This document shows, piece by piece, positions 1-44,249 of a DNA stretch of 44,249 nucleotides. A program made the translations under genes and the position numbers. Source of the DNA: an uncultured Oscillospiraceae bacterium (GTDB lineage Bacteria; Bacillota; Clostridia; Oscillospirales; Oscillospiraceae); NCBI GenBank assembly GCA_951801655.1, contig CATONV010000013.1, positions 1-44,249 of the forward strand. Reading direction: 5' to 3'. The notes beneath the pieces were generated by a model. It was not told where the DNA came from and ran no database searches. It saw only the letters and a list, made by a program, of their open reading frames with translations. How positions within the stretch are numbered: the first letter of the stretch is position 1; every line of letters begins with the position of its first letter.

Positions 1-1
1 G

Positions 2-328
2 GCCATGGAGGCCCTGGCCAAGGTGGGCATGGACGACCGGGCCCACCACCGGCCCTCGGAGATGTCCGGCGGCCAGCAGCAGCGGGTGGCCATCGCCCGG
101 GCCATCGCCACCAGCCCACCCATTATCATGGCCGACGAGCCCACCGGCGCACTGGACTCCCGGACGGGCAAGCACGTGATTGAGATTCTCCGGGACCTGT
201 ACCGGGGCGGCACCACCATTCTTCTCATCACCCATGACGACGGCATCGCCGCCACCGCCAAGCGGGTGGTGCGGCTGTCAGACGGAAAAATTATCTCGGA
301 CAACCCTCAGGAGGTGGATTGGGAATGA
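2..328 (+). CDS. ABC exporter ATPase, MacB/LolD type (5' truncated by window)
   Basis: This is the C-terminal half of an ABC ATPase. The visible part holds the signature motif MSGGQQQRVAIARA, Walker B with catalytic Glu (IIMADEPTGALD), and the switch-loop His (LLITHDD), in the form typical of the MacB/LolD/FtsE branch. Walker A lies before the window, so the start is not seen; the reading frame is open back to base 2. The stop overlaps the start of the following permease by ATGA, so the two are translationally coupled and form one exporter. Such pairs export peptides, lipoproteins or antimicrobials; the substrate cannot be told. The branch is clear; the role is inferred from the permease. Confidence 0.9.
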   Translation, partial: AMEALAKVGMDDRAHHRPSEMSGGQQQRVAIARAIATSPPIIMADEPTGALDSRTGKHVIEILRDLYRGGTTILLITHDDGIAATAKRVVRLSDGKIISDNPQEVDWE

Positions 329-1629
329 ACCTTTGGCAGGCCTTTAAAATGGCCTTTAAGTCTATCGCCATGAAGAAGACCCGATCCTTCCTCACCATGC
401 TGGGCATCATCATCGGCGTGGCCTCAGTGGTGATCATGGTGTCTGTGATGCAGGGACAGGCCAAAAAGAACATGGAATATTTTGAGAAGATGGGCGACAA
501 CAAGATTGAGGTGTCCGCCTACTCCTACTACGACGTGGACAACGAAACCGGCCAGAAGCTCTTTGACTACTGCCTGTCCCTCAGCGACCTGGTTCTAGGC
601 ATCACCCCCGACGTGGAGATTAACGACAAGGGCACCATCCAGTACGGCTCCAAGACCCTCCCAGTCAACGATTGGGACGCCATCTGGGCCGCCGCCACCC
701 CCACAGGAGGAGGCGGAATGATGATCTCCGGAGACCCCTATCAGACTATGCTCCGCTTTGTGCTGGGCTCGGAGAGCTACGGGGTGTGCAACAACTACAA
801 GCTGGCCGGGGGCCGAGAATTCACCTATCTGGAGGTGGAGAAGACCATTCCCGTGTGCGTACTGGGCTCCGGGGCCAAGGAGCAGCTCTTCGGGTTCACC
901 GACCCGGTGGGGGAGACCGTCAGCATCAACGGCGACCCCTTCCAGGTAGTAGGCTGGTACGAGTCTATGGGGATTGAGTATAACAAGCGCCTGGACAACA
1001 TTGTGGTACTGCCCTACACCTTTAACCGCTCCATGAACAACAACAACTCGATTCAGCGCTACGTGGTCAAGGCCAAGGACGGCCCCTCCACCATTGAGGC
1101 CAGCACCAAGCTGGAGGCCTTCCTGCTGGGCATGTTCCCCCTCAACGCCGACGGCTGGTGTGAGACAGGCAGCTTCAGCGTAGGCAGCGACAACAGCTAC
1201 GCCGAAAACGCCCAGAAGGCCAATCTGATGCAGTCCCTGGTCATGGGGGCCATCGCGGGCATCTCATTGCTGGTGGGCGGCATCGGCATTATGAACATTA
1301 TGCTGGTCACCGTTACCGAGCGCACCCGGGAGATCGGCATCCGCAAGGCTATCGGCGCGGAGAGGTCCAGCATCATTACGCAGTTCCTTATTGAGTCGGC
1401 GGTGATCTGCTCCCTGGGCGGGCTGCTGGGCATCGGCATCGGCTACGTGGGCACCATGATCGCCGGTAAGCTGATGACAGACGTCTTCGACGGCATGATC
1501 CTCATGCCCGAGCCCGCCATCGCCCTGGGTGCTTTCCTCTTCTCCGTGGTGCTGGGCATCATCTTCGGCATGTACCCCGCCATCAAGGCCTCCGGTTTGC
1601 AGCCGGTGGTGGCCCTGCGGGCGGATTAG
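325..1629 (+). CDS. MacB/FtsX-family ABC transporter permease
   Basis: This is a 434-residue permease of the MacB type. One N-terminal membrane segment (about residues 20-45, rich in Ile/Val/Gly) is followed by a large extracytoplasmic MacB_PCD domain of roughly 240 residues and three C-terminal membrane segments forming the FtsX domain (GGIGIMNIMLVTVTERTREIGIRKAIGA is its hallmark region, read here in two parts around residue 320-350). I chose the ATG at 325 because AGGAGGTG lies at 309-316; an upstream TTG at 319 sits too close. Members work as dimers with two ATPase subunits and act by mechanotransmission rather than by a transmembrane channel. In Gram-positives they usually remove peptides or antibiotics. 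The substrate is unknown. No partner accessory (MFP) protein is visible downstream. Confidence 0.9.
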   Translation: MNLWQAFKMAFKSIAMKKTRSFLTMLGIIIGVASVVIMVSVMQGQAKKNMEYFEKMGDNKIEVSAYSYYDVDNETGQKLFDYCLSLSDLVLGITPDVEINDKGTIQYGSKTLPVNDWDAIWAAATPTGGGGMMISGDPYQTMLRFVLGSESYGVCNNYKLAGGREFTYLEVEKTIPVCVLGSGAKEQLFGFTDPVGETVSINGDPFQVVGWYESMGIEYNKRLDNIVVLPYTFNRSMNNNNSIQRYVVKAKDGPSTIEASTKLEAFLLGMFPLNADGWCETGSFSVGSDNSYAENAQKANLMQSLVMGAIAGISLLVGGIGIMNIMLVTVTERTREIGIRKAIGAERSSIITQFLIESAVICSLGGLLGIGIGYVGTMIAGKLMTDVFDGMILMPEPAIALGAFLFSVVLGIIFGMYPAIKASGLQPVVALRAD

Positions 1630-1634
1630 GCTAA

Positions 1635-1717
1635 TTTGTAGGGCGCGACGACTCGGCGCGCCGCCGAACACGGCAACTGGATGAACAAGGCGGGCCGAGG
1701 TCGTCCCGCCCTACAAA
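1635..1717. repeat. GC-rich intergenic palindrome, copy A
   Basis: An inverted repeat of about 22 bp fills the gap between the permease and the SLH gene. The left arm begins TTTGTAGGGCG at 1635 and the right arm ends CGCCCTACAAA at 1717, with one mismatch and one bulged base in the stem and about 36 bases between the arms. It shares the TGTAGGG...CCCTACA ends with another copy at 5426-5494 and resembles palindromes at 13053 and 42055. It may act as a terminator for the exporter operon or be a miniature mobile element. Confidence 0.7.
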
Positions 1718-1741
1718 CGCATGATTAGGAGAGTGAACAAA

Positions 1742-4120
1742 ATGAGAATATTCAAGCGGCTGACAGCGGCCCTCCTTACCGCGGCTCTGGCCCTGTCCCT
1801 GACCGTACTGCCCTCGTCGGCGGCCCCCGGGTCCTTTACCGACGTGTCCGACGCCACCACCGCCCTGAACGCCGACATTCTGCGGCTGATGGGGGTGGTC
1901 AGCGGCACCGGCGGCAACGTGTTCAACCCCAGCGGCAAGCTGACCCGCGCCCAGTTCTGCACCATGGTGGTCACCTTCCTCCAGAAAAGCGAGGAGGCCC
2001 CCCGCTACGCCACTCGCACCATATTCTCCGACGTAAAGAGCAGCCACTGGGCCCGCAGCTACGTCAATCTGGCGGCCAGCATCTCCGTGGTCGAGAGCGA
2101 CGGGGAGAACAGCTCCTCTATTCCCCTGGTTTCCGGCGTGGGAGACGGACGTTTCCTCCCGGACGACAATATTTCTATGGCTGAGGCTGTCACCATTCTT
2201 CTCCGGGCCCTGGGCTACACCGGCAAAGAGGCCGGGGCCGTTTGGCCCCAGGGCTACATGGACCTGGCGCAGTCTGTGGGACTGACTGAAAATCTGGACC
2301 TGAAAGCCGGGGCCGTCATCAACCGTGCCCAGGCCGCCCAGCTCTTTGTCAACGCCCTCCGATGCAAAACCGCCAAGGGCGAGGTCTATTACAAGTCCCT
2401 GGGGACGGTGGCCGACGAGCAGAACCGGTCCATCATCCTGGCTGTTAACGTGGAGACCGACGACGGCACCACTCAGGGCGCCATCCGCACCACCAGCAAT
2501 AAAAACGCTGAGGCATTTCTCCCCGCCCACGGCGACGGCAACGTCACCGCCCTCCAGGGCAAGCGGGGATGGCTGGTTCTCAACGACAAGGAGGAGATTA
2601 CCGCCTTTGTCCCCGACGGCAGCACCCCCGTTACCCTCACCCTCAACGGCGACGCTCAGCCCGGCTTTGTCAAAGCCGACGGCGGCAAGCAGTACACCAT
2701 CTCCGGCAGCACGCCGGTGTTCGCCTCCGGCTCTGAGGCCAGCAGAAATTACAGCGAGGCTTACTCCTCCCTCACCTCGGGCACCCAGGTTACCCTTTAC
2801 TCCGAGAAGGGCAAGATTGTGGCCGTCTACTCCACCAGCGGAACCACTACCGTGGACTCCGACGCCGTGGTGGTGCTGAACAACGCCACCACCGCCACCT
2901 TCCACAGGCTGACCGGCGGCGTGACCAATTTCAACATTATCAAAGACCGGCAGCCCATCTCCCTGTCCCAGATCAAGCCCTATGACGTGGTCACCTACGA
3001 CCAGATCAGCAACACCCTTGTGGTGTCCGACCTGCGCATGACCGCCGTCTACACCGACCCCCAGCCCAACCCCAAGGCCCCCACCACCCTCTCCCTTCTT
3101 GGCAAGGAAATGACCGTGCTGGACAGCGCCTGGGACACCATCGGCGATATCAAGCCCGGAGACAACGTCTCCCTTCTCCTCACCGCCGACGGCAATGTGG
3201 CCGGGATTGTCAAGCCCTCCGCCCAGACCCGCTCCACCGCCATCGGCACCGCCACATCGGGCGGCGTAACCGTCTTCCTGCCCAACGGCGGAACCATGGA
3301 GCTGTCCGGCAATGTGACCAACGCCTCCATCGTGACCGCCAATGAACCGGTGGTGATCTCCGCCGCACGGGACGGCTTTACCATCAGCCGACTGCCTGCC
3401 AGCCGGCCCTCCGGCGCCTTCGACGTGGCCGGGCTGAAGCTGGGCAATCTCACCGTCTCCTCCAGCGTGCGTATCTATGAGCAGGTCAAGGGCGGCGCCA
3501 TGCGGAGTGTGGATCGGGGCTCCCTCACCATGGCCTCTATCCCCGCCGACAAAATTACCTCTTACCACGCCAACAGCTCCGGCATTGTGGACTATATCAT
3601 ACTGGGCGACGTTACCGGCACCGCCTACATCTACGGTATGATGGTAGGCGGCTATGAGGGTGAGCCTGAGCATGAGGACGAAAACGGCACTAGGATTCCC
3701 AGTACTGAACGATATGTTTGGAATTTGCGTCGCGGCAGTGGAGATGATATCAAATTCAGTCCCGCTACCACCTACAAGGGCCGCAGCGGCGACATGGTGG
3801 GCGTGGTCCTCGACAAGGATCGGGACGGCAACAATATCATCAAGTCTGTGATCCAGCTTACCGAGATCCACAGCGTCAAGGCCGACGCCTTCTTCGACAG
3901 CCAGGGTACCCCCTATGTGAACATCCACGGGCAAACTTACCGCATTGCGAACGACGTGGAGTGCTACTACAACCGCACCGGCAACCTGGTTGCCAAGGAC
4001 AACTGGCTGTCTGGCGGCACCGGCGCCTCCCGCTTCGCCTCCATTCGCACCTACTCCGATACCTTCTCCATCTACCTTGATCCCGTGGGCAAGGAGGTCC
4101 GCGTGATTACCGCAGACTGA
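1742..4120 (+). CDS. S-layer homology (SLH) domain surface protein
   Basis: This is a 792-residue exported protein. It starts with a signal peptide (MRIFKRLTAALLTAALALS...SSAA) and then carries three SLH repeats in about residues 35-215: one ending FNPSGKLTRAQF, one with FSDVKSSHWA and FLPDDNISMAEAVTILLRALGY, and a third ending INRAQAAQLFVNAL. SLH domains bind pyruvylated secondary cell-wall polymer and anchor the protein to the wall. The remaining 570 residues are Thr/Ser/Val/Asp-rich beta-type sequence with no recognised catalytic domain. The start at 1742 is preceded by AGGAGAG; an in-frame ATG at 1721 would sit before that site. It stands alone between a palindrome and a strong terminator. 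It could be an S-layer or adhesion protein. Confidence 0.88.
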   Translation: MRIFKRLTAALLTAALALSLTVLPSSAAPGSFTDVSDATTALNADILRLMGVVSGTGGNVFNPSGKLTRAQFCTMVVTFLQKSEEAPRYATRTIFSDVKSSHWARSYVNLAASISVVESDGENSSSIPLVSGVGDGRFLPDDNISMAEAVTILLRALGYTGKEAGAVWPQGYMDLAQSVGLTENLDLKAGAVINRAQAAQLFVNALRCKTAKGEVYYKSLGTVADEQNRSIILAVNVETDDGTTQGAIRTTSNKNAEAFLPAHGDGNVTALQGKRGWLVLNDKEEITAFVPDGSTPVTLTLNGDAQPGFVKADGGKQYTISGSTPVFASGSEASRNYSEAYSSLTSGTQVTLYSEKGKIVAVYSTSGTTTVDSDAVVVLNNATTATFHRLTGGVTNFNIIKDRQPISLSQIKPYDVVTYDQISNTLVVSDLRMTAVYTDPQPNPKAPTTLSLLGKEMTVLDSAWDTIGDIKPGDNVSLLLTADGNVAGIVKPSAQTRSTAIGTATSGGVTVFLPNGGTMELSGNVTNASIVTANEPVVISAARDGFTISRLPASRPSGAFDVAGLKLGNLTVSSSVRIYEQVKGGAMRSVDRGSLTMASIPADKITSYHANSSGIVDYIILGDVTGTAYIYGMMVGGYEGEPEHEDENGTRIPSTERYVWNLRRGSGDDIKFSPATTYKGRSGDMVGVVLDKDRDGNNIIKSVIQLTEIHSVKADAFFDSQGTPYVNIHGQTYRIANDVECYYNRTGNLVAKDNWLSGGTGASRFASIRTYSDTFSIYLDPVGKEVRVITAD

Positions 4121-4129
4121 CGCAAACAG

Positions 4130-4157
4130 CAGCCCCCCGGCATAAGCCGGGGGGCTG
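4130..4157. terminator. Bidirectional Rho-independent terminator
   Basis: A perfect 12-bp stem, CAGCCCCCCGGC with GCCGGGGGGCTG, closes a four-base ATAA loop and is followed by TCTTTCGTT. It lies between the end of the SLH gene and the convergent end of the helix-turn-helix regulator and probably serves both. Confidence 0.88.
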
Positions 4158-4164
4158 TCTTTCG

Positions 4165-4491
4165 TTATAACGGCTGTTCCGCCGCCAGGTCGATAAACCG
4201 GCGGACCAGCTCCAGCTGTCCCGCGTTCAGGGTGCGCAGCTTATCCGCCACAGACCGCCAATCCTCCTCGGGCCAGAGGCTGGTGCCCACCAGAAATTCG
4301 TCCGGAGTGGTTTCCAGCGCAAGGGCCAGCCTCATGATGACCTCAGTGGAGGGGATGGATATGGCACGCTCAATGCCGGAAAGGTATTTATATCCGATAT
4401 CTGCCCGTTCTTCCACTTCATACTGTTTCAAGCCAAGCTGCTTCCGTCTGCGGGCAATGCGTTTCCCTATCTCTTTATAATCCAGTTCCAT
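4165..4491 (-). CDS. XRE/Cro-CI-type helix-turn-helix regulator
   Basis: This is a 108-residue regulator with a Cro/CI helix-turn-helix in about residues 8-62 (GKRIARRRKQLGLKQ... YLSGIERAISIPS...ALALETTPDEFL), followed by a short alpha-helical tail of about 40 residues. The tail has no sensor domain I recognise. I chose the ATG at 4491 since AGGAGG lies seven bases before it; the frame is open up to 4518 but that ATG has no ribosome site. It is transcribed divergently from the 46-residue protein at 4631, across 140 bp that contain the consensus promoter of that gene, so it may control it or itself. Targets are unknown. Confidence 0.85.
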   Translation of the reverse strand: MELDYKEIGKRIARRRKQLGLKQYEVEERADIGYKYLSGIERAISIPSTEVIMRLALALETTPDEFLVGTSLWPEEDWRSVADKLRTLNAGQLELVRRFIDLAAEQPL

Positions 4492-4564
4492 GCTGAAACC
4501 TCCTAATGTTTTAATCATATGGAGGTTTTGGTGCCCATAAACAAGTATTCAAACGAAATTCTTC

Positions 4565-4593
4565 TTGACATGTTCTAAAATCAATTTTATAAT
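4565..4593 (+). promoter_or_regulatory. Consensus sigma-A promoter for the 46-residue protein
   Basis: TTGACA at 4565-4570 and TATAAT at 4588-4593 are separated by exactly 17 bases. Both hexamers match the consensus perfectly. Transcription would start near 4600, about 30 bases before the small gene at 4631. Confidence 0.88.
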
Positions 4594-4630
4594 CGGATTG
4601 CATATATAAAATCGAATGTGAGGGATTGCC

Positions 4631-4771
4631 ATGTACGAAAAAATGTACCACATCCTGATCAACGCCATTACGGACGCAATGGATTTGATGGAGGAACAGA
4701 AGTATCAGGAGGCACTGACACTGCTGGAACAGGCCAGCCGGGACGCAGAAGAGGTTTATATTTCCGAATGA
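4631..4771 (+). CDS. Small acidic helical protein, 46 aa, unknown function
   Basis: A 46-codon reading frame starts at ATG 4631 with GAGGG eight bases upstream, follows a perfect consensus promoter, and ends just before a strong terminator, which together argue that it is a real gene. The product (MYEKMYHILINAITDAMDL...EEVYISE) is predicted to be almost entirely helical and acidic. Its second half, with the pattern EEQKYQEALTLLEQA, resembles one TPR-like helix. It has no signal peptide or cysteine. It lies divergent to an XRE regulator. I recall similar short proteins beginning MYxKMY in other Oscillospiraceae, but know no function. Confidence 0.8.
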   Translation: MYEKMYHILINAITDAMDLMEEQKYQEALTLLEQASRDAEEVYISE

Positions 4772-4774
4772 AAA

Positions 4775-4800
4775 CAGGGACCGTACATTCACGGTCCCTG
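4775..4800. terminator. Rho-independent terminator after the 46-aa gene
   Basis: A perfect 10-bp stem, CAGGGACCGT with ACGGTCCCTG, closes a six-base loop three bases after the stop codon and is followed by TGTTGTCTTTT. It also faces the end of the convergent glycosylase gene. Confidence 0.85.
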
Positions 4801-4810
4801 CTGTTGTCTT

Positions 4811-5410
4811 TTACACATAAAACCGCCAGAGGAAGTCCACCGCCTCCTCGGCGTAGTCAATCCCAATCCGTCTGCCCGTCTGAATTTGTCCGGGGGCCGT
4901 GGGGACTCCCTCGCAGACGTACAGCCCGCCGGTCGGGGCGGTCAGATCGACGCCGTTTTCCACCCGGGTGAGGGCCAGCCCTCGGCACAGCTTGCCCGGA
5001 CCGTTGAGGAAGTTCTTTTTTTGATAGGCGGACATATCTTTTTCCTTGCATCCAAAGCGATTTTTTGCTATAATATCCCCGTTTTCGATGGGAACCGCCC
5101 CGCGGATCAGCACCGCCGCCGGCTCCCCCTCTCCCTCAGTGACAAAGTTGAGACAGTGGTACATTCCGTAGATCAGATAGAGATAGGCCGTCCCCGGGCG
5201 GGCAAACAGGGTCTCGGTCCGGGGGGTGCGCTTATAGCCGTAGGCGTGGCACGCCTTGTCCATGCGGCCGATGTAGCCCTCGGTCTCGGTGATCCGGCAG
5301 ATAAGGCGGGTGCCGTCGGGCAGCGCCCGGACGATGTCCCGGCCCAGCAGGTCCCGGGCCACAGTCAGGGTGTCACGGTCATAGAATGCGCGGGTGAGGA
5401 TGTTGTCCAT
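4811..5410 (-). CDS. 3-methyladenine DNA glycosylase (AAG/MPG family)
   Basis: The 199-residue product matches the usual size of bacterial AAG-family glycosylases, which excise alkylated purines, hypoxanthine and ethenoadenine from DNA in base-excision repair. Visible motifs are the active-site strand ITETEGYIG (catalytic Glu and base-stacking Tyr), DKACHAYG with the conserved His, TPRTETLFARPGTAYLYLIYGMYHCLNFVT, and the C-terminal NGPGKLCRGLAL. The start at 5410 is preceded by CAGGAGG; the same frame continues open upstream to 6238 but that part is an antisense shadow of the transporter gene. It is a single gene facing the small protein's terminator. Confidence 0.93.
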   Translation of the reverse strand: MDNILTRAFYDRDTLTVARDLLGRDIVRALPDGTRLICRITETEGYIGRMDKACHAYGYKRTPRTETLFARPGTAYLYLIYGMYHCLNFVTEGEGEPAAVLIRGAVPIENGDIIAKNRFGCKEKDMSAYQKKNFLNGPGKLCRGLALTRVENGVDLTAPTGGLYVCEGVPTAPGQIQTGRRIGIDYAEEAVDFLWRFYV

Positions 5411-5425
5411 TGAGGGCCTCCTGTC

Positions 5426-5494
5426 TGTAGGGGCGGATATCATCCGCCCGCATCTTCTGTCAAACGGCGCGGGCGCATAATATGCGCCCCTACA
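5426..5494. repeat. GC-rich intergenic palindrome, copy B
   Basis: TGTAGGGGCGGATA at 5426-5439 pairs with TATGCGCCCCTACA at 5481-5494 with one mismatch. Within it sit two smaller hairpins (GGCGGAT/ATCCGCC near 5432-5448 and GGGCGCAT/ATGCGCCC near 5471-5489). It separates the divergent glycosylase and transporter genes. Its ends match those of the 1635 copy. Confidence 0.72.
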
Positions 5495-5548
5495 CACTGT
5501 TATCATACCACAACAAAACCATATTTTGCAATCTGGAGTTGATGATCC

Positions 5549-6433
5549 GTGTCTCCTCAAACCATGAAGCTTCTCGCCAAGCCTATGCTGTTCGCCGCCG
5601 CCTTTATCTGGGGCACCTCCTTCTTCATTATGAAGAATGCCCTGGATGTGATGCCGGTATTCTTTCTGCTGGCCATTCGCTTTACGGCCGGGGCACTGCT
5701 GCTGGCCCTGGTCTGCCTGAAAAAATGGAAAAGCTTTACCCCGGACTACCTTTGGCGGGGCGCCATCATTGGCGGGTTCCTGTTTTTGGCCTACTCGGTG
5801 CAGACCTTTGGGCTGGCCCTCACCACCCCCTCGAAAAACGCCTTTCTCACCGCAGTGTACTGCGTGATTGTCCCGTTTCTCACCTGGGCGGTGGTGAAAA
5901 TACGCCCCGACCGATACAACATCCTGGCCGCACTGCTGTGCGTCACCGGGGTGGGACTGGTGTCCCTTACCGAGGATCTGACCATCAACACTGGCGACCT
6001 GCTTACCCTGCTGTGCGCCGTCTTCTACGCCAGCCACATCGTGGCGGTGGCCAAGGTGTCGCCGGGGAAGGACGTCACCTTGCTGACGGTGTTTCAGTTC
6101 GCCTTCGCCGGTCTCTACGCCTGGATCGGCGGCGCCCTTACTGAGACCTTCCCCTCTCAGGCCCTCTCTGATCCCGCTCTGATTCTGCCCATGGCTTACC
6201 TGTGTGTTCTGGCCACCACCGTGGCGCTGCTGTTCCAAAACGTGGGCATGGTCTGGTCTGACCCCGCCTCCGCCGCCGTGATTTTGTCCCTGGAATCGGT
6301 GTTCGGCGTCCTCTCCTCGGTGATCTTCTACGGAGACCCGGTCACAGGCCGGCTGCTGGCCGGCTTCGCCCTCATCTTTGTGGCCGTGGTGTGCTCAGAG
6401 ACAAAATTCTCCTTCTTGCAGAAAAAGACATAG
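5549..6433 (+). CDS. EamA/DMT-family membrane transporter (first of a tandem pair)
   Basis: This is a 294-residue protein with about ten hydrophobic segments arranged as two EamA repeats, the drug/metabolite transporter fold used mostly for export of amino acids and other small metabolites. The N-terminal signature AAAFIWGTSFFIMKNALD and the second-half pattern AAVILSLESVFGVLSSVIFYGD are typical. The start is taken as GTG 5549, with CTGGAG ten bases upstream. The next gene encodes a close paralogue of identical length after 40 bp. The substrate is unknown. Confidence 0.9.
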   Translation: MSPQTMKLLAKPMLFAAAFIWGTSFFIMKNALDVMPVFFLLAIRFTAGALLLALVCLKKWKSFTPDYLWRGAIIGGFLFLAYSVQTFGLALTTPSKNAFLTAVYCVIVPFLTWAVVKIRPDRYNILAALLCVTGVGLVSLTEDLTINTGDLLTLLCAVFYASHIVAVAKVSPGKDVTLLTVFQFAFAGLYAWIGGALTETFPSQALSDPALILPMAYLCVLATTVALLFQNVGMVWSDPASAAVILSLESVFGVLSSVIFYGDPVTGRLLAGFALIFVAVVCSETKFSFLQKKT

Positions 6434-6473
6434 GGGCGGTCTCCGCCCCCGCACATCATCCGGAGGTGCTCCC

Positions 6474-7358
6474 ATGTCCGATAAGACCATGAAGCTGCTG
6501 GCAAAGCTCCTTCTCTTTGCCGCCGCCTTTTTCTGGGGCGCGTCCTTTATGCTTATGAAGGGCGCCCTGGACAGTATCCCCACCGGCTACCTGATCGCAA
6601 TCCGCTTTACCGTGGGGACCCCTATTGTGGCCCTTATCAGCCTGAAGCATTGGAAATACTTTACCCCGGACTACCTTTGGCGGGGCGGCCTCTCCGGGCT
6701 GCTTCTCTTTGGGGTTTACTGGGCCCAGACGGTGGGCCTGGAGACCACCACCCCTTCCAACAACGCCTTTTTGTCGGCGGTATACTGCGTGATTGTCCCC
6801 TTTTTGGGCTGGGCCCTCTTCCGGGAGAGGCCCGACCGGTACAACTTGATCGCCGCCCTGCTGTGCATTGCCGGCGTGGGTCTGGTCTGCCTCACCCAGG
6901 AGCTGACCATCTCCGCCGGCGACCTGTTTACCCTGCTGGGGGCGGTATTCTGCGCGGCCAACATCATCGCCGTGGCCCGCCTGGGCAGAGGAAAGGACGT
7001 CATGCTTCTGACTGTGGCCCAACTGACCACCGTGGCCCTGTGCGCCTGGATCCTCGCCCTGACCACCGAGACCTTCCGCTTCTCCTCTCTGGCCCGTCCT
7101 GAGCTGCTGGCCCCCATTCTCTACCTGTGCGTGATGGCTACCGCCGTCTGCCTGGTTTTGATGAATGTGGGCCTGGTGTGGTCGGAACCCGCCCCCGCCG
7201 CCTTGATCCTCTCCCTGGAGGCGGTGTTCGGCGTCATTTTGGCCGTCATCTTCTACGGCGATCCCCTCACCCCCAGACTGCTGGCCGGCTTCGCCCTTAT
7301 CTTTTTGGGTGTGCTGTGCTCGGAGACAAAGTTTTCCTTTCCGCACCGGCCCACGTAG
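6474..7358 (+). CDS. EamA/DMT-family membrane transporter (second of a tandem pair)
   Basis: This 294-residue paralogue of the preceding transporter has two EamA repeats and about ten membrane segments. Shared strings include DKTMKLLAK-like starts, FTPDYLWRGG, NAFLSAVYCVIVPFL, RPDRYN and SLEAVFGV. I placed the start at ATG 6474 because CGGAGG precedes it by seven bases. The pair could form a heterodimer or have split substrates; the repeated stretches suggest a fairly recent duplication. A short GC-rich hairpin (about 6433-6452) lies between them. Confidence 0.9.
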   Translation: MSDKTMKLLAKLLLFAAAFFWGASFMLMKGALDSIPTGYLIAIRFTVGTPIVALISLKHWKYFTPDYLWRGGLSGLLLFGVYWAQTVGLETTTPSNNAFLSAVYCVIVPFLGWALFRERPDRYNLIAALLCIAGVGLVCLTQELTISAGDLFTLLGAVFCAANIIAVARLGRGKDVMLLTVAQLTTVALCAWILALTTETFRFSSLARPELLAPILYLCVMATAVCLVLMNVGLVWSEPAPAALILSLEAVFGVILAVIFYGDPLTPRLLAGFALIFLGVLCSETKFSFPHRPT

Positions 7359-7513
7359 GAGGGGGATTGATCAATCACCTGAACCACATTGATCGATGAT
7401 TGTCTCCGCCGGAATTACAACCATCATTCTTTCTCTTACCGCCGTCACTTTGGATATAATTGAGCCTTTCGGACGAGATTTGTTGTGGAAAACAGAAAAA
7501 TCCAAGAGCTGTA

Positions 7514-7542
7514 TTGCATAATTTTATCAGACAGTATATAGT
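7514..7542 (+). promoter_or_regulatory. Likely sigma-A promoter of the peptide-transport operon
   Basis: TTGCAT (7514-7519) and TATAGT (7537-7542) are separated by 17 bases, about 60 bases upstream of the substrate-binding protein start. The stretch around it is markedly AT-rich compared with the neighbouring genes. The same TTGCAT -35 occurs before the tRNA gene at 42.5 kb. Confidence 0.6.
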
Positions 7543-7604
7543 TAAAATTGTCGTTTATCTACACAAAGCGATAATTAATTTCAAAAAGTTTAGGAGAGAG
7601 TATC

Positions 7605-9206
7605 ATGATGAAGCGTTTTTTTAGCCTGGCTCTGGCCAGTGCCCTCGCTTTAAGCCTGACCGCCTGCGGCGGCTCCGGAAACGGCGGGACGGGAAACGGC
7701 ACCGCCGCCCCCGCCGACACGAAGGTACTGTACCACACCTATAATACCGCCCCCTATGTGACGCTGGACCCCAGCACCGAATACTCCAACGGCATTATGG
7801 TCCTTCAAAACGTGTATGAGACCCTCACCCGCTACAACCCCGAGACCGGCGACGTGGACCCCATGCTGGCCACCAGCTGGACAAGAAATGACGACGGCAC
7901 CATTTGGGTCTTCCAGCTGCGGGACGACGTAACCTTCCACGACGGCACCGCCATGACCGCCCAGCAGGTGGTCAACTCCTTCCGCCGGTCCATGGACCTG
8001 GGACAGGGCGGCGCCTACATCTGGGACGCTGTTCTGGAGTCTAACGGCGGCAAGGTGGAGGCCACCGGCGATTATGAGGTGACCATCACCTGCGGTTATC
8101 CCTGCGCCATTGACCTGGTGACCTCCGCCGCCTACGCCGCCTATATCATGTCTGACAGCGTGATTGAGCAGACCACCGAGTGGTTCAACGAGGGCAACGA
8201 CGGCGGCTCCGGCCCCTACATGATTAAGCAGGCCACCGGCGACAGCGTGGTTCTTCAGGCCTATGAGGGCTACCGCGGCGGCTGGCAGGACAACCAGTAT
8301 CGAAATGTTATGATCCGGGAGGTGGCCGAGTCCAGCGCCCGGAGACAGATGATGGAAACCGGCGAGTGCCAGCTGTCCAGCGAGTTCTCCGTCACCGACC
8401 TGGACGCCCTGAAAGCGCAGACCGACAAGGTGTACGCCTATCAGGCCGATACCTTTAACAACATCATCATGTTCCTGAATACCGCTACCGAGCCCTGCAG
8501 CAACGCGGACTTCCGCCGCGCCATGGCCTACGCCTTCCCCTACGAGGAAACGGTCAATGAGATCTTGAACGGCAACGCCCAGCAGTCCGTCGGCATGGTG
8601 CCCAGCGGCCTGTGGGGCCACGACGACAGCGTGTTCCAGTACAGCTGCGATCTGGACAAGGCCAGGGAGTATTTGGACAAGTCCGGCATCAGCACTGACG
8701 GGCTGAAACTCACCGTCACCTACATGACCAGCTATGACGAGTATGCCAGCGCCCTCCAGCTCTATCAGGTGAACCTGAAGCAGCTGGGTATTGATTTGGA
8801 GCTGCGCAGCATGGAATGGGACCAGCAGTGGGCGCAGGCTCAGAACACCGCCCCCGAAGACCGTCAGGACATGTTCGTGTTCATCTGGTGGCCCGATTAC
8901 GCCGACCCGGTCAGCTGGTTCCAGTCGCTGCTCCACAGCGAGGACCAGATCGTCTATAACCTCTCCTATCTCAACGATCCAGAGCTGGACGCCATCATTG
9001 AGCAGTCTGTGGCACAGACCGTCACCGACCGCGCCGCCGCCGAGGCCGGCTACGTGCAGGCCCAGAAAATTGTGGCGGAAAACGCCTACCTGCTCAACCT
9101 CTACGATCAGATGCACACCTACATCATCAGCAACAGCATCCAGGGCGTGACCGAGAACCCCTCCTACTCCAACGCTATCCTGTATTACAACGTTACCGCC
9201 AAGTAA
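7605..9206 (+). CDS. Peptide/oligopeptide ABC transporter substrate-binding lipoprotein (family 5)
   Basis: This is a 533-residue extracellular binding protein of the DppA/OppA type. The signal peptide ends in a lipobox, LSLTACGG, giving a lipid-anchored Cys, followed by a Gly/Thr-rich linker. The family-5 hallmark is visible around residues 60-110 (YETLTRYNPETGDVDPMLATSWTRNDDGTIWVFQLRDDVTFHDGT). It captures peptides or similar ligands and delivers them to the permeases encoded next. ATG 7605 has AGGAGAG seven bases upstream. It is the first gene of an operon that also holds the permeases, the double ATPase and peptidase-like enzymes, so peptides or peptide-like amides are the likely cargo. 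Nickel or opine binding cannot be excluded. Confidence 0.92.
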   Translation: MMKRFFSLALASALALSLTACGGSGNGGTGNGTAAPADTKVLYHTYNTAPYVTLDPSTEYSNGIMVLQNVYETLTRYNPETGDVDPMLATSWTRNDDGTIWVFQLRDDVTFHDGTAMTAQQVVNSFRRSMDLGQGGAYIWDAVLESNGGKVEATGDYEVTITCGYPCAIDLVTSAAYAAYIMSDSVIEQTTEWFNEGNDGGSGPYMIKQATGDSVVLQAYEGYRGGWQDNQYRNVMIREVAESSARRQMMETGECQLSSEFSVTDLDALKAQTDKVYAYQADTFNNIIMFLNTATEPCSNADFRRAMAYAFPYEETVNEILNGNAQQSVGMVPSGLWGHDDSVFQYSCDLDKAREYLDKSGISTDGLKLTVTYMTSYDEYASALQLYQVNLKQLGIDLELRSMEWDQQWAQAQNTAPEDRQDMFVFIWWPDYADPVSWFQSLLHSEDQIVYNLSYLNDPELDAIIEQSVAQTVTDRAAAEAGYVQAQKIVAENAYLLNLYDQMHTYIISNSIQGVTENPSYSNAILYYNVTAK

Positions 9207-9219
9207 ACCTGAACCATAT

Positions 9220-9246
9220 GGCACTCCCAGCCCCGCCGGGAGTGCC
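9220..9246 (+). terminator. Intercistronic hairpin after the binding-protein gene
   Basis: A perfect 9-bp stem (GGCACTCCC with GGGAGTGCC) closes a nine-base loop 13 bases after the stop and is followed by TGTTGGTATTTT. It probably attenuates transcription or protects the upstream mRNA so that more binding protein than permease is made. Confidence 0.7.
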
Positions 9247-9286
9247 TGTTGGTATTTTCAACAGACCGAAATGAGGTGCCCGCCCC

Positions 9287-10297
9287 ATGTTAAAGTACAT
9301 TGTTAAACGAGTCTTCAGCAGTATTTTGGTCCTGCTGGGGGTTGTGACCATCACATTCTTTATCGCCCGGGTTCTGCCCTCCAACCCGGAGGTGAAATGG
9401 GCCGGCCAGCGCGCTACCCCAGAGCAGCTGGCCGCCGCCCGCGTGGAACTGGGCCTGGATAAGTCCCTGCCCGAGCAGTACGTGATCTACCTGGGCGACC
9501 TGCTTCACGGCAATCTGGGGAAAAGCCTGAACAACCATCAGCCGGTGACCAGCGAGCTGGCCCGCTACGTCCCCGCCACCCTGGAGCTGGTGCTGCTGGC
9601 CTTCGTTTTGGCCATCGCCATCGGCATTCCTTTGGGCATCTACTCCGCCAAGAAAAAAGACAGGCTGCTGGACCATTTCAGCCGCTTTTTCTCCATCGGC
9701 GCCGTGTCGCTGCCCACCTTCTGGGTGGCGCTGTTCCTGCAGCTCATTTTCTACAAGGGGCTGAACCTGCTGCCTATCGGCGGGCGGATGAGTGTAGAGG
9801 CCACCATCTTTGAAGCTGTGCCCAACGTCACCGGGATGCTGCTGCTGGACTGCCTTCTCACCGGAAAGTTCAGCCTGTTTCTGGATTCTCTGCGCCACAT
9901 CATCCTGCCCTGCATCACCATCTCTTTGTATCCCATCGGGCTGGTCTCCCGCATGACCCGCAGCGCCCTGCTGGAGATTCTGGGAGAGGACTACATCACC
10001 GCCGGACACAGCTACGGGTTGAGCGACAGAAAAATGCTGTGGAAATATGCCCTGAAAAACAGCCTGGGCACCACTGCTACCGACGTGGCCCTGTCTATGG
10101 GCTACACCCTGACGGACACCTTCCTGGTGGAGGCCATTTTCTCCTGGCCCGGCATCGGCAGCTATATCTCCAGCGCCGTTACCACACTGGACTACCCGGC
10201 TATCATCGGCGTGACCCTCTTTGGCGCCACCTGCTACATCATTTTAAACCTGATCGCAGATATTATCATCGCATCCGATCCCCGGGTACGGCTGTAA
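9287..10297 (+). CDS. Peptide ABC transporter permease, DppB/OppB type
   Basis: The 336-residue product begins MLKYIVKRVFSSILVLLGVVTITFF, the family's first membrane segment, and has six segments in total. The coupling-loop motif for the ATPase is visible as EDYITAGHSYGLSDRKMLWKYALKNS (about residues 231-256). It forms the translocation pore with the DppC-like partner encoded next, 14 bp downstream. GAGG lies eight bases before the ATG. Length and order are standard for the family. Confidence 0.93.
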   Translation: MLKYIVKRVFSSILVLLGVVTITFFIARVLPSNPEVKWAGQRATPEQLAAARVELGLDKSLPEQYVIYLGDLLHGNLGKSLNNHQPVTSELARYVPATLELVLLAFVLAIAIGIPLGIYSAKKKDRLLDHFSRFFSIGAVSLPTFWVALFLQLIFYKGLNLLPIGGRMSVEATIFEAVPNVTGMLLLDCLLTGKFSLFLDSLRHIILPCITISLYPIGLVSRMTRSALLEILGEDYITAGHSYGLSDRKMLWKYALKNSLGTTATDVALSMGYTLTDTFLVEAIFSWPGIGSYISSAVTTLDYPAIIGVTLFGATCYIILNLIADIIIASDPRVRL

Positions 10298-10311
10298 AGG
10301 AGGGGGGAACT

Positions 10312-11196
10312 ATGAACAACTTTATCCAGGCCATGCGCCCCCGCATCAAGAGTTTTCAGGAGAGTTTGTACCTTCTCACCCGCAACAAGCTAAGCCTGAT
10401 CGCCCTCATCATCCTGATTCTGCTGATCCTTATGGCCATCCTGGCCCCGGTGATCATTCCCTACCCGGAGGACCTGGTGGACGCCGCCCACACCGCCATC
10501 AAGCTCCAGCCCCCCAGCGCGGATCACCTGATGGGCACCGACGAGCTGGGCCGGGACATCTTCAGCCGGGTGATCTACGGCGCCCGGGTATCCCTTACAG
10601 CCGCGCTGGCCGCGGTGGGCCTGGCCCTGATCATCGGCATTCCCCTGGGCGCCGTGGCGGGAAGCTTCGGCGGCTGGGTGGACAACGTGATCATGCGCAT
10701 CACCGACGTGTTCCTCAGCTTCCCGCCTCTGCTGCTGGCCATTGCCATGGTGGCTGTGCTGGGCAGCAGCCTGAACAACGCCATTCTGGCCATCTCCCTG
10801 TCCTGGTGGCCCTGGTATACCCGCCTCATCCGCGGGCAGGCTATCTCCGTGAAGGAGAGGAAATTTGTTCAGGCCGCCGAGACCATCGGCTCCGGACGGA
10901 TGAAGATCATCTTTAAGCACATCATTCCCAATTGCATCAGCCCGGTAATCGTACAGGCCTCTATGGACATCGGCGGTGTAATCCTTACAGTGGCCAGCCT
11001 GTCCTTCCTGGGACTGGGCGCTCAGCTGCCCACCCCGGAGTGGGGGCTGATGATTTCCATGGGCCGCCGCTTCTTCCCGGACAGCTGGTGGTACTGCATC
11101 TTCCCCGGCGTGGCCATCTTCATTACCGTGCTGTGCTTCAACCTTTTGGGCGACGCGATCCGCGAGATTCTCGACCCCAAGACCCGTAAAAATTGA
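10312..11196 (+). CDS. Peptide ABC transporter permease, DppC/OppC type
   Basis: This 294-residue permease shows the N-terminal OppC segment (NKLSLIALIILILLILMAILAP), the typical PSADHLMGTDELGRDIFSRVIYGAR stretch, and the ATPase-coupling loop FVQAAETIGSGRMKIIFKHIIPN. I took ATG 10312, preceded by AAAGGAGG. It pairs with the upstream DppB-like subunit in the cytoplasmic membrane. The next gene starts 12 bp later. Confidence 0.93.
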   Translation: MNNFIQAMRPRIKSFQESLYLLTRNKLSLIALIILILLILMAILAPVIIPYPEDLVDAAHTAIKLQPPSADHLMGTDELGRDIFSRVIYGARVSLTAALAAVGLALIIGIPLGAVAGSFGGWVDNVIMRITDVFLSFPPLLLAIAMVAVLGSSLNNAILAISLSWWPWYTRLIRGQAISVKERKFVQAAETIGSGRMKIIFKHIIPNCISPVIVQASMDIGGVILTVASLSFLGLGAQLPTPEWGLMISMGRRFFPDSWWYCIFPGVAIFITVLCFNLLGDAIREILDPKTRKN

Positions 11197-11208
11197 GGAG
11201 GAACGCGT

Positions 11209-13014
11209 ATGGCATATTTTGAAATTCACAATCTGCGCGTGACGCACCGTTCCTTCGCAGGTATTAAGACAGTGCTGGATATTGAGCGCCTGTCCATTGA
11301 AAAAGGAGAGACCTACGGGCTGGTAGGCGAGTCAGGACAGGGCAAAACGGTTCTGGCCCTGACCATCCAGCAGCTGCTGCGCTGCCCGCCCGGCAAGGTG
11401 GAGTCGGGAGAAATCCTGCTGGACGGGACCGATTTGCTGAAGCTTACTCCAAAACAGATGCGCAAGACAGTCCGCGGAAGCAGAATCGCCATGATTTTTC
11501 AGGACCCCATGAGCTGCCTGAATCCGGTATTTACCGTGGGGACCATTATGACCGACGTTCTCAAGGCCCGGCGCAGGGATCTGAACAAGGGGGAGATCAG
11601 CCGCCGCGCCCTGGAGCTGCTGGAGGAGGTCAAGCTGGCCGACGCACAGAGCATTATGGGCAAGTACCCCCACCAGCTGTCCGGCGGACAGCGCCAGCGG
11701 GTTATCATCGCTTTGGCCCTGGCCTGCGGCGCGGAGCTGCTCATCGCGGACGAACCCACCCGAAACCTGGATGTGACCATTCAGGCCAGCATTCTGAAGC
11801 TGCTGAGGGAATTGCAGCAGAAACATGGCATGACAGTTTTGTTCATCGCCAACAATCTCAGTCTGGTTTCCGCCTTCTGCGACCGGGTGGGCATCCTCTA
11901 TGGCGGGAAAATCATCGAGGAGAACACCGCCGCCGCCCTGGTGGAGCAGCCCCGGGAGGACTATACCAAGGTCCTCATTCAGGCCGTACGGGCCGACGCC
12001 ATCAAGACGGACCCCATTGTCTCCGACGAGGTTCTTTTAAAGGTGGAGCACCTGAAAAAATATTTTGACATCCACGACGACCTGCGCCGCCAGCAGCACC
12101 TGACTCTCAAGGCGGTGGACGACGTCAGCTTCCATCTGAAAAAGGGCGAGGTGCTGGGCATTGTGGGCGAGTCGGGCTGCGGCAAATCCACCTTGGTCAA
12201 CACCATTCTGAACCTGTTCCAGCCCACCGAGGGCAAGGTATACTTTGAGGGGGAGGACGTTTTCGACAGCGCCCGGCGCGGGAACAACGCCTTTAAGAAA
12301 AATGTGCAGATTGTTTTTCAGGACCCCTACTGGTCCCTGAACCCCAGATGGCTTATTAAGGATATTGTGGCCGAGCCCATCGACGTCTACGAGAGGCTGG
12401 GTGAGACCGAGAGGCTGAAACGGGTAGAGGAGTTGCTGGAGATGGTGGGCATCCCCGCCGACGCCTGCTATAAATATCCTCACGAGTTTTCCGGCGGCCA
12501 GCGCCAGCGCATTGCCATCGCCCGGTCGCTGGCCTCCAACCCCAAGCTGGTGGTGTTGGACGAGCCCACCAGCTCCATCGACGTGTTCAGTCAGGCCCAG
12601 ATTCTGGAGCTGATCAAGGACCTGAGAAATCGCTTTCAGCTGACCAACATCCTCATCAGCCACGACCTGGGCGTGGTCCATGAGCTGGCCAACCAGATCG
12701 CTATTATGTACCTGGGCAAAATTGTGGAGTTCGGCCCCGCCGATCAGATTTTCCGCCGCCCGCGCCACCCCTATACCAAGGCCCTGTTCGACTCGATCCC
12801 CACCCTTACCACCCGGGGAATGGAGGACCTGAAGACCTTGGAGGGACAGATTCCCAGCCCCATCAATCCCCCGCCCGGCTGCGCCTTCCACCAACGCTGC
12901 CCCTACGCCTGCGACCGCTGCGCCCGGGAGATCCCTCAGCCCGCCGAGCTGGGCCCAGGCCACATGGTCAGCTGCCTGCGGGCCGCTGAGCTGGAACAAG
13001 AGCTTCAAAAATAA
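11209..13014 (+). CDS. Fused double ABC ATPase, DppD-DppF type
   Basis: This 601-residue protein joins the two ATPases that are usually separate. The first half has Walker A GESGQGKT, signature LSGGQRQRVII and Walker B LLIADEPT; the second has GESGCGKS, FSGGQRQRIAI and VVLDEPTSSID, then the oligopeptide C-terminal domain (PPPGCAFHQRCPYACDRC, with its Cys motif, residues about 550-575). In the first half the switch-loop His is replaced: the usual ITHDL reads IANNL, and the D-loop region reads DEPTRNLD. The second half keeps SHDL. This implies asymmetric hydrolysis, with the second site doing most of the work. AGGAGG precedes ATG 11209. It energises the two upstream permeases. Confidence 0.92.
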   Translation: MAYFEIHNLRVTHRSFAGIKTVLDIERLSIEKGETYGLVGESGQGKTVLALTIQQLLRCPPGKVESGEILLDGTDLLKLTPKQMRKTVRGSRIAMIFQDPMSCLNPVFTVGTIMTDVLKARRRDLNKGEISRRALELLEEVKLADAQSIMGKYPHQLSGGQRQRVIIALALACGAELLIADEPTRNLDVTIQASILKLLRELQQKHGMTVLFIANNLSLVSAFCDRVGILYGGKIIEENTAAALVEQPREDYTKVLIQAVRADAIKTDPIVSDEVLLKVEHLKKYFDIHDDLRRQQHLTLKAVDDVSFHLKKGEVLGIVGESGCGKSTLVNTILNLFQPTEGKVYFEGEDVFDSARRGNNAFKKNVQIVFQDPYWSLNPRWLIKDIVAEPIDVYERLGETERLKRVEELLEMVGIPADACYKYPHEFSGGQRQRIAIARSLASNPKLVVLDEPTSSIDVFSQAQILELIKDLRNRFQLTNILISHDLGVVHELANQIAIMYLGKIVEFGPADQIFRRPRHPYTKALFDSIPTLTTRGMEDLKTLEGQIPSPINPPPGCAFHQRCPYACDRCAREIPQPAELGPGHMVSCLRAAELEQELQK

Positions 13015-13020
13015 TCGTCC

Positions 13021-13137
13021 CGCCCCTCAAGGGCGTTGTTTTAAGAAACCCCGCAGGGGCGCATCGTATGGGCCCGCGGGCGGCTGATAGCCGCCCCTGC
13101 AAAGGTTTTCTCATCTCAACGCCCCGTCCGGGGCGGG
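13021..13137. repeat. Cluster of GC-rich hairpins and palindrome, copy D
   Basis: The gap between the ATPase and the DUF917 gene contains a short hairpin (CGCCC/GGGCG, 13021-13035, then TTGTTTT, a possible weak terminator), a larger palindrome with arms GCAGGGGCG at 13053-13061 and CGCCCCTGC at 13092-13100 enclosing the hairpin GGGCGGCT/AGCCGCCC, and a small GCCCC/GGGGC hairpin at 13121-13134. The GCAGGGGCG ends recur at 42055. Confidence 0.65.
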
Positions 13138-13168
13138 AACACAAATAAATGAAAAAAGGAGAAGCACT

Positions 13169-14266
13169 ATGCGGACATTGACACGAGAGAATTTATTGGA
13201 TATCCTCTACGGCTGCGCCATCCTGGGCACCGGCGGCGGCGGAAGCCTGGAGGAGGGAATCCGCATGATCGACGAGGCGCTGGACGCCGGAAAGTCCTTC
13301 CGACTGGCCACCTTTGAGGAGATGGATCCGGAGGCCGTGATCGGCACCCCCTACGCCTGCGGGGCCATCAGTCCCCTTACTGAGGAGGAACAGCGCAAGT
13401 ATGCCCGCCTGAAGGAGACGGAAGAGAGCTTCTATATTCTGAACATGAGGCAGATGGAGAGCTTCCTGGGCCGGGAGGTGAGCGCCGTTATCTCCACCGA
13501 GCTGGGCGGCGGCAACACCGCCACCGCCTTCTACGTGGGCGCTATGACAGACCGCCCCATCATGGACGGCGACCCCGCCGGCCGCAGCGTGCCCGCTTTG
13601 CAGCACTCCACCTACTTCCTCAAGGGCGTGCCCATGTGCCCGATGAGCGTCATGAACGAGTTTGGCGAGGGAGCGGTGTTTACCCACGTCTTTGACGACG
13701 AGAGGGGCGAGGACCTGGTCCGTGCTCTGGCCGTGGTCAGCCGGAACACCATCGCTGTGATGGACCATGTGAACACCGCCGCCGTGCTGAAGGACGCCGT
13801 CATCACCGGGGCCATCTCCTACGCCGAGGCGGTGGGCAGGGCCTTCCGCCAGGCCAAGCAGAGCGGCGGCGACTATGTCAAGGCCGTCACCGAGACAGGA
13901 AAGGGCAAGCTGATGTTTGAGGGCGTTGTCACCGAGAGCGGCTACGAGACCCGGGACGGCTACACCTTCGGCAACACCGTTATCCAGGGCAGCGGCGCCT
14001 ACGAGGGCCACATCCTGCGGATCTGGTATCAGAACGAAAATATTATCAGCTGGCTGGACGGGGCCTATTTTGTCACCGTCCCCGATTTGATCTGCGTCTT
14101 CGACCTGGATCAAAACATGCCCCAGCTCAATCCCTTTGCCCGGGTGGGCGAGAAGGTGGCCGTCACCGCCCTGCCCGCCCCCACACAGTGGACGACCCCC
14201 CGCGGCCTGGAGGTCTTCGGTCCCCGCAGCTTTGGACATGACGTGGACTACAAGCCCTACTGCTGA
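13169..14266 (+). CDS. DUF917 family protein
   Basis: This 365-residue protein belongs to the DUF917 family: it opens with TRENLLDILYGCAILGTGGGGSLEEG, the Gly-rich N-terminal signature, and contains the family's middle region (AVISTELGGGNTATAFYVG...DGDPAGRSVPALQHSTYFL). DUF917 members are often found beside hydantoinase-type and amidase genes, and one has been described as a thiohydantoin desulfurase; the reaction here is unknown. AAAGGAG precedes the ATG. It follows the peptide importer and is separated by only 13 bp from an M20 dipeptidase, so it probably acts on an imported amide, cyclic peptide or peptide-derived compound. That last step is inference from context. Confidence 0.82.
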   Translation: MRTLTRENLLDILYGCAILGTGGGGSLEEGIRMIDEALDAGKSFRLATFEEMDPEAVIGTPYACGAISPLTEEEQRKYARLKETEESFYILNMRQMESFLGREVSAVISTELGGGNTATAFYVGAMTDRPIMDGDPAGRSVPALQHSTYFLKGVPMCPMSVMNEFGEGAVFTHVFDDERGEDLVRALAVVSRNTIAVMDHVNTAAVLKDAVITGAISYAEAVGRAFRQAKQSGGDYVKAVTETGKGKLMFEGVVTESGYETRDGYTFGNTVIQGSGAYEGHILRIWYQNENIISWLDGAYFVTVPDLICVFDLDQNMPQLNPFARVGEKVAVTALPAPTQWTTPRGLEVFGPRSFGHDVDYKPYC

Positions 14267-14279
14267 CAGGGAGGATGCC

Positions 14280-15545
14280 ATGAAGGATTTTTTATCGGCG
14301 GTGCTGGGACTTCTTGCCATCGACAGCGTGGCGCTTAGAGAGGTCACAGAACAGGCCCCCTATGGAACCGGGCCCGCCCGGGCTCTGGACTACGTGCTGG
14401 ACCTGTGCCGGCAGATGAACATTCGCACCCAAAACTGCGGCGGAAAAATCGCCTGGGCCGAAATCGGCTCCGGCGAGGAGATTGTGGGCATTCTGGGCCA
14501 CCTAGACGTGGTGCCCGCCGGCGAGGGCTGGAGTCACAATCCAGCAGGCGAGATCTGTGACGGTCGCCTCTACGGCCGGGGCGCCGCGGACGACAAGGGC
14601 CCCACCCTGGCAGCCCTCTTCGCCATGAAGGAGCTTCAGGACGCCGCAGTCCCCCTGAAGCGCCGGGTCCGCCTCATCTTTGGCCAGTGCGAGGAGGTGG
14701 GCGACTGGGAGGATATCGCCTACTACAAATCTACCCAGCAGCTACCCGTCTTCGGCTTTACCCCGGACGCGGACTTTCCCGCCATCTACGGGGAAAAGGG
14801 AATTCTGGAATTTGGGCTCACCGCCCCCCTGGGGGACATTGTGTCCATCGAAGGCGGCGACGCCGGCAATATGGTACCGGGCTGGTGCCGCTGCACCTTC
14901 CGCACGCCGGACGGCGCCGTTCAGGAGCTGGAGGTTCAGGGCCGCCCCGCCCACGCCAGCACCCCGGAAAAGGGGGAGAACGCCATCTCCGGGCTGATGT
15001 CTCAGCTGGCCCGGCTGGGCGTAAACAGTCCCCTGGTGGACTTCTACCAGACCCATCTGGCAGACGACTATTACGGCGGCAGGCTGGGCTGCGGCCTGGA
15101 GGATATCCAGAGCGGCAAGCTGACGGTGAACGCCGGCCTGCTGCGCACCCTGGAGGGAAAGGCCGTGCTGACCCTGGATGTGCGCAACCCGGTCACCTTC
15201 TCCCCGGAGGATGTGGAGGGTCCCCTGGACCGGGCCTGCCGGGCCTTTGGCGTACAGTGGACCCGCACCGGAAATTCCGCCCCCATCTATTTGGACAAGG
15301 ACGGAAAAGTGGTCCGCGCTATGACGGAGGTCTACCGTCAGGTCACCGGGGACGACACCCAGCCCACCGTCATCGGCGGAGGCACCTACGCCCGGTCCAT
15401 GCCCGGGATCGTGGCCTTTGGCCCTATGCTGCCGGGCCGGGAGTGTACAGAGCATCAGAAAGATGAATATATCCTGGTGGAGGACCTCCTCACCGCCAAG
15501 GAGATCTACCGCCGCACCATTGAAAAACTCGCCAATTTGGCGTGA
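14280..15545 (+). CDS. M20 family dipeptidase, PepV/Sapep type
   Basis: This 421-residue cytoplasmic metallopeptidase has the M20 zinc and catalytic motifs in order: HLDVVPAGEGW (first His plus Asp), LYGRGAADDKGP (bridging Asp), FGQCEEVGDWEDI (catalytic Glu and ligand Glu) and FTPDADFP (ligand Asp), then a lid domain, and a C-terminal stretch GGGTYARSMPGIVAFGP that is typical of the PepV/Sapep branch; the expected final His follows as EHQKDE. I chose ATG 14280, with GGGAGGATGCC before it. It should hydrolyse dipeptides brought in by the upstream ABC importer. The length is slightly short compared with about 460-470 for PepV. Confidence 0.9.
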   Translation: MKDFLSAVLGLLAIDSVALREVTEQAPYGTGPARALDYVLDLCRQMNIRTQNCGGKIAWAEIGSGEEIVGILGHLDVVPAGEGWSHNPAGEICDGRLYGRGAADDKGPTLAALFAMKELQDAAVPLKRRVRLIFGQCEEVGDWEDIAYYKSTQQLPVFGFTPDADFPAIYGEKGILEFGLTAPLGDIVSIEGGDAGNMVPGWCRCTFRTPDGAVQELEVQGRPAHASTPEKGENAISGLMSQLARLGVNSPLVDFYQTHLADDYYGGRLGCGLEDIQSGKLTVNAGLLRTLEGKAVLTLDVRNPVTFSPEDVEGPLDRACRAFGVQWTRTGNSAPIYLDKDGKVVRAMTEVYRQVTGDDTQPTVIGGGTYARSMPGIVAFGPMLPGRECTEHQKDEYILVEDLLTAKEIYRRTIEKLANLA

Positions 15546-15560
15546 GGGAGGGAAACACAT

Positions 15561-16589
15561 ATGAAAACAGAACTGCAAATCGCCGCTGACAAGCTGGTTC
15601 GGGACATCTTCGGCGTCCAGCCCGGAGAGAGTGTGGTGCTGACCGCCGACTACGCGTCCAACCAAAACGTTCTGCGGGCGGTGTCTGACAGCGTTCGGGA
15701 GGCGGGCGCTCTGGTTATGACCATCACCGTGCCGACGCCAGGATGCGTGGGCAAGGCCGCCGACCCGGAGTTGCCTGTACGGCCCCTGTCCGCCGCCCTG
15801 TGCGCCTGTGACGTGTGGATCGAGTTCAACCACCAGTGGCTTTTATACTCCACCCCTTTTGAAAAGGCCAGCCAGGAAAATAAAAAGCTGCGGTATATGT
15901 GCCTGGTGGACTTCGATGAGGAGCTGATGATCCGCACCGTCGGCCACGTGGACACCCGGCAGCTGCAAATTTTTATGCGCCGGGTGGCACAGCTGACCCG
16001 GGACGCCAAGACCATGCGGGTAACCACCCCCGCAGGCTGCGATGTGTCCTTTGAGATCGACCCCGCCCATTATGTGGCCTGCGACTGCGGCGATGCCACC
16101 ATGCCCGGCATTCACATGCTCACCGGACAGATCAACGTGGTGCCCCGCTTCGGCTCTGTTCAGGGGACCATCGTCTTTGACGGCTCCGTCACCCCTCCCT
16201 TTGGCCGCTCGCCCGCCGTCCCTATCCGTCTGACTGTAAAAGACGGCGTGATTCAGTCTGTGGAGGGCGGCGAGGAGGCCTCCTCCTATGAGAAATACCT
16301 GCGGGACTTCCAGGACGCCGGAATGCTCAAAATGGCCCACATCGCTTACGGCTTCAACCCCGGCGCCCGGCTCACCGGAAACATTGTGGAGGACGAACGG
16401 GTCTGGGGCGCTACAGAGTGGGGCATCGGTTATGTCAGTGACATCGACGCGCCGCCCTGCGGCCAGGACGCCGTCAGCCACAGCGACGGAATTTGTCTGA
16501 AAAGCTCTGTATGGCTGGACGGCATCCAGATTATGGACAGAGGAGAAATTGTCCTGCCCGAGTTGGCTGAGCTGGCGCCAAAACGATAA
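15561..16589 (+). CDS. M29 aminopeptidase-like protein with altered metal ligands
   Basis: This 342-residue protein resembles the M29 (thermophilic aminopeptidase) superfamily: the N-terminal QPGESVVLTAD segment, a central GTIVFDGS strand, and a C-terminal block NPGARLTGNIVEDERVWGATEWGIG...SHSDG. The final H-x-D and the Glu of VEDER are kept. Where M29 enzymes have GEVFTAP with a Glu ligand, this protein has GQINVVP, and the usual GT-x-H His reads GATE. The superfamily also contains non-peptidases such as the iron enzyme NicX (2,5-dihydroxypyridine dioxygenase), so the chemistry may differ from peptide cleavage. GGAGGG lies upstream, 15 bp after the dipeptidase. It completes the peptide/amide-use operon. 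Confidence 0.75.
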   Translation: MKTELQIAADKLVRDIFGVQPGESVVLTADYASNQNVLRAVSDSVREAGALVMTITVPTPGCVGKAADPELPVRPLSAALCACDVWIEFNHQWLLYSTPFEKASQENKKLRYMCLVDFDEELMIRTVGHVDTRQLQIFMRRVAQLTRDAKTMRVTTPAGCDVSFEIDPAHYVACDCGDATMPGIHMLTGQINVVPRFGSVQGTIVFDGSVTPPFGRSPAVPIRLTVKDGVIQSVEGGEEASSYEKYLRDFQDAGMLKMAHIAYGFNPGARLTGNIVEDERVWGATEWGIGYVSDIDAPPCGQDAVSHSDGICLKSSVWLDGIQIMDRGEIVLPELAELAPKR

Positions 16590-16636
16590 TTCGAACGCTT
16601 TCGACTTATCACCCTGCCGCAAAGGACTGAAAACCA

Positions 16637-17041
16637 TTGACCGAAAACAAAAAATACACCTACTTCTCCCACCGGGAATGTAATTTTTTCCCCTGCCACC
16701 CGGACGCGGAGCCGGAAAATTTCAACTGCCTGTTCTGCTACTGCCCCCTCTATCCTCTGGGGGCCGGGTGCGGAGGCCGCTTTGCGGTCCTGCCCGACGG
16801 GCGCAAGGATTGCAGCGGCTGTCTGTACCCCCACTTGCGTGAGAGCTATGAGGAGATTGTCCGCAGGTGCGGCGAGAACTCACACACCTCTCTCCCGTCC
16901 GGCCGCCAGCAGCCAGCACCACGCGGGCAGCAGGTAGAGGTAGAACGCCAAGGGCAGGATCGCCGCCCCCACCTCCATGGTGGTGAGGGGAACGGTAGCT
17001 GCGATGGCCCAGGGCACCAGTCCCGCCAGATTGATGACTGA
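16637..17041 (+). CDS. Cysteine-rich small-domain protein (PF04071-like) with extended tail
   Basis: The first 75 residues match the cysteine-rich small-domain family: ECNFFPCHPD, ENFNCLFCYCPLYPLG, GCGG and KDCSGCLYPH, about ten Cys likely binding metal. The family is found in archaea and clostridia, often near cobamide genes, with unknown function. No ATG fits; TTG at 16637 has AAAGGA 10 bases upstream. Family members normally end soon after the ESYEEIVRR segment, but here no stop occurs for about 55 further codons, which run antisense across the end of the nhaC-like gene. That tail is Gln/Gly/Arg-rich and looks like shadow sequence. The C-terminus may reflect a lost stop codon. Confidence 0.72.
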   Translation: MTENKKYTYFSHRECNFFPCHPDAEPENFNCLFCYCPLYPLGAGCGGRFAVLPDGRKDCSGCLYPHLRESYEEIVRRCGENSHTSLPSGRQQPAPRGQQVEVERQGQDRRPHLHGGEGNGSCDGPGHQSRQIDD

Positions 17042-18193
17042 ATTGCCGATGTTCTCCGCCAGGTCCAGGGCGGGCAGACGCCGCCTGCGGTACTCCTCCC
17101 CCAGCAACTGCCCGCTCATCACGATGCCCACCGTCTGGTTGCAGAACAGGGCGCAGCAGCCAAAAGACACCGCCACGTGGGCGCCGAACAGTCCGATCCG
17201 CCCTGCCAGCGCCCCCACCCGGCCGGTCACCGGAGTCAGCAGGCCGGTGCCGTTAAACATGCCGGAGTAGGCGCAGGACAAAATCACAATGAGGCACACA
17301 CTGACCATGGAGATCAGTCCGCCCCCGGACATCAGCTCCGCCAGGGCCGGCAGCGTCGGACGGTACCCCATCACGCAGCAGTGAAGCACCTCCCCCAGAG
17401 GCAGATGCTGGACCAGCAGGGCACACCCTGCCGCCAGCGCACAGCTCACCGCGATGGAGGCCATGGCGCTCACCTTTACCCATGGCAGTATGAGCAGCGC
17501 CGCCGCCGGCAAGACCGTGGGCCAGGTGAGAGAAAAGCCCTCTTCCAGGGCGGCTACAATCTGGGCATCCACTTGTTGAATGGGAAAAAGGAAGGACAGC
17601 CCCCCGTAGAGAACCAGGGAAATCAGAAAGGGGACAGGGGTGCTTTTCCACATGCGCAGCTGAAAGTCACGCTGGTCCACCCCTGCCACCGCCGACGTCA
17701 ATGCCGCAGAGGAGGAGGCGGGAGACAGCCGTTCCCCAAAGTAGATCCCAGACATGATGGCCCCTGCCGTCACTGCCAGGTTGGCGCCGCCGCTGCAGGC
17801 AATGGTCATCAGAATGACGCCCGCCGTCCCTACCACGCCAAAACAGCTTCCAAAGGCCAGACTGAAGGCAGACGACAGCAGAAAAGCTACCAGAATGAAG
17901 GTGTCCGGCGTAATGAGTCGGACACCGATCCAGACGAAAAAGGCCACCGTCCCCCCCGCGCGCCACAGGGCGGTAAGCAGCCCCAATAAAAGCAGAATGC
18001 GCAGCACCTTCATGGCTGTGACCATCCCGCTTCCCGCCATCTTCATCAGACTGCCCGCAGGCGTCCCCCGCCGCAGGCCTACCGCGAAAAAGCAGACAAA
18101 CCCAACCAGCAGCGCCCAGAACAGGGACAATCCCTTTGCCATACACCCCGCTACACAGACCAGAAATACCCCGAATGCCGCCAATAAATCCAT
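16880..18193 (-). CDS. NhaC-type Na+/H+ antiporter family protein
   Basis: This 437-residue membrane protein has about eleven to twelve hydrophobic segments and the NhaC-superfamily pattern: FSLAFGSCFGVVGTAGVILM, the GAIMSGIYFGERLSPASSSAALTSAVAG segment with charged residues within the membrane, and HVAVSFGCCALFCNQTVGIVMSGQLL. Such proteins exchange Na+ for protons or for organic acids (malate/lactate in MleN). AGGAGAG precedes ATG 18193. It stands alone and overlaps the end of the convergent Cys-rich gene by 162 bases. The exact substrate is uncertain. Confidence 0.85.
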   Translation of the reverse strand: MDLLAAFGVFLVCVAGCMAKGLSLFWALLVGFVCFFAVGLRRGTPAGSLMKMAGSGMVTAMKVLRILLLLGLLTALWRAGGTVAFFVWIGVRLITPDTFILVAFLLSSAFSLAFGSCFGVVGTAGVILMTIACSGGANLAVTAGAIMSGIYFGERLSPASSSAALTSAVAGVDQRDFQLRMWKSTPVPFLISLVLYGGLSFLFPIQQVDAQIVAALEEGFSLTWPTVLPAAALLILPWVKVSAMASIAVSCALAAGCALLVQHLPLGEVLHCCVMGYRPTLPALAELMSGGGLISMVSVCLIVILSCAYSGMFNGTGLLTPVTGRVGALAGRIGLFGAHVAVSFGCCALFCNQTVGIVMSGQLLGEEYRRRRLPALDLAENIGNSVINLAGLVPWAIAATVPLTTMEVGAAILPLAFYLYLLPAWCWLLAAGRERGV

Positions 18194-18338
18194 AGTATTC
18201 TCTCCTATTTTGGTATACAGGGCATTGTACCACCTTCCTTACGGTTTGTCACCCCTTTTTTGTGCTTCCAGTGATGGGCAAGCCCTTCGCCGCCGGCATG
18301 GCAAACAGTTTCGGATCATTGAGACGCAAAACACACAG

Positions 18339-18386
18339 CAGGAGCGGATGCTGCCCGGATGATATCCGGCGCGCATTCCGCTCCTG
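18339..18386. terminator. Terminator at the end of the TRAP operon
   Basis: CAGGAGCGGA at 18339-18348 pairs with TCCGCTCCTG at 18377-18386; an inner CCGGAT/ATCCGG hairpin sits inside. T-rich sequence flanks it on both strands. It lies between the end of dctM and the start of the nhaC-like gene and marks the approximate edge of the lower-GC block. Confidence 0.75.
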
Positions 18387-18429
18387 TTTTCTGTGTTCTT
18401 CGTTTTTTCTTCCGTCTCTTCCGGCAGCC

Positions 18430-19731
18430 TTAAATCAAACCAGCAAGCTTGGGAATCATGGTAATGGTTGCCGGGACATAGGTGCAGAAAAGCAAAACTG
18501 CAATTTCCACAATGATCATGGGCAGGACCGACTTCATCAGACGGGATACCGGGACATTGCCCATATTGGCCCCCAAAAACAGGCAGCAGCCAAAAGGCGG
18601 AGTGGCAACACCCATTGTCAAATTCAGAACAAAAATCACCGCAAAGTGAAGAGGATCCACACCAGCCTGAATGGCAATGGGGGCAAAAATGGGAGCGAAA
18701 ATCATAACGTTGGCCGTGGACTCCATCAGACAGCCCAGGATCAGACCGATGATATTGACCATCAGCAAAATCAGAATTTTGTTGTTGCCAAACGCAGACA
18801 GCCAGCCAGCCATTACCTGGGGGAAGCTGGACATGGCCAACAGCCACGAAAAGGGCTTGGCAATTGCTACAATCAGAAGAATGCCGGCGGCATTCATAAT
18901 ACCGATGCCGAAACTGCTGCGCAGCATTTCCAGGGTGACCTTGCGGTAAAAAATCAGACCCAGCAAAATAGCGTAGACACAGGCTATGGCGGCAGACTCG
19001 GTAGCGGAGAACTTCCCGGAGAAGATGCCGCCCAAAATGATAACGGGAGTCGTCAGTGCCGGAATGGTGCGCAGCGTAACCTTGGCCGCACTCTTAATCG
19101 TATATGTGTTTTCCGAACGGGGCAGCTTGTCCCTCTTGGTCACATAGTATACATATGCCATCAGGCCCAATCCCAGCAGACAGCCCGGAATTATCCCGCC
19201 TACGAACATGGCTCCGGTGGACACACCCATCATCGAGCTGTATACCACCATCAGAATGCTGGGGGGAATAATAGGACCAATTACGGACGCCGCTGCGGTA
19301 AGCGCCAGAGAGAAATCTTTTTTATAGCCCTGCTCCTCCATTTTGGGGACCAGCAATGTGCCGATAGCAGCCATATCGGCAACAGCCGAACCGGAGATGG
19401 CAGCAAAAAACACGTTCGCCAGTATGTTGACATAGCCCAGTCCGCCCCGCAGCTTGCCTAACACCACATCGCAGAAGGCCACTATGTCATCCACTATGCC
19501 GATGCGCATCATCAGCTCGCCGGCCAGCATAAACAGGGGAAGCGCCAGCAGCGTAAAGCTGTTGACTCCCTGGAAAAACTGCTGAAAAATCAACACCATG
19601 GGCACACCGCCCCAGAGATGGAGACAGACCACTGCCGACAGAGCGATACTGAATACTACCGGAAGCCCCATGAAGAGAAACAGAAACATAAGAGGAATCA
19701 TAATGATGCCTACAGTCGTCGATTCGATCAT
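18430..19731 (-). CDS. dctM: TRAP transporter large permease DctM
   Basis: The 433-residue product is the standard size for a DctM subunit and has the family's landmarks: LFMGLPVVFSIALSAVV near the start, LPLFMLAGELMMRIGI, GSAVADMAAIGTLLVPKMEEQGY, and the C-terminal NLTMGVATPPFGCCLFLGANMG. It forms the Na+-coupled membrane pore that moves an organic acid delivered by DctP. Its start overlaps the end of dctQ by four bases, so they are coupled. It is the last gene of the - strand operon. Confidence 0.95.
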   Translation of the reverse strand: MIESTTVGIIMIPLMFLFLFMGLPVVFSIALSAVVCLHLWGGVPMVLIFQQFFQGVNSFTLLALPLFMLAGELMMRIGIVDDIVAFCDVVLGKLRGGLGYVNILANVFFAAISGSAVADMAAIGTLLVPKMEEQGYKKDFSLALTAAASVIGPIIPPSILMVVYSSMMGVSTGAMFVGGIIPGCLLGLGLMAYVYYVTKRDKLPRSENTYTIKSAAKVTLRTIPALTTPVIILGGIFSGKFSATESAAIACVYAILLGLIFYRKVTLEMLRSSFGIGIMNAAGILLIVAIAKPFSWLLAMSSFPQVMAGWLSAFGNNKILILLMVNIIGLILGCLMESTANVMIFAPIFAPIAIQAGVDPLHFAVIFVLNLTMGVATPPFGCCLFLGANMGNVPVSRLMKSVLPMIIVEIAVLLFCTYVPATITMIPKLAGLI

Positions 19732-20279
19732 TCTGCCACATCCCCCTTCTGCACGTCAGCGCCTGTCATGGCAGCTGTATCAAGTTCAAACACGGCACAC
19801 AAGCGATAAATAAATTTTTCAACGGTAAACAGCAGCATCAGCGCGCCGCCTATTTCCATCCCCACAAGAGGAACCGCCTGGTTGGTAGGCATGGTCAGCG
19901 CCCGGTAACCCATATAGGTAAAAATGGAGGAGTAGCCTTCCCGAAGAAAGACCAGCAAAAAAATGCCGCACAGGAACAGAATCACACAATCTGCCACCGC
20001 TCTGGCCTTTTTGCCTAACCGGTCTACCAAAATATCCAAAGTGACCAGATCTCCCCTGCGGAGCATCACAGCCCCTCCGATGAAGGCGGAGTCAACCAGA
20101 CACCAGCGCGAGAACTCGTCGGTCCAGATAAAACCGCCATTTAGAAACAGCCGCACATATACCCCCAGGGTAATGGCGCACAGCATTGCCACCAGCATGA
20201 GAATCGCTGCGAACAGAGCGATTTTTTCAAACATATCCGCAACCCGGTGGATGACCTTGATGCATTTTCCCACATTCAA
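19728..20279 (-). CDS. dctQ: TRAP transporter small permease DctQ
   Basis: This 183-residue protein has four hydrophobic segments and the DctQ core pattern (GVYVRLFLNGGFIWTDEFSRWCLVDSAFIGGAVMLRRGD). It scaffolds DctM in the membrane. It starts 132 bases after dctP, with AAGGAG before the ATG, and a hairpin occupies that gap. The overlap with dctM supports a single transport complex. Confidence 0.93.
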   Translation of the reverse strand: MNVGKCIKVIHRVADMFEKIALFAAILMLVAMLCAITLGVYVRLFLNGGFIWTDEFSRWCLVDSAFIGGAVMLRRGDLVTLDILVDRLGKKARAVADCVILFLCGIFLLVFLREGYSSIFTYMGYRALTMPTNQAVPLVGMEIGGALMLLFTVEKFIYRLCAVFELDTAAMTGADVQKGDVAE

Positions 20280-20334
20280 ACTCCTTTCTGTCTTGACTGG
20301 AATCCAAGCCGTATTGACACGGCCAAAGACAAGA

Positions 20335-20365
20335 ACTGCCCCCGCCCCGCAAGGGCGGGGGCAGT
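20335..20365 (-). terminator. Intercistronic hairpin between dctP and dctQ
   Basis: ACTGCCCCCGCC at 20335-20346 pairs perfectly with GGCGGGGGCAGT at 20354-20365 around a seven-base loop. On the - strand it is followed by TCTTGTCTTT, a weak T-run. It probably reduces read-through into dctQM so that the binding protein is made in excess. Confidence 0.72.
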
Positions 20366-20411
20366 GTGAATCACCCGGCGCAAAATTGGCCCAGAAGCGT
20401 TCCGCTTCGTG

Positions 20412-21488
20412 TTAGCCCTTTGCAACCTCTTTCACATGATCCAGGAACTCCTGGCTTACCAGACTGCCCACAAACTGATCCCAGACACTGGCGGAAGCCT
20501 CATTCCACTGGGCCAGCTGCTCATCGTTCAGGTCAATGATCGTCTTGCCGGCGGCGGTGATGGTATCGCGGTATTGATCATACAGATCACCCCAGAGGCC
20601 CACCTTGTACTCCTCAGCCTGACGGGCACAATCCGCCACAGTTTTGAACAGTTCAGAGTCCAGTCCGCCCAGCTTTTGAATGGCGGCAGGGCCAATCATC
20701 TTAGTGGAAAACACCCAGCTCTGATAGTTGTAGGTGAAGTAACCAGTACATTCCTCCAGCTTACTGGTGGTCACGTAGGCAGGCTGAAGGTAATAGCCGT
20801 CGATCATATTCTGCTGCATGGCACTGTACAGCTCAGAGAAAGCCACCGGAGTGGAACCCGCTTCCCAGGCGGTGAACAGGGCCATTTCCACCTCAGAACC
20901 GGTACTGCGCAGCTTTGTGCCGGCCAGATCAGAGGGGACGTATACCGGGGTATTGGAGCAGACGCAGCGAGGCTCGCCGCCATCAATATCCAGCATCAGC
21001 GGATAGCAGCCGATGTCGTTATACATTGTCTCCACAATGGTATCTCGAATATCACTGTTTAATACATTGCGGCACTCCTCAAGACTGTTGAAAAGACCGG
21101 GCAATTCAGTCCACGCCAGTGCGCTGGAGAAACCGGCCAGGTTGCCGGAAGAACATTTTGCAATGTCCACTGTCCCGGAGATGCAGGCCTGCGTAATGTC
21201 TATATCTGAACCCAGAGTCCCGCTGCCATACCACTGAATCTCCACCTGGCCGTTGGTGGCCTCCTGGACCAGTTCATTAAACTTAGCAGCGCCCAGACCG
21301 TCCACGTCGTTGTCGTTGACTGTATCCGCGTAGCGCAGTACAATCTTGTCGGCAGGGGCAGGAGAGGGAGTTCCGCTTCCAGAGGTGTTGGAGGGGGTAC
21401 TGCCGCTTCCAGAGGGGGCGCAGGCCGCAAGGGAGACTCCCATCGCCAGAGTGCAGGCAAGAGCAACCAGTTTTTCCATTTTTTTCAT
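20412..21488 (-). CDS. dctP: TRAP transporter substrate-binding lipoprotein DctP
   Basis: This 358-residue binding protein has a lipoprotein signal (VSLAACAP, Cys near residue 23) and a Ser/Pro/Gly linker. The family-7 fold is visible from VLRYADTVNDNDVDGLGAAKFNELVQEAT onward; the carboxylate-binding Arg is expected in DLAGTKLRSTGSEVEMAL, and ELYSAMQQNMIDGYYLQP is the usual specificity helix. TRAP binding proteins take organic acids such as C4-dicarboxylates, sugar acids, keto acids or taurine-like sulfonates. AGGAAGGAG precedes the start. The cargo should match the enzymes of the upstream operon. Confidence 0.93.
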   Translation of the reverse strand: MKKMEKLVALACTLAMGVSLAACAPSGSGSTPSNTSGSGTPSPAPADKIVLRYADTVNDNDVDGLGAAKFNELVQEATNGQVEIQWYGSGTLGSDIDITQACISGTVDIAKCSSGNLAGFSSALAWTELPGLFNSLEECRNVLNSDIRDTIVETMYNDIGCYPLMLDIDGGEPRCVCSNTPVYVPSDLAGTKLRSTGSEVEMALFTAWEAGSTPVAFSELYSAMQQNMIDGYYLQPAYVTTSKLEECTGYFTYNYQSWVFSTKMIGPAAIQKLGGLDSELFKTVADCARQAEEYKVGLWGDLYDQYRDTITAAGKTIIDLNDEQLAQWNEASASVWDQFVGSLVSQEFLDHVKEVAKG

Positions 21489-21570
21489 GTTTATTCTCCT
21501 TCCTATGTTTAGGCACTTTTTTTATTTCTTGGAGGTTCCGGTTGATGAAATCCCGTTCTCCAACGTTCTC

Positions 21571-22806
21571 TTAAGGTTTTTCTATACTCTCTGCGCTGGC
21601 AAAACAGAAATTGGGGTCGCTGCGATCAATATTGTAGACAGCCCGGATGCCTTCTTCCACCTCTAATGCGCAGGGGGCACAGCCTTCGCAGATCAGATGA
21701 ACCTTGTCCGCCTTATCCGCTTCTTGGCTGGTCTTATTGTAAAGAGTCCTGGTGCATCTGCCAATAAAACACATATTCTTGAAGACGACATCTTCCGGCA
21801 GCGTTGTGCCAACACATACCTGAAGATCTTTAAACTTGGGAAGATCACCAATGGCATTCATCCGCCCCAAAGCAATCATCAGCGTGGAAATACAGCCGCA
21901 GCAAGCATTTTCTGTATAAATCTCTACTCCGGGGAATTCCTTAATGTCAGAAGTGGCAGGCCGGAACGGACGGCGTATCTCAGCAATATCATCGCCCAGC
22001 AGCTCGATGTCCTTAAGATCACAACTGCCCAGCCCCATCTCCACGGCGCAGCACAGGTGCTTTACATCTTCCAAGGGCATTTCCATGATGTTCAGCGCGA
22101 CACCATCTACGGCCAATGTGTTTTCGCCAGCCATAATGATGCCCAGAGGGACAGGGGTTCCTTCCGCCGGGCCCAGGCCCTCCTGCGCGACCAGTCCATC
22201 CACAATGGTCAGCACCGGAGGCATGACGCACAGCATATCGGCAATGGCCTGGTGAAGCAGAATTTTATGAAACCGGCGTTTTTCATTGGGGGCGATCGCT
22301 CCCTTCAGGTTCTTACTTGCACAGGTCGCGTTGGTCATCGCATGCGTCTTGATGACGGGAAGATTAATCACCAGATCCACGTCGTACATGGTCTGAGCCA
22401 CCTTGACTTTGTCAATCTCACGAAAACGCGGGTCCGACTTCTCCACCATACGGTCCAGGTTCAGGTCGATGGTTTTCACATTGAGTCGGTCTGCCATAGC
22501 CTTTACACCGGTCTCTTCAAAGATCCGGGTGGTGCCAATGTGGGCAGTACCGCAGCCATCTCCGATTGTGATGTCCGTCACTCCCATCTCTTGAAGCAGC
22601 AGGACCACAGCTTCCTGCACCTCCAGAGAGGTTACCGCACCGCTGCCCGGGACCAAGAGGCCGGTATAGTTGGGTTTCAGCAGTACCCGCTGTCCGGGCT
22701 GAACAAACTTTTTCAACCCGCCGATCAGGTCCACCGCTTTGCGGACCGTCTCCTGGACTGTCATCTCTCTCTGCCGGACAACGGAAACTTGGTATTTCTT
22801 TTCCAT
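21571..22806 (-). CDS. DUF362 family protein, Cys-rich
   Basis: This 411-residue cytoplasmic protein carries the DUF362 domain: PGQRVLLKPNYTG near residue 38-50, a central VINLPVIKTHAMTNATCASKNLKGAIAP and TIVDGLVAQEGLGPAEGTPVPLG. DUF362 proteins have no agreed reaction. The C-terminal third is Cys-rich (NACCGCIST, NMCFIGRC, LICEGCAPCALEVEEG) and could bind a metal or iron-sulfur cluster, but the spacing is not a classic ferredoxin pattern. It is the first gene after its own promoter at 22953-22981 and is followed by the TRAP genes after 82 bp, so it is tied to the imported compound, perhaps as its first enzyme. The start at 22806 has AAGGAAT upstream. Confidence 0.82.
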   Translation of the reverse strand: MEKKYQVSVVRQREMTVQETVRKAVDLIGGLKKFVQPGQRVLLKPNYTGLLVPGSGAVTSLEVQEAVVLLLQEMGVTDITIGDGCGTAHIGTTRIFEETGVKAMADRLNVKTIDLNLDRMVEKSDPRFREIDKVKVAQTMYDVDLVINLPVIKTHAMTNATCASKNLKGAIAPNEKRRFHKILLHQAIADMLCVMPPVLTIVDGLVAQEGLGPAEGTPVPLGIIMAGENTLAVDGVALNIMEMPLEDVKHLCCAVEMGLGSCDLKDIELLGDDIAEIRRPFRPATSDIKEFPGVEIYTENACCGCISTLMIALGRMNAIGDLPKFKDLQVCVGTTLPEDVVFKNMCFIGRCTRTLYNKTSQEADKADKVHLICEGCAPCALEVEEGIRAVYNIDRSDPNFCFASAESIEKP

Positions 22807-22952
22807 GGCTGTATTCCTTTCTGAAAATTAGCGCGGCAGAAACTCAAACTCTGAAATATATGGGAGAAACCGCAAATTCTGCTTTCTCATCTCTGCCCGC
22901 TTGCTTTTGTGCCATTTTAACCAAATCAACTTCTGGAATAGCGGCTGACTTC

Positions 22953-22981
22953 ATTATATTACCGATTGTTCTTCTAGTAAA
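22953..22981 (-). promoter_or_regulatory. Promoter of the DUF362-TRAP transcript
   Basis: On the - strand TTTACT (22976-22981) and a perfect TATAAT (22953-22958) are separated by 17 bases. The expected start is about 140 bases before the DUF362 gene. The -35 hexamer and spacing are identical to the promoter before the lactonase-like gene at 31.5 kb. Confidence 0.72.
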
Positions 22982-23010
22982 GCACTTGTTTTTAAAGATA
23001 TAGTTAATCT

Positions 23011-23031
23011 TTCACTTATGCAATAATTGAA
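23011..23031. promoter_or_regulatory. Candidate LysR operator, site B
   Basis: TTCACTTAT and ATAATTGAA form a nine-base inverted repeat with one mismatch around a three-base centre, centred 40 bases upstream of the -35 box of the DUF362-TRAP promoter. It shares the TTCA...TGAA ends and near-equal length (21 vs 22) with the site at 31518-31539. Binding is inferred. Confidence 0.5.
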
Positions 23032-23072
23032 ATCGGAACAGCAAAAGGCCGCCGCTTTGAAAAGAGGATATC

Positions 23073-24281
23073 TCACTTCATATGGGCAATAATCGCATCA
23101 AAGAATTCTTCCGAGTTTACCGCACGAACACTTACCTTCGGGTCGGCCAGATTGGCCAGATCCTTGGTCATGATCCCGTCGTTAATTGTTTGCAGGCAGG
23201 CATGTTCCAGCCGCGCAGCAAAACCGGAAAGCGCCTCATTTTTGTCCAGCTCTCCTCTGCGGCGCAGCGCCCCGGTCCACGCGAAAATGGTGGCAATCGG
23301 ATTGGTGGAAGTTTTTTCTCCCTTTTGCCAGCGGTAGTAATGCTGCGTCACCGTACCGTGAGAGGCTTCAAACTCCATGGTGCCGTCAGTGGAAACCAGC
23401 ACAGAGGTCATCATGGCCAGAGAACCGAAGGCGGTAGAGACCAGGTCGCTCATCACATCGCCGTCGTAGTTCTTCAGGGCCCAAATGAAGCCCCCCTCAC
23501 TGCGGACGCAGCGCGCAATGGCATCATCAATCAGTGTATAAAAGTATTTTAGGCCCAGCTGTTCGAATTTAGTTCGGAAATTTTTCTCATACTCCTCCTC
23601 AAATATCCTGCGAAATTGCCCGTCGTATACCTTGGCAATGGTATCCTTGGTAGAAAACCAGAGATCCTGCTTCATATTGAGGGCATACGTAAAGCAGGCC
23701 TGGGCAAACTCTCGAATGCTGTCATCCAGGTTGTGCTCCGCAGCCCAAATGGCAGGTCCGTTGGTCGTTTTGACTACAACAGATTGTTCCTGGCCGGAGA
23801 CTGCGCGAAATGTCATCGTGCAAGTGCCCGGCTCCTGGGAATGAAACCCCACGCTTTCGTAAACATCCCCGTAGGCGTGGCGCGCCACCGTGATCGGCTT
23901 CTTCCAAAAACGAATGGCAGGCTTAATGACATCCGTTAAAATCGGAGTGCGGAACACTGTGCCGCCAATGATGGAGCGAATGGTCACATTGGGGCTTTTC
24001 CACATCTGTGTCAGCTGAGGGAATTCCTCCATCCGCTGTTTATTGGGCGTGATCGTGGCGCATTTAACAGCAACACCATATTTCTTTGCAGCCATTGCGG
24101 AATCCACCGTGATTTGATCAGCGGTAGCATTTCGATTGAGTAAGGACAGATCATAATACTCAGTTTTTAAATCCACATAGGGCGCAAGAAGCTTCTCCTT
24201 GATCATGTCCCATAGCACATGGGTCATCTCGTCGCCGTCCATCTCTACAATAGGCATTGTCATTTGAATCTTTTCCATCAT
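23073..24281 (-). CDS. Isocitrate dehydrogenase-family enzyme (type II), substituted active site
   Basis: This 402-residue protein aligns with the homodimeric type II isocitrate dehydrogenases. Kept residues include Ser96, Asn98 and Arg102 of the SPN..IR loop, Arg111, Arg134, Tyr141, Lys212 and the metal Asp273/275/279 cluster (NYDGDVMSD). Two positions at the substrate pocket differ from the usual type II sequence: the Gly of SPNGT is Val99, and the His of RHAHGD is Tyr137. In the NADP 2'-phosphate loop HGTVTRH the Arg is Gln313, so NADP preference is doubtful. It would oxidise and decarboxylate isocitrate, or a related hydroxy-tricarboxylate, to a 2-oxo acid. It lies 6 bp after the aconitase-like gene. 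A GTGAGGGA site precedes the start. Confidence 0.88.
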   Translation of the reverse strand: MMEKIQMTMPIVEMDGDEMTHVLWDMIKEKLLAPYVDLKTEYYDLSLLNRNATADQITVDSAMAAKKYGVAVKCATITPNKQRMEEFPQLTQMWKSPNVTIRSIIGGTVFRTPILTDVIKPAIRFWKKPITVARHAYGDVYESVGFHSQEPGTCTMTFRAVSGQEQSVVVKTTNGPAIWAAEHNLDDSIREFAQACFTYALNMKQDLWFSTKDTIAKVYDGQFRRIFEEEYEKNFRTKFEQLGLKYFYTLIDDAIARCVRSEGGFIWALKNYDGDVMSDLVSTAFGSLAMMTSVLVSTDGTMEFEASHGTVTQHYYRWQKGEKTSTNPIATIFAWTGALRRRGELDKNEALSGFAARLEHACLQTINDGIMTKDLANLADPKVSVRAVNSEEFFDAIIAHMK

Positions 24282-24287
24282 AATCCC

Positions 24288-26585
24288 TCACTGTTCCCGA
24301 CAGGCGGCGTAGTAATTCATAAGACAGCCTGCCAAAATGATTTGCTTTTCCCTCGGCGTCAGTCCCTTAATATAAAGCATCAGCTCTTCCGTTGCGCCAT
24401 CCTTTCGAATCACCTTGGAGGGAATGGCCTCCTGGCCCTGTTGGATGGCGGTACGGATATTGGGTACAAAAATGCAGTCTCCAGGTTCATATACAAATGC
24501 AATATTCTGCTCCAGCGTAAAGGGCAGGATGCCCCAGTTAATACAGTTGCTCCGGTAACGCTTTGTGGCATACTCATAGCAAATATTTCCCAGTCCACCC
24601 AGCACCTTTTGGCAGGACGCGGCCTGTTCCCGGGCAGAACCGTCCCCCGGTTTATTGGCAAACACGCAGGAGCCAAATTGGGTATGGCCAAGAAGCGAGT
24701 CAGCGTCCCCTGCAGCGTTCAAAACATGGGCCAGCTGCTCGGGTACCGCCCCGCCGCGACGCGCCTCCTCCAGCTTCATGACGGCCTTCGCCCTCCCCAC
24801 ATATTCGGGAACCCGTCGAGACAGTGCAAATTCAGACAATCGGATGGGATTGGACCGGTAAGATGAGGTCTCCCCGGAGGGAATCAACTCATCCGTGGTA
24901 GTAACCGGGTCATGTATGACTGCCGCCAGTTCCAACAGAATATGTTCCGCCAGAGGGTGGATTTCAGGCCAGTCAGTAATATTGGGGCCCATGATCAGTT
25001 CCACAGAGGGGTCCGCCTGTCCAAACCCGCAGTACAGCCGATTATCATAGGATGTTCTGTCAAAATGGTAGGAGTGGCGTTGATAGTCGTATGCCAAATC
25101 AGTGGCGGCGGTAATTTTACCGCCGTTGACCGCTGTAGCAGCGATAGACCGTGCATCCATCAGGCAAACGCCTGCAAACTGCCCTTCGCCAGGTTTAGAC
25201 CCTTCGCGATTGGGGAAATTGCGGGTGGTGTGCCGCAACGACAGGCCATTGTTGGCCGGAACATCCCCCGCGCCAAAGCAGGGGCCGCAAAAGCTGGGCT
25301 TTAAGATTGCGCCGGCAGCCAGCAGATCGGCAGCCGCGCCGATGCGCGTCAGCTCCAGAGACACAGGGACAGAGGTGGGATAGACAGACAGCGCAAACCT
25401 CTGGTTCCCTACGCTTGCCCCGCGGAGAATCTGAGCCGCCTCATCGATGTTGTCAAACAGTCCGCCTGAACAGCCGGCAATGATCCCCTGATCGGCCCAG
25501 ACAGAATCATCATGGATTTTATCCTGAAGATGGATGTCAGCCTTGGGAAAACGCTGCCGCCCGTCAGCTTCCACCTTGGCCAAAAGCTCTTGCGCCCTCT
25601 CCTGGAATTCATGAATGGTGTACACATTGGAGGGATGGAAGGGAAGCGCAATCATGGCCTCTATCTTATCCAGCTCAACATGTACCATACGGTCATAATA
25701 GGCGACACTGCCGGGATGAAGCGGTGCGTAATCCTGTGGGCGCTGGTGGGTCGCGTAAAAACTCTCTGTTTCTTCGTCTGTCTCCCAGATGGAGGATAGA
25801 CAGGTTGTCTCAGTCGTCATAACGTCAATTCCATTGCGGAAGTCTATCGGCAGCGCGCTAATGCCGGGTCCGACAAACTCCAATACTCGGTTGTTCACAA
25901 AACCAGAGGCAAATGTGGCGCGAATCAGCGCCAAAGCAACATCCTGGGGTCCAATTCCTCTTTTCGGACTGCCTGTCAGGTATACCAAGACCACTTCAGG
26001 CGGCTTTACATCCCAGGTGTTTTTCAGCAGCTGCTTTACCAACTCAGGTCCGCCCTCTCCAACCGCCATTGTCCCAAGCGCGCCATAGCGGGTGTGCGAA
26101 TCAGAACCCAAAATCATTGCGCCGCATTTTGCCATCTCCTCACGAGCATAGGAGTGGATGACACTCTGATTGGCAGGCACGTATATCCCGCCATATTTTT
26201 TCGCCGCTGACAGACCAAATAAATGGTCATCCTCATTGATCGTGCCTCCAACCGCACACAAGCTGTTATGACAGTTCGTCAGTGCGTAAGGGATCGGAAA
26301 TTCCTTCAGGCCGGAGGCCCTGGCCTGCTGGATGATCCCCACATAGGTGATATCGTGGGAAACCATGGCATCAAACCTGATCCGCAGCTGCTCAGGGTCA
26401 GAGGATACATTGTGCGCCTGCAAAATACGATAGGCCATTGTATTCTGCCGCGCCTGTTCCCCAGGGACAGCAGCCCTGTCACAGGGGATGCCGTCCACCA
26501 AAAAAACGCCTTTGTCTTTGCATGTAACCACGGGCTCATCTCCTTCCATTCTTCGCTGGATATAGAAGGGCGGCGCGGGCCGCAT
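24288..26585 (-). CDS. Aconitase-family hydratase, YbhJ-like
   Basis: This 765-residue enzyme has the complete aconitase fold: a substrate strand SDSHTRYG (residues 161-168), cluster ligand Cys372 in AGCSGGLFDN, Cys433 and Cys436 in SFCGPCFGAGD, and the swivel-domain GDGSAREQAA with the catalytic Ser/Arg. It therefore should bind a 4Fe-4S cluster and dehydrate/rehydrate a hydroxy-tricarboxylate. The sequence looks closer to the uncharacterised YbhJ-type hydratases than to AcnA or AcnB. It is followed by the isocitrate-dehydrogenase-like gene after 6 bp, so the two should work in sequence. No citrate synthase is present. The start is uncertain: neither Met1 nor Met13 (MEGDEP) has a good ribosome site, and it may depend on translation of the preceding gene. 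Confidence 0.88.
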   Translation of the reverse strand: MRPAPPFYIQRRMEGDEPVVTCKDKGVFLVDGIPCDRAAVPGEQARQNTMAYRILQAHNVSSDPEQLRIRFDAMVSHDITYVGIIQQARASGLKEFPIPYALTNCHNSLCAVGGTINEDDHLFGLSAAKKYGGIYVPANQSVIHSYAREEMAKCGAMILGSDSHTRYGALGTMAVGEGGPELVKQLLKNTWDVKPPEVVLVYLTGSPKRGIGPQDVALALIRATFASGFVNNRVLEFVGPGISALPIDFRNGIDVMTTETTCLSSIWETDEETESFYATHQRPQDYAPLHPGSVAYYDRMVHVELDKIEAMIALPFHPSNVYTIHEFQERAQELLAKVEADGRQRFPKADIHLQDKIHDDSVWADQGIIAGCSGGLFDNIDEAAQILRGASVGNQRFALSVYPTSVPVSLELTRIGAAADLLAAGAILKPSFCGPCFGAGDVPANNGLSLRHTTRNFPNREGSKPGEGQFAGVCLMDARSIAATAVNGGKITAATDLAYDYQRHSYHFDRTSYDNRLYCGFGQADPSVELIMGPNITDWPEIHPLAEHILLELAAVIHDPVTTTDELIPSGETSSYRSNPIRLSEFALSRRVPEYVGRAKAVMKLEEARRGGAVPEQLAHVLNAAGDADSLLGHTQFGSCVFANKPGDGSAREQAASCQKVLGGLGNICYEYATKRYRSNCINWGILPFTLEQNIAFVYEPGDCIFVPNIRTAIQQGQEAIPSKVIRKDGATEELMLYIKGLTPREKQIILAGCLMNYYAACREQ

Positions 26586-26615
26586 CGCTGCGTGACCCGC
26601 ACCGCCGCAAATTGG

Positions 26616-28052
26616 TCAGGGTTGAATTGAAATTCGGCGGATATCGTAATACTCCTCCAGGGACCACTTTCCCCGGTCGCAGCCAAGTCCGCTCTGCTTA
26701 ATCCCGATATGAGGCATGTTGGGACCGGCCCCCGGTTGATTGACCTGGAGTTCGCCCACCTCAACCTCCTCCACGCACCGGCCTATGACCCGGGAGTCGT
26801 GGGTAAACAGATATCCGGTCAGGCCCAGCTCGGTCTTGTTCGCCCTCTCAATCACCTCATCCAACGTTTTGAACGTCAGCACAGCATAGATGGGGCCAAA
26901 AATCTCCTGCTGTGTAATGGACATTTCATCCGTTACGCCATCCAAAACAGCGGGAACAAAGAACGCTCCATTTTTCAGAGACTCCGGCAGCTGGGGGATC
27001 CCTCCACCATAGAGAAGCTTCGCTCCCTCGCCCCGGGCCTGCTCCACCAGGGAAATCATACGGTCTCGGGTTTTCACATTGATCATGGGGCCCATGGCGT
27101 CAGGCATATCGTCGCTCCAGCCCACTTGGATTTTTTCCACGTAGGACAAAAGCTTCTCTACAAACGCCTCGTGGATGGACTCATGGACAAAGATACGGTT
27201 AATATTTGCACAGCCTTGACCACTAATTCGGATTTTACGGTCCGCCACATATCTCGCTGTCTCCTCCAGGTCGCAGTCCGGCATAACAATACAAGGTGCA
27301 TTCCCACCCAGCTCCATGGAGAATCGCTTGATCGAGGTAGCGGCGTTCTGCATAACCTCCACGCCCACAGCGGAGGAACCGATTACAGCCACCATGGCGG
27401 GTATTTTGCTCTGGCTCAGATGATTGCCAATCACGCTGGCTTTGCCGGTTACCAGGTTGACTACACCGGCGGGAAGCCCGATCTTCTCGCACAGCTCACC
27501 AATTTTTAAGCTGGCCAATGGAGTCTCGGTGCTGGGCTTCAGTACGCAGGTACAGCCTGACGCCATAGCAGGGCACAGCTTCAGGCCCACATTGCTCAGA
27601 GGCATATTCCAGGCCAGATGTCCCAGAACAACGCCCACCGGCCGCTTGAGGACCACATGGAAATTTCCCCGGCGACCGCCGTACTCCGGAATATCCGTGC
27701 CATAGACTCGTTTGGCCTCTTCAGCATAGTAACCGAAGTAGCTGATAAAGGCGTTAAAGTCGTTTCCCGCTTCCTTATAGGACTTGCCGCCCTCTTTGGC
27801 CATCAGATCAATAATAGCTGTTTTTTCTGCAAGACAGGCATCCTTCAGCTTCATCATCCAGCCGATGCGCTCGTTCAGACTCAGACGGGACCACGAAGGA
27901 AACGCCGCCTGTGCAGCCTCCAATGCCCGATCCGCCTGCTCAATAGAAGCAGTGGAAATGGTCTCCAGCAGTTCGCCGGTGGCGGGACAAGTGACGTCCA
28001 GCTTGTCCCCTGCCCCCGTTTCACACGTTCCGTTAATATAAAGTTTATACAT
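26616..28052 (-). CDS. NAD(P)-dependent aldehyde dehydrogenase
   Basis: This 478-residue member of the large ALDH superfamily has the oxyanion Asn149 in LAWNMP (usually PWNFP), Lys172 of the cofactor site (VLKPSTETP), the general base Glu247 (MELGGNAP) and the nucleophile Cys281 (SGQGCANINR). It oxidises an aldehyde to a carboxylate. It most resembles succinate-semialdehyde/lactaldehyde-type enzymes, but the altered AWNMP and QGC contexts make substrate prediction unsafe. AGGAGGAGGC precedes ATG 28052. It lies between the Fe-dependent alcohol dehydrogenase and the hydratase, fitting an alcohol-aldehyde-acid sequence. Confidence 0.92.
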   Translation of the reverse strand: MYKLYINGTCETGAGDKLDVTCPATGELLETISTASIEQADRALEAAQAAFPSWSRLSLNERIGWMMKLKDACLAEKTAIIDLMAKEGGKSYKEAGNDFNAFISYFGYYAEEAKRVYGTDIPEYGGRRGNFHVVLKRPVGVVLGHLAWNMPLSNVGLKLCPAMASGCTCVLKPSTETPLASLKIGELCEKIGLPAGVVNLVTGKASVIGNHLSQSKIPAMVAVIGSSAVGVEVMQNAATSIKRFSMELGGNAPCIVMPDCDLEETARYVADRKIRISGQGCANINRIFVHESIHEAFVEKLLSYVEKIQVGWSDDMPDAMGPMINVKTRDRMISLVEQARGEGAKLLYGGGIPQLPESLKNGAFFVPAVLDGVTDEMSITQQEIFGPIYAVLTFKTLDEVIERANKTELGLTGYLFTHDSRVIGRCVEEVEVGELQVNQPGAGPNMPHIGIKQSGLGCDRGKWSLEEYYDIRRISIQP

Positions 28053-28146
28053 AACTTCAAGCCTCCTCCTTGATCGCTTTCGCTATAGGGCAGCAGAGAG
28101 TCCCTTTCGCAGTCGACAAACGGGCACCCTCTGCTCCGGATTTGGA

Positions 28147-29334
28147 TCAATAAGCGTTCTTGTAAATGTTGACCAGATCTTTCACTGTCCCCTTGCAGGG
28201 ATTCAAGAAGAACGGCTTGCCCTGGATGCAGTCCTCCGCCATCTGTTCAAACTTTGCGGGGTCGACCTTGGCATCCTTCAGACTGCGGGGCAGACCGGTA
28301 TCGGCACACATCTCGGCAATGGCCTCACATGCGGCCTTGGCCGCCTGGATATCCGTCATATTGCGGGTGTCCACTCCCATAATTTCCGCCACCTTGGCAA
28401 ACTTTGCAGGATTGGCTCGCCAAGTGTATTTTACCACATGGGGAAGCATAAGGGCATTTGCGGTACCGTGTGAGATGTGGAAATGGGCGCTGAGAGGCTT
28501 GGCCAAACCGTGGACAATACCAAGCGCGGCCTGAGACAGACACATACCGCCCAGGGTGGCGCCGATCAGCATGGCCTGACCGGCCTCCGTGTTGCCCGGA
28601 TTGGCTACAAACTGGCGGATATGCTCAGAAATCAGCCGCATCCCCTCCAACGCCATAAAATCGCTGAAGGCCCAGGCCCCATTGGTGGAAATATACGCCT
28701 CAAAGCAATGGGTGAACGCGTCAATGCCGCAGCCGGCCGCCACAGGTCCCGGGACAGTGGCCATCATCTTGGCGTCCAGAATAGAAAACACCGGAACATA
28801 GAAGGGACTCTGCGCCCGAACCTTTTTCACGTTGTCGGTATCATTGATGGCAATGTTCCAGCTGGACTCGCTGCCAGTGCCGGCGGTAGTCGGAATGGCA
28901 AAACAAGGCGCCGGGGTGTTCTTATACCGGTTTACACCGGTGTAATCCCCTTTGTAGTCCAGGATGTGGGTACCCGGATTGGCAATCAAAATCGAGGCAG
29001 CCTTGGCGGAGTCCATAGAACTGCCGCCGCCTACGCCCAGAACACACGTGGCCTGCTCCCGCAGACCAAGCTCGCCAATGCTGTCCATCAGGTGCGCAGA
29101 GGGGTCAGCCTCAATTTTGTCAAAGACCACGTAGTCCAAACCCGCGTCTTTCAAAGACTGGGTAACGGTGTCAAGCACGCCAAGCTTAACCAAAATCTCC
29201 TCCGTGACTACCAGGACCTTGCCGCAGCCGCGCTTCTTAATCTCTTCGCCGATGGTGGCTGCCAAGCCTACGCCGCAGTTTAGTCTGCCCTGGTTGTGAA
29301 AATGGCCGGGATTTGTGTTCAACATAGAAAACAC
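28147..29334 (-). CDS. Iron-containing alcohol dehydrogenase
   Basis: This 395-residue enzyme belongs to the group III Fe-ADH family. The dinucleotide site GVGGGSSMDSAKAA (about residues 99-112) is followed by metal ligands in GCGIDAFTHCFEAY (Asp and His) and in GIVHGLAKPLSAHFHISHGTANALMLPH, here given in two adjoining parts around residues 265-292. These enzymes interconvert alcohols and aldehydes such as 1,3-propanediol, lactaldehyde, 4-hydroxybutyrate or sulfoacetaldehyde. Its place beside an aldehyde dehydrogenase suggests the two oxidise an alcohol to an acid. AAAGGAG precedes the ATG. A 94-bp gap with a weak hairpin separates it from the aldehyde dehydrogenase. Confidence 0.92.
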   Translation of the reverse strand: MFSMLNTNPGHFHNQGRLNCGVGLAATIGEEIKKRGCGKVLVVTEEILVKLGVLDTVTQSLKDAGLDYVVFDKIEADPSAHLMDSIGELGLREQATCVLGVGGGSSMDSAKAASILIANPGTHILDYKGDYTGVNRYKNTPAPCFAIPTTAGTGSESSWNIAINDTDNVKKVRAQSPFYVPVFSILDAKMMATVPGPVAAGCGIDAFTHCFEAYISTNGAWAFSDFMALEGMRLISEHIRQFVANPGNTEAGQAMLIGATLGGMCLSQAALGIVHGLAKPLSAHFHISHGTANALMLPHVVKYTWRANPAKFAKVAEIMGVDTRNMTDIQAAKAACEAIAEMCADTGLPRSLKDAKVDPAKFEQMAEDCIQGKPFFLNPCKGTVKDLVNIYKNAY

Positions 29335-29368
29335 TCCTTTTCGTAATATTGACTTGTTGACAGGTAAC

Positions 29369-30529
29369 CTATTTTACACGGGTAGCTTCGATGACATCCT
29401 CGTTGATCTCCAGGCCAAAGCCGGGCTTATCCTGCATGGTGATCATGCCCGTCTCAGCATCAAAGTCCATAGGCAGAGGCGTCAGGTCCCAACGCAGGGG
29501 ATTGCGCTGATCCTTGGCCCAGTCTGCCTGCATGTGCTCGAACATATAGCAGTCTGTAAACGCAGCGGCGATATGTAGCGTGGAGGCCAGGCACACGGCG
29601 GAACAACTGCCCGTATGGGTAAGGTATTTGACGTTATAGGCATTGGCAAGACCATGGATCTTCAGGGCCTCGGTAACACCGCCGCAGCGGCAAATATTGG
29701 GCTGAATAATATCAATTTTGCCCTGGGTAATCAGCTCTTTCGCGCCCCAACGCAGGAAGTGGGCCTCGCCGCCGGCAATGGGTACACTCAGGTTCTCGGA
29801 CAGCTGGCGATAACCGTCATAGTCGTCGGGCCTGACGGGCTCTTCAAACCAGCGGACATTACACTCCTCCAATACCTTCCCCACCCGAAGGGCCGTCTTC
29901 ACATCATACCCGCAGTTGGCGTCTGAAGTGAGTTCAATATCGTCGCCCACCACCTCGCGTACAGCGCGTACGGTCGCCATATCGTTTTCAGGAACCTGGC
30001 CAATTTTGATTTTCATGGAACGGAATCCGGCGTCCTTGAACTTTTTGGCAGTCTCCTTAACAACCTCCAGCCCACGGAACCGGATCGAGGAGGCATACGC
30101 CAAGAAGGACGGCCGGCCAGAGGCCCCCAGCAGCTTATAGACCGGAACATTCAGGGCCTTGCCTTTGATATCCCACAGGGCGCAGTCAATGCCAGAAATC
30201 GCCTCAATGTAGAAGCCCTGGTAGTGGCCCCGGTTCATCATAGCACCAAACATCAGCTCCCAGATTTTTTCCGTATCAAAGGGATCCTTTCCAATCAGCA
30301 GAGGAGAGATGTAGTTGACAATATCCCGAGTAGCGGTGGGGGAAAACCGAACCATGCACTCCCCCCAACCAGTTATGCCCTCATCAGTCTCCACCTTAAC
30401 CAGGGTAGCCCGGTATTCTTTAAATACCAGATGCTCCAGTTCGCTGGCGTAGGGGATACTGATTGGCGCCTTAATGGGATTTTTGATCTCCTCTACACAG
30501 GTTATTGCTTCTACTTTGGTGATTTTCAT
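29369..30529 (-). CDS. Mandelate racemase/muconate-lactonizing (enolase superfamily) acid dehydratase or racemase
   Basis: This 386-residue enzyme has the two enolase-superfamily domains. Active-site positions match mandelate racemase with a constant offset of eight: K-x-K at Lys173/Lys175, metal ligands Asp203, Glu229 and Glu255, and a His at 305. The Asp that pairs with this His in mandelate racemase (D270) is Asn278 here (IIQPNICRCGG). The enzyme should abstract a proton next to a carboxylate, leading to dehydration, epimerisation or beta-elimination. The missing dyad Asp argues that Lys175 rather than His is the main base. AAGGAGGAG precedes the ATG. It follows the lactonase-like gene, as expected for lactone opening then acid dehydration. 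Confidence 0.88.
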   Translation of the reverse strand: MKITKVEAITCVEEIKNPIKAPISIPYASELEHLVFKEYRATLVKVETDEGITGWGECMVRFSPTATRDIVNYISPLLIGKDPFDTEKIWELMFGAMMNRGHYQGFYIEAISGIDCALWDIKGKALNVPVYKLLGASGRPSFLAYASSIRFRGLEVVKETAKKFKDAGFRSMKIKIGQVPENDMATVRAVREVVGDDIELTSDANCGYDVKTALRVGKVLEECNVRWFEEPVRPDDYDGYRQLSENLSVPIAGGEAHFLRWGAKELITQGKIDIIQPNICRCGGVTEALKIHGLANAYNVKYLTHTGSCSAVCLASTLHIAAAFTDCYMFEHMQADWAKDQRNPLRWDLTPLPMDFDAETGMITMQDKPGFGLEINEDVIEATRVK

Positions 30530-30587
30530 GCTGACAGCTCCTCCTTAAAATGTATAATTCATAAAAAACACTCTGAAATGCAAAGCC

Positions 30588-31343
30588 TTAGGTCGGCAGC
30601 ATATCAAATACGGCAAAATCGTGGCCAGGCAAAATTTTTGCCCCTTGTTTTTCCAAGCTTTCCAGCTTTGCAAAGGATTGGTAATAGTCATTCAGGCTGT
30701 GGCAAATACCAGCTGGAATGCGCTTTGTCCAATTTTCCATGCAATTAATCAGATCTCCAGTGATCACATAGGGTCCATTTTTCGTTTCCACTACTATCCC
30801 CTGCGAACCAGGCGAGTGACCAGGCAGGGGAATCACCCGAATGCCTTCCGTTATGGTCTTCTCTCCATCCAGCAGGCGAAGCTGGTGGTAATACTTTAAG
30901 AAATAGGGCAGTTCATCCTTGACATTCGTCTCATAGTGCTTCGCATCTGGCGGGCAGGGGTCTAACGCGTAAAAGAGCTCACTGCGCTGCACATAGACCG
31001 GAATGGCAGCAGGCAGCTCCAGAACACCTTTGGCGTGATCCCAATGCAGATGCGTAAGAATTACCATCTCCAATTCCTCAGGCCTGGTGTGACATCTGGC
31101 AAGCGCAGGGATCAAATATTGATCCGGTTCACGCTTGATCGGATTATGATGCCGGGAACTCCACTCTAAGTCACCGCTGATTCCGGCATCTACCAGGATT
31201 TTGCGCCCCGCAGCCTCATCCTGAAGTAAAAACGCCGTATGGGGAACATCAAAGCGTTCGCTGGACTCCGGTCCCTGCTTCATAATAAAGCCGCCCCGCC
31301 ATACCGTCGTAACGCCCAGACACAAAGGAGTGATTGCCCACAT
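30588..31343 (-). CDS. MBL-fold hydrolase, AHL-lactonase-like
   Basis: The 251-residue product has the metallo-beta-lactamase zinc motif LTHLHWDHAKG (HxHxDH), a further His in LPGHSPGSQG, the bridging Asp in VITGDLI and a final His in LPGHDFAVFD, the pattern of the N-acyl-homoserine-lactonase branch. It probably opens a lactone or hydrolyses an ester. I chose ATG 31343 with GGAGGACAAGCT before it; the frame is open to 31487 but lacks a site there. It is the first gene of the - strand catabolic operon, just downstream of a promoter at 31470-31498. Quorum quenching is possible, but opening of a sugar-acid or hydroxy-acid lactone fits the neighbours better. Confidence 0.87.
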   Translation of the reverse strand: MWAITPLCLGVTTVWRGGFIMKQGPESSERFDVPHTAFLLQDEAAGRKILVDAGISGDLEWSSRHHNPIKREPDQYLIPALARCHTRPEELEMVILTHLHWDHAKGVLELPAAIPVYVQRSELFYALDPCPPDAKHYETNVKDELPYFLKYYHQLRLLDGEKTITEGIRVIPLPGHSPGSQGIVVETKNGPYVITGDLINCMENWTKRIPAGICHSLNDYYQSFAKLESLEKQGAKILPGHDFAVFDMLPT

Positions 31344-31469
31344 AGCTTGTCCTCCATTTCCGGGGATACCCCCTTTTCGTAAGAAACACGTTTTGTTTCT
31401 TCCAATACAGCCTGTCTGTTTCGTCATACCGTATAAAAGTCTTCTGAAACAGGCTGCATCTTTAATCAT

Positions 31470-31498
31470 ATTGTACACGCTGTTCAAAATTTAGTAAA
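31470..31498 (-). promoter_or_regulatory. Promoter of the catabolic operon
   Basis: On the - strand TTTACT (31493-31498) and TACAAT (31470-31475) lie 17 bases apart, about 120 bases before the lactonase-like start. The gap 31344-31759 between the two divergent genes is AT-rich and holds this promoter and operator; apart from them I see no gene in it. Confidence 0.65.
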
Positions 31499-31517
31499 GT
31501 AGATTAATTTTAATTAG

Positions 31518-31539
31518 TTCATAATTATTTTATTATGAA
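31518..31539. promoter_or_regulatory. Candidate LysR operator, site A
   Basis: A perfect inverted repeat, TTCATAAT-N6-ATTATGAA, is centred about 65 bases upstream of the predicted transcription start of the catabolic operon. That is the usual position of a LysR recognition site. It lies in the gap between the operon and the divergent lysR gene. Confidence 0.58.
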
Positions 31540-31759
31540 AATCAGAGTAAAATAAAATATGCCATCAGCTTGCGTTTTTGTACTCCATCGTCTATTATAG
31601 AATTAACGCTATCGTATCTCTCCGATTGTAGACAATGCGCTACCAAAGGCGGGGTCTCTACATGTCCCCTGTCAGGATTGATCCCCTGCTGTTCCACTTT
31701 TTATACGTTATGACGCTGCTATCATCCGAACAAAAATCTTCATGTGGGGAGGACATGGT

Positions 31760-32683
31760 ATGACATTGCGACACCTGCGGATTTTTATTGAGGTCGTCAA
31801 CTGCGGAAAAATGAGCGAAGCCGCATCTCGCCTTTTTGTCTCCCAGTCGTCCATTAGCCAGGCGGTCTCAGAACTGGAGGAACACTATCACATCAAGCTG
31901 TTTGATCGGCTGTCCAAACGCATTTTTCTGACCTCCGCCGGGGAGGAGCTCTATGGCTTGGCCTCCAAGGTGATATTGACCTATGATGAAATGGAACGAT
32001 ATATGGAAAATATCACGGATCGTCAAGTGTTAAATGTGGGAGCAACGTTTACCATTGGCGCAACTATTTTAATGCAGTTGTTTCGTGCTTTGAGAGTTGA
32101 ATGTCCCAACGTAAGCACAAAAGCCATTGTTGACAGGACCTCGGTGCTGGAAAGGCAGCTTCTTCGGGGAGAGTTGGATGTTGCCCTGGTGGAAGGAGCG
32201 ATTAAAAGTCCGGACTTATTGGTCTGTCCGGTGATAGAGGATGAGCTGGTGCTGGTTTGCGCCCCTGGCCATCCCTTCGCCAAACGAAAGCAGGTGAGTT
32301 TGAAGGAACTGGAGGGACAGGATTTTATTATGCGTGAATCCTCCAGTAAAACCTGGAAAATCTTTGAAAGCTACTTGCTCCAAGGTAATGTGAAAGTGAC
32401 CGAGAAGTGGATCTGCAACAATCTGGAAACCATCAAAGCGGCGGTGATCGGCGGCTACGGTCTGTCGGTACTGTCCGCGCGATATATCCGCGAGGAAACC
32501 AAAAAAGGGACCATGGTGGAAATTCCCATTAAAGATGTGCATATGCTCCGGGACTTCTCGCTGGTATATCACAAAAGTAAGTATCCGTTTTCCGCTTTCC
32601 AAAAATTCATATCGCTGTGCCAGGAATATGGAAAGCACCCGGAAAGCTTTGAAGTATTACAACGTGACTCAGAGGCACAATAG
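31760..32683 (+). CDS. LysR-family transcriptional regulator
   Basis: This 307-residue regulator has the N-terminal winged helix-turn-helix (LRHLRIFIEVVNCGKMSEAASRLFVSQSSISQAVSELEEH) and a LysR substrate domain from about residue 90. The effector domain (GATFTIGATILMQLF... LERQLLRGELDVALVEG) resembles the CysL/YeiE/CbbR group. CysL and YeiE are tied to sulfite metabolism, which would fit the nearby yeiH-like and sulfite reductase genes. I chose ATG 31760, with GGGGAGGA eight bases upstream; the ATG at 31742 lies before that site. It is divergent from the catabolic operon and convergent to the yeiH-like gene, so its target could be either or both. Confidence 0.9.
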   Translation: MTLRHLRIFIEVVNCGKMSEAASRLFVSQSSISQAVSELEEHYHIKLFDRLSKRIFLTSAGEELYGLASKVILTYDEMERYMENITDRQVLNVGATFTIGATILMQLFRALRVECPNVSTKAIVDRTSVLERQLLRGELDVALVEGAIKSPDLLVCPVIEDELVLVCAPGHPFAKRKQVSLKELEGQDFIMRESSSKTWKIFESYLLQGNVKVTEKWICNNLETIKAAVIGGYGLSVLSARYIREETKKGTMVEIPIKDVHMLRDFSLVYHKSKYPFSAFQKFISLCQEYGKHPESFEVLQRDSEAQ

Positions 32684-32720
32684 GCTCGCTGCCCTTAAAA
32701 CACATTTCAATCAACAGCAG

Positions 32721-32764
32721 TCAGACCGCACCTCGGCTTCCTGTGGAAGTGAGGGGCGGTCTGA
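32721..32764. terminator. Bidirectional terminator between lysR and the yeiH-like gene
   Basis: TCAGACCGC pairs with GCGGTCTGA over a long stem that continues with CCTC/GAGG and an inner CTTCC/GGAAG hairpin, followed by TTGTTTCTC. It separates two convergent genes. Confidence 0.85.
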
Positions 32765-32844
32765 TTGTTTCTCTCGCTAACGGCCAAAGCATGATCGTTT
32801 CATTTTTCCACATGGATTTGCGCTGAGGCTGCCGGAATTGTTTT

Positions 32845-34014
32845 TTAGTTCGGCAGATAGCCTGCAAAGCACATGGCAAATGTCAGCGAGGACAAAAAAA
32901 GTGCAAACCAAGTGCATCCGCCAAGGACAATGGGGCGTATTCCATTGACAAACAAATCCTTAAATTTGATTTTAAAACCCACTCCCGCCAGGGCCATGGT
33001 GACAAAAAATTTGTATCCGCTACTGAAAAAGGGACGGAATGCCTGTTGATAAAAAATAGAATCCCTGATCAAGGTATTGGAAAATATTGTGTTAAGCGTG
33101 ACAGCGGCCACAAACAGGAGAAGAAACTTTGGAACAGAGTGCCAAATTGTCTTGGCAAAGGATACATCTTGGTTTTCCCCGCGTTCGATAGACAAAAACG
33201 AAAAAATGATCACTAATACAAGAATCATTGTGGTACGAGTCACTTTGATCGTCGCCGGAAGAGAATACTGTTTCAGGTTTGCCAGGGCGGCAAATGTTTC
33301 CTGCGCGGCAACAACAGAAGATGTGTCATTAATGGCGGTCCCAGCTAAAAAGCCAAACTGAATTTGATCCAACCCTAATTGAATTCCTAAATATGGGTAG
33401 GAGAGGCAGGATAAAAGATCAAAAAGAAAAATTGCGGTCATCGCATAGGCCGTCTCTTCCTCAGTCGCCTTGATGACAGGGGACATTGTAGCGATTGCAG
33501 TTCCGCCGCACACACAAGTACCGCTTCCCACCAGAGTGCAAGTATTTTGTGAAACATGAAATATCTTTTTTCCCAATAAATTGGAAACCAAAAATGCCAG
33601 CAGCATATTGAATAATATCAGCGGCAGCGCAAAGGCAGATTGGGAAAGATCCGTGAGAGATAGGGTGGCTCCAAGGCAGACAATCCCCATGCTTAAGTAT
33701 TTTTTTCCTGCGTAGGCGGTTCCGGCTCGAAAACCCGGACTGAATCGTTCAGGCGGCGCCACATTGACCAGTATGACTCCAAAAATCAGCGCAGCCATTG
33801 GCGCCCCTATATACTGCTGAAATTTGCTGAAAACTGTTGCGGCAATGGCGAGAAACGTGCAGAGAATGATGGCTTCATACTTCTCTGCGCGAAATCGGGT
33901 CTCACGACTTTCTTTCTTTATAGAAAGCACATCCCCGATCATCGCGGACAAAAAAGCAATGCCAATACTGGCCCCGATCATGGTCCACGCCCGGTTGTCC
34001 ATACCCAAAAACAT
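32845..34014 (-). CDS. UPF0324/YeiH-family membrane protein, putative sulfite/sulfate exporter
   Basis: This 389-residue membrane protein has about ten hydrophobic segments and the UPF0324 hallmarks: AALIFGVILVN, YLSMGIVCLGATLSLTDL, CTLVGSGTCVCGGTAIATMSPVI and FLAGTAINDTSSVVAAQE, ending FKIKFKDLFVNG. TauZ, a member of this family, was proposed to export sulfate or sulfite during taurine degradation; E. coli YeiH sits beside the LysR gene yeiE. No substrate has been firmly proven. GGAGGGA precedes ATG 34014, downstream of a good promoter. Beside a LysR gene and a sulfite reductase cassette, a role with sulfite is the simplest reading. Confidence 0.88.
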   Translation of the reverse strand: MFLGMDNRAWTMIGASIGIAFLSAMIGDVLSIKKESRETRFRAEKYEAIILCTFLAIAATVFSKFQQYIGAPMAALIFGVILVNVAPPERFSPGFRAGTAYAGKKYLSMGIVCLGATLSLTDLSQSAFALPLILFNMLLAFLVSNLLGKKIFHVSQNTCTLVGSGTCVCGGTAIATMSPVIKATEEETAYAMTAIFLFDLLSCLSYPYLGIQLGLDQIQFGFLAGTAINDTSSVVAAQETFAALANLKQYSLPATIKVTRTTMILVLVIIFSFLSIERGENQDVSFAKTIWHSVPKFLLLFVAAVTLNTIFSNTLIRDSIFYQQAFRPFFSSGYKFFVTMALAGVGFKIKFKDLFVNGIRPIVLGGCTWFALFLSSLTFAMCFAGYLPN

Positions 34015-34058
34015 AATATCCCTCCTTAAAAAATTCCGTCAGGCATAGCTGTTCTCTG

Positions 34059-34087
34059 ATTGTAACGCACCGTTTAATTAATGTAAA
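34059..34087 (-). promoter_or_regulatory. Promoter of the yeiH-like gene
   Basis: On the - strand TTTACA (34082-34087) and TACAAT (34059-34064) are 17 bases apart, about 45 bases before the gene. Upstream, TAAT-N11-ATTA at 34101-34119 has the LysR T-N11-A form, but in such AT-rich DNA it may be chance. Confidence 0.62.
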
Positions 34088-34172
34088 TCATTATTATCTT
34101 TAATTATTCATTAGTATTATCTTATCAATCTTTCTTAATTGTTTCCTTATCGTTTTTATATGATATTTATAT

Positions 34173-34201
34173 TTTACATAATTATTAATCAGTGCTATGC
34201 T
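34173..34201 (+). promoter_or_regulatory. Candidate promoter of the persulfide/sulfite reductase genes
   Basis: TTTACA (34173-34178) and TATGCT (34196-34201) are 17 bases apart. The leader to the first gene would be about 165 bases. The rest of the 34015-34371 gap is AT-rich, with no gene or riboswitch that I recognise. Confidence 0.45.
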
Positions 34202-34371
34202 GTTAAATAGGATAAGAAGCTGCACGCACCGCCAGTAATTTCGGTCTCTTAATGAAAAACAGCCCATTTCGTGATACACACAAGTGTAAATCTCCAATAC
34301 AGGCCAAACTTGTACTACCTTTGAAACATTGGCATCAAAATGGAAAATATAACAAAAAAGGAGAGAAGACA

Positions 34372-36000
34372 ATGAAAGTTTTGATTGTTGGCGGCGTTGC
34401 AGCAGGGACAAAGGTTGCGGCCAGGCTTAAACGTCTTCAACCGGACAGCCAGGTTCAAATCTTGACAAAAGGATCAGACATTTCCTATGCCGGCTGCGGC
34501 CTGCCCTACTACGTGGGGCGTGTCATCCAGGAAAGGGAAGATCTTGTGGTCAATACGCCAGAGGCCTTCAACGCCCTCACCGGCGCTCAGGTCCGCACCG
34601 GCGTTGAGGTCATTGCGTTGGACCGCAATTCAAAAACAGTCACCGCCAAAGATCTTTCAAACGGCAAGGAATTTCAGGAAAGTTATGATAAATTAGTCCT
34701 CTCCGTTGGAGCCCATCCCTTTGTACCAAACTGCGACGGCGTGGACTTGGAAAATGTTTTCCTCATGCGCACGCCAGACGACGCAGTTGCGCTGCGCTCG
34801 AAAGTAGACGCGGGACAGATCAAGCGCGCCGTAGTAGTAGGCGGTGGTTTGATTGGTCTGGAGGTAGCGGAAAACCTCTGCGCACAGGGGGTAAAGGTAT
34901 CTGTCATTGATTTTGCCGCCCATGTCTTGCCTGAACTTTTGGATCCGGAGGTCTCCGCTTATGTGGAAAATGCCATGGCAGATATGGGCATTATGCCCTT
35001 TACCGGAGTGGCTCTGGAGGCAATTTCCGGCAACGGAAAAGTAGAGAAGGTGCAGACCAGTCGGCGGCCCATGAAAGCGGATGCCGTTGTGCTGGCAATG
35101 GGATTCCGCCCCAGCACGGAATTTTTACAGGATTCCGGCCTGGAGATGTTTAAGGGAACCCTGCTGGTAGATGACGGGATGCGCACAAACGATCCTGACA
35201 TTTACGCTGTTGGGGATTGCGCCCTGGTCACAAACCGCTTTACCCACGCCCGGCAGTGGTCCGCTATGGGCTCCACCGCCAATATTGCGGGCAGACTGGC
35301 CGCAGCCCGGCTCTCCGGACAGGAGGTCGCTTATCCCGGCGTGTTGGGCACCGGCGTGGCCAAGCTGCCCGGAGTCAATATGGGGCGTACCGGCTTAACC
35401 GAGACCGCAGCAAAAAAGGCCGGGTTTGAGGTGGAGACTGTTATTACAGTCACCGATGACAAGGCCCATTATTACCCCGGCTCCGGCTCCTTCCTTACCA
35501 AGATGATCTGTGAAAAAACCAGTCACCGGCTTCTGGGAATTCAGGTTCTGGGAAAAGGGGCTGTGGACAAAATGACAGACATTGCTGTTACCGCCATCTC
35601 TTTGGGCGCTTCCCTGGAGGAGCTGCAGCACTGCGATTTTGCCTACGCGCCGCCCTTCTCTACGGCAATTCATCCCTTTGCGGTTACCATCAATGTGCTG
35701 CTGAACAAACTCAATGGTGAATTTGAAACCTTTACCCCGGCTGAATACGCAAATGGACAGGCTGAGGGTTATCGGATTATAGACGCCTCCATCCAGCCCT
35801 CTATCCCAGGGGCGCCCTACATAAATCTGACAGAGGTGACAGGCCCGGTTCAGGGCTGCGCCCCGGAAGAAAAGCTTCTTCTGGTTTGCTCCAAAGGTAA
35901 GCGGGCTTACCTCCTTCAAAACCGGCTCAAGCATTTCGGCTATACCAATACCCGCGTGCTTGAGGGCGGTACGCTGTTCAACACCGAGCTTAAAGTTTAA
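34372..36000 (+). CDS. CoA-disulfide/persulfide reductase with C-terminal rhodanese domain
   Basis: This 542-residue FAD flavoprotein belongs to the CoA-disulfide reductase family: FAD motif VGGVAAGTKVAARL at the N-terminus, single redox Cys42 in SYAGCGLPYY, NAD(P)-binding VVVGGGLIGLEVAENL, and the FAD site DIYAVGDCA. The last ~90 residues form a rhodanese domain with active loop CSKGKR and the usual HFGYTNTRVLEGG. This arrangement matches CoADR-Rhd and the NADH-dependent persulfide reductase Npsr, which reduce CoA disulfides, persulfides or polysulfides, releasing sulfide. I chose ATG 34372 with AAAGGAGAG upstream; the frame is open to 34252 but has no site there. It is followed after 26 bp by the sulfite-reductase-like gene. 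Confidence 0.9.
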   Translation: MKVLIVGGVAAGTKVAARLKRLQPDSQVQILTKGSDISYAGCGLPYYVGRVIQEREDLVVNTPEAFNALTGAQVRTGVEVIALDRNSKTVTAKDLSNGKEFQESYDKLVLSVGAHPFVPNCDGVDLENVFLMRTPDDAVALRSKVDAGQIKRAVVVGGGLIGLEVAENLCAQGVKVSVIDFAAHVLPELLDPEVSAYVENAMADMGIMPFTGVALEAISGNGKVEKVQTSRRPMKADAVVLAMGFRPSTEFLQDSGLEMFKGTLLVDDGMRTNDPDIYAVGDCALVTNRFTHARQWSAMGSTANIAGRLAAARLSGQEVAYPGVLGTGVAKLPGVNMGRTGLTETAAKKAGFEVETVITVTDDKAHYYPGSGSFLTKMICEKTSHRLLGIQVLGKGAVDKMTDIAVTAISLGASLEELQHCDFAYAPPFSTAIHPFAVTINVLLNKLNGEFETFTPAEYANGQAEGYRIIDASIQPSIPGAPYINLTEVTGPVQGCAPEEKLLLVCSKGKRAYLLQNRLKHFGYTNTRVLEGGTLFNTELKV

Positions 36001-36026
36001 ACTGACTATATAAGGAGAGGTTGATT

Positions 36027-36974
36027 ATGCTGAATATTTCTGACGCGGAAAAGAAAGCCTTAAAGGGCAGAGGCTACATTATGACACGGGATGGGGAGCA
36101 TTTTATCGCCCGCATTATCACCATTGACGGCACTATGAGCTGTGAGAAAATGAACGCACTCTGCCAGGCAGCGGAAAAATACGGAAACGGCGAAATGGCT
36201 ATGACTTCCAGGCTTACTATTGAGGTTCAGGGCCTAACCTATGATACAATTGAACCCTTTAACACATGTATTGTGGAAGCCGGCCTTTACACCGGCGGCA
36301 CAGGTTCCAGAGTGCGCCCTATTGTCCCCTGCAAGGGCACAGTTTGTATCCATGGGCTGATCGATACGCAGGGATTGGCACGGGAGCTTCACGAGGTTTT
36401 CTATAAAGGCTGGTACGATGTGAAGCTGCCCCATAAGTTCAAGATCGGTGTGGGCGGCTGCCCTAACAACTGCATTAAGCCCGCTTTAAATGATTTTGGA
36501 ATTATGGGCCAGAAGGTTCCGGCTTATGACCCTGACGATTGCAGCGGATGCCGCAAATGCAGCGTTGTGGAGCGTTGTCCCGTTTCGGCCGCAGCGATTG
36601 ATGAAGACGGCATTATGCAGATCGACCGGGATGCCTGCAACAACTGCGGAAAGTGTGTGGATGCCTGTAACTTTGGCTGTATTACGGAGGAACAGGTGGG
36701 CTATCGGATCTTTGTAGGCGGAATCTGGGGAAAACGTCAGAGACTGGGCACCATGGTAGACGAGATTTATACCAAGGACCAGGTATTTGAGATGGTCGAA
36801 CGCTCTTTGCTGCTGTACCGCGAACAGGGCCAAACCGGAGAGCGTTTCGGCGCCTTCATTCAAAGAATCGGCGCAGAGGAATTTATTCGACAGCTGAAGG
36901 CTGGCGACGTAATGACCAGAAAACAGGAAATTTTGGATGCCCCTCTCCACCTGGAGGGCGGCGCGACCTGCTAA
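36027..36974 (+). CDS. Siroheme-type sulfite/nitrite reductase with two 4Fe-4S motifs (AsrC/Fsr-like)
   Basis: This 315-residue protein combines a ferredoxin-like half domain, a siroheme/4Fe-4S domain and a bacterial ferredoxin pair. Siroheme-cluster Cys are expected at 102 and 107 (PCKGTVC) and 145 and 149 (GGCPNNC). Ferredoxin Cys are 172/175/178/184 and 204/207/210/214 (CSGCRKC...RCP; CNNCGKCVDAC). It resembles the small anaerobic enzymes (AsrC, Dsr-like proteins) that reduce sulfite to sulfide with electrons from ferredoxin or a partner flavoprotein. Nitrite cannot be excluded. The ATG at 36027 follows AAGGAGAGG. The flavoprotein encoded upstream could be its electron donor or process its product; siroheme genes follow downstream. 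Confidence 0.87.
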   Translation: MLNISDAEKKALKGRGYIMTRDGEHFIARIITIDGTMSCEKMNALCQAAEKYGNGEMAMTSRLTIEVQGLTYDTIEPFNTCIVEAGLYTGGTGSRVRPIVPCKGTVCIHGLIDTQGLARELHEVFYKGWYDVKLPHKFKIGVGGCPNNCIKPALNDFGIMGQKVPAYDPDDCSGCRKCSVVERCPVSAAAIDEDGIMQIDRDACNNCGKCVDACNFGCITEEQVGYRIFVGGIWGKRQRLGTMVDEIYTKDQVFEMVERSLLLYREQGQTGERFGAFIQRIGAEEFIRQLKAGDVMTRKQEILDAPLHLEGGATC

Positions 36975-37000
36975 GTCAGAGAATTCCTGAAAAAACGCAC

Positions 37001-37095
37001 ATCCTGTCGGTTGAAGTGGTGGGAGGTTCGATGGTATAGAATCCGCTTTTATGAAGCGGCACAATCGAATCTCCCCCACTTGCAAGCGACAGGAT
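37001..37095 (+). other. 95-nt near-perfect structured hairpin
   Basis: Bases 37001-37095 fold into a very long stem. Its outer nine pairs are ATCCTGTCG with CGACAGGAT; it goes on through TTG/CAA, AAGTGG/CCACTT, GGGAG/CTCCC and TTCGAT/ATCGAA with only single-base bulges, and is capped by the hairpin CCGCTT-N5-AAGCGG. Five T follow two bases after the stem, and the other strand has six T about 10 bases beyond its end. It can act as a terminator or attenuator between the reductase and the ABC importer genes, but it is much longer than a normal terminator. Confidence 0.8.
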
Positions 37096-37143
37096 CTTTT
37101 TATTGCGGTATATTGTCCGCGCGATGAAAAAGGACGGTTTTAT

Positions 37144-38124
37144 ATGCGAAAACTCTTGTTTTTGGTCTGCCTCACCTGCGTTTTATCCGCCTGCGCGCCA
37201 AAAACCGATCAAACTTCGGTGACTGATACGACCTCGTCCACAGACGCTTCCGCTGAGACATCTAATGCCGGCACTGTCTCTTTTACCGATGACTTAGGCC
37301 GGAAAGTCACAGTAACATCCCCGGAACGGGTAACGGCGATGATCGGAAGCTTTGCCGACATATGGTGCCTGGCCGGAGGCCGAGAACAGCTTGTGGCCGC
37401 CGCTCACGACTCCTGGACCTCTTTTGACTTGGGCCTGGACAACACTGTGGCTGATTTGGGCTCTATCAAGGAACCGAATTTGGAAATCTTATTGTCTTCT
37501 CAGCCTGACCTCATTTTGGCCAGCTGCAATACCGCCTCCAACATCGAATTGCTGAAGACCTTTGAGAACGCTGGTATTACAACTGCATATTTTGATATTC
37601 AGAATTTCGATGACTACTTGCGGATGCTGGACATTTGTACTCAAATAACTGGTCGTCAAGATTGTTTTGAGCAATACGGCCAGTCCATCAAAGGTCAAAT
37701 TCAGCTTGCGATTGACCGACAGGATCACTCCTCCCCCACGGTCCTCTGTATCCGTATTACCGGTTCCAGCGCCAAGATTAAAGGGAGTTCTGATAATGTT
37801 TTGGGCGAAATGCTTGCCGATTTAGGCTGCGTGAACATTGCAGACAGCAACAACACGCTTCTGGAAAACTTGAGTCTGGAAACTGTGATGAAGGCTGACC
37901 CGGATTATATTTTTGCGGTACTCCAGGGCTCCGATCCTGCCAACGCCCAGAAAACCTTGGAACAAACACTTCTGTCTCACCCGGCATGGAACAGCCTGCG
38001 CGCCGTGCAGGAGAAGCGATTTTATATTCTGGAACACGAACTCTATAACTTGAAGCCGAACGCTCGTTGGGGAGAGGCATATGAAAAATTGGCCGATATT
38101 CTCTATTCCAAGCCGAAACCGTAA
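37144..38124 (+). CDS. Class III ABC substrate-binding lipoprotein (BtuF/FecB type)
   Basis: This 326-residue lipoprotein (lipobox LSACAP, Cys at about 17) has a Ser/Thr linker and then the helical-backbone binding fold (FTDDLGRKVTV... VTAMIGSFADIWCLAGG... LEILLSSQPDLILA). The family binds iron-siderophores, haem, cobalamin or metals. The signature lacks features that decide between these. ATG 37144 has AAAAGGA upstream. It overlaps the permease gene by 44 bases. Placement before siroheme synthesis genes suggests iron, cobalt or a tetrapyrrole as cargo; this is inference. Confidence 0.87.
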   Translation: MRKLLFLVCLTCVLSACAPKTDQTSVTDTTSSTDASAETSNAGTVSFTDDLGRKVTVTSPERVTAMIGSFADIWCLAGGREQLVAAAHDSWTSFDLGLDNTVADLGSIKEPNLEILLSSQPDLILASCNTASNIELLKTFENAGITTAYFDIQNFDDYLRMLDICTQITGRQDCFEQYGQSIKGQIQLAIDRQDHSSPTVLCIRITGSSAKIKGSSDNVLGEMLADLGCVNIADSNNTLLENLSLETVMKADPDYIFAVLQGSDPANAQKTLEQTLLSHPAWNSLRAVQEKRFYILEHELYNLKPNARWGEAYEKLADILYSKPKP

Positions 38125-39103
38125 CGCTCTCCTGTTTGCTGTTATGTCTGCGGCAGTCCTGCTGGCGGCGCTGCTGAGTATCAGCATGGGAGCAGTGTCT
38201 ATTTCGCCCTGGAGTGTGCTGCGCGCCCTGGTCGATCGAAACACCGACACAGTTGAGACACGGATCATACTATATTCACGCCTGCCCAGAACGCTTGGAT
38301 GTCTGCTGGTGGGTATGTCCCTCGCCCTGTCTGGCGCGGTAATCCAAAGTGTGATGAATAATCCCCTTGCCGCCCCCAATATTATCGGAGTCAACTCCGG
38401 GGCTGGACTGGCTGTGGTATTATGGAGTACATTGGCGCCACATCTGACAGCAATGATCCCCTTCGCCGCTTTCCTTGGCGCGCTGGCAGGAACCCTTTTG
38501 GTACTTCTCATCGCACAGCGCACAGGCGCAAGCAGAATCACCTTGATACTGGCCGGCGTCGCAGTATCCAATATTTTCAGTGCCGGGATTGACGGGGTGG
38601 TAACCCTGGTTCCGGACGCCTTGATCGGTTATTCAGATTTTAAAATTGGCGGTCTTGCAAACCTTTCCATGGCTAAAATCCAGCCAGCACTGTGTGTCGT
38701 CTTGATTGCAGCCATTCTGCTGCTTGCACTGAGGACAGAGCTGGACGTGCTGGCGCTTGGAACGGAAACCGCGCAGAGTTTGGGGTTGCCCGTTCAGTCG
38801 CTTCGTCTGCTTCTGCTGTCTCTGGCTGCCGCCCTGGCCGGTGCAGCTGTCAGTATATCTGGACTTCTGGGCTTTGTTGGATTGATTATTCCAAATATGA
38901 TGCGGCAGCTGGTGGGCGAAGAGAGCAGCGTGCTGCTGCCGGCGTGTGCTTTGGGGGGCGCCGCGTTTCTTACAGGCTGTGATCTGCTGGCACGTCTCTT
39001 ATTTTCTCCTTATGAACTGCCTGTTGGCGTGGTCCTTTCTCTGTTCGGAGGCCCCTTTTTTATATGGCTTCTTCTCCGCCAGAGAGGAGGGCGTATTCCA
39101 TGA
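38081..39103 (+). CDS. FecCD-family ABC transporter permease
   Basis: This 340-residue permease has about ten membrane segments and the FecCD pattern: SRLPRTLGCLLVGMSLALSGAVIQSVMNNPLAAPNIIGVNSGAG around residues 66-110 (two adjoining stretches) and the coupling GLLGFVGLIIPNMMRQLVGEESSVLLP. It works as a homodimer with the ATPase encoded next, whose start overlaps its stop by ATGA. The start at 38081 follows GGGGAGAGG inside the preceding gene. Confidence 0.92.
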   Translation: MKNWPIFSIPSRNRNALLFAVMSAAVLLAALLSISMGAVSISPWSVLRALVDRNTDTVETRIILYSRLPRTLGCLLVGMSLALSGAVIQSVMNNPLAAPNIIGVNSGAGLAVVLWSTLAPHLTAMIPFAAFLGALAGTLLVLLIAQRTGASRITLILAGVAVSNIFSAGIDGVVTLVPDALIGYSDFKIGGLANLSMAKIQPALCVVLIAAILLLALRTELDVLALGTETAQSLGLPVQSLRLLLLSLAAALAGAAVSISGLLGFVGLIIPNMMRQLVGEESSVLLPACALGGAAFLTGCDLLARLLFSPYELPVGVVLSLFGGPFFIWLLLRQRGGRIP

Positions 39104-39864
39104 TCCAGCTTCGGAATGTCTCTGCTCAATATGGCAGCCGGACCGTATTGAGAAATCTGTCCCTGGATATATATCCAGGAGAGGTTTTGACAATTTTAGG
39201 GCCGAACGGGAGCGGAAAGAGCACTTTGCTGCGCACTATTGCAGGGCTGCAGCCCACAGTAGAAGGACAAATCCTTGTGGATAACACGCCTGCACACCAG
39301 TTAACTCCCAGGCAGTTGGCGCAAAGACTCGCGTTCCTGCCTCAAAGCCGTACTGTTCCCAATATTACGGCTCTCAGGATGGTACTGCATGGTCGCTTTC
39401 CCTATTTGGGCTACCCGCGTCGATACCGCGGCAGAGATTATCAGGCCGCAAAGCAGGCCCTGGAGCACGTGGGCGCCCTGGAACTGGCCGACCGTCCGGT
39501 CCCCTCTCTCAGCGGCGGTCAGCGGCAAAAAGTGTATCTGGCCATGGCATTGGCCCAAAACACACAGACTATTTTGATGGATGAGCCCACCACGTATCTG
39601 GATATCCGCCATCAATTGGATGTGATGAAAACAGCCCTGGGTATGGCTGATCAGGGTAAATCGGTGGTGTTGGTACTCCATGATTTGTCATTGGCGCTGC
39701 GCTTTTCAACTCGCATAGCTGTTTTGGCAAACTGCAAGGCGCCGCACGTTGGCACTCCGGAGGAAATCTTTGTCTCCGGGGCACTGGACCGGGTGTTCGG
39801 TGTTGAACTGCGCCGGTTTGACACTCCGCAGGGCTGGCAGTACTACTGTGAGGAGGCAAGATAA
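39100..39864 (+). CDS. FecE/BtuD-type ABC transporter ATPase
   Basis: This 254-residue ATPase has Walker A GPNGSGKSTLL, signature SLSGGQRQKVYLAMALAQ, Walker B ILMDEPTTYLD and switch His VLHDLSLA, as in iron/cobalamin importers. ATG 39100 follows AGAGGAGGG and overlaps the permease stop. The gene ends just before the precorrin-2 dehydrogenase, whose ribosome site lies inside its last codons, so importer and siroheme genes are one transcript. Confidence 0.93.
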   Translation: MIQLRNVSAQYGSRTVLRNLSLDIYPGEVLTILGPNGSGKSTLLRTIAGLQPTVEGQILVDNTPAHQLTPRQLAQRLAFLPQSRTVPNITALRMVLHGRFPYLGYPRRYRGRDYQAAKQALEHVGALELADRPVPSLSGGQRQKVYLAMALAQNTQTILMDEPTTYLDIRHQLDVMKTALGMADQGKSVVLVLHDLSLALRFSTRIAVLANCKAPHVGTPEEIFVSGALDRVFGVELRRFDTPQGWQYYCEEAR

Positions 39865-39865
39865 C

Positions 39866-40477
39866 ATGGCATATTTTCCATTCTTTATGGACCTTAGAGG
39901 GCAAAAGGGGTTAATTGCAGGCGGCGGAAGGGTGGCGCTAAAACGGGTGCAAAGTCTTTTGCCATATGGTCCGAGTTTGACTGTATGCGCGCCCAATATT
40001 GTACCAGAAATTTCCGACGTTCCGGAAATAGCACTGCTTTATCAATCGTTCGTGCCGGAGCTTTTGGATGGGATGGACTTTGTTGTTGCGGCCACAAATC
40101 ATAGACAGCTGAACGAATCTATCTCCAAATTGTGTAAAGAACGCCATATCCTGGTAAATGTTGCAGATGATCAAAGGTTATGCACGTTCATATTTCCGGC
40201 CTTGGTCAAGCGCGGGGAAATGACAATTGGTATTTCTACAGGAGGGTACAGTCCAACAGCCGCTATTTACTGGAAAAAAATGATTGAATCTCAACTGCCT
40301 CAGACCTTTGGCTGCCAGTTGGATTATTTAAGCGGGCTGCGCGCCAGATTGAAAGAGGCTGTCCCGGACGAGTCGAGGCGGATTGTTCTGTTTTCTCAGC
40401 TGTTATCCGCTTGTTTAGCGAATGATGGTCCCTTAACCCCAGAGATCGAAGAGAAAATTTTACAGCAGGAGAGGTGA
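39866..40477 (+). CDS. Precorrin-2 dehydrogenase/sirohydrochlorin ferrochelatase (SirC/CysG-N type)
   Basis: This 203-residue protein has the NAD-binding GLIAGGGRVALKRVQSLL start and the FVVAATN segment typical of the CysG N-terminal/Met8 family, then GGYSPTAAIYWKKMIE of the dimer domain. It converts precorrin-2 to sirohydrochlorin, and in some homologues inserts iron. The acidic residue expected after AAT(N/D) is His79 here (AATNHRQLNE), replacing the Asp used in catalysis by CysG and Met8. Whether it is still active, or only one of the two steps is kept, is open. AGGAGG precedes ATG 39866. It sits directly before cobA-hemD. Confidence 0.87.
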   Translation: MAYFPFFMDLRGQKGLIAGGGRVALKRVQSLLPYGPSLTVCAPNIVPEISDVPEIALLYQSFVPELLDGMDFVVAATNHRQLNESISKLCKERHILVNVADDQRLCTFIFPALVKRGEMTIGISTGGYSPTAAIYWKKMIESQLPQTFGCQLDYLSGLRARLKEAVPDESRRIVLFSQLLSACLANDGPLTPEIEEKILQQER

Positions 40478-40486
40478 TGAAATGCG

Positions 40487-42016
40487 ATGAAGCAAGGATG
40501 TGTTTACTTGGTCGGCGCCGGCTGCGGAAGCTACGATTTGATTACTGTACGTGGATTGAAGCGGCTGCAGAGCTGTGACGTGGTAGTTTACGACGATTTG
40601 ATTGACACAACGCTGCTGTCAGCGGCTGCGCCTCATGCCCAGCGGATTTATGTGGGAAAGCGCCTTGGTAAACACGAAAGCAGTCAGGAGAGTATCTCCC
40701 AACTGCTTGTAGAAACGGCGCAAAAAGGAAACACAGTGGTCCGCCTCAAAGGTGGAGACCCGTTCGTGTTTGGCCGAGGCGGTGAGGAAATCCTGGCCCT
40801 TCAACAGGCCGGTATCCCCTATGAAGTCGTCCCAGGCATTTCCTCAGCGATTGCTATTCCCGGTTTGGCTGGGATTCCTGTTACCCACCGCGGCGTCAGC
40901 CGAAGCATACACATTGTAACAGCACACACGGCTGATACCGAAGACGGGCTGCCGGCCTGCTTTGACCGTCTGGCCGGCCTGGACGGCACGCTGGTTTTTC
41001 TTATGGGTCTTTCTCGCCTGTCTGTTATTGTTCGCAGATTAACAGACGCAGGGATGCCGCCGTCCACCCCGGCGGCGGTGCTGTCGGGGGCCGACAGCAC
41101 CGCCCCAATCGCAGTCAGAGCGCCGCTGGGCTCGCTGGAAGAGGCAGCCAAAAGAGCCGGCGTTCAGGCGCCGGCTATTATTCTTGTGGGAAAAGTGGCC
41201 GCATTCAACTTTTCCTCCAGCATTCCCGCGCGGAAGGAACCCCGTTCATTCGTCTCAAAAGAAGCCTTGTCACCGCTGTCCGGGGTAACCATTGCCCTTA
41301 CCGGTACCGGCGACATTTTGGAGCGTTTACAGCCGGCACTGTCCGCCTTGGGGGCACAAACCTCGGTGGTATCCTCCTCCCGAATAGAAGAATTGCCAAT
41401 GGATTTCAATGTGAGTCTATTATATCATCCCTGTTGGGTTGTTTTGACTAGCCGAAACGGAGTAACATGTTTTTTCCAACGCATGGCTGACCTGGGCGTT
41501 GATATACGAAAACTGAACCACTGTCGTTTTGCAGTGATTGGACCTGGCACAGCGTCCGCCCTATGGGACCATGGCGTTTCCGCTGAACTATGTCCAGAGG
41601 AGCACACCAGTCAAGGGCTGGCGGAGGCATTGGCAAACACAGTGAAGTCGGACGAGTCCGTCTATCTGTTCCGGTCTAACTGCGGCTCTCCTATTTTGGA
41701 GGAACGGCTGTGCCCACAATGCCAGGTGCAAAGCATTTCTCTCTACAAAGTAATACCAAATCAAATGAATCGGTTTAATCCTCTACCAGCAGATTATCTC
41801 GTTTTTTGCAGTGCCAGCGGGGTCGACTTCTATTTCAAGCACTATGATATGATACCGGCGGGAACGGTCTGTGTCTGCATTGGCCCTGTTACTGCCCACG
41901 CACTGGTCAGCCAAAGCAATGCGGAGGTAGTGACCGCCTCTGAAATCTCACTCTCGGGACTGGTCCAAACAATCCTGTCTCATCATAAGCAGAAAGCAGT
42001 CAAGGACCAAATGTGA
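40487..42016 (+). CDS. Fused uroporphyrinogen-III methyltransferase and uroporphyrinogen-III synthase (CobA-HemD)
   Basis: The 509-residue fusion has an SUMT methyltransferase in residues 1-245 (VGAGCGSYDLITVRGLKRL, VRLKGGDPFVFGRGGEE, VVPGISSAIAIPGLAGIPVTHRG) and a HemD synthase from about 265 (GVTIALTGTG, VVLTSRNGVTCFF, VFCSASGVDFYFKHY). It makes uroporphyrinogen III from hydroxymethylbilane and methylates it twice to precorrin-2, the start of siroheme and cobamide synthesis. The fusion is common in clostridia. No hemA, hemL, hemB or hemC is in the window. GAGAGGTGATG precedes ATG 40487. Confidence 0.94.
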   Translation: MKQGCVYLVGAGCGSYDLITVRGLKRLQSCDVVVYDDLIDTTLLSAAAPHAQRIYVGKRLGKHESSQESISQLLVETAQKGNTVVRLKGGDPFVFGRGGEEILALQQAGIPYEVVPGISSAIAIPGLAGIPVTHRGVSRSIHIVTAHTADTEDGLPACFDRLAGLDGTLVFLMGLSRLSVIVRRLTDAGMPPSTPAAVLSGADSTAPIAVRAPLGSLEEAAKRAGVQAPAIILVGKVAAFNFSSSIPARKEPRSFVSKEALSPLSGVTIALTGTGDILERLQPALSALGAQTSVVSSSRIEELPMDFNVSLLYHPCWVVLTSRNGVTCFFQRMADLGVDIRKLNHCRFAVIGPGTASALWDHGVSAELCPEEHTSQGLAEALANTVKSDESVYLFRSNCGSPILEERLCPQCQVQSISLYKVIPNQMNRFNPLPADYLVFCSASGVDFYFKHYDMIPAGTVCVCIGPVTAHALVSQSNAEVVTASEISLSGLVQTILSHHKQKAVKDQM

Positions 42017-42017
42017 A

Positions 42018-42045
42018 ATGGGCATAACATTTTCGCCCATGTTAT
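42018..42045 (+). terminator. Possible terminator after cobA-hemD with overlapping stems
   Basis: ATGGGC/GCCCAT and ATAACAT/ATGTTAT overlap so that they interlock (order 1-2-1'-2'); either stem can form, or both as a pseudoknot. TTTT follows. This is the only candidate end signal right after the siroheme operon. Confidence 0.45.
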
Positions 42046-42054
42046 TTTGACCTT

Positions 42055-42083
42055 TGCAGGGGCGGGGAACACCCGCCCCTGCA
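42055..42083. repeat. GC-rich intergenic palindrome, copy E
   Basis: TGCAGGGGCGGG (42055-42066) and CCCGCCCCTGCA (42072-42083) are perfectly complementary around a five-base loop. The GCAGGGGCG end matches the copy at 13053. Confidence 0.75.
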
Positions 42084-42125
42084 CCGTCTCCACCAGAGTT
42101 TTGGCCGCGGGGACAGCCATGTCGG

Positions 42126-42159
42126 CAGAGACGGTCAACCTTTGGACAGACCGTCTCTG
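42126..42159. repeat. 11-bp perfect inverted repeat
   Basis: CAGAGACGGTC and GACCGTCTCTG flank a 12-base loop. No T-run follows on either strand, so it is not a clear terminator; role unknown. Confidence 0.55.
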
Positions 42160-42328
42160 GTTTGCCTAACAGATTACGTGACACAGAAGCCTTTGCCTGC
42201 GAACAGACCTTGCGGGCAGCACGTTCCCGTAGTGCGGGACGACGCGGCTCGCAGCGGCCGGCTCCCCTTCAATTCTGGCGGCGGTGTTGTACTCCTTTAC
42301 GGTTCTTTGCACTTTTGCCTGGAAATAC

Positions 42329-42360
42329 GAAAAACACCGCATAACAATGCGGTGTTTTTC
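42329..42360 (-). terminator. Rho-independent terminator of tRNA-Arg
   Basis: A perfect 14-bp stem, GAAAAACACCGCAT with ATGCGGTGTTTTTC, closes a four-base loop and gives a T-run on both strands. It lies 26 bases past the tRNA 3' end. Confidence 0.88.
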
Positions 42361-42386
42361 GTCTGCGTCTTTTTATTAACACAGGC

Positions 42387-42463
42387 TGGTACGGCTGAAG
42401 GGATTCGAACCCCCGACCTACTGGTTCGTAGCCAGTCACTCTATCCAACTGAGCTACAGCCGC
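42387..42463 (-). tRNA. tRNA-Arg (anticodon ACG), CCA encoded
   Basis: The - strand folds as a full cloverleaf: acceptor arms GCGGCTG and CAGCCGT (one G-U pair), D-arm TAGCTCAGTTGGATAGAG, anticodon arm ACTGG-CTACGAA-CCAGT with anticodon ACG, and T-arm with GGTTCGAATCC. The 3' end is A-CCA, encoded in the gene. ACG is normally edited to ICG to read CGU, CGC and CGA. Its 3' end points towards the lower-GC block, the usual geometry at tRNA-linked islands. Confidence 0.95.
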
Positions 42464-42500
42464 ATACCGAAAAGAGGTCTTCCCCCTTGACAGCTATATT

Positions 42501-42529
42501 ATTATAGCACAGCCTGCTTTAAAATGCAA
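42501..42529 (-). promoter_or_regulatory. Promoter of tRNA-Arg
   Basis: On the - strand TTGCAT (42524-42529) and a perfect TATAAT (42501-42506) are 17 bases apart; transcription would start about 30 bases before the tRNA. Confidence 0.72.
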
Positions 42530-42587
42530 GAGGATTTTTCCACTTTTTTAAGTTTTTTTGCGCAGGCCTCTCTCCGGAAACCGGAAG

Positions 42588-42617
42588 ACCGGCGCGTCCA
42601 CTTTTGGACGCGCCGGT
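42588..42617 (-). terminator. Terminator after the decarboxylase beta subunit
   Basis: A perfect 13-bp stem, ACCGGCGCGTCCA with TGGACGCGCCGGT, closes a four-base loop 25 bases past the stop. The T-run is weak (TCTT). Confidence 0.78.
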
Positions 42618-42642
42618 TTGGTGCGGAAAAAACCTTTGAGAA

Positions 42643-43851
42643 TCAGCCGCCAAACACCTTGATCATGAAACCGGCCGCGCAGGCGGAACCGATGACGCCG
42701 GCCACGTTGGGCCCCATGGCGTGCATGAGAAGGAAGTTGGAGGGGTTCTCCTTCTGGCCCACGTTCTGGGCCACACGGGCGGCCATGGGCACGGCGGACA
42801 CGCCGGCGGAGCCAATCAGCGGATTGACCTTGCCCTTGGTGAGAACATACATCACGTTACCCAGAATCAGGCCGCCGGCGGTGGACAGCAGGAAGGCGGT
42901 CAGGCCCAGGACGATGATAAACAGGGTCTCTCCCTTCAGGAAGCTGTTCGCATCAGCCTTGAAGCCCACAGACAGGCCCAGGGGAATGGTGACGATGTTG
43001 ATGAGGGCGTTCTGGGCGGTGTCAGACAGGCGCTCGGTGACGCCGCACTCACGGAACAGGTTGCCCAACATGAGCATACCGATCAGGGGGGCGGTGTCGG
43101 GAATAAGCAGCACCACAAAGATGGTCACGGCGATGGGGAAGATGATCTTCTCGGTCTGAGACACCTTGCGCAGCTGGCTCATCTTGACCTGACGGGACTC
43201 CTTGGTGGTCAGCAGCTTCATCAGAGGCGGCTGAATCAGAGGAATCAGAGCCATGTAGGAGTAAGCCGCAATGGCAATGGCGGGCAACAGACCCACGGCC
43301 AGCTTAGAGGCCGTCAGAATCGCCGTCGGGCCGTCGGCGCCGCCGATGACGCCGATGGCGGCCGCATCAGCAGGCGTAAAGGTAATCACAGGGATAAAGG
43401 GAAGCACATTGTGCAGGGCGCTGGTAATGGGATCTACACACAGGGCCATCAGGAAAGCGGCGAAGATGCCCAGCTGAGCAGCAGCACCCAGCAGCAGGGA
43501 GGTGGGGTTGGCCAGCAGGGGGCCGAAGTCCGTCATCGCGCCGATGCCCATAAAGATGATCGACGGGTAGATGGCGTACTGCACGCCCTGGTAGAGAACC
43601 CACATAAAGCCCACGGTGCCGCTGTGAGTGGCCGCGTCATACACCGGCTCGTTCATCAGGCCGGTGATGGGCAGGTTGGCCAGCAGCATACCAAAGGCGA
43701 TGGGGACCAGCAGCAGGGGCTCAAAGCCCTTGCCAATGCCCATGTACAACAGCACGCAGGCGATGAACAGCATAAGAGCGGTTTTCCAATCCAGAGCGGC
43801 AAAGCCGGAACCGGAGGCAATTGCGCTAATTACTCGAGTGAAAAATTCCAT
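42643..43851 (-). CDS. Na+-pumping decarboxylase beta subunit (OadB/GcdB/MmdB family)
   Basis: This 402-residue membrane protein has the family's core features: AIGVIGGADGPTAILTASKLA with the Na+-binding Asp, NPLIGSAGVSAVPMAARVAQ with Asn and Ser, and the C-terminal NFLLMHAMGPNVAGVIGSACAAG. The subunit couples decarboxylation of carboxybiotin to Na+ export. The same fold serves oxaloacetate, methylmalonyl-CoA and glutaconyl-CoA decarboxylases; glutaconyl-CoA is likely in an amino-acid-fermenting gut clostridium, but the alpha subunit that would decide is not in the window. AAAGGAGGGG precedes the ATG. The biotin carrier lies 15 bp upstream. Confidence 0.93.
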   Translation of the reverse strand: MEFFTRVISAIASGSGFAALDWKTALMLFIACVLLYMGIGKGFEPLLLVPIAFGMLLANLPITGLMNEPVYDAATHSGTVGFMWVLYQGVQYAIYPSIIFMGIGAMTDFGPLLANPTSLLLGAAAQLGIFAAFLMALCVDPITSALHNVLPFIPVITFTPADAAAIGVIGGADGPTAILTASKLAVGLLPAIAIAAYSYMALIPLIQPPLMKLLTTKESRQVKMSQLRKVSQTEKIIFPIAVTIFVVLLIPDTAPLIGMLMLGNLFRECGVTERLSDTAQNALINIVTIPLGLSVGFKADANSFLKGETLFIIVLGLTAFLLSTAGGLILGNVMYVLTKGKVNPLIGSAGVSAVPMAARVAQNVGQKENPSNFLLMHAMGPNVAGVIGSACAAGFMIKVFGG

Positions 43852-43866
43852 ACTTTACCCCTCCTT

Positions 43867-44249
43867 TCAACCGATGGTGACCAACAGGTCATCGGTATTG
43901 ACGGCAGTGCCCACAGCGGCGGCCACAGCCTTGACGGTGCCGGCCACGGGGGCGGACACCTCGATCTCCATCTTCATGGCCTCCAGCACCACCAGGACAT
44001 CGCCGGCGTTGACGGCCTGGCCCACGGAGCACTCCACCTTGAAGATGTTGCCCGGCATGGGACTCTTCACGGCGGTCTCGCCGGCGGCGGGGGCAGCGGC
44101 AGGGGCCGGAGCGGGCACGGGAGCAGCCGCCACGGGGGCGGGGGCCGGCGCAGGAGCAGCCGCAGGAGTAGCGGGAGCAGCCGCAGGAGCCGCAGCGATG
44201 TTGGTGATCTGGAAGGAGCCCATGGGCATGCCGGACTCCTCGGCCACGG
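43867..44249 (-). CDS. Biotin carrier protein of the Na+-pumping decarboxylase (5' end outside window)
   Basis: At least 127 residues are visible. An Ala/Pro-rich flexible linker of about 45 residues is followed by a biotinyl domain with the biotinylation motif EAMKMEIEV and the GNIFKVECSVGQAV and VGTAVNTDDLLVTIG strands. The frame is open to the window edge; the GTG near the edge (44247) has no visible ribosome site, and homologues begin with a VNG-type strand, so the true start is probably beyond base 44249. It carries CO2 as carboxybiotin between the carboxyltransferase and the beta subunit encoded 15 bp downstream. Confidence 0.9.
   Translation of the reverse strand, partial: VAEESGMPMGSFQITNIAAAPAAAPATPAAAPAPAPAPVAAAPVPAPAPAAAPAAGETAVKSPMPGNIFKVECSVGQAVNAGDVLVVLEAMKMEIEVSAPVAGTVKAVAAAVGTAVNTDDLLVTIG

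Follow-up and report, generated by a model that had tools for sequence, protein, structure and literature searches.

Ten consecutive genes in a window of 44,249 nucleotides (the whole stretch of DNA analysed) from an uncultured Oscillospiraceae bacterium raise the question of whether a hydratase and an isocitrate dehydrogenase (IDH) lying in their midst serve a pathway encoded by their neighbours. The gene set and order had been proposed in an initial annotation, and both hold: the ten reading frames, all open, follow one another on the minus strand, from an MBL-fold hydrolase to DctM, and every product has a Pfam match above the curated cut-off. In gene order they are:

30588..31343, minus strand: MBL-fold hydrolase, lactonase type (Lactamase_B 59.9 bits, cut-off 22.7)
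29369..30529, minus strand: enolase-superfamily protein, mandelate-racemase (MR) subgroup (MR_MLE_N and MR_MLE_C above cut-off)
28147..29334, minus strand: iron-type alcohol dehydrogenase, Fe-ADH (Fe-ADH and ADH_Fe_C above cut-off)
26616..28052, minus strand: aldehyde dehydrogenase, ALDH (Aldedh 468 bits)
24288..26585, minus strand: aconitase-family hydratase (NF008503, PRK11413 "hydratase"; 1175.7 bits, cut-off 641)
23073..24281, minus strand: NADP-dependent isocitrate dehydrogenase (NF006156 592.9 bits, cut-off 335)
21571..22806, minus strand: DUF362 protein, Cys-rich in its C-terminal part (PF04015 155.1 bits, cut-off 24)
20412..21488, minus strand: TRAP solute-binding protein DctP (PF03480 153.7 bits)
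19728..20279, minus strand: TRAP small permease DctQ (PF04290 81.9 bits)
18430..19731, minus strand: TRAP large permease DctM (PF06808 368.5 bits; TIGR00786 above cut-off)

Intergenic gaps from the MBL gene to DctQ measure 58, 34, 94, 30, 6, 266, 82 and 132 nt, placing the hydratase gene 30 nt behind that of ALDH and IDH 6 nt behind the hydratase; the DctQ and DctM genes overlap by 4 nt. The MBL ORF could begin at a TTG at 31487, and the ATG at 31343 has GGAGG just upstream. Promoter-like matches are in mild excess only (17, versus 11.3 in shuffled sequences; sd 2.7), with one (10/12) in the 266-nt gap between IDH and DUF362, so that a single transcript is plausible from MBL to IDH and unproven over the whole cluster, which the gap may split into two units.

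Judged by family score and residues, the protein at 23073..24281 is an NADP-dependent isocitrate dehydrogenase (492.4 bits with TIGR00127, cut-off 397.15; nearest solved structure 4aou); its first label, "IDH-like", had the family right and was too cautious, given the NF006156 score. All 13 substrate and metal sites, at positions taken from human IDH1, are kept, and they are identical in 72 of 72 relatives. Elsewhere the protein is diverged, differing at 13 of 191 near-invariant columns and ending a long terminal branch in the tree (1.04). Val99, beside the substrate residues Ser96, Asn98 and Arg102, replaces a Gly found in 71 of the 72 relatives (Ala in the other). A single relative among the 72 departs at more columns (16 of 196), and another is comparable (10 of 195). 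The hydratase, of a family that we take to be that of E. coli YbhJ (NF008503/PRK11413), differs at 1 of 294 such columns; its tree was a quick build, with long-branch warnings that included the cluster's row. Aligned to 1aco, and with Fe-S and catalytic positions taken from mitochondrial aconitase, it keeps the three Cys, Ser650, Asp162, His106, His144, Glu259, Arg455, Arg460 and Arg652; C372, C433, C436, S650 and others are unchanged in relatives. By eye, the alignment places His77, Cys105, Val255 or 256, Thr454 and Ala651 opposite Gln, Asp, Asn, Asn and Ser of 1aco, and these five are nearly fixed in 86 relatives too. Aconitase activity in this family is putative.

The two genes form a widespread pair that elsewhere is independent of the cluster's other genes. 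Among the best 80 of 480 hydratase relatives, a sample from which records very near the cluster's genome may be absent, 78 loci have IDH downstream in the same orientation, 66 of them within 400 nt; the two remaining loci both end at a contig edge. Over the stretches available for these 80 (5 kb on both sides in 41), none contained a lactonase-type, enolase-type, ALDH, DUF362, DctP, DctQ or DctM match. Nearby genes in the same 80 loci included those for CitE (citrate lyase beta; 14 loci), CitF (citrate lyase alpha; 11) and glutamate dehydrogenase (GDH; 13), one example of each being confirmed above cut-off. As enzymes, the hydratase and IDH are probably not new. The proposal that they act on a new tricarboxylate of the pathway is not supported, since elsewhere the pair stands without the cluster's other genes, and the residues checked in it are conserved; lack of co-conservation and a pair of ordinary citrate enzymes had been named in advance as outcomes against that proposal, and much of this is what was found. 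Three observations keep the proposal alive: the pair's position 30 nt behind the ALDH gene, its block-like composition, and an IDH diverged beyond nearly all relatives.

What the neighbouring genes encode is clear at the level of family. The MBL protein, a distant relative of AiiA/AttM, carries the HxHxDH metal motif with the H, D and H that follow further on, a pattern common to the wider MBL superfamily and so not specific for lactonase. With the best NCBIfam lactonase models, whose curated cut-offs are 375 and 390, it scores 72.2 and 70.3 bits, or 73.0 and 71.1 from the later ATG; the name "lactonase" first given is less secure than it was put. The enolase-type protein is rare, with at most 43% identity to any relative in samples of 394, 391 and 400 genomes, which overlap and each include the cluster's own genome. 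Its nearest solved structures are 4ggb, which we take to be an Agrobacterium galactarolactone cycloisomerase (Gci), and 5olc (galactonate dehydratase). From the signature of MR-subgroup acid sugar dehydratases it has the Lys, metal acids and His (K173, K175, D203, E229, E255, H305), with the His-Asp dyad broken at Asn278, where Asp stands in nine of ten distinct relatives and Glu in the tenth. It falls below every curated cut-off for a sugar-acid dehydratase of named substrate (galactonate, arabinonate and others), the best score being 231.8 versus 311 for galactonate dehydratase. The Fe-ADH (D205, H209, H275 and H289 present) is closest to the NCBIfam model for lactaldehyde reductase (301.4 bits, cut-off 523), and the ALDH (E247 and C281 present) to that for SSADH (374.6 bits, cut-off 646). 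Adjacent DctP, DctQ and DctM genes bear out the TRAP importer originally described; DctP has a lipobox Cys23 and Arg194, and its nearest solved relative is the isethionate-binding DctP 8t9t (3.1e-27). The DUF362 protein contains 16 Cys, has no solved relative at E 1, and gave one match among plasmid sequences.

The description of the set as new, and the suggestion to look for a conserved neighbourhood, led to the same outcome: the full gene set recurred in none of the best 80 of 480 hydratase loci and in none of seven enolase-type neighbourhoods in Clostridia genomes, which are samples only. Misses in the DNA search weigh little, because four candidates were scored per genome. TRAP genes adjoin the enolase-type relative in two of the seven neighbourhoods (L102, L128) and gave no match in the other five, and matches to the MBL, ADH and ALDH proteins were absent from all seven. 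Partial likenesses occur on plasmids: in Paracoccus an ALDH (36% identical to the cluster's) adjoins an enolase-type relative, and on a Caballeronia plasmid a span of 19 kb holds relatives of the MBL (35%) and enolase-type (30%) proteins, a dihydroxy-acid-dehydratase-type protein and an Fe-ADH (25%). Known systems are likewise matched in part. The BlcABC/AttKLM gamma-butyrolactone operon unites an MBL lactonase, an Fe-ADH and an SSADH-like ALDH, with AttM ranking second among the NCBIfam models for the cluster's MBL protein and SSADH first for its ALDH; here, however, all scores fall below cut-off and an enolase-type protein, hydratase, IDH and TRAP genes are added. Non-phosphorylative sugar-acid routes with an aldolase employ a lactonase, a dehydratase, the aldolase and lactaldehyde or glycolaldehyde enzymes. 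The cluster resembles these in its lactonase type, MR-subgroup type, FucO-like ADH and ALDH, but has no aldolase among its ten genes, as originally noted. With the hydratase-IDH pairs in records of Oscillospiraceae and other Clostridia it shares the two families, their order and the close spacing described above, whereas here the pair follows an ALDH, has a TRAP set downstream and includes a more diverged IDH. The oxidative hexuronate route (Udh, Gli, Gci, KdgD), as described in PMC6353982, comprises a cycloisomerase, a dehydratase and an alpha-KGSA dehydrogenase. The cluster has in common with it chemistry on lactones, a step of enolase-superfamily type and an ALDH ending at 2-oxoglutarate, but lacks uronate dehydrogenase and KdgD, adds Fe-ADH, hydratase, IDH and DUF362, and has Asn in the His-Asp dyad.

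The account we prefer, tentatively and with slightly less than even confidence, is that of an acquired catabolic cluster for a lactone-forming hydroxy or sugar acid, in which the pair forms the common citrate/isocitrate/2-oxoglutarate link. DctPQM would import the acid and the MBL-fold enzyme would open its lactone form. The enolase-superfamily enzyme would remove the proton next to the carboxylate, most likely eliminating water to give a 2-keto-3-deoxy acid; epimerisation is possible as well, because Asn has taken the place of the Asp that is normally the partner of the catalytic His. Fe-ADH and ALDH would then oxidise an alcohol or aldehyde at the end of the chain to a carboxylate, yielding a keto-dicarboxylate, for example 2-oxoglutarate or 4-hydroxy-2-oxoglutarate. 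The DUF362 protein is given no part in this account. The hydratase and IDH, as that common link and not as special pathway enzymes, might run from citrate to 2-oxoglutarate, or the other way, with the citrate then giving acetate and oxaloacetate. As first stated for the cluster, no citrate synthase was recognised, and this extends to the genome as assembled (89.13% complete), which has no PF00285 match. Its three PF00682 matches are a 2-isopropylmalate synthase and an HMG-CoA lyase, both above cut-off, and a carboxylase/decarboxylase alpha protein above the PRK09282 cut-off and just below that of oadA (726.7 versus 756.5). Relatives of citrate lyase alpha and beta are present; with no recognised citrate synthase, the pair may thus link 2-oxoglutarate and citrate. 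A bolder version, which we consider unlikely, has an anaerobe lacking citrate synthase oxidise the acid to 2-oxoglutarate, run IDH and aconitase in reverse (reductive carboxylation) to make citrate, and release acetate and oxaloacetate by citrate lyase; the pair would have been captured into the operon for such disposal, and the faster divergence of IDH (Gly99 to Val) would reflect tuning to the reverse direction or a related substrate. Against the preferred account stand the lack of a sugar oxidase, second dehydratase or aldolase in the cluster and the failure of the MBL and enolase-type proteins to pass any NCBIfam function cut-off. The mostly different company of enolase-type relatives in the seven neighbourhoods, Asn278, the diverged IDH, the 266-nt gap and the lack of a second genome with the cluster among the samples point the same way.

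The pair's solitary occurrence elsewhere, the promoter-like match in the 266-nt gap and the different neighbours of enolase-type relatives would also fit two or three unrelated units lying side by side (MBL to ALDH; hydratase-IDH; DUF362-DctPQM with its own promoter) and sharing no substrate. Spacings of 30 nt (ALDH to hydratase) and 6 nt (hydratase to IDH) on one strand, and a GC3 that varies little over the ten genes (0.54-0.68), argue otherwise, and we regard this as somewhat unlikely, if the most serious competitor. Retuning of the hydratase and IDH to a tricarboxylate from the cluster's pathway, the view first taken, draws on the unrecognised citrate synthase and on the IDH's long branch and changed columns, including that near its substrate residues; the nearly unchanged hydratase, the IDH sites identical throughout, and two other comparably divergent IDHs make it improbable. 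As a main reading it was set behind after the column test.

The cluster, its pair included, shares the composition of a low-GC block that is probably acquired DNA, to judge from sharp composition changes at ~18.2 kb and ~42.4 kb, the right edge being a tRNA-Arg gene. Those changes might instead reflect chimeric assembly of the metagenome (150 contigs, 4.11% contamination), and no copy of the tRNA end was found at the left edge and no integrase among 19 block proteins scanned. TRNA genes are, however, frequent edges of islands, and GC3 on both flanks resembles the rest of the genome (compared over rows taken as coding; antisense ORFs gave 0.61-0.66), which leaves an artefact very improbable. 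Scarcely more probable is a sulfonate pathway, in which an organosulfonate imported by TRAP would be oxidised by ADH and ALDH and the released sulfite handled by adjoining YeiH-like, sulfite-reductase-like and siroheme genes (32845-42016). The isethionate-binding relative of DctP and an Fe-ADH score of 221 bits with SarD favour it, but that score falls far short of its cut-off (700) and is lower than the one for lactaldehyde reductase, no desulfonating enzyme was recognised among the 19 proteins, and in a congener (G804, L151) relatives of the LysR, YeiH, sulfite-reductase-like and CoA-disulfide-reductase-like proteins lie together without the cluster. In five other YeiH neighbourhoods, a LysR at 30-32% identity adjoins YeiH in three (L153, L154, L156) and none does in L155 or in L152, which gave a partial sulfite-reductase match; a CoA-disulfide-reductase match is absent from all five. 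The LysR gene at 31742-32683 (best NCBIfam model YeiE, 190.2 bits, cut-off 480) is a candidate regulator of the cluster.

The assembly of genes is unusual in any case, an uncommon organic-acid import and oxidation set with a common citrate-cycle-type pair in its middle. Were the cluster merely a set of acquired neighbours, it would represent ordinary accessory metabolism. If the pair ends the route, the organism would ferment a sugar acid by way of citrate while having no recognised citrate synthase. Independently of the cluster's role, the regularity with which IDH accompanies the NF008503 "hydratase" suggests aconitase as the function of this family in these bacteria.

The cluster consists of ten minus-strand genes extending from an MBL-fold hydrolase (MBL) at 31343 to DctM at 18430, and all ten give a Pfam family match above cut-off, bearing out the gene content and order set down in the initial annotation for an undescribed catabolic operon. 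The window is contig C13 of an assembly comprising 2,535,007 bases in 150 contigs (completeness 89.13%, contamination 4.11%). No account of such a gene set, or of a hydratase-IDH pair in Oscillibacter, was found in the literature covered (preprints and most subscription journals lay outside this scope). A strong hairpin at 20335-20365, between dctP and dctQ (14 pairs, 11 of them G-C), could perhaps keep the binding protein in excess. Elsewhere in the window, 7605-16589 encodes a separate set for uptake and hydrolysis, in which a peptide-type ABC transporter precedes S-Me-THD-like and M20 proteins.

Interrogation of one-genome-per-species contigs with the hydratase (24288..26585; family NF008503) returned relatives encoded on 480 stretches. 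Among the best 80 of the 480, which were kept, record titles are mostly Oscillospiraceae, Oscillibacter and other Clostridia, and an IDH gene lies downstream on the same strand in 78, less than 400 nt away in 66 loci (median gap 34 nt) and at 539 to 4380 nt in 12; in the remaining two the sequence runs out 167 and 2 bases after the hydratase gene. Matches to MBL, the enolase-superfamily protein (ENO), ALDH, DUF362, DctP, DctQ or DctM (E 1e-8, at least 40% of query length) occurred in none of these 80 loci, only 41 of which extend 5 kb on both sides, so that the genes may still be linked over longer distances; one Fe-ADH (27%) and two LysR (29%) did match. Other neighbours comprised the citrate lyase subunits CitE (14 loci) and CitF (11) and glutamate dehydrogenase (13), one example of each being confirmed above cut-off, and two congeners as well have citrate lyase genes close to the hydratase. 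Since the pair recurs without the other cluster genes, in some loci near citrate lyase or glutamate dehydrogenase, hydratase and IDH exist independently of the cluster, and the simplest view is that they connect citrate, isocitrate and 2-oxoglutarate as one unit. The proposed pathway, in which these enzymes might act on a tricarboxylate-like intermediate instead of citrate, was too strongly stated for the pair and is a possible scheme for the other enzymes.

Columns were counted as near-invariant when at least 97% of relatives share one residue. Of 294 such columns (86 relatives), the window hydratase deviates at one. Compared with mitochondrial aconitase, its Fe-S cysteines are conserved, and so are most residues used in catalysis; in our reading of the alignment it differs from 1aco at five positions. 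As these five are nearly fixed throughout the hydratase group, the window protein, judged by sequence, is ordinary for its own family. We infer aconitase activity for the family from structure and pairing with IDH; the pairing in 78 of the best 80 loci suggests this role for NF008503, which NCBIfam names merely "hydratase". A congener genome, G805, encodes a second, very divergent hydratase (about 51% identical to the window's, 70 of 299 near-invariant columns changed) besides another copy.

The window IDH (23073..24281) deviates at 13 of 191 near-invariant columns (72 relatives). A leave-one-out comparison of the relatives gave a median of 0 changed columns, with 16 of 196 in L085 and 10 of 195 in L134. 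In the IDH tree the window sequence has an end branch of 1.04 within a supported five-row set, the other rows of which derive from Oscillibacter or Oscillospiraceae records. Thirteen substrate and metal sites, presumably equivalent to those of human IDH1, are identical between the window and 72 of 72 relatives; beside them, Gly99 (71 Gly and one Ala among the 72) is Val in the window.

The stated absence of citrate synthase holds genome-wide, at 89.13% completeness: there is no PF00285 match, and the three PF00682 proteins are a 2-isopropylmalate synthase, an HMG-CoA lyase and a carboxylase/decarboxylase alpha subunit, so that neither citrate synthase type is recognised. Elsewhere in the genome the families of the pair are represented only by one Iso_dh protein (contig C64) and LeuC-like proteins (C36, C12). 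Because the genome encodes a citrate lyase alpha subunit with an adjoining CitE relative, and the window a decarboxylase beta subunit (42643-43851), citrate made from 2-oxoglutarate, a putative direction, could be cleaved in this organism.

By composition, 18200-42463 is an island, a low-GC block of about 24 kb bounded by a tRNA-Arg gene. Besides the cluster it holds the following:

31742-42016: sulfite/sulfur genes, namely a YeiE-type LysR, YeiH-like exporter, CoA-disulfide-reductase-like and sulfite-reductase-like proteins, siroheme genes and an Fe/B12-type ABC set

The LysR gene, divergent to the cluster, may belong to these genes, since congener G804 has relatives of the LysR, YeiH-like, CoA-disulfide-reductase-like and sulfite-reductase-like genes together without the cluster and, in Salmonella, YeiE controls its neighbour yeiH as a protection against sulfite (PMC12880088).

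In 2-kb steps, GC is 0.47-0.55 at 18-42 kb (with a local peak of about 0.6 at 41 kb), 0.56-0.63 leftward and 0.58 at 42-44 kb. GC3 is 0.49-0.68 in 15 block genes and 0.78-0.88 in the genes used from outside the block, whether from the window or from other contigs; the exception is the LeuC-like locus on C12 (0.68, 0.69). The tRNA-Arg gene forms the right edge, its 3' end facing the block; neither a repeat of that end nor, among the 19 block proteins scanned, an integrase was found. The hydratase occurs in eight of 64 genus genomes, the window's included, at identities of at most 60%, and the congeners' copies fall outside the supported group containing the window's; beyond the genus, identity reaches 77% (best 80 of 480 stretches). 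We infer that the block was acquired, the pair included, and this slightly favours a functional tie between the pair and the genes around it.

ENO (29369..30529; nearest solved structures 4ggb, 5olc and 3bjs) retains Lys173, Lys175, Asp203, Glu229, Glu255 and His305, and Asn278 replaces the Asp of the His-Asp dyad (nine Asp and one Glu among 10 distinct relatives). At E 1e-60 it was matched in one of 394 genomes of the order (the window's own) and two of 391 of the class (its own and one at 43%), and at E 1e-50 in seven of 400 of the family, the six others at 35-37%. Matches to MBL, ADH, ALDH, hydratase and IDH are absent from all seven neighbourhoods of ENO relatives that were read (L102, L123-L128); TRAP genes occur in two of them and a DUF362 match (28%) in one. 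Plasmid records with ENO relatives number 577, every one below 60% identity, and those with MBL relatives six, all Caballeronia at about 35%. Three plasmid stretches were read: the ENO relative adjoins a sugar-type ABC transporter in Chelatococcus and an ALDH in Paracoccus, and the Caballeronia stretch, reached via MBL, combines MBL (35%), ENO-type (30%), Fe-ADH (25%) and dihydroxy-acid-dehydratase-type proteins. These neighbours point to sugar- or hydroxy-acid use, as a putative substrate class only. Most likely the window carries a cluster for hydroxy- or sugar-acid use that was acquired and that encloses a common hydratase-IDH pair.
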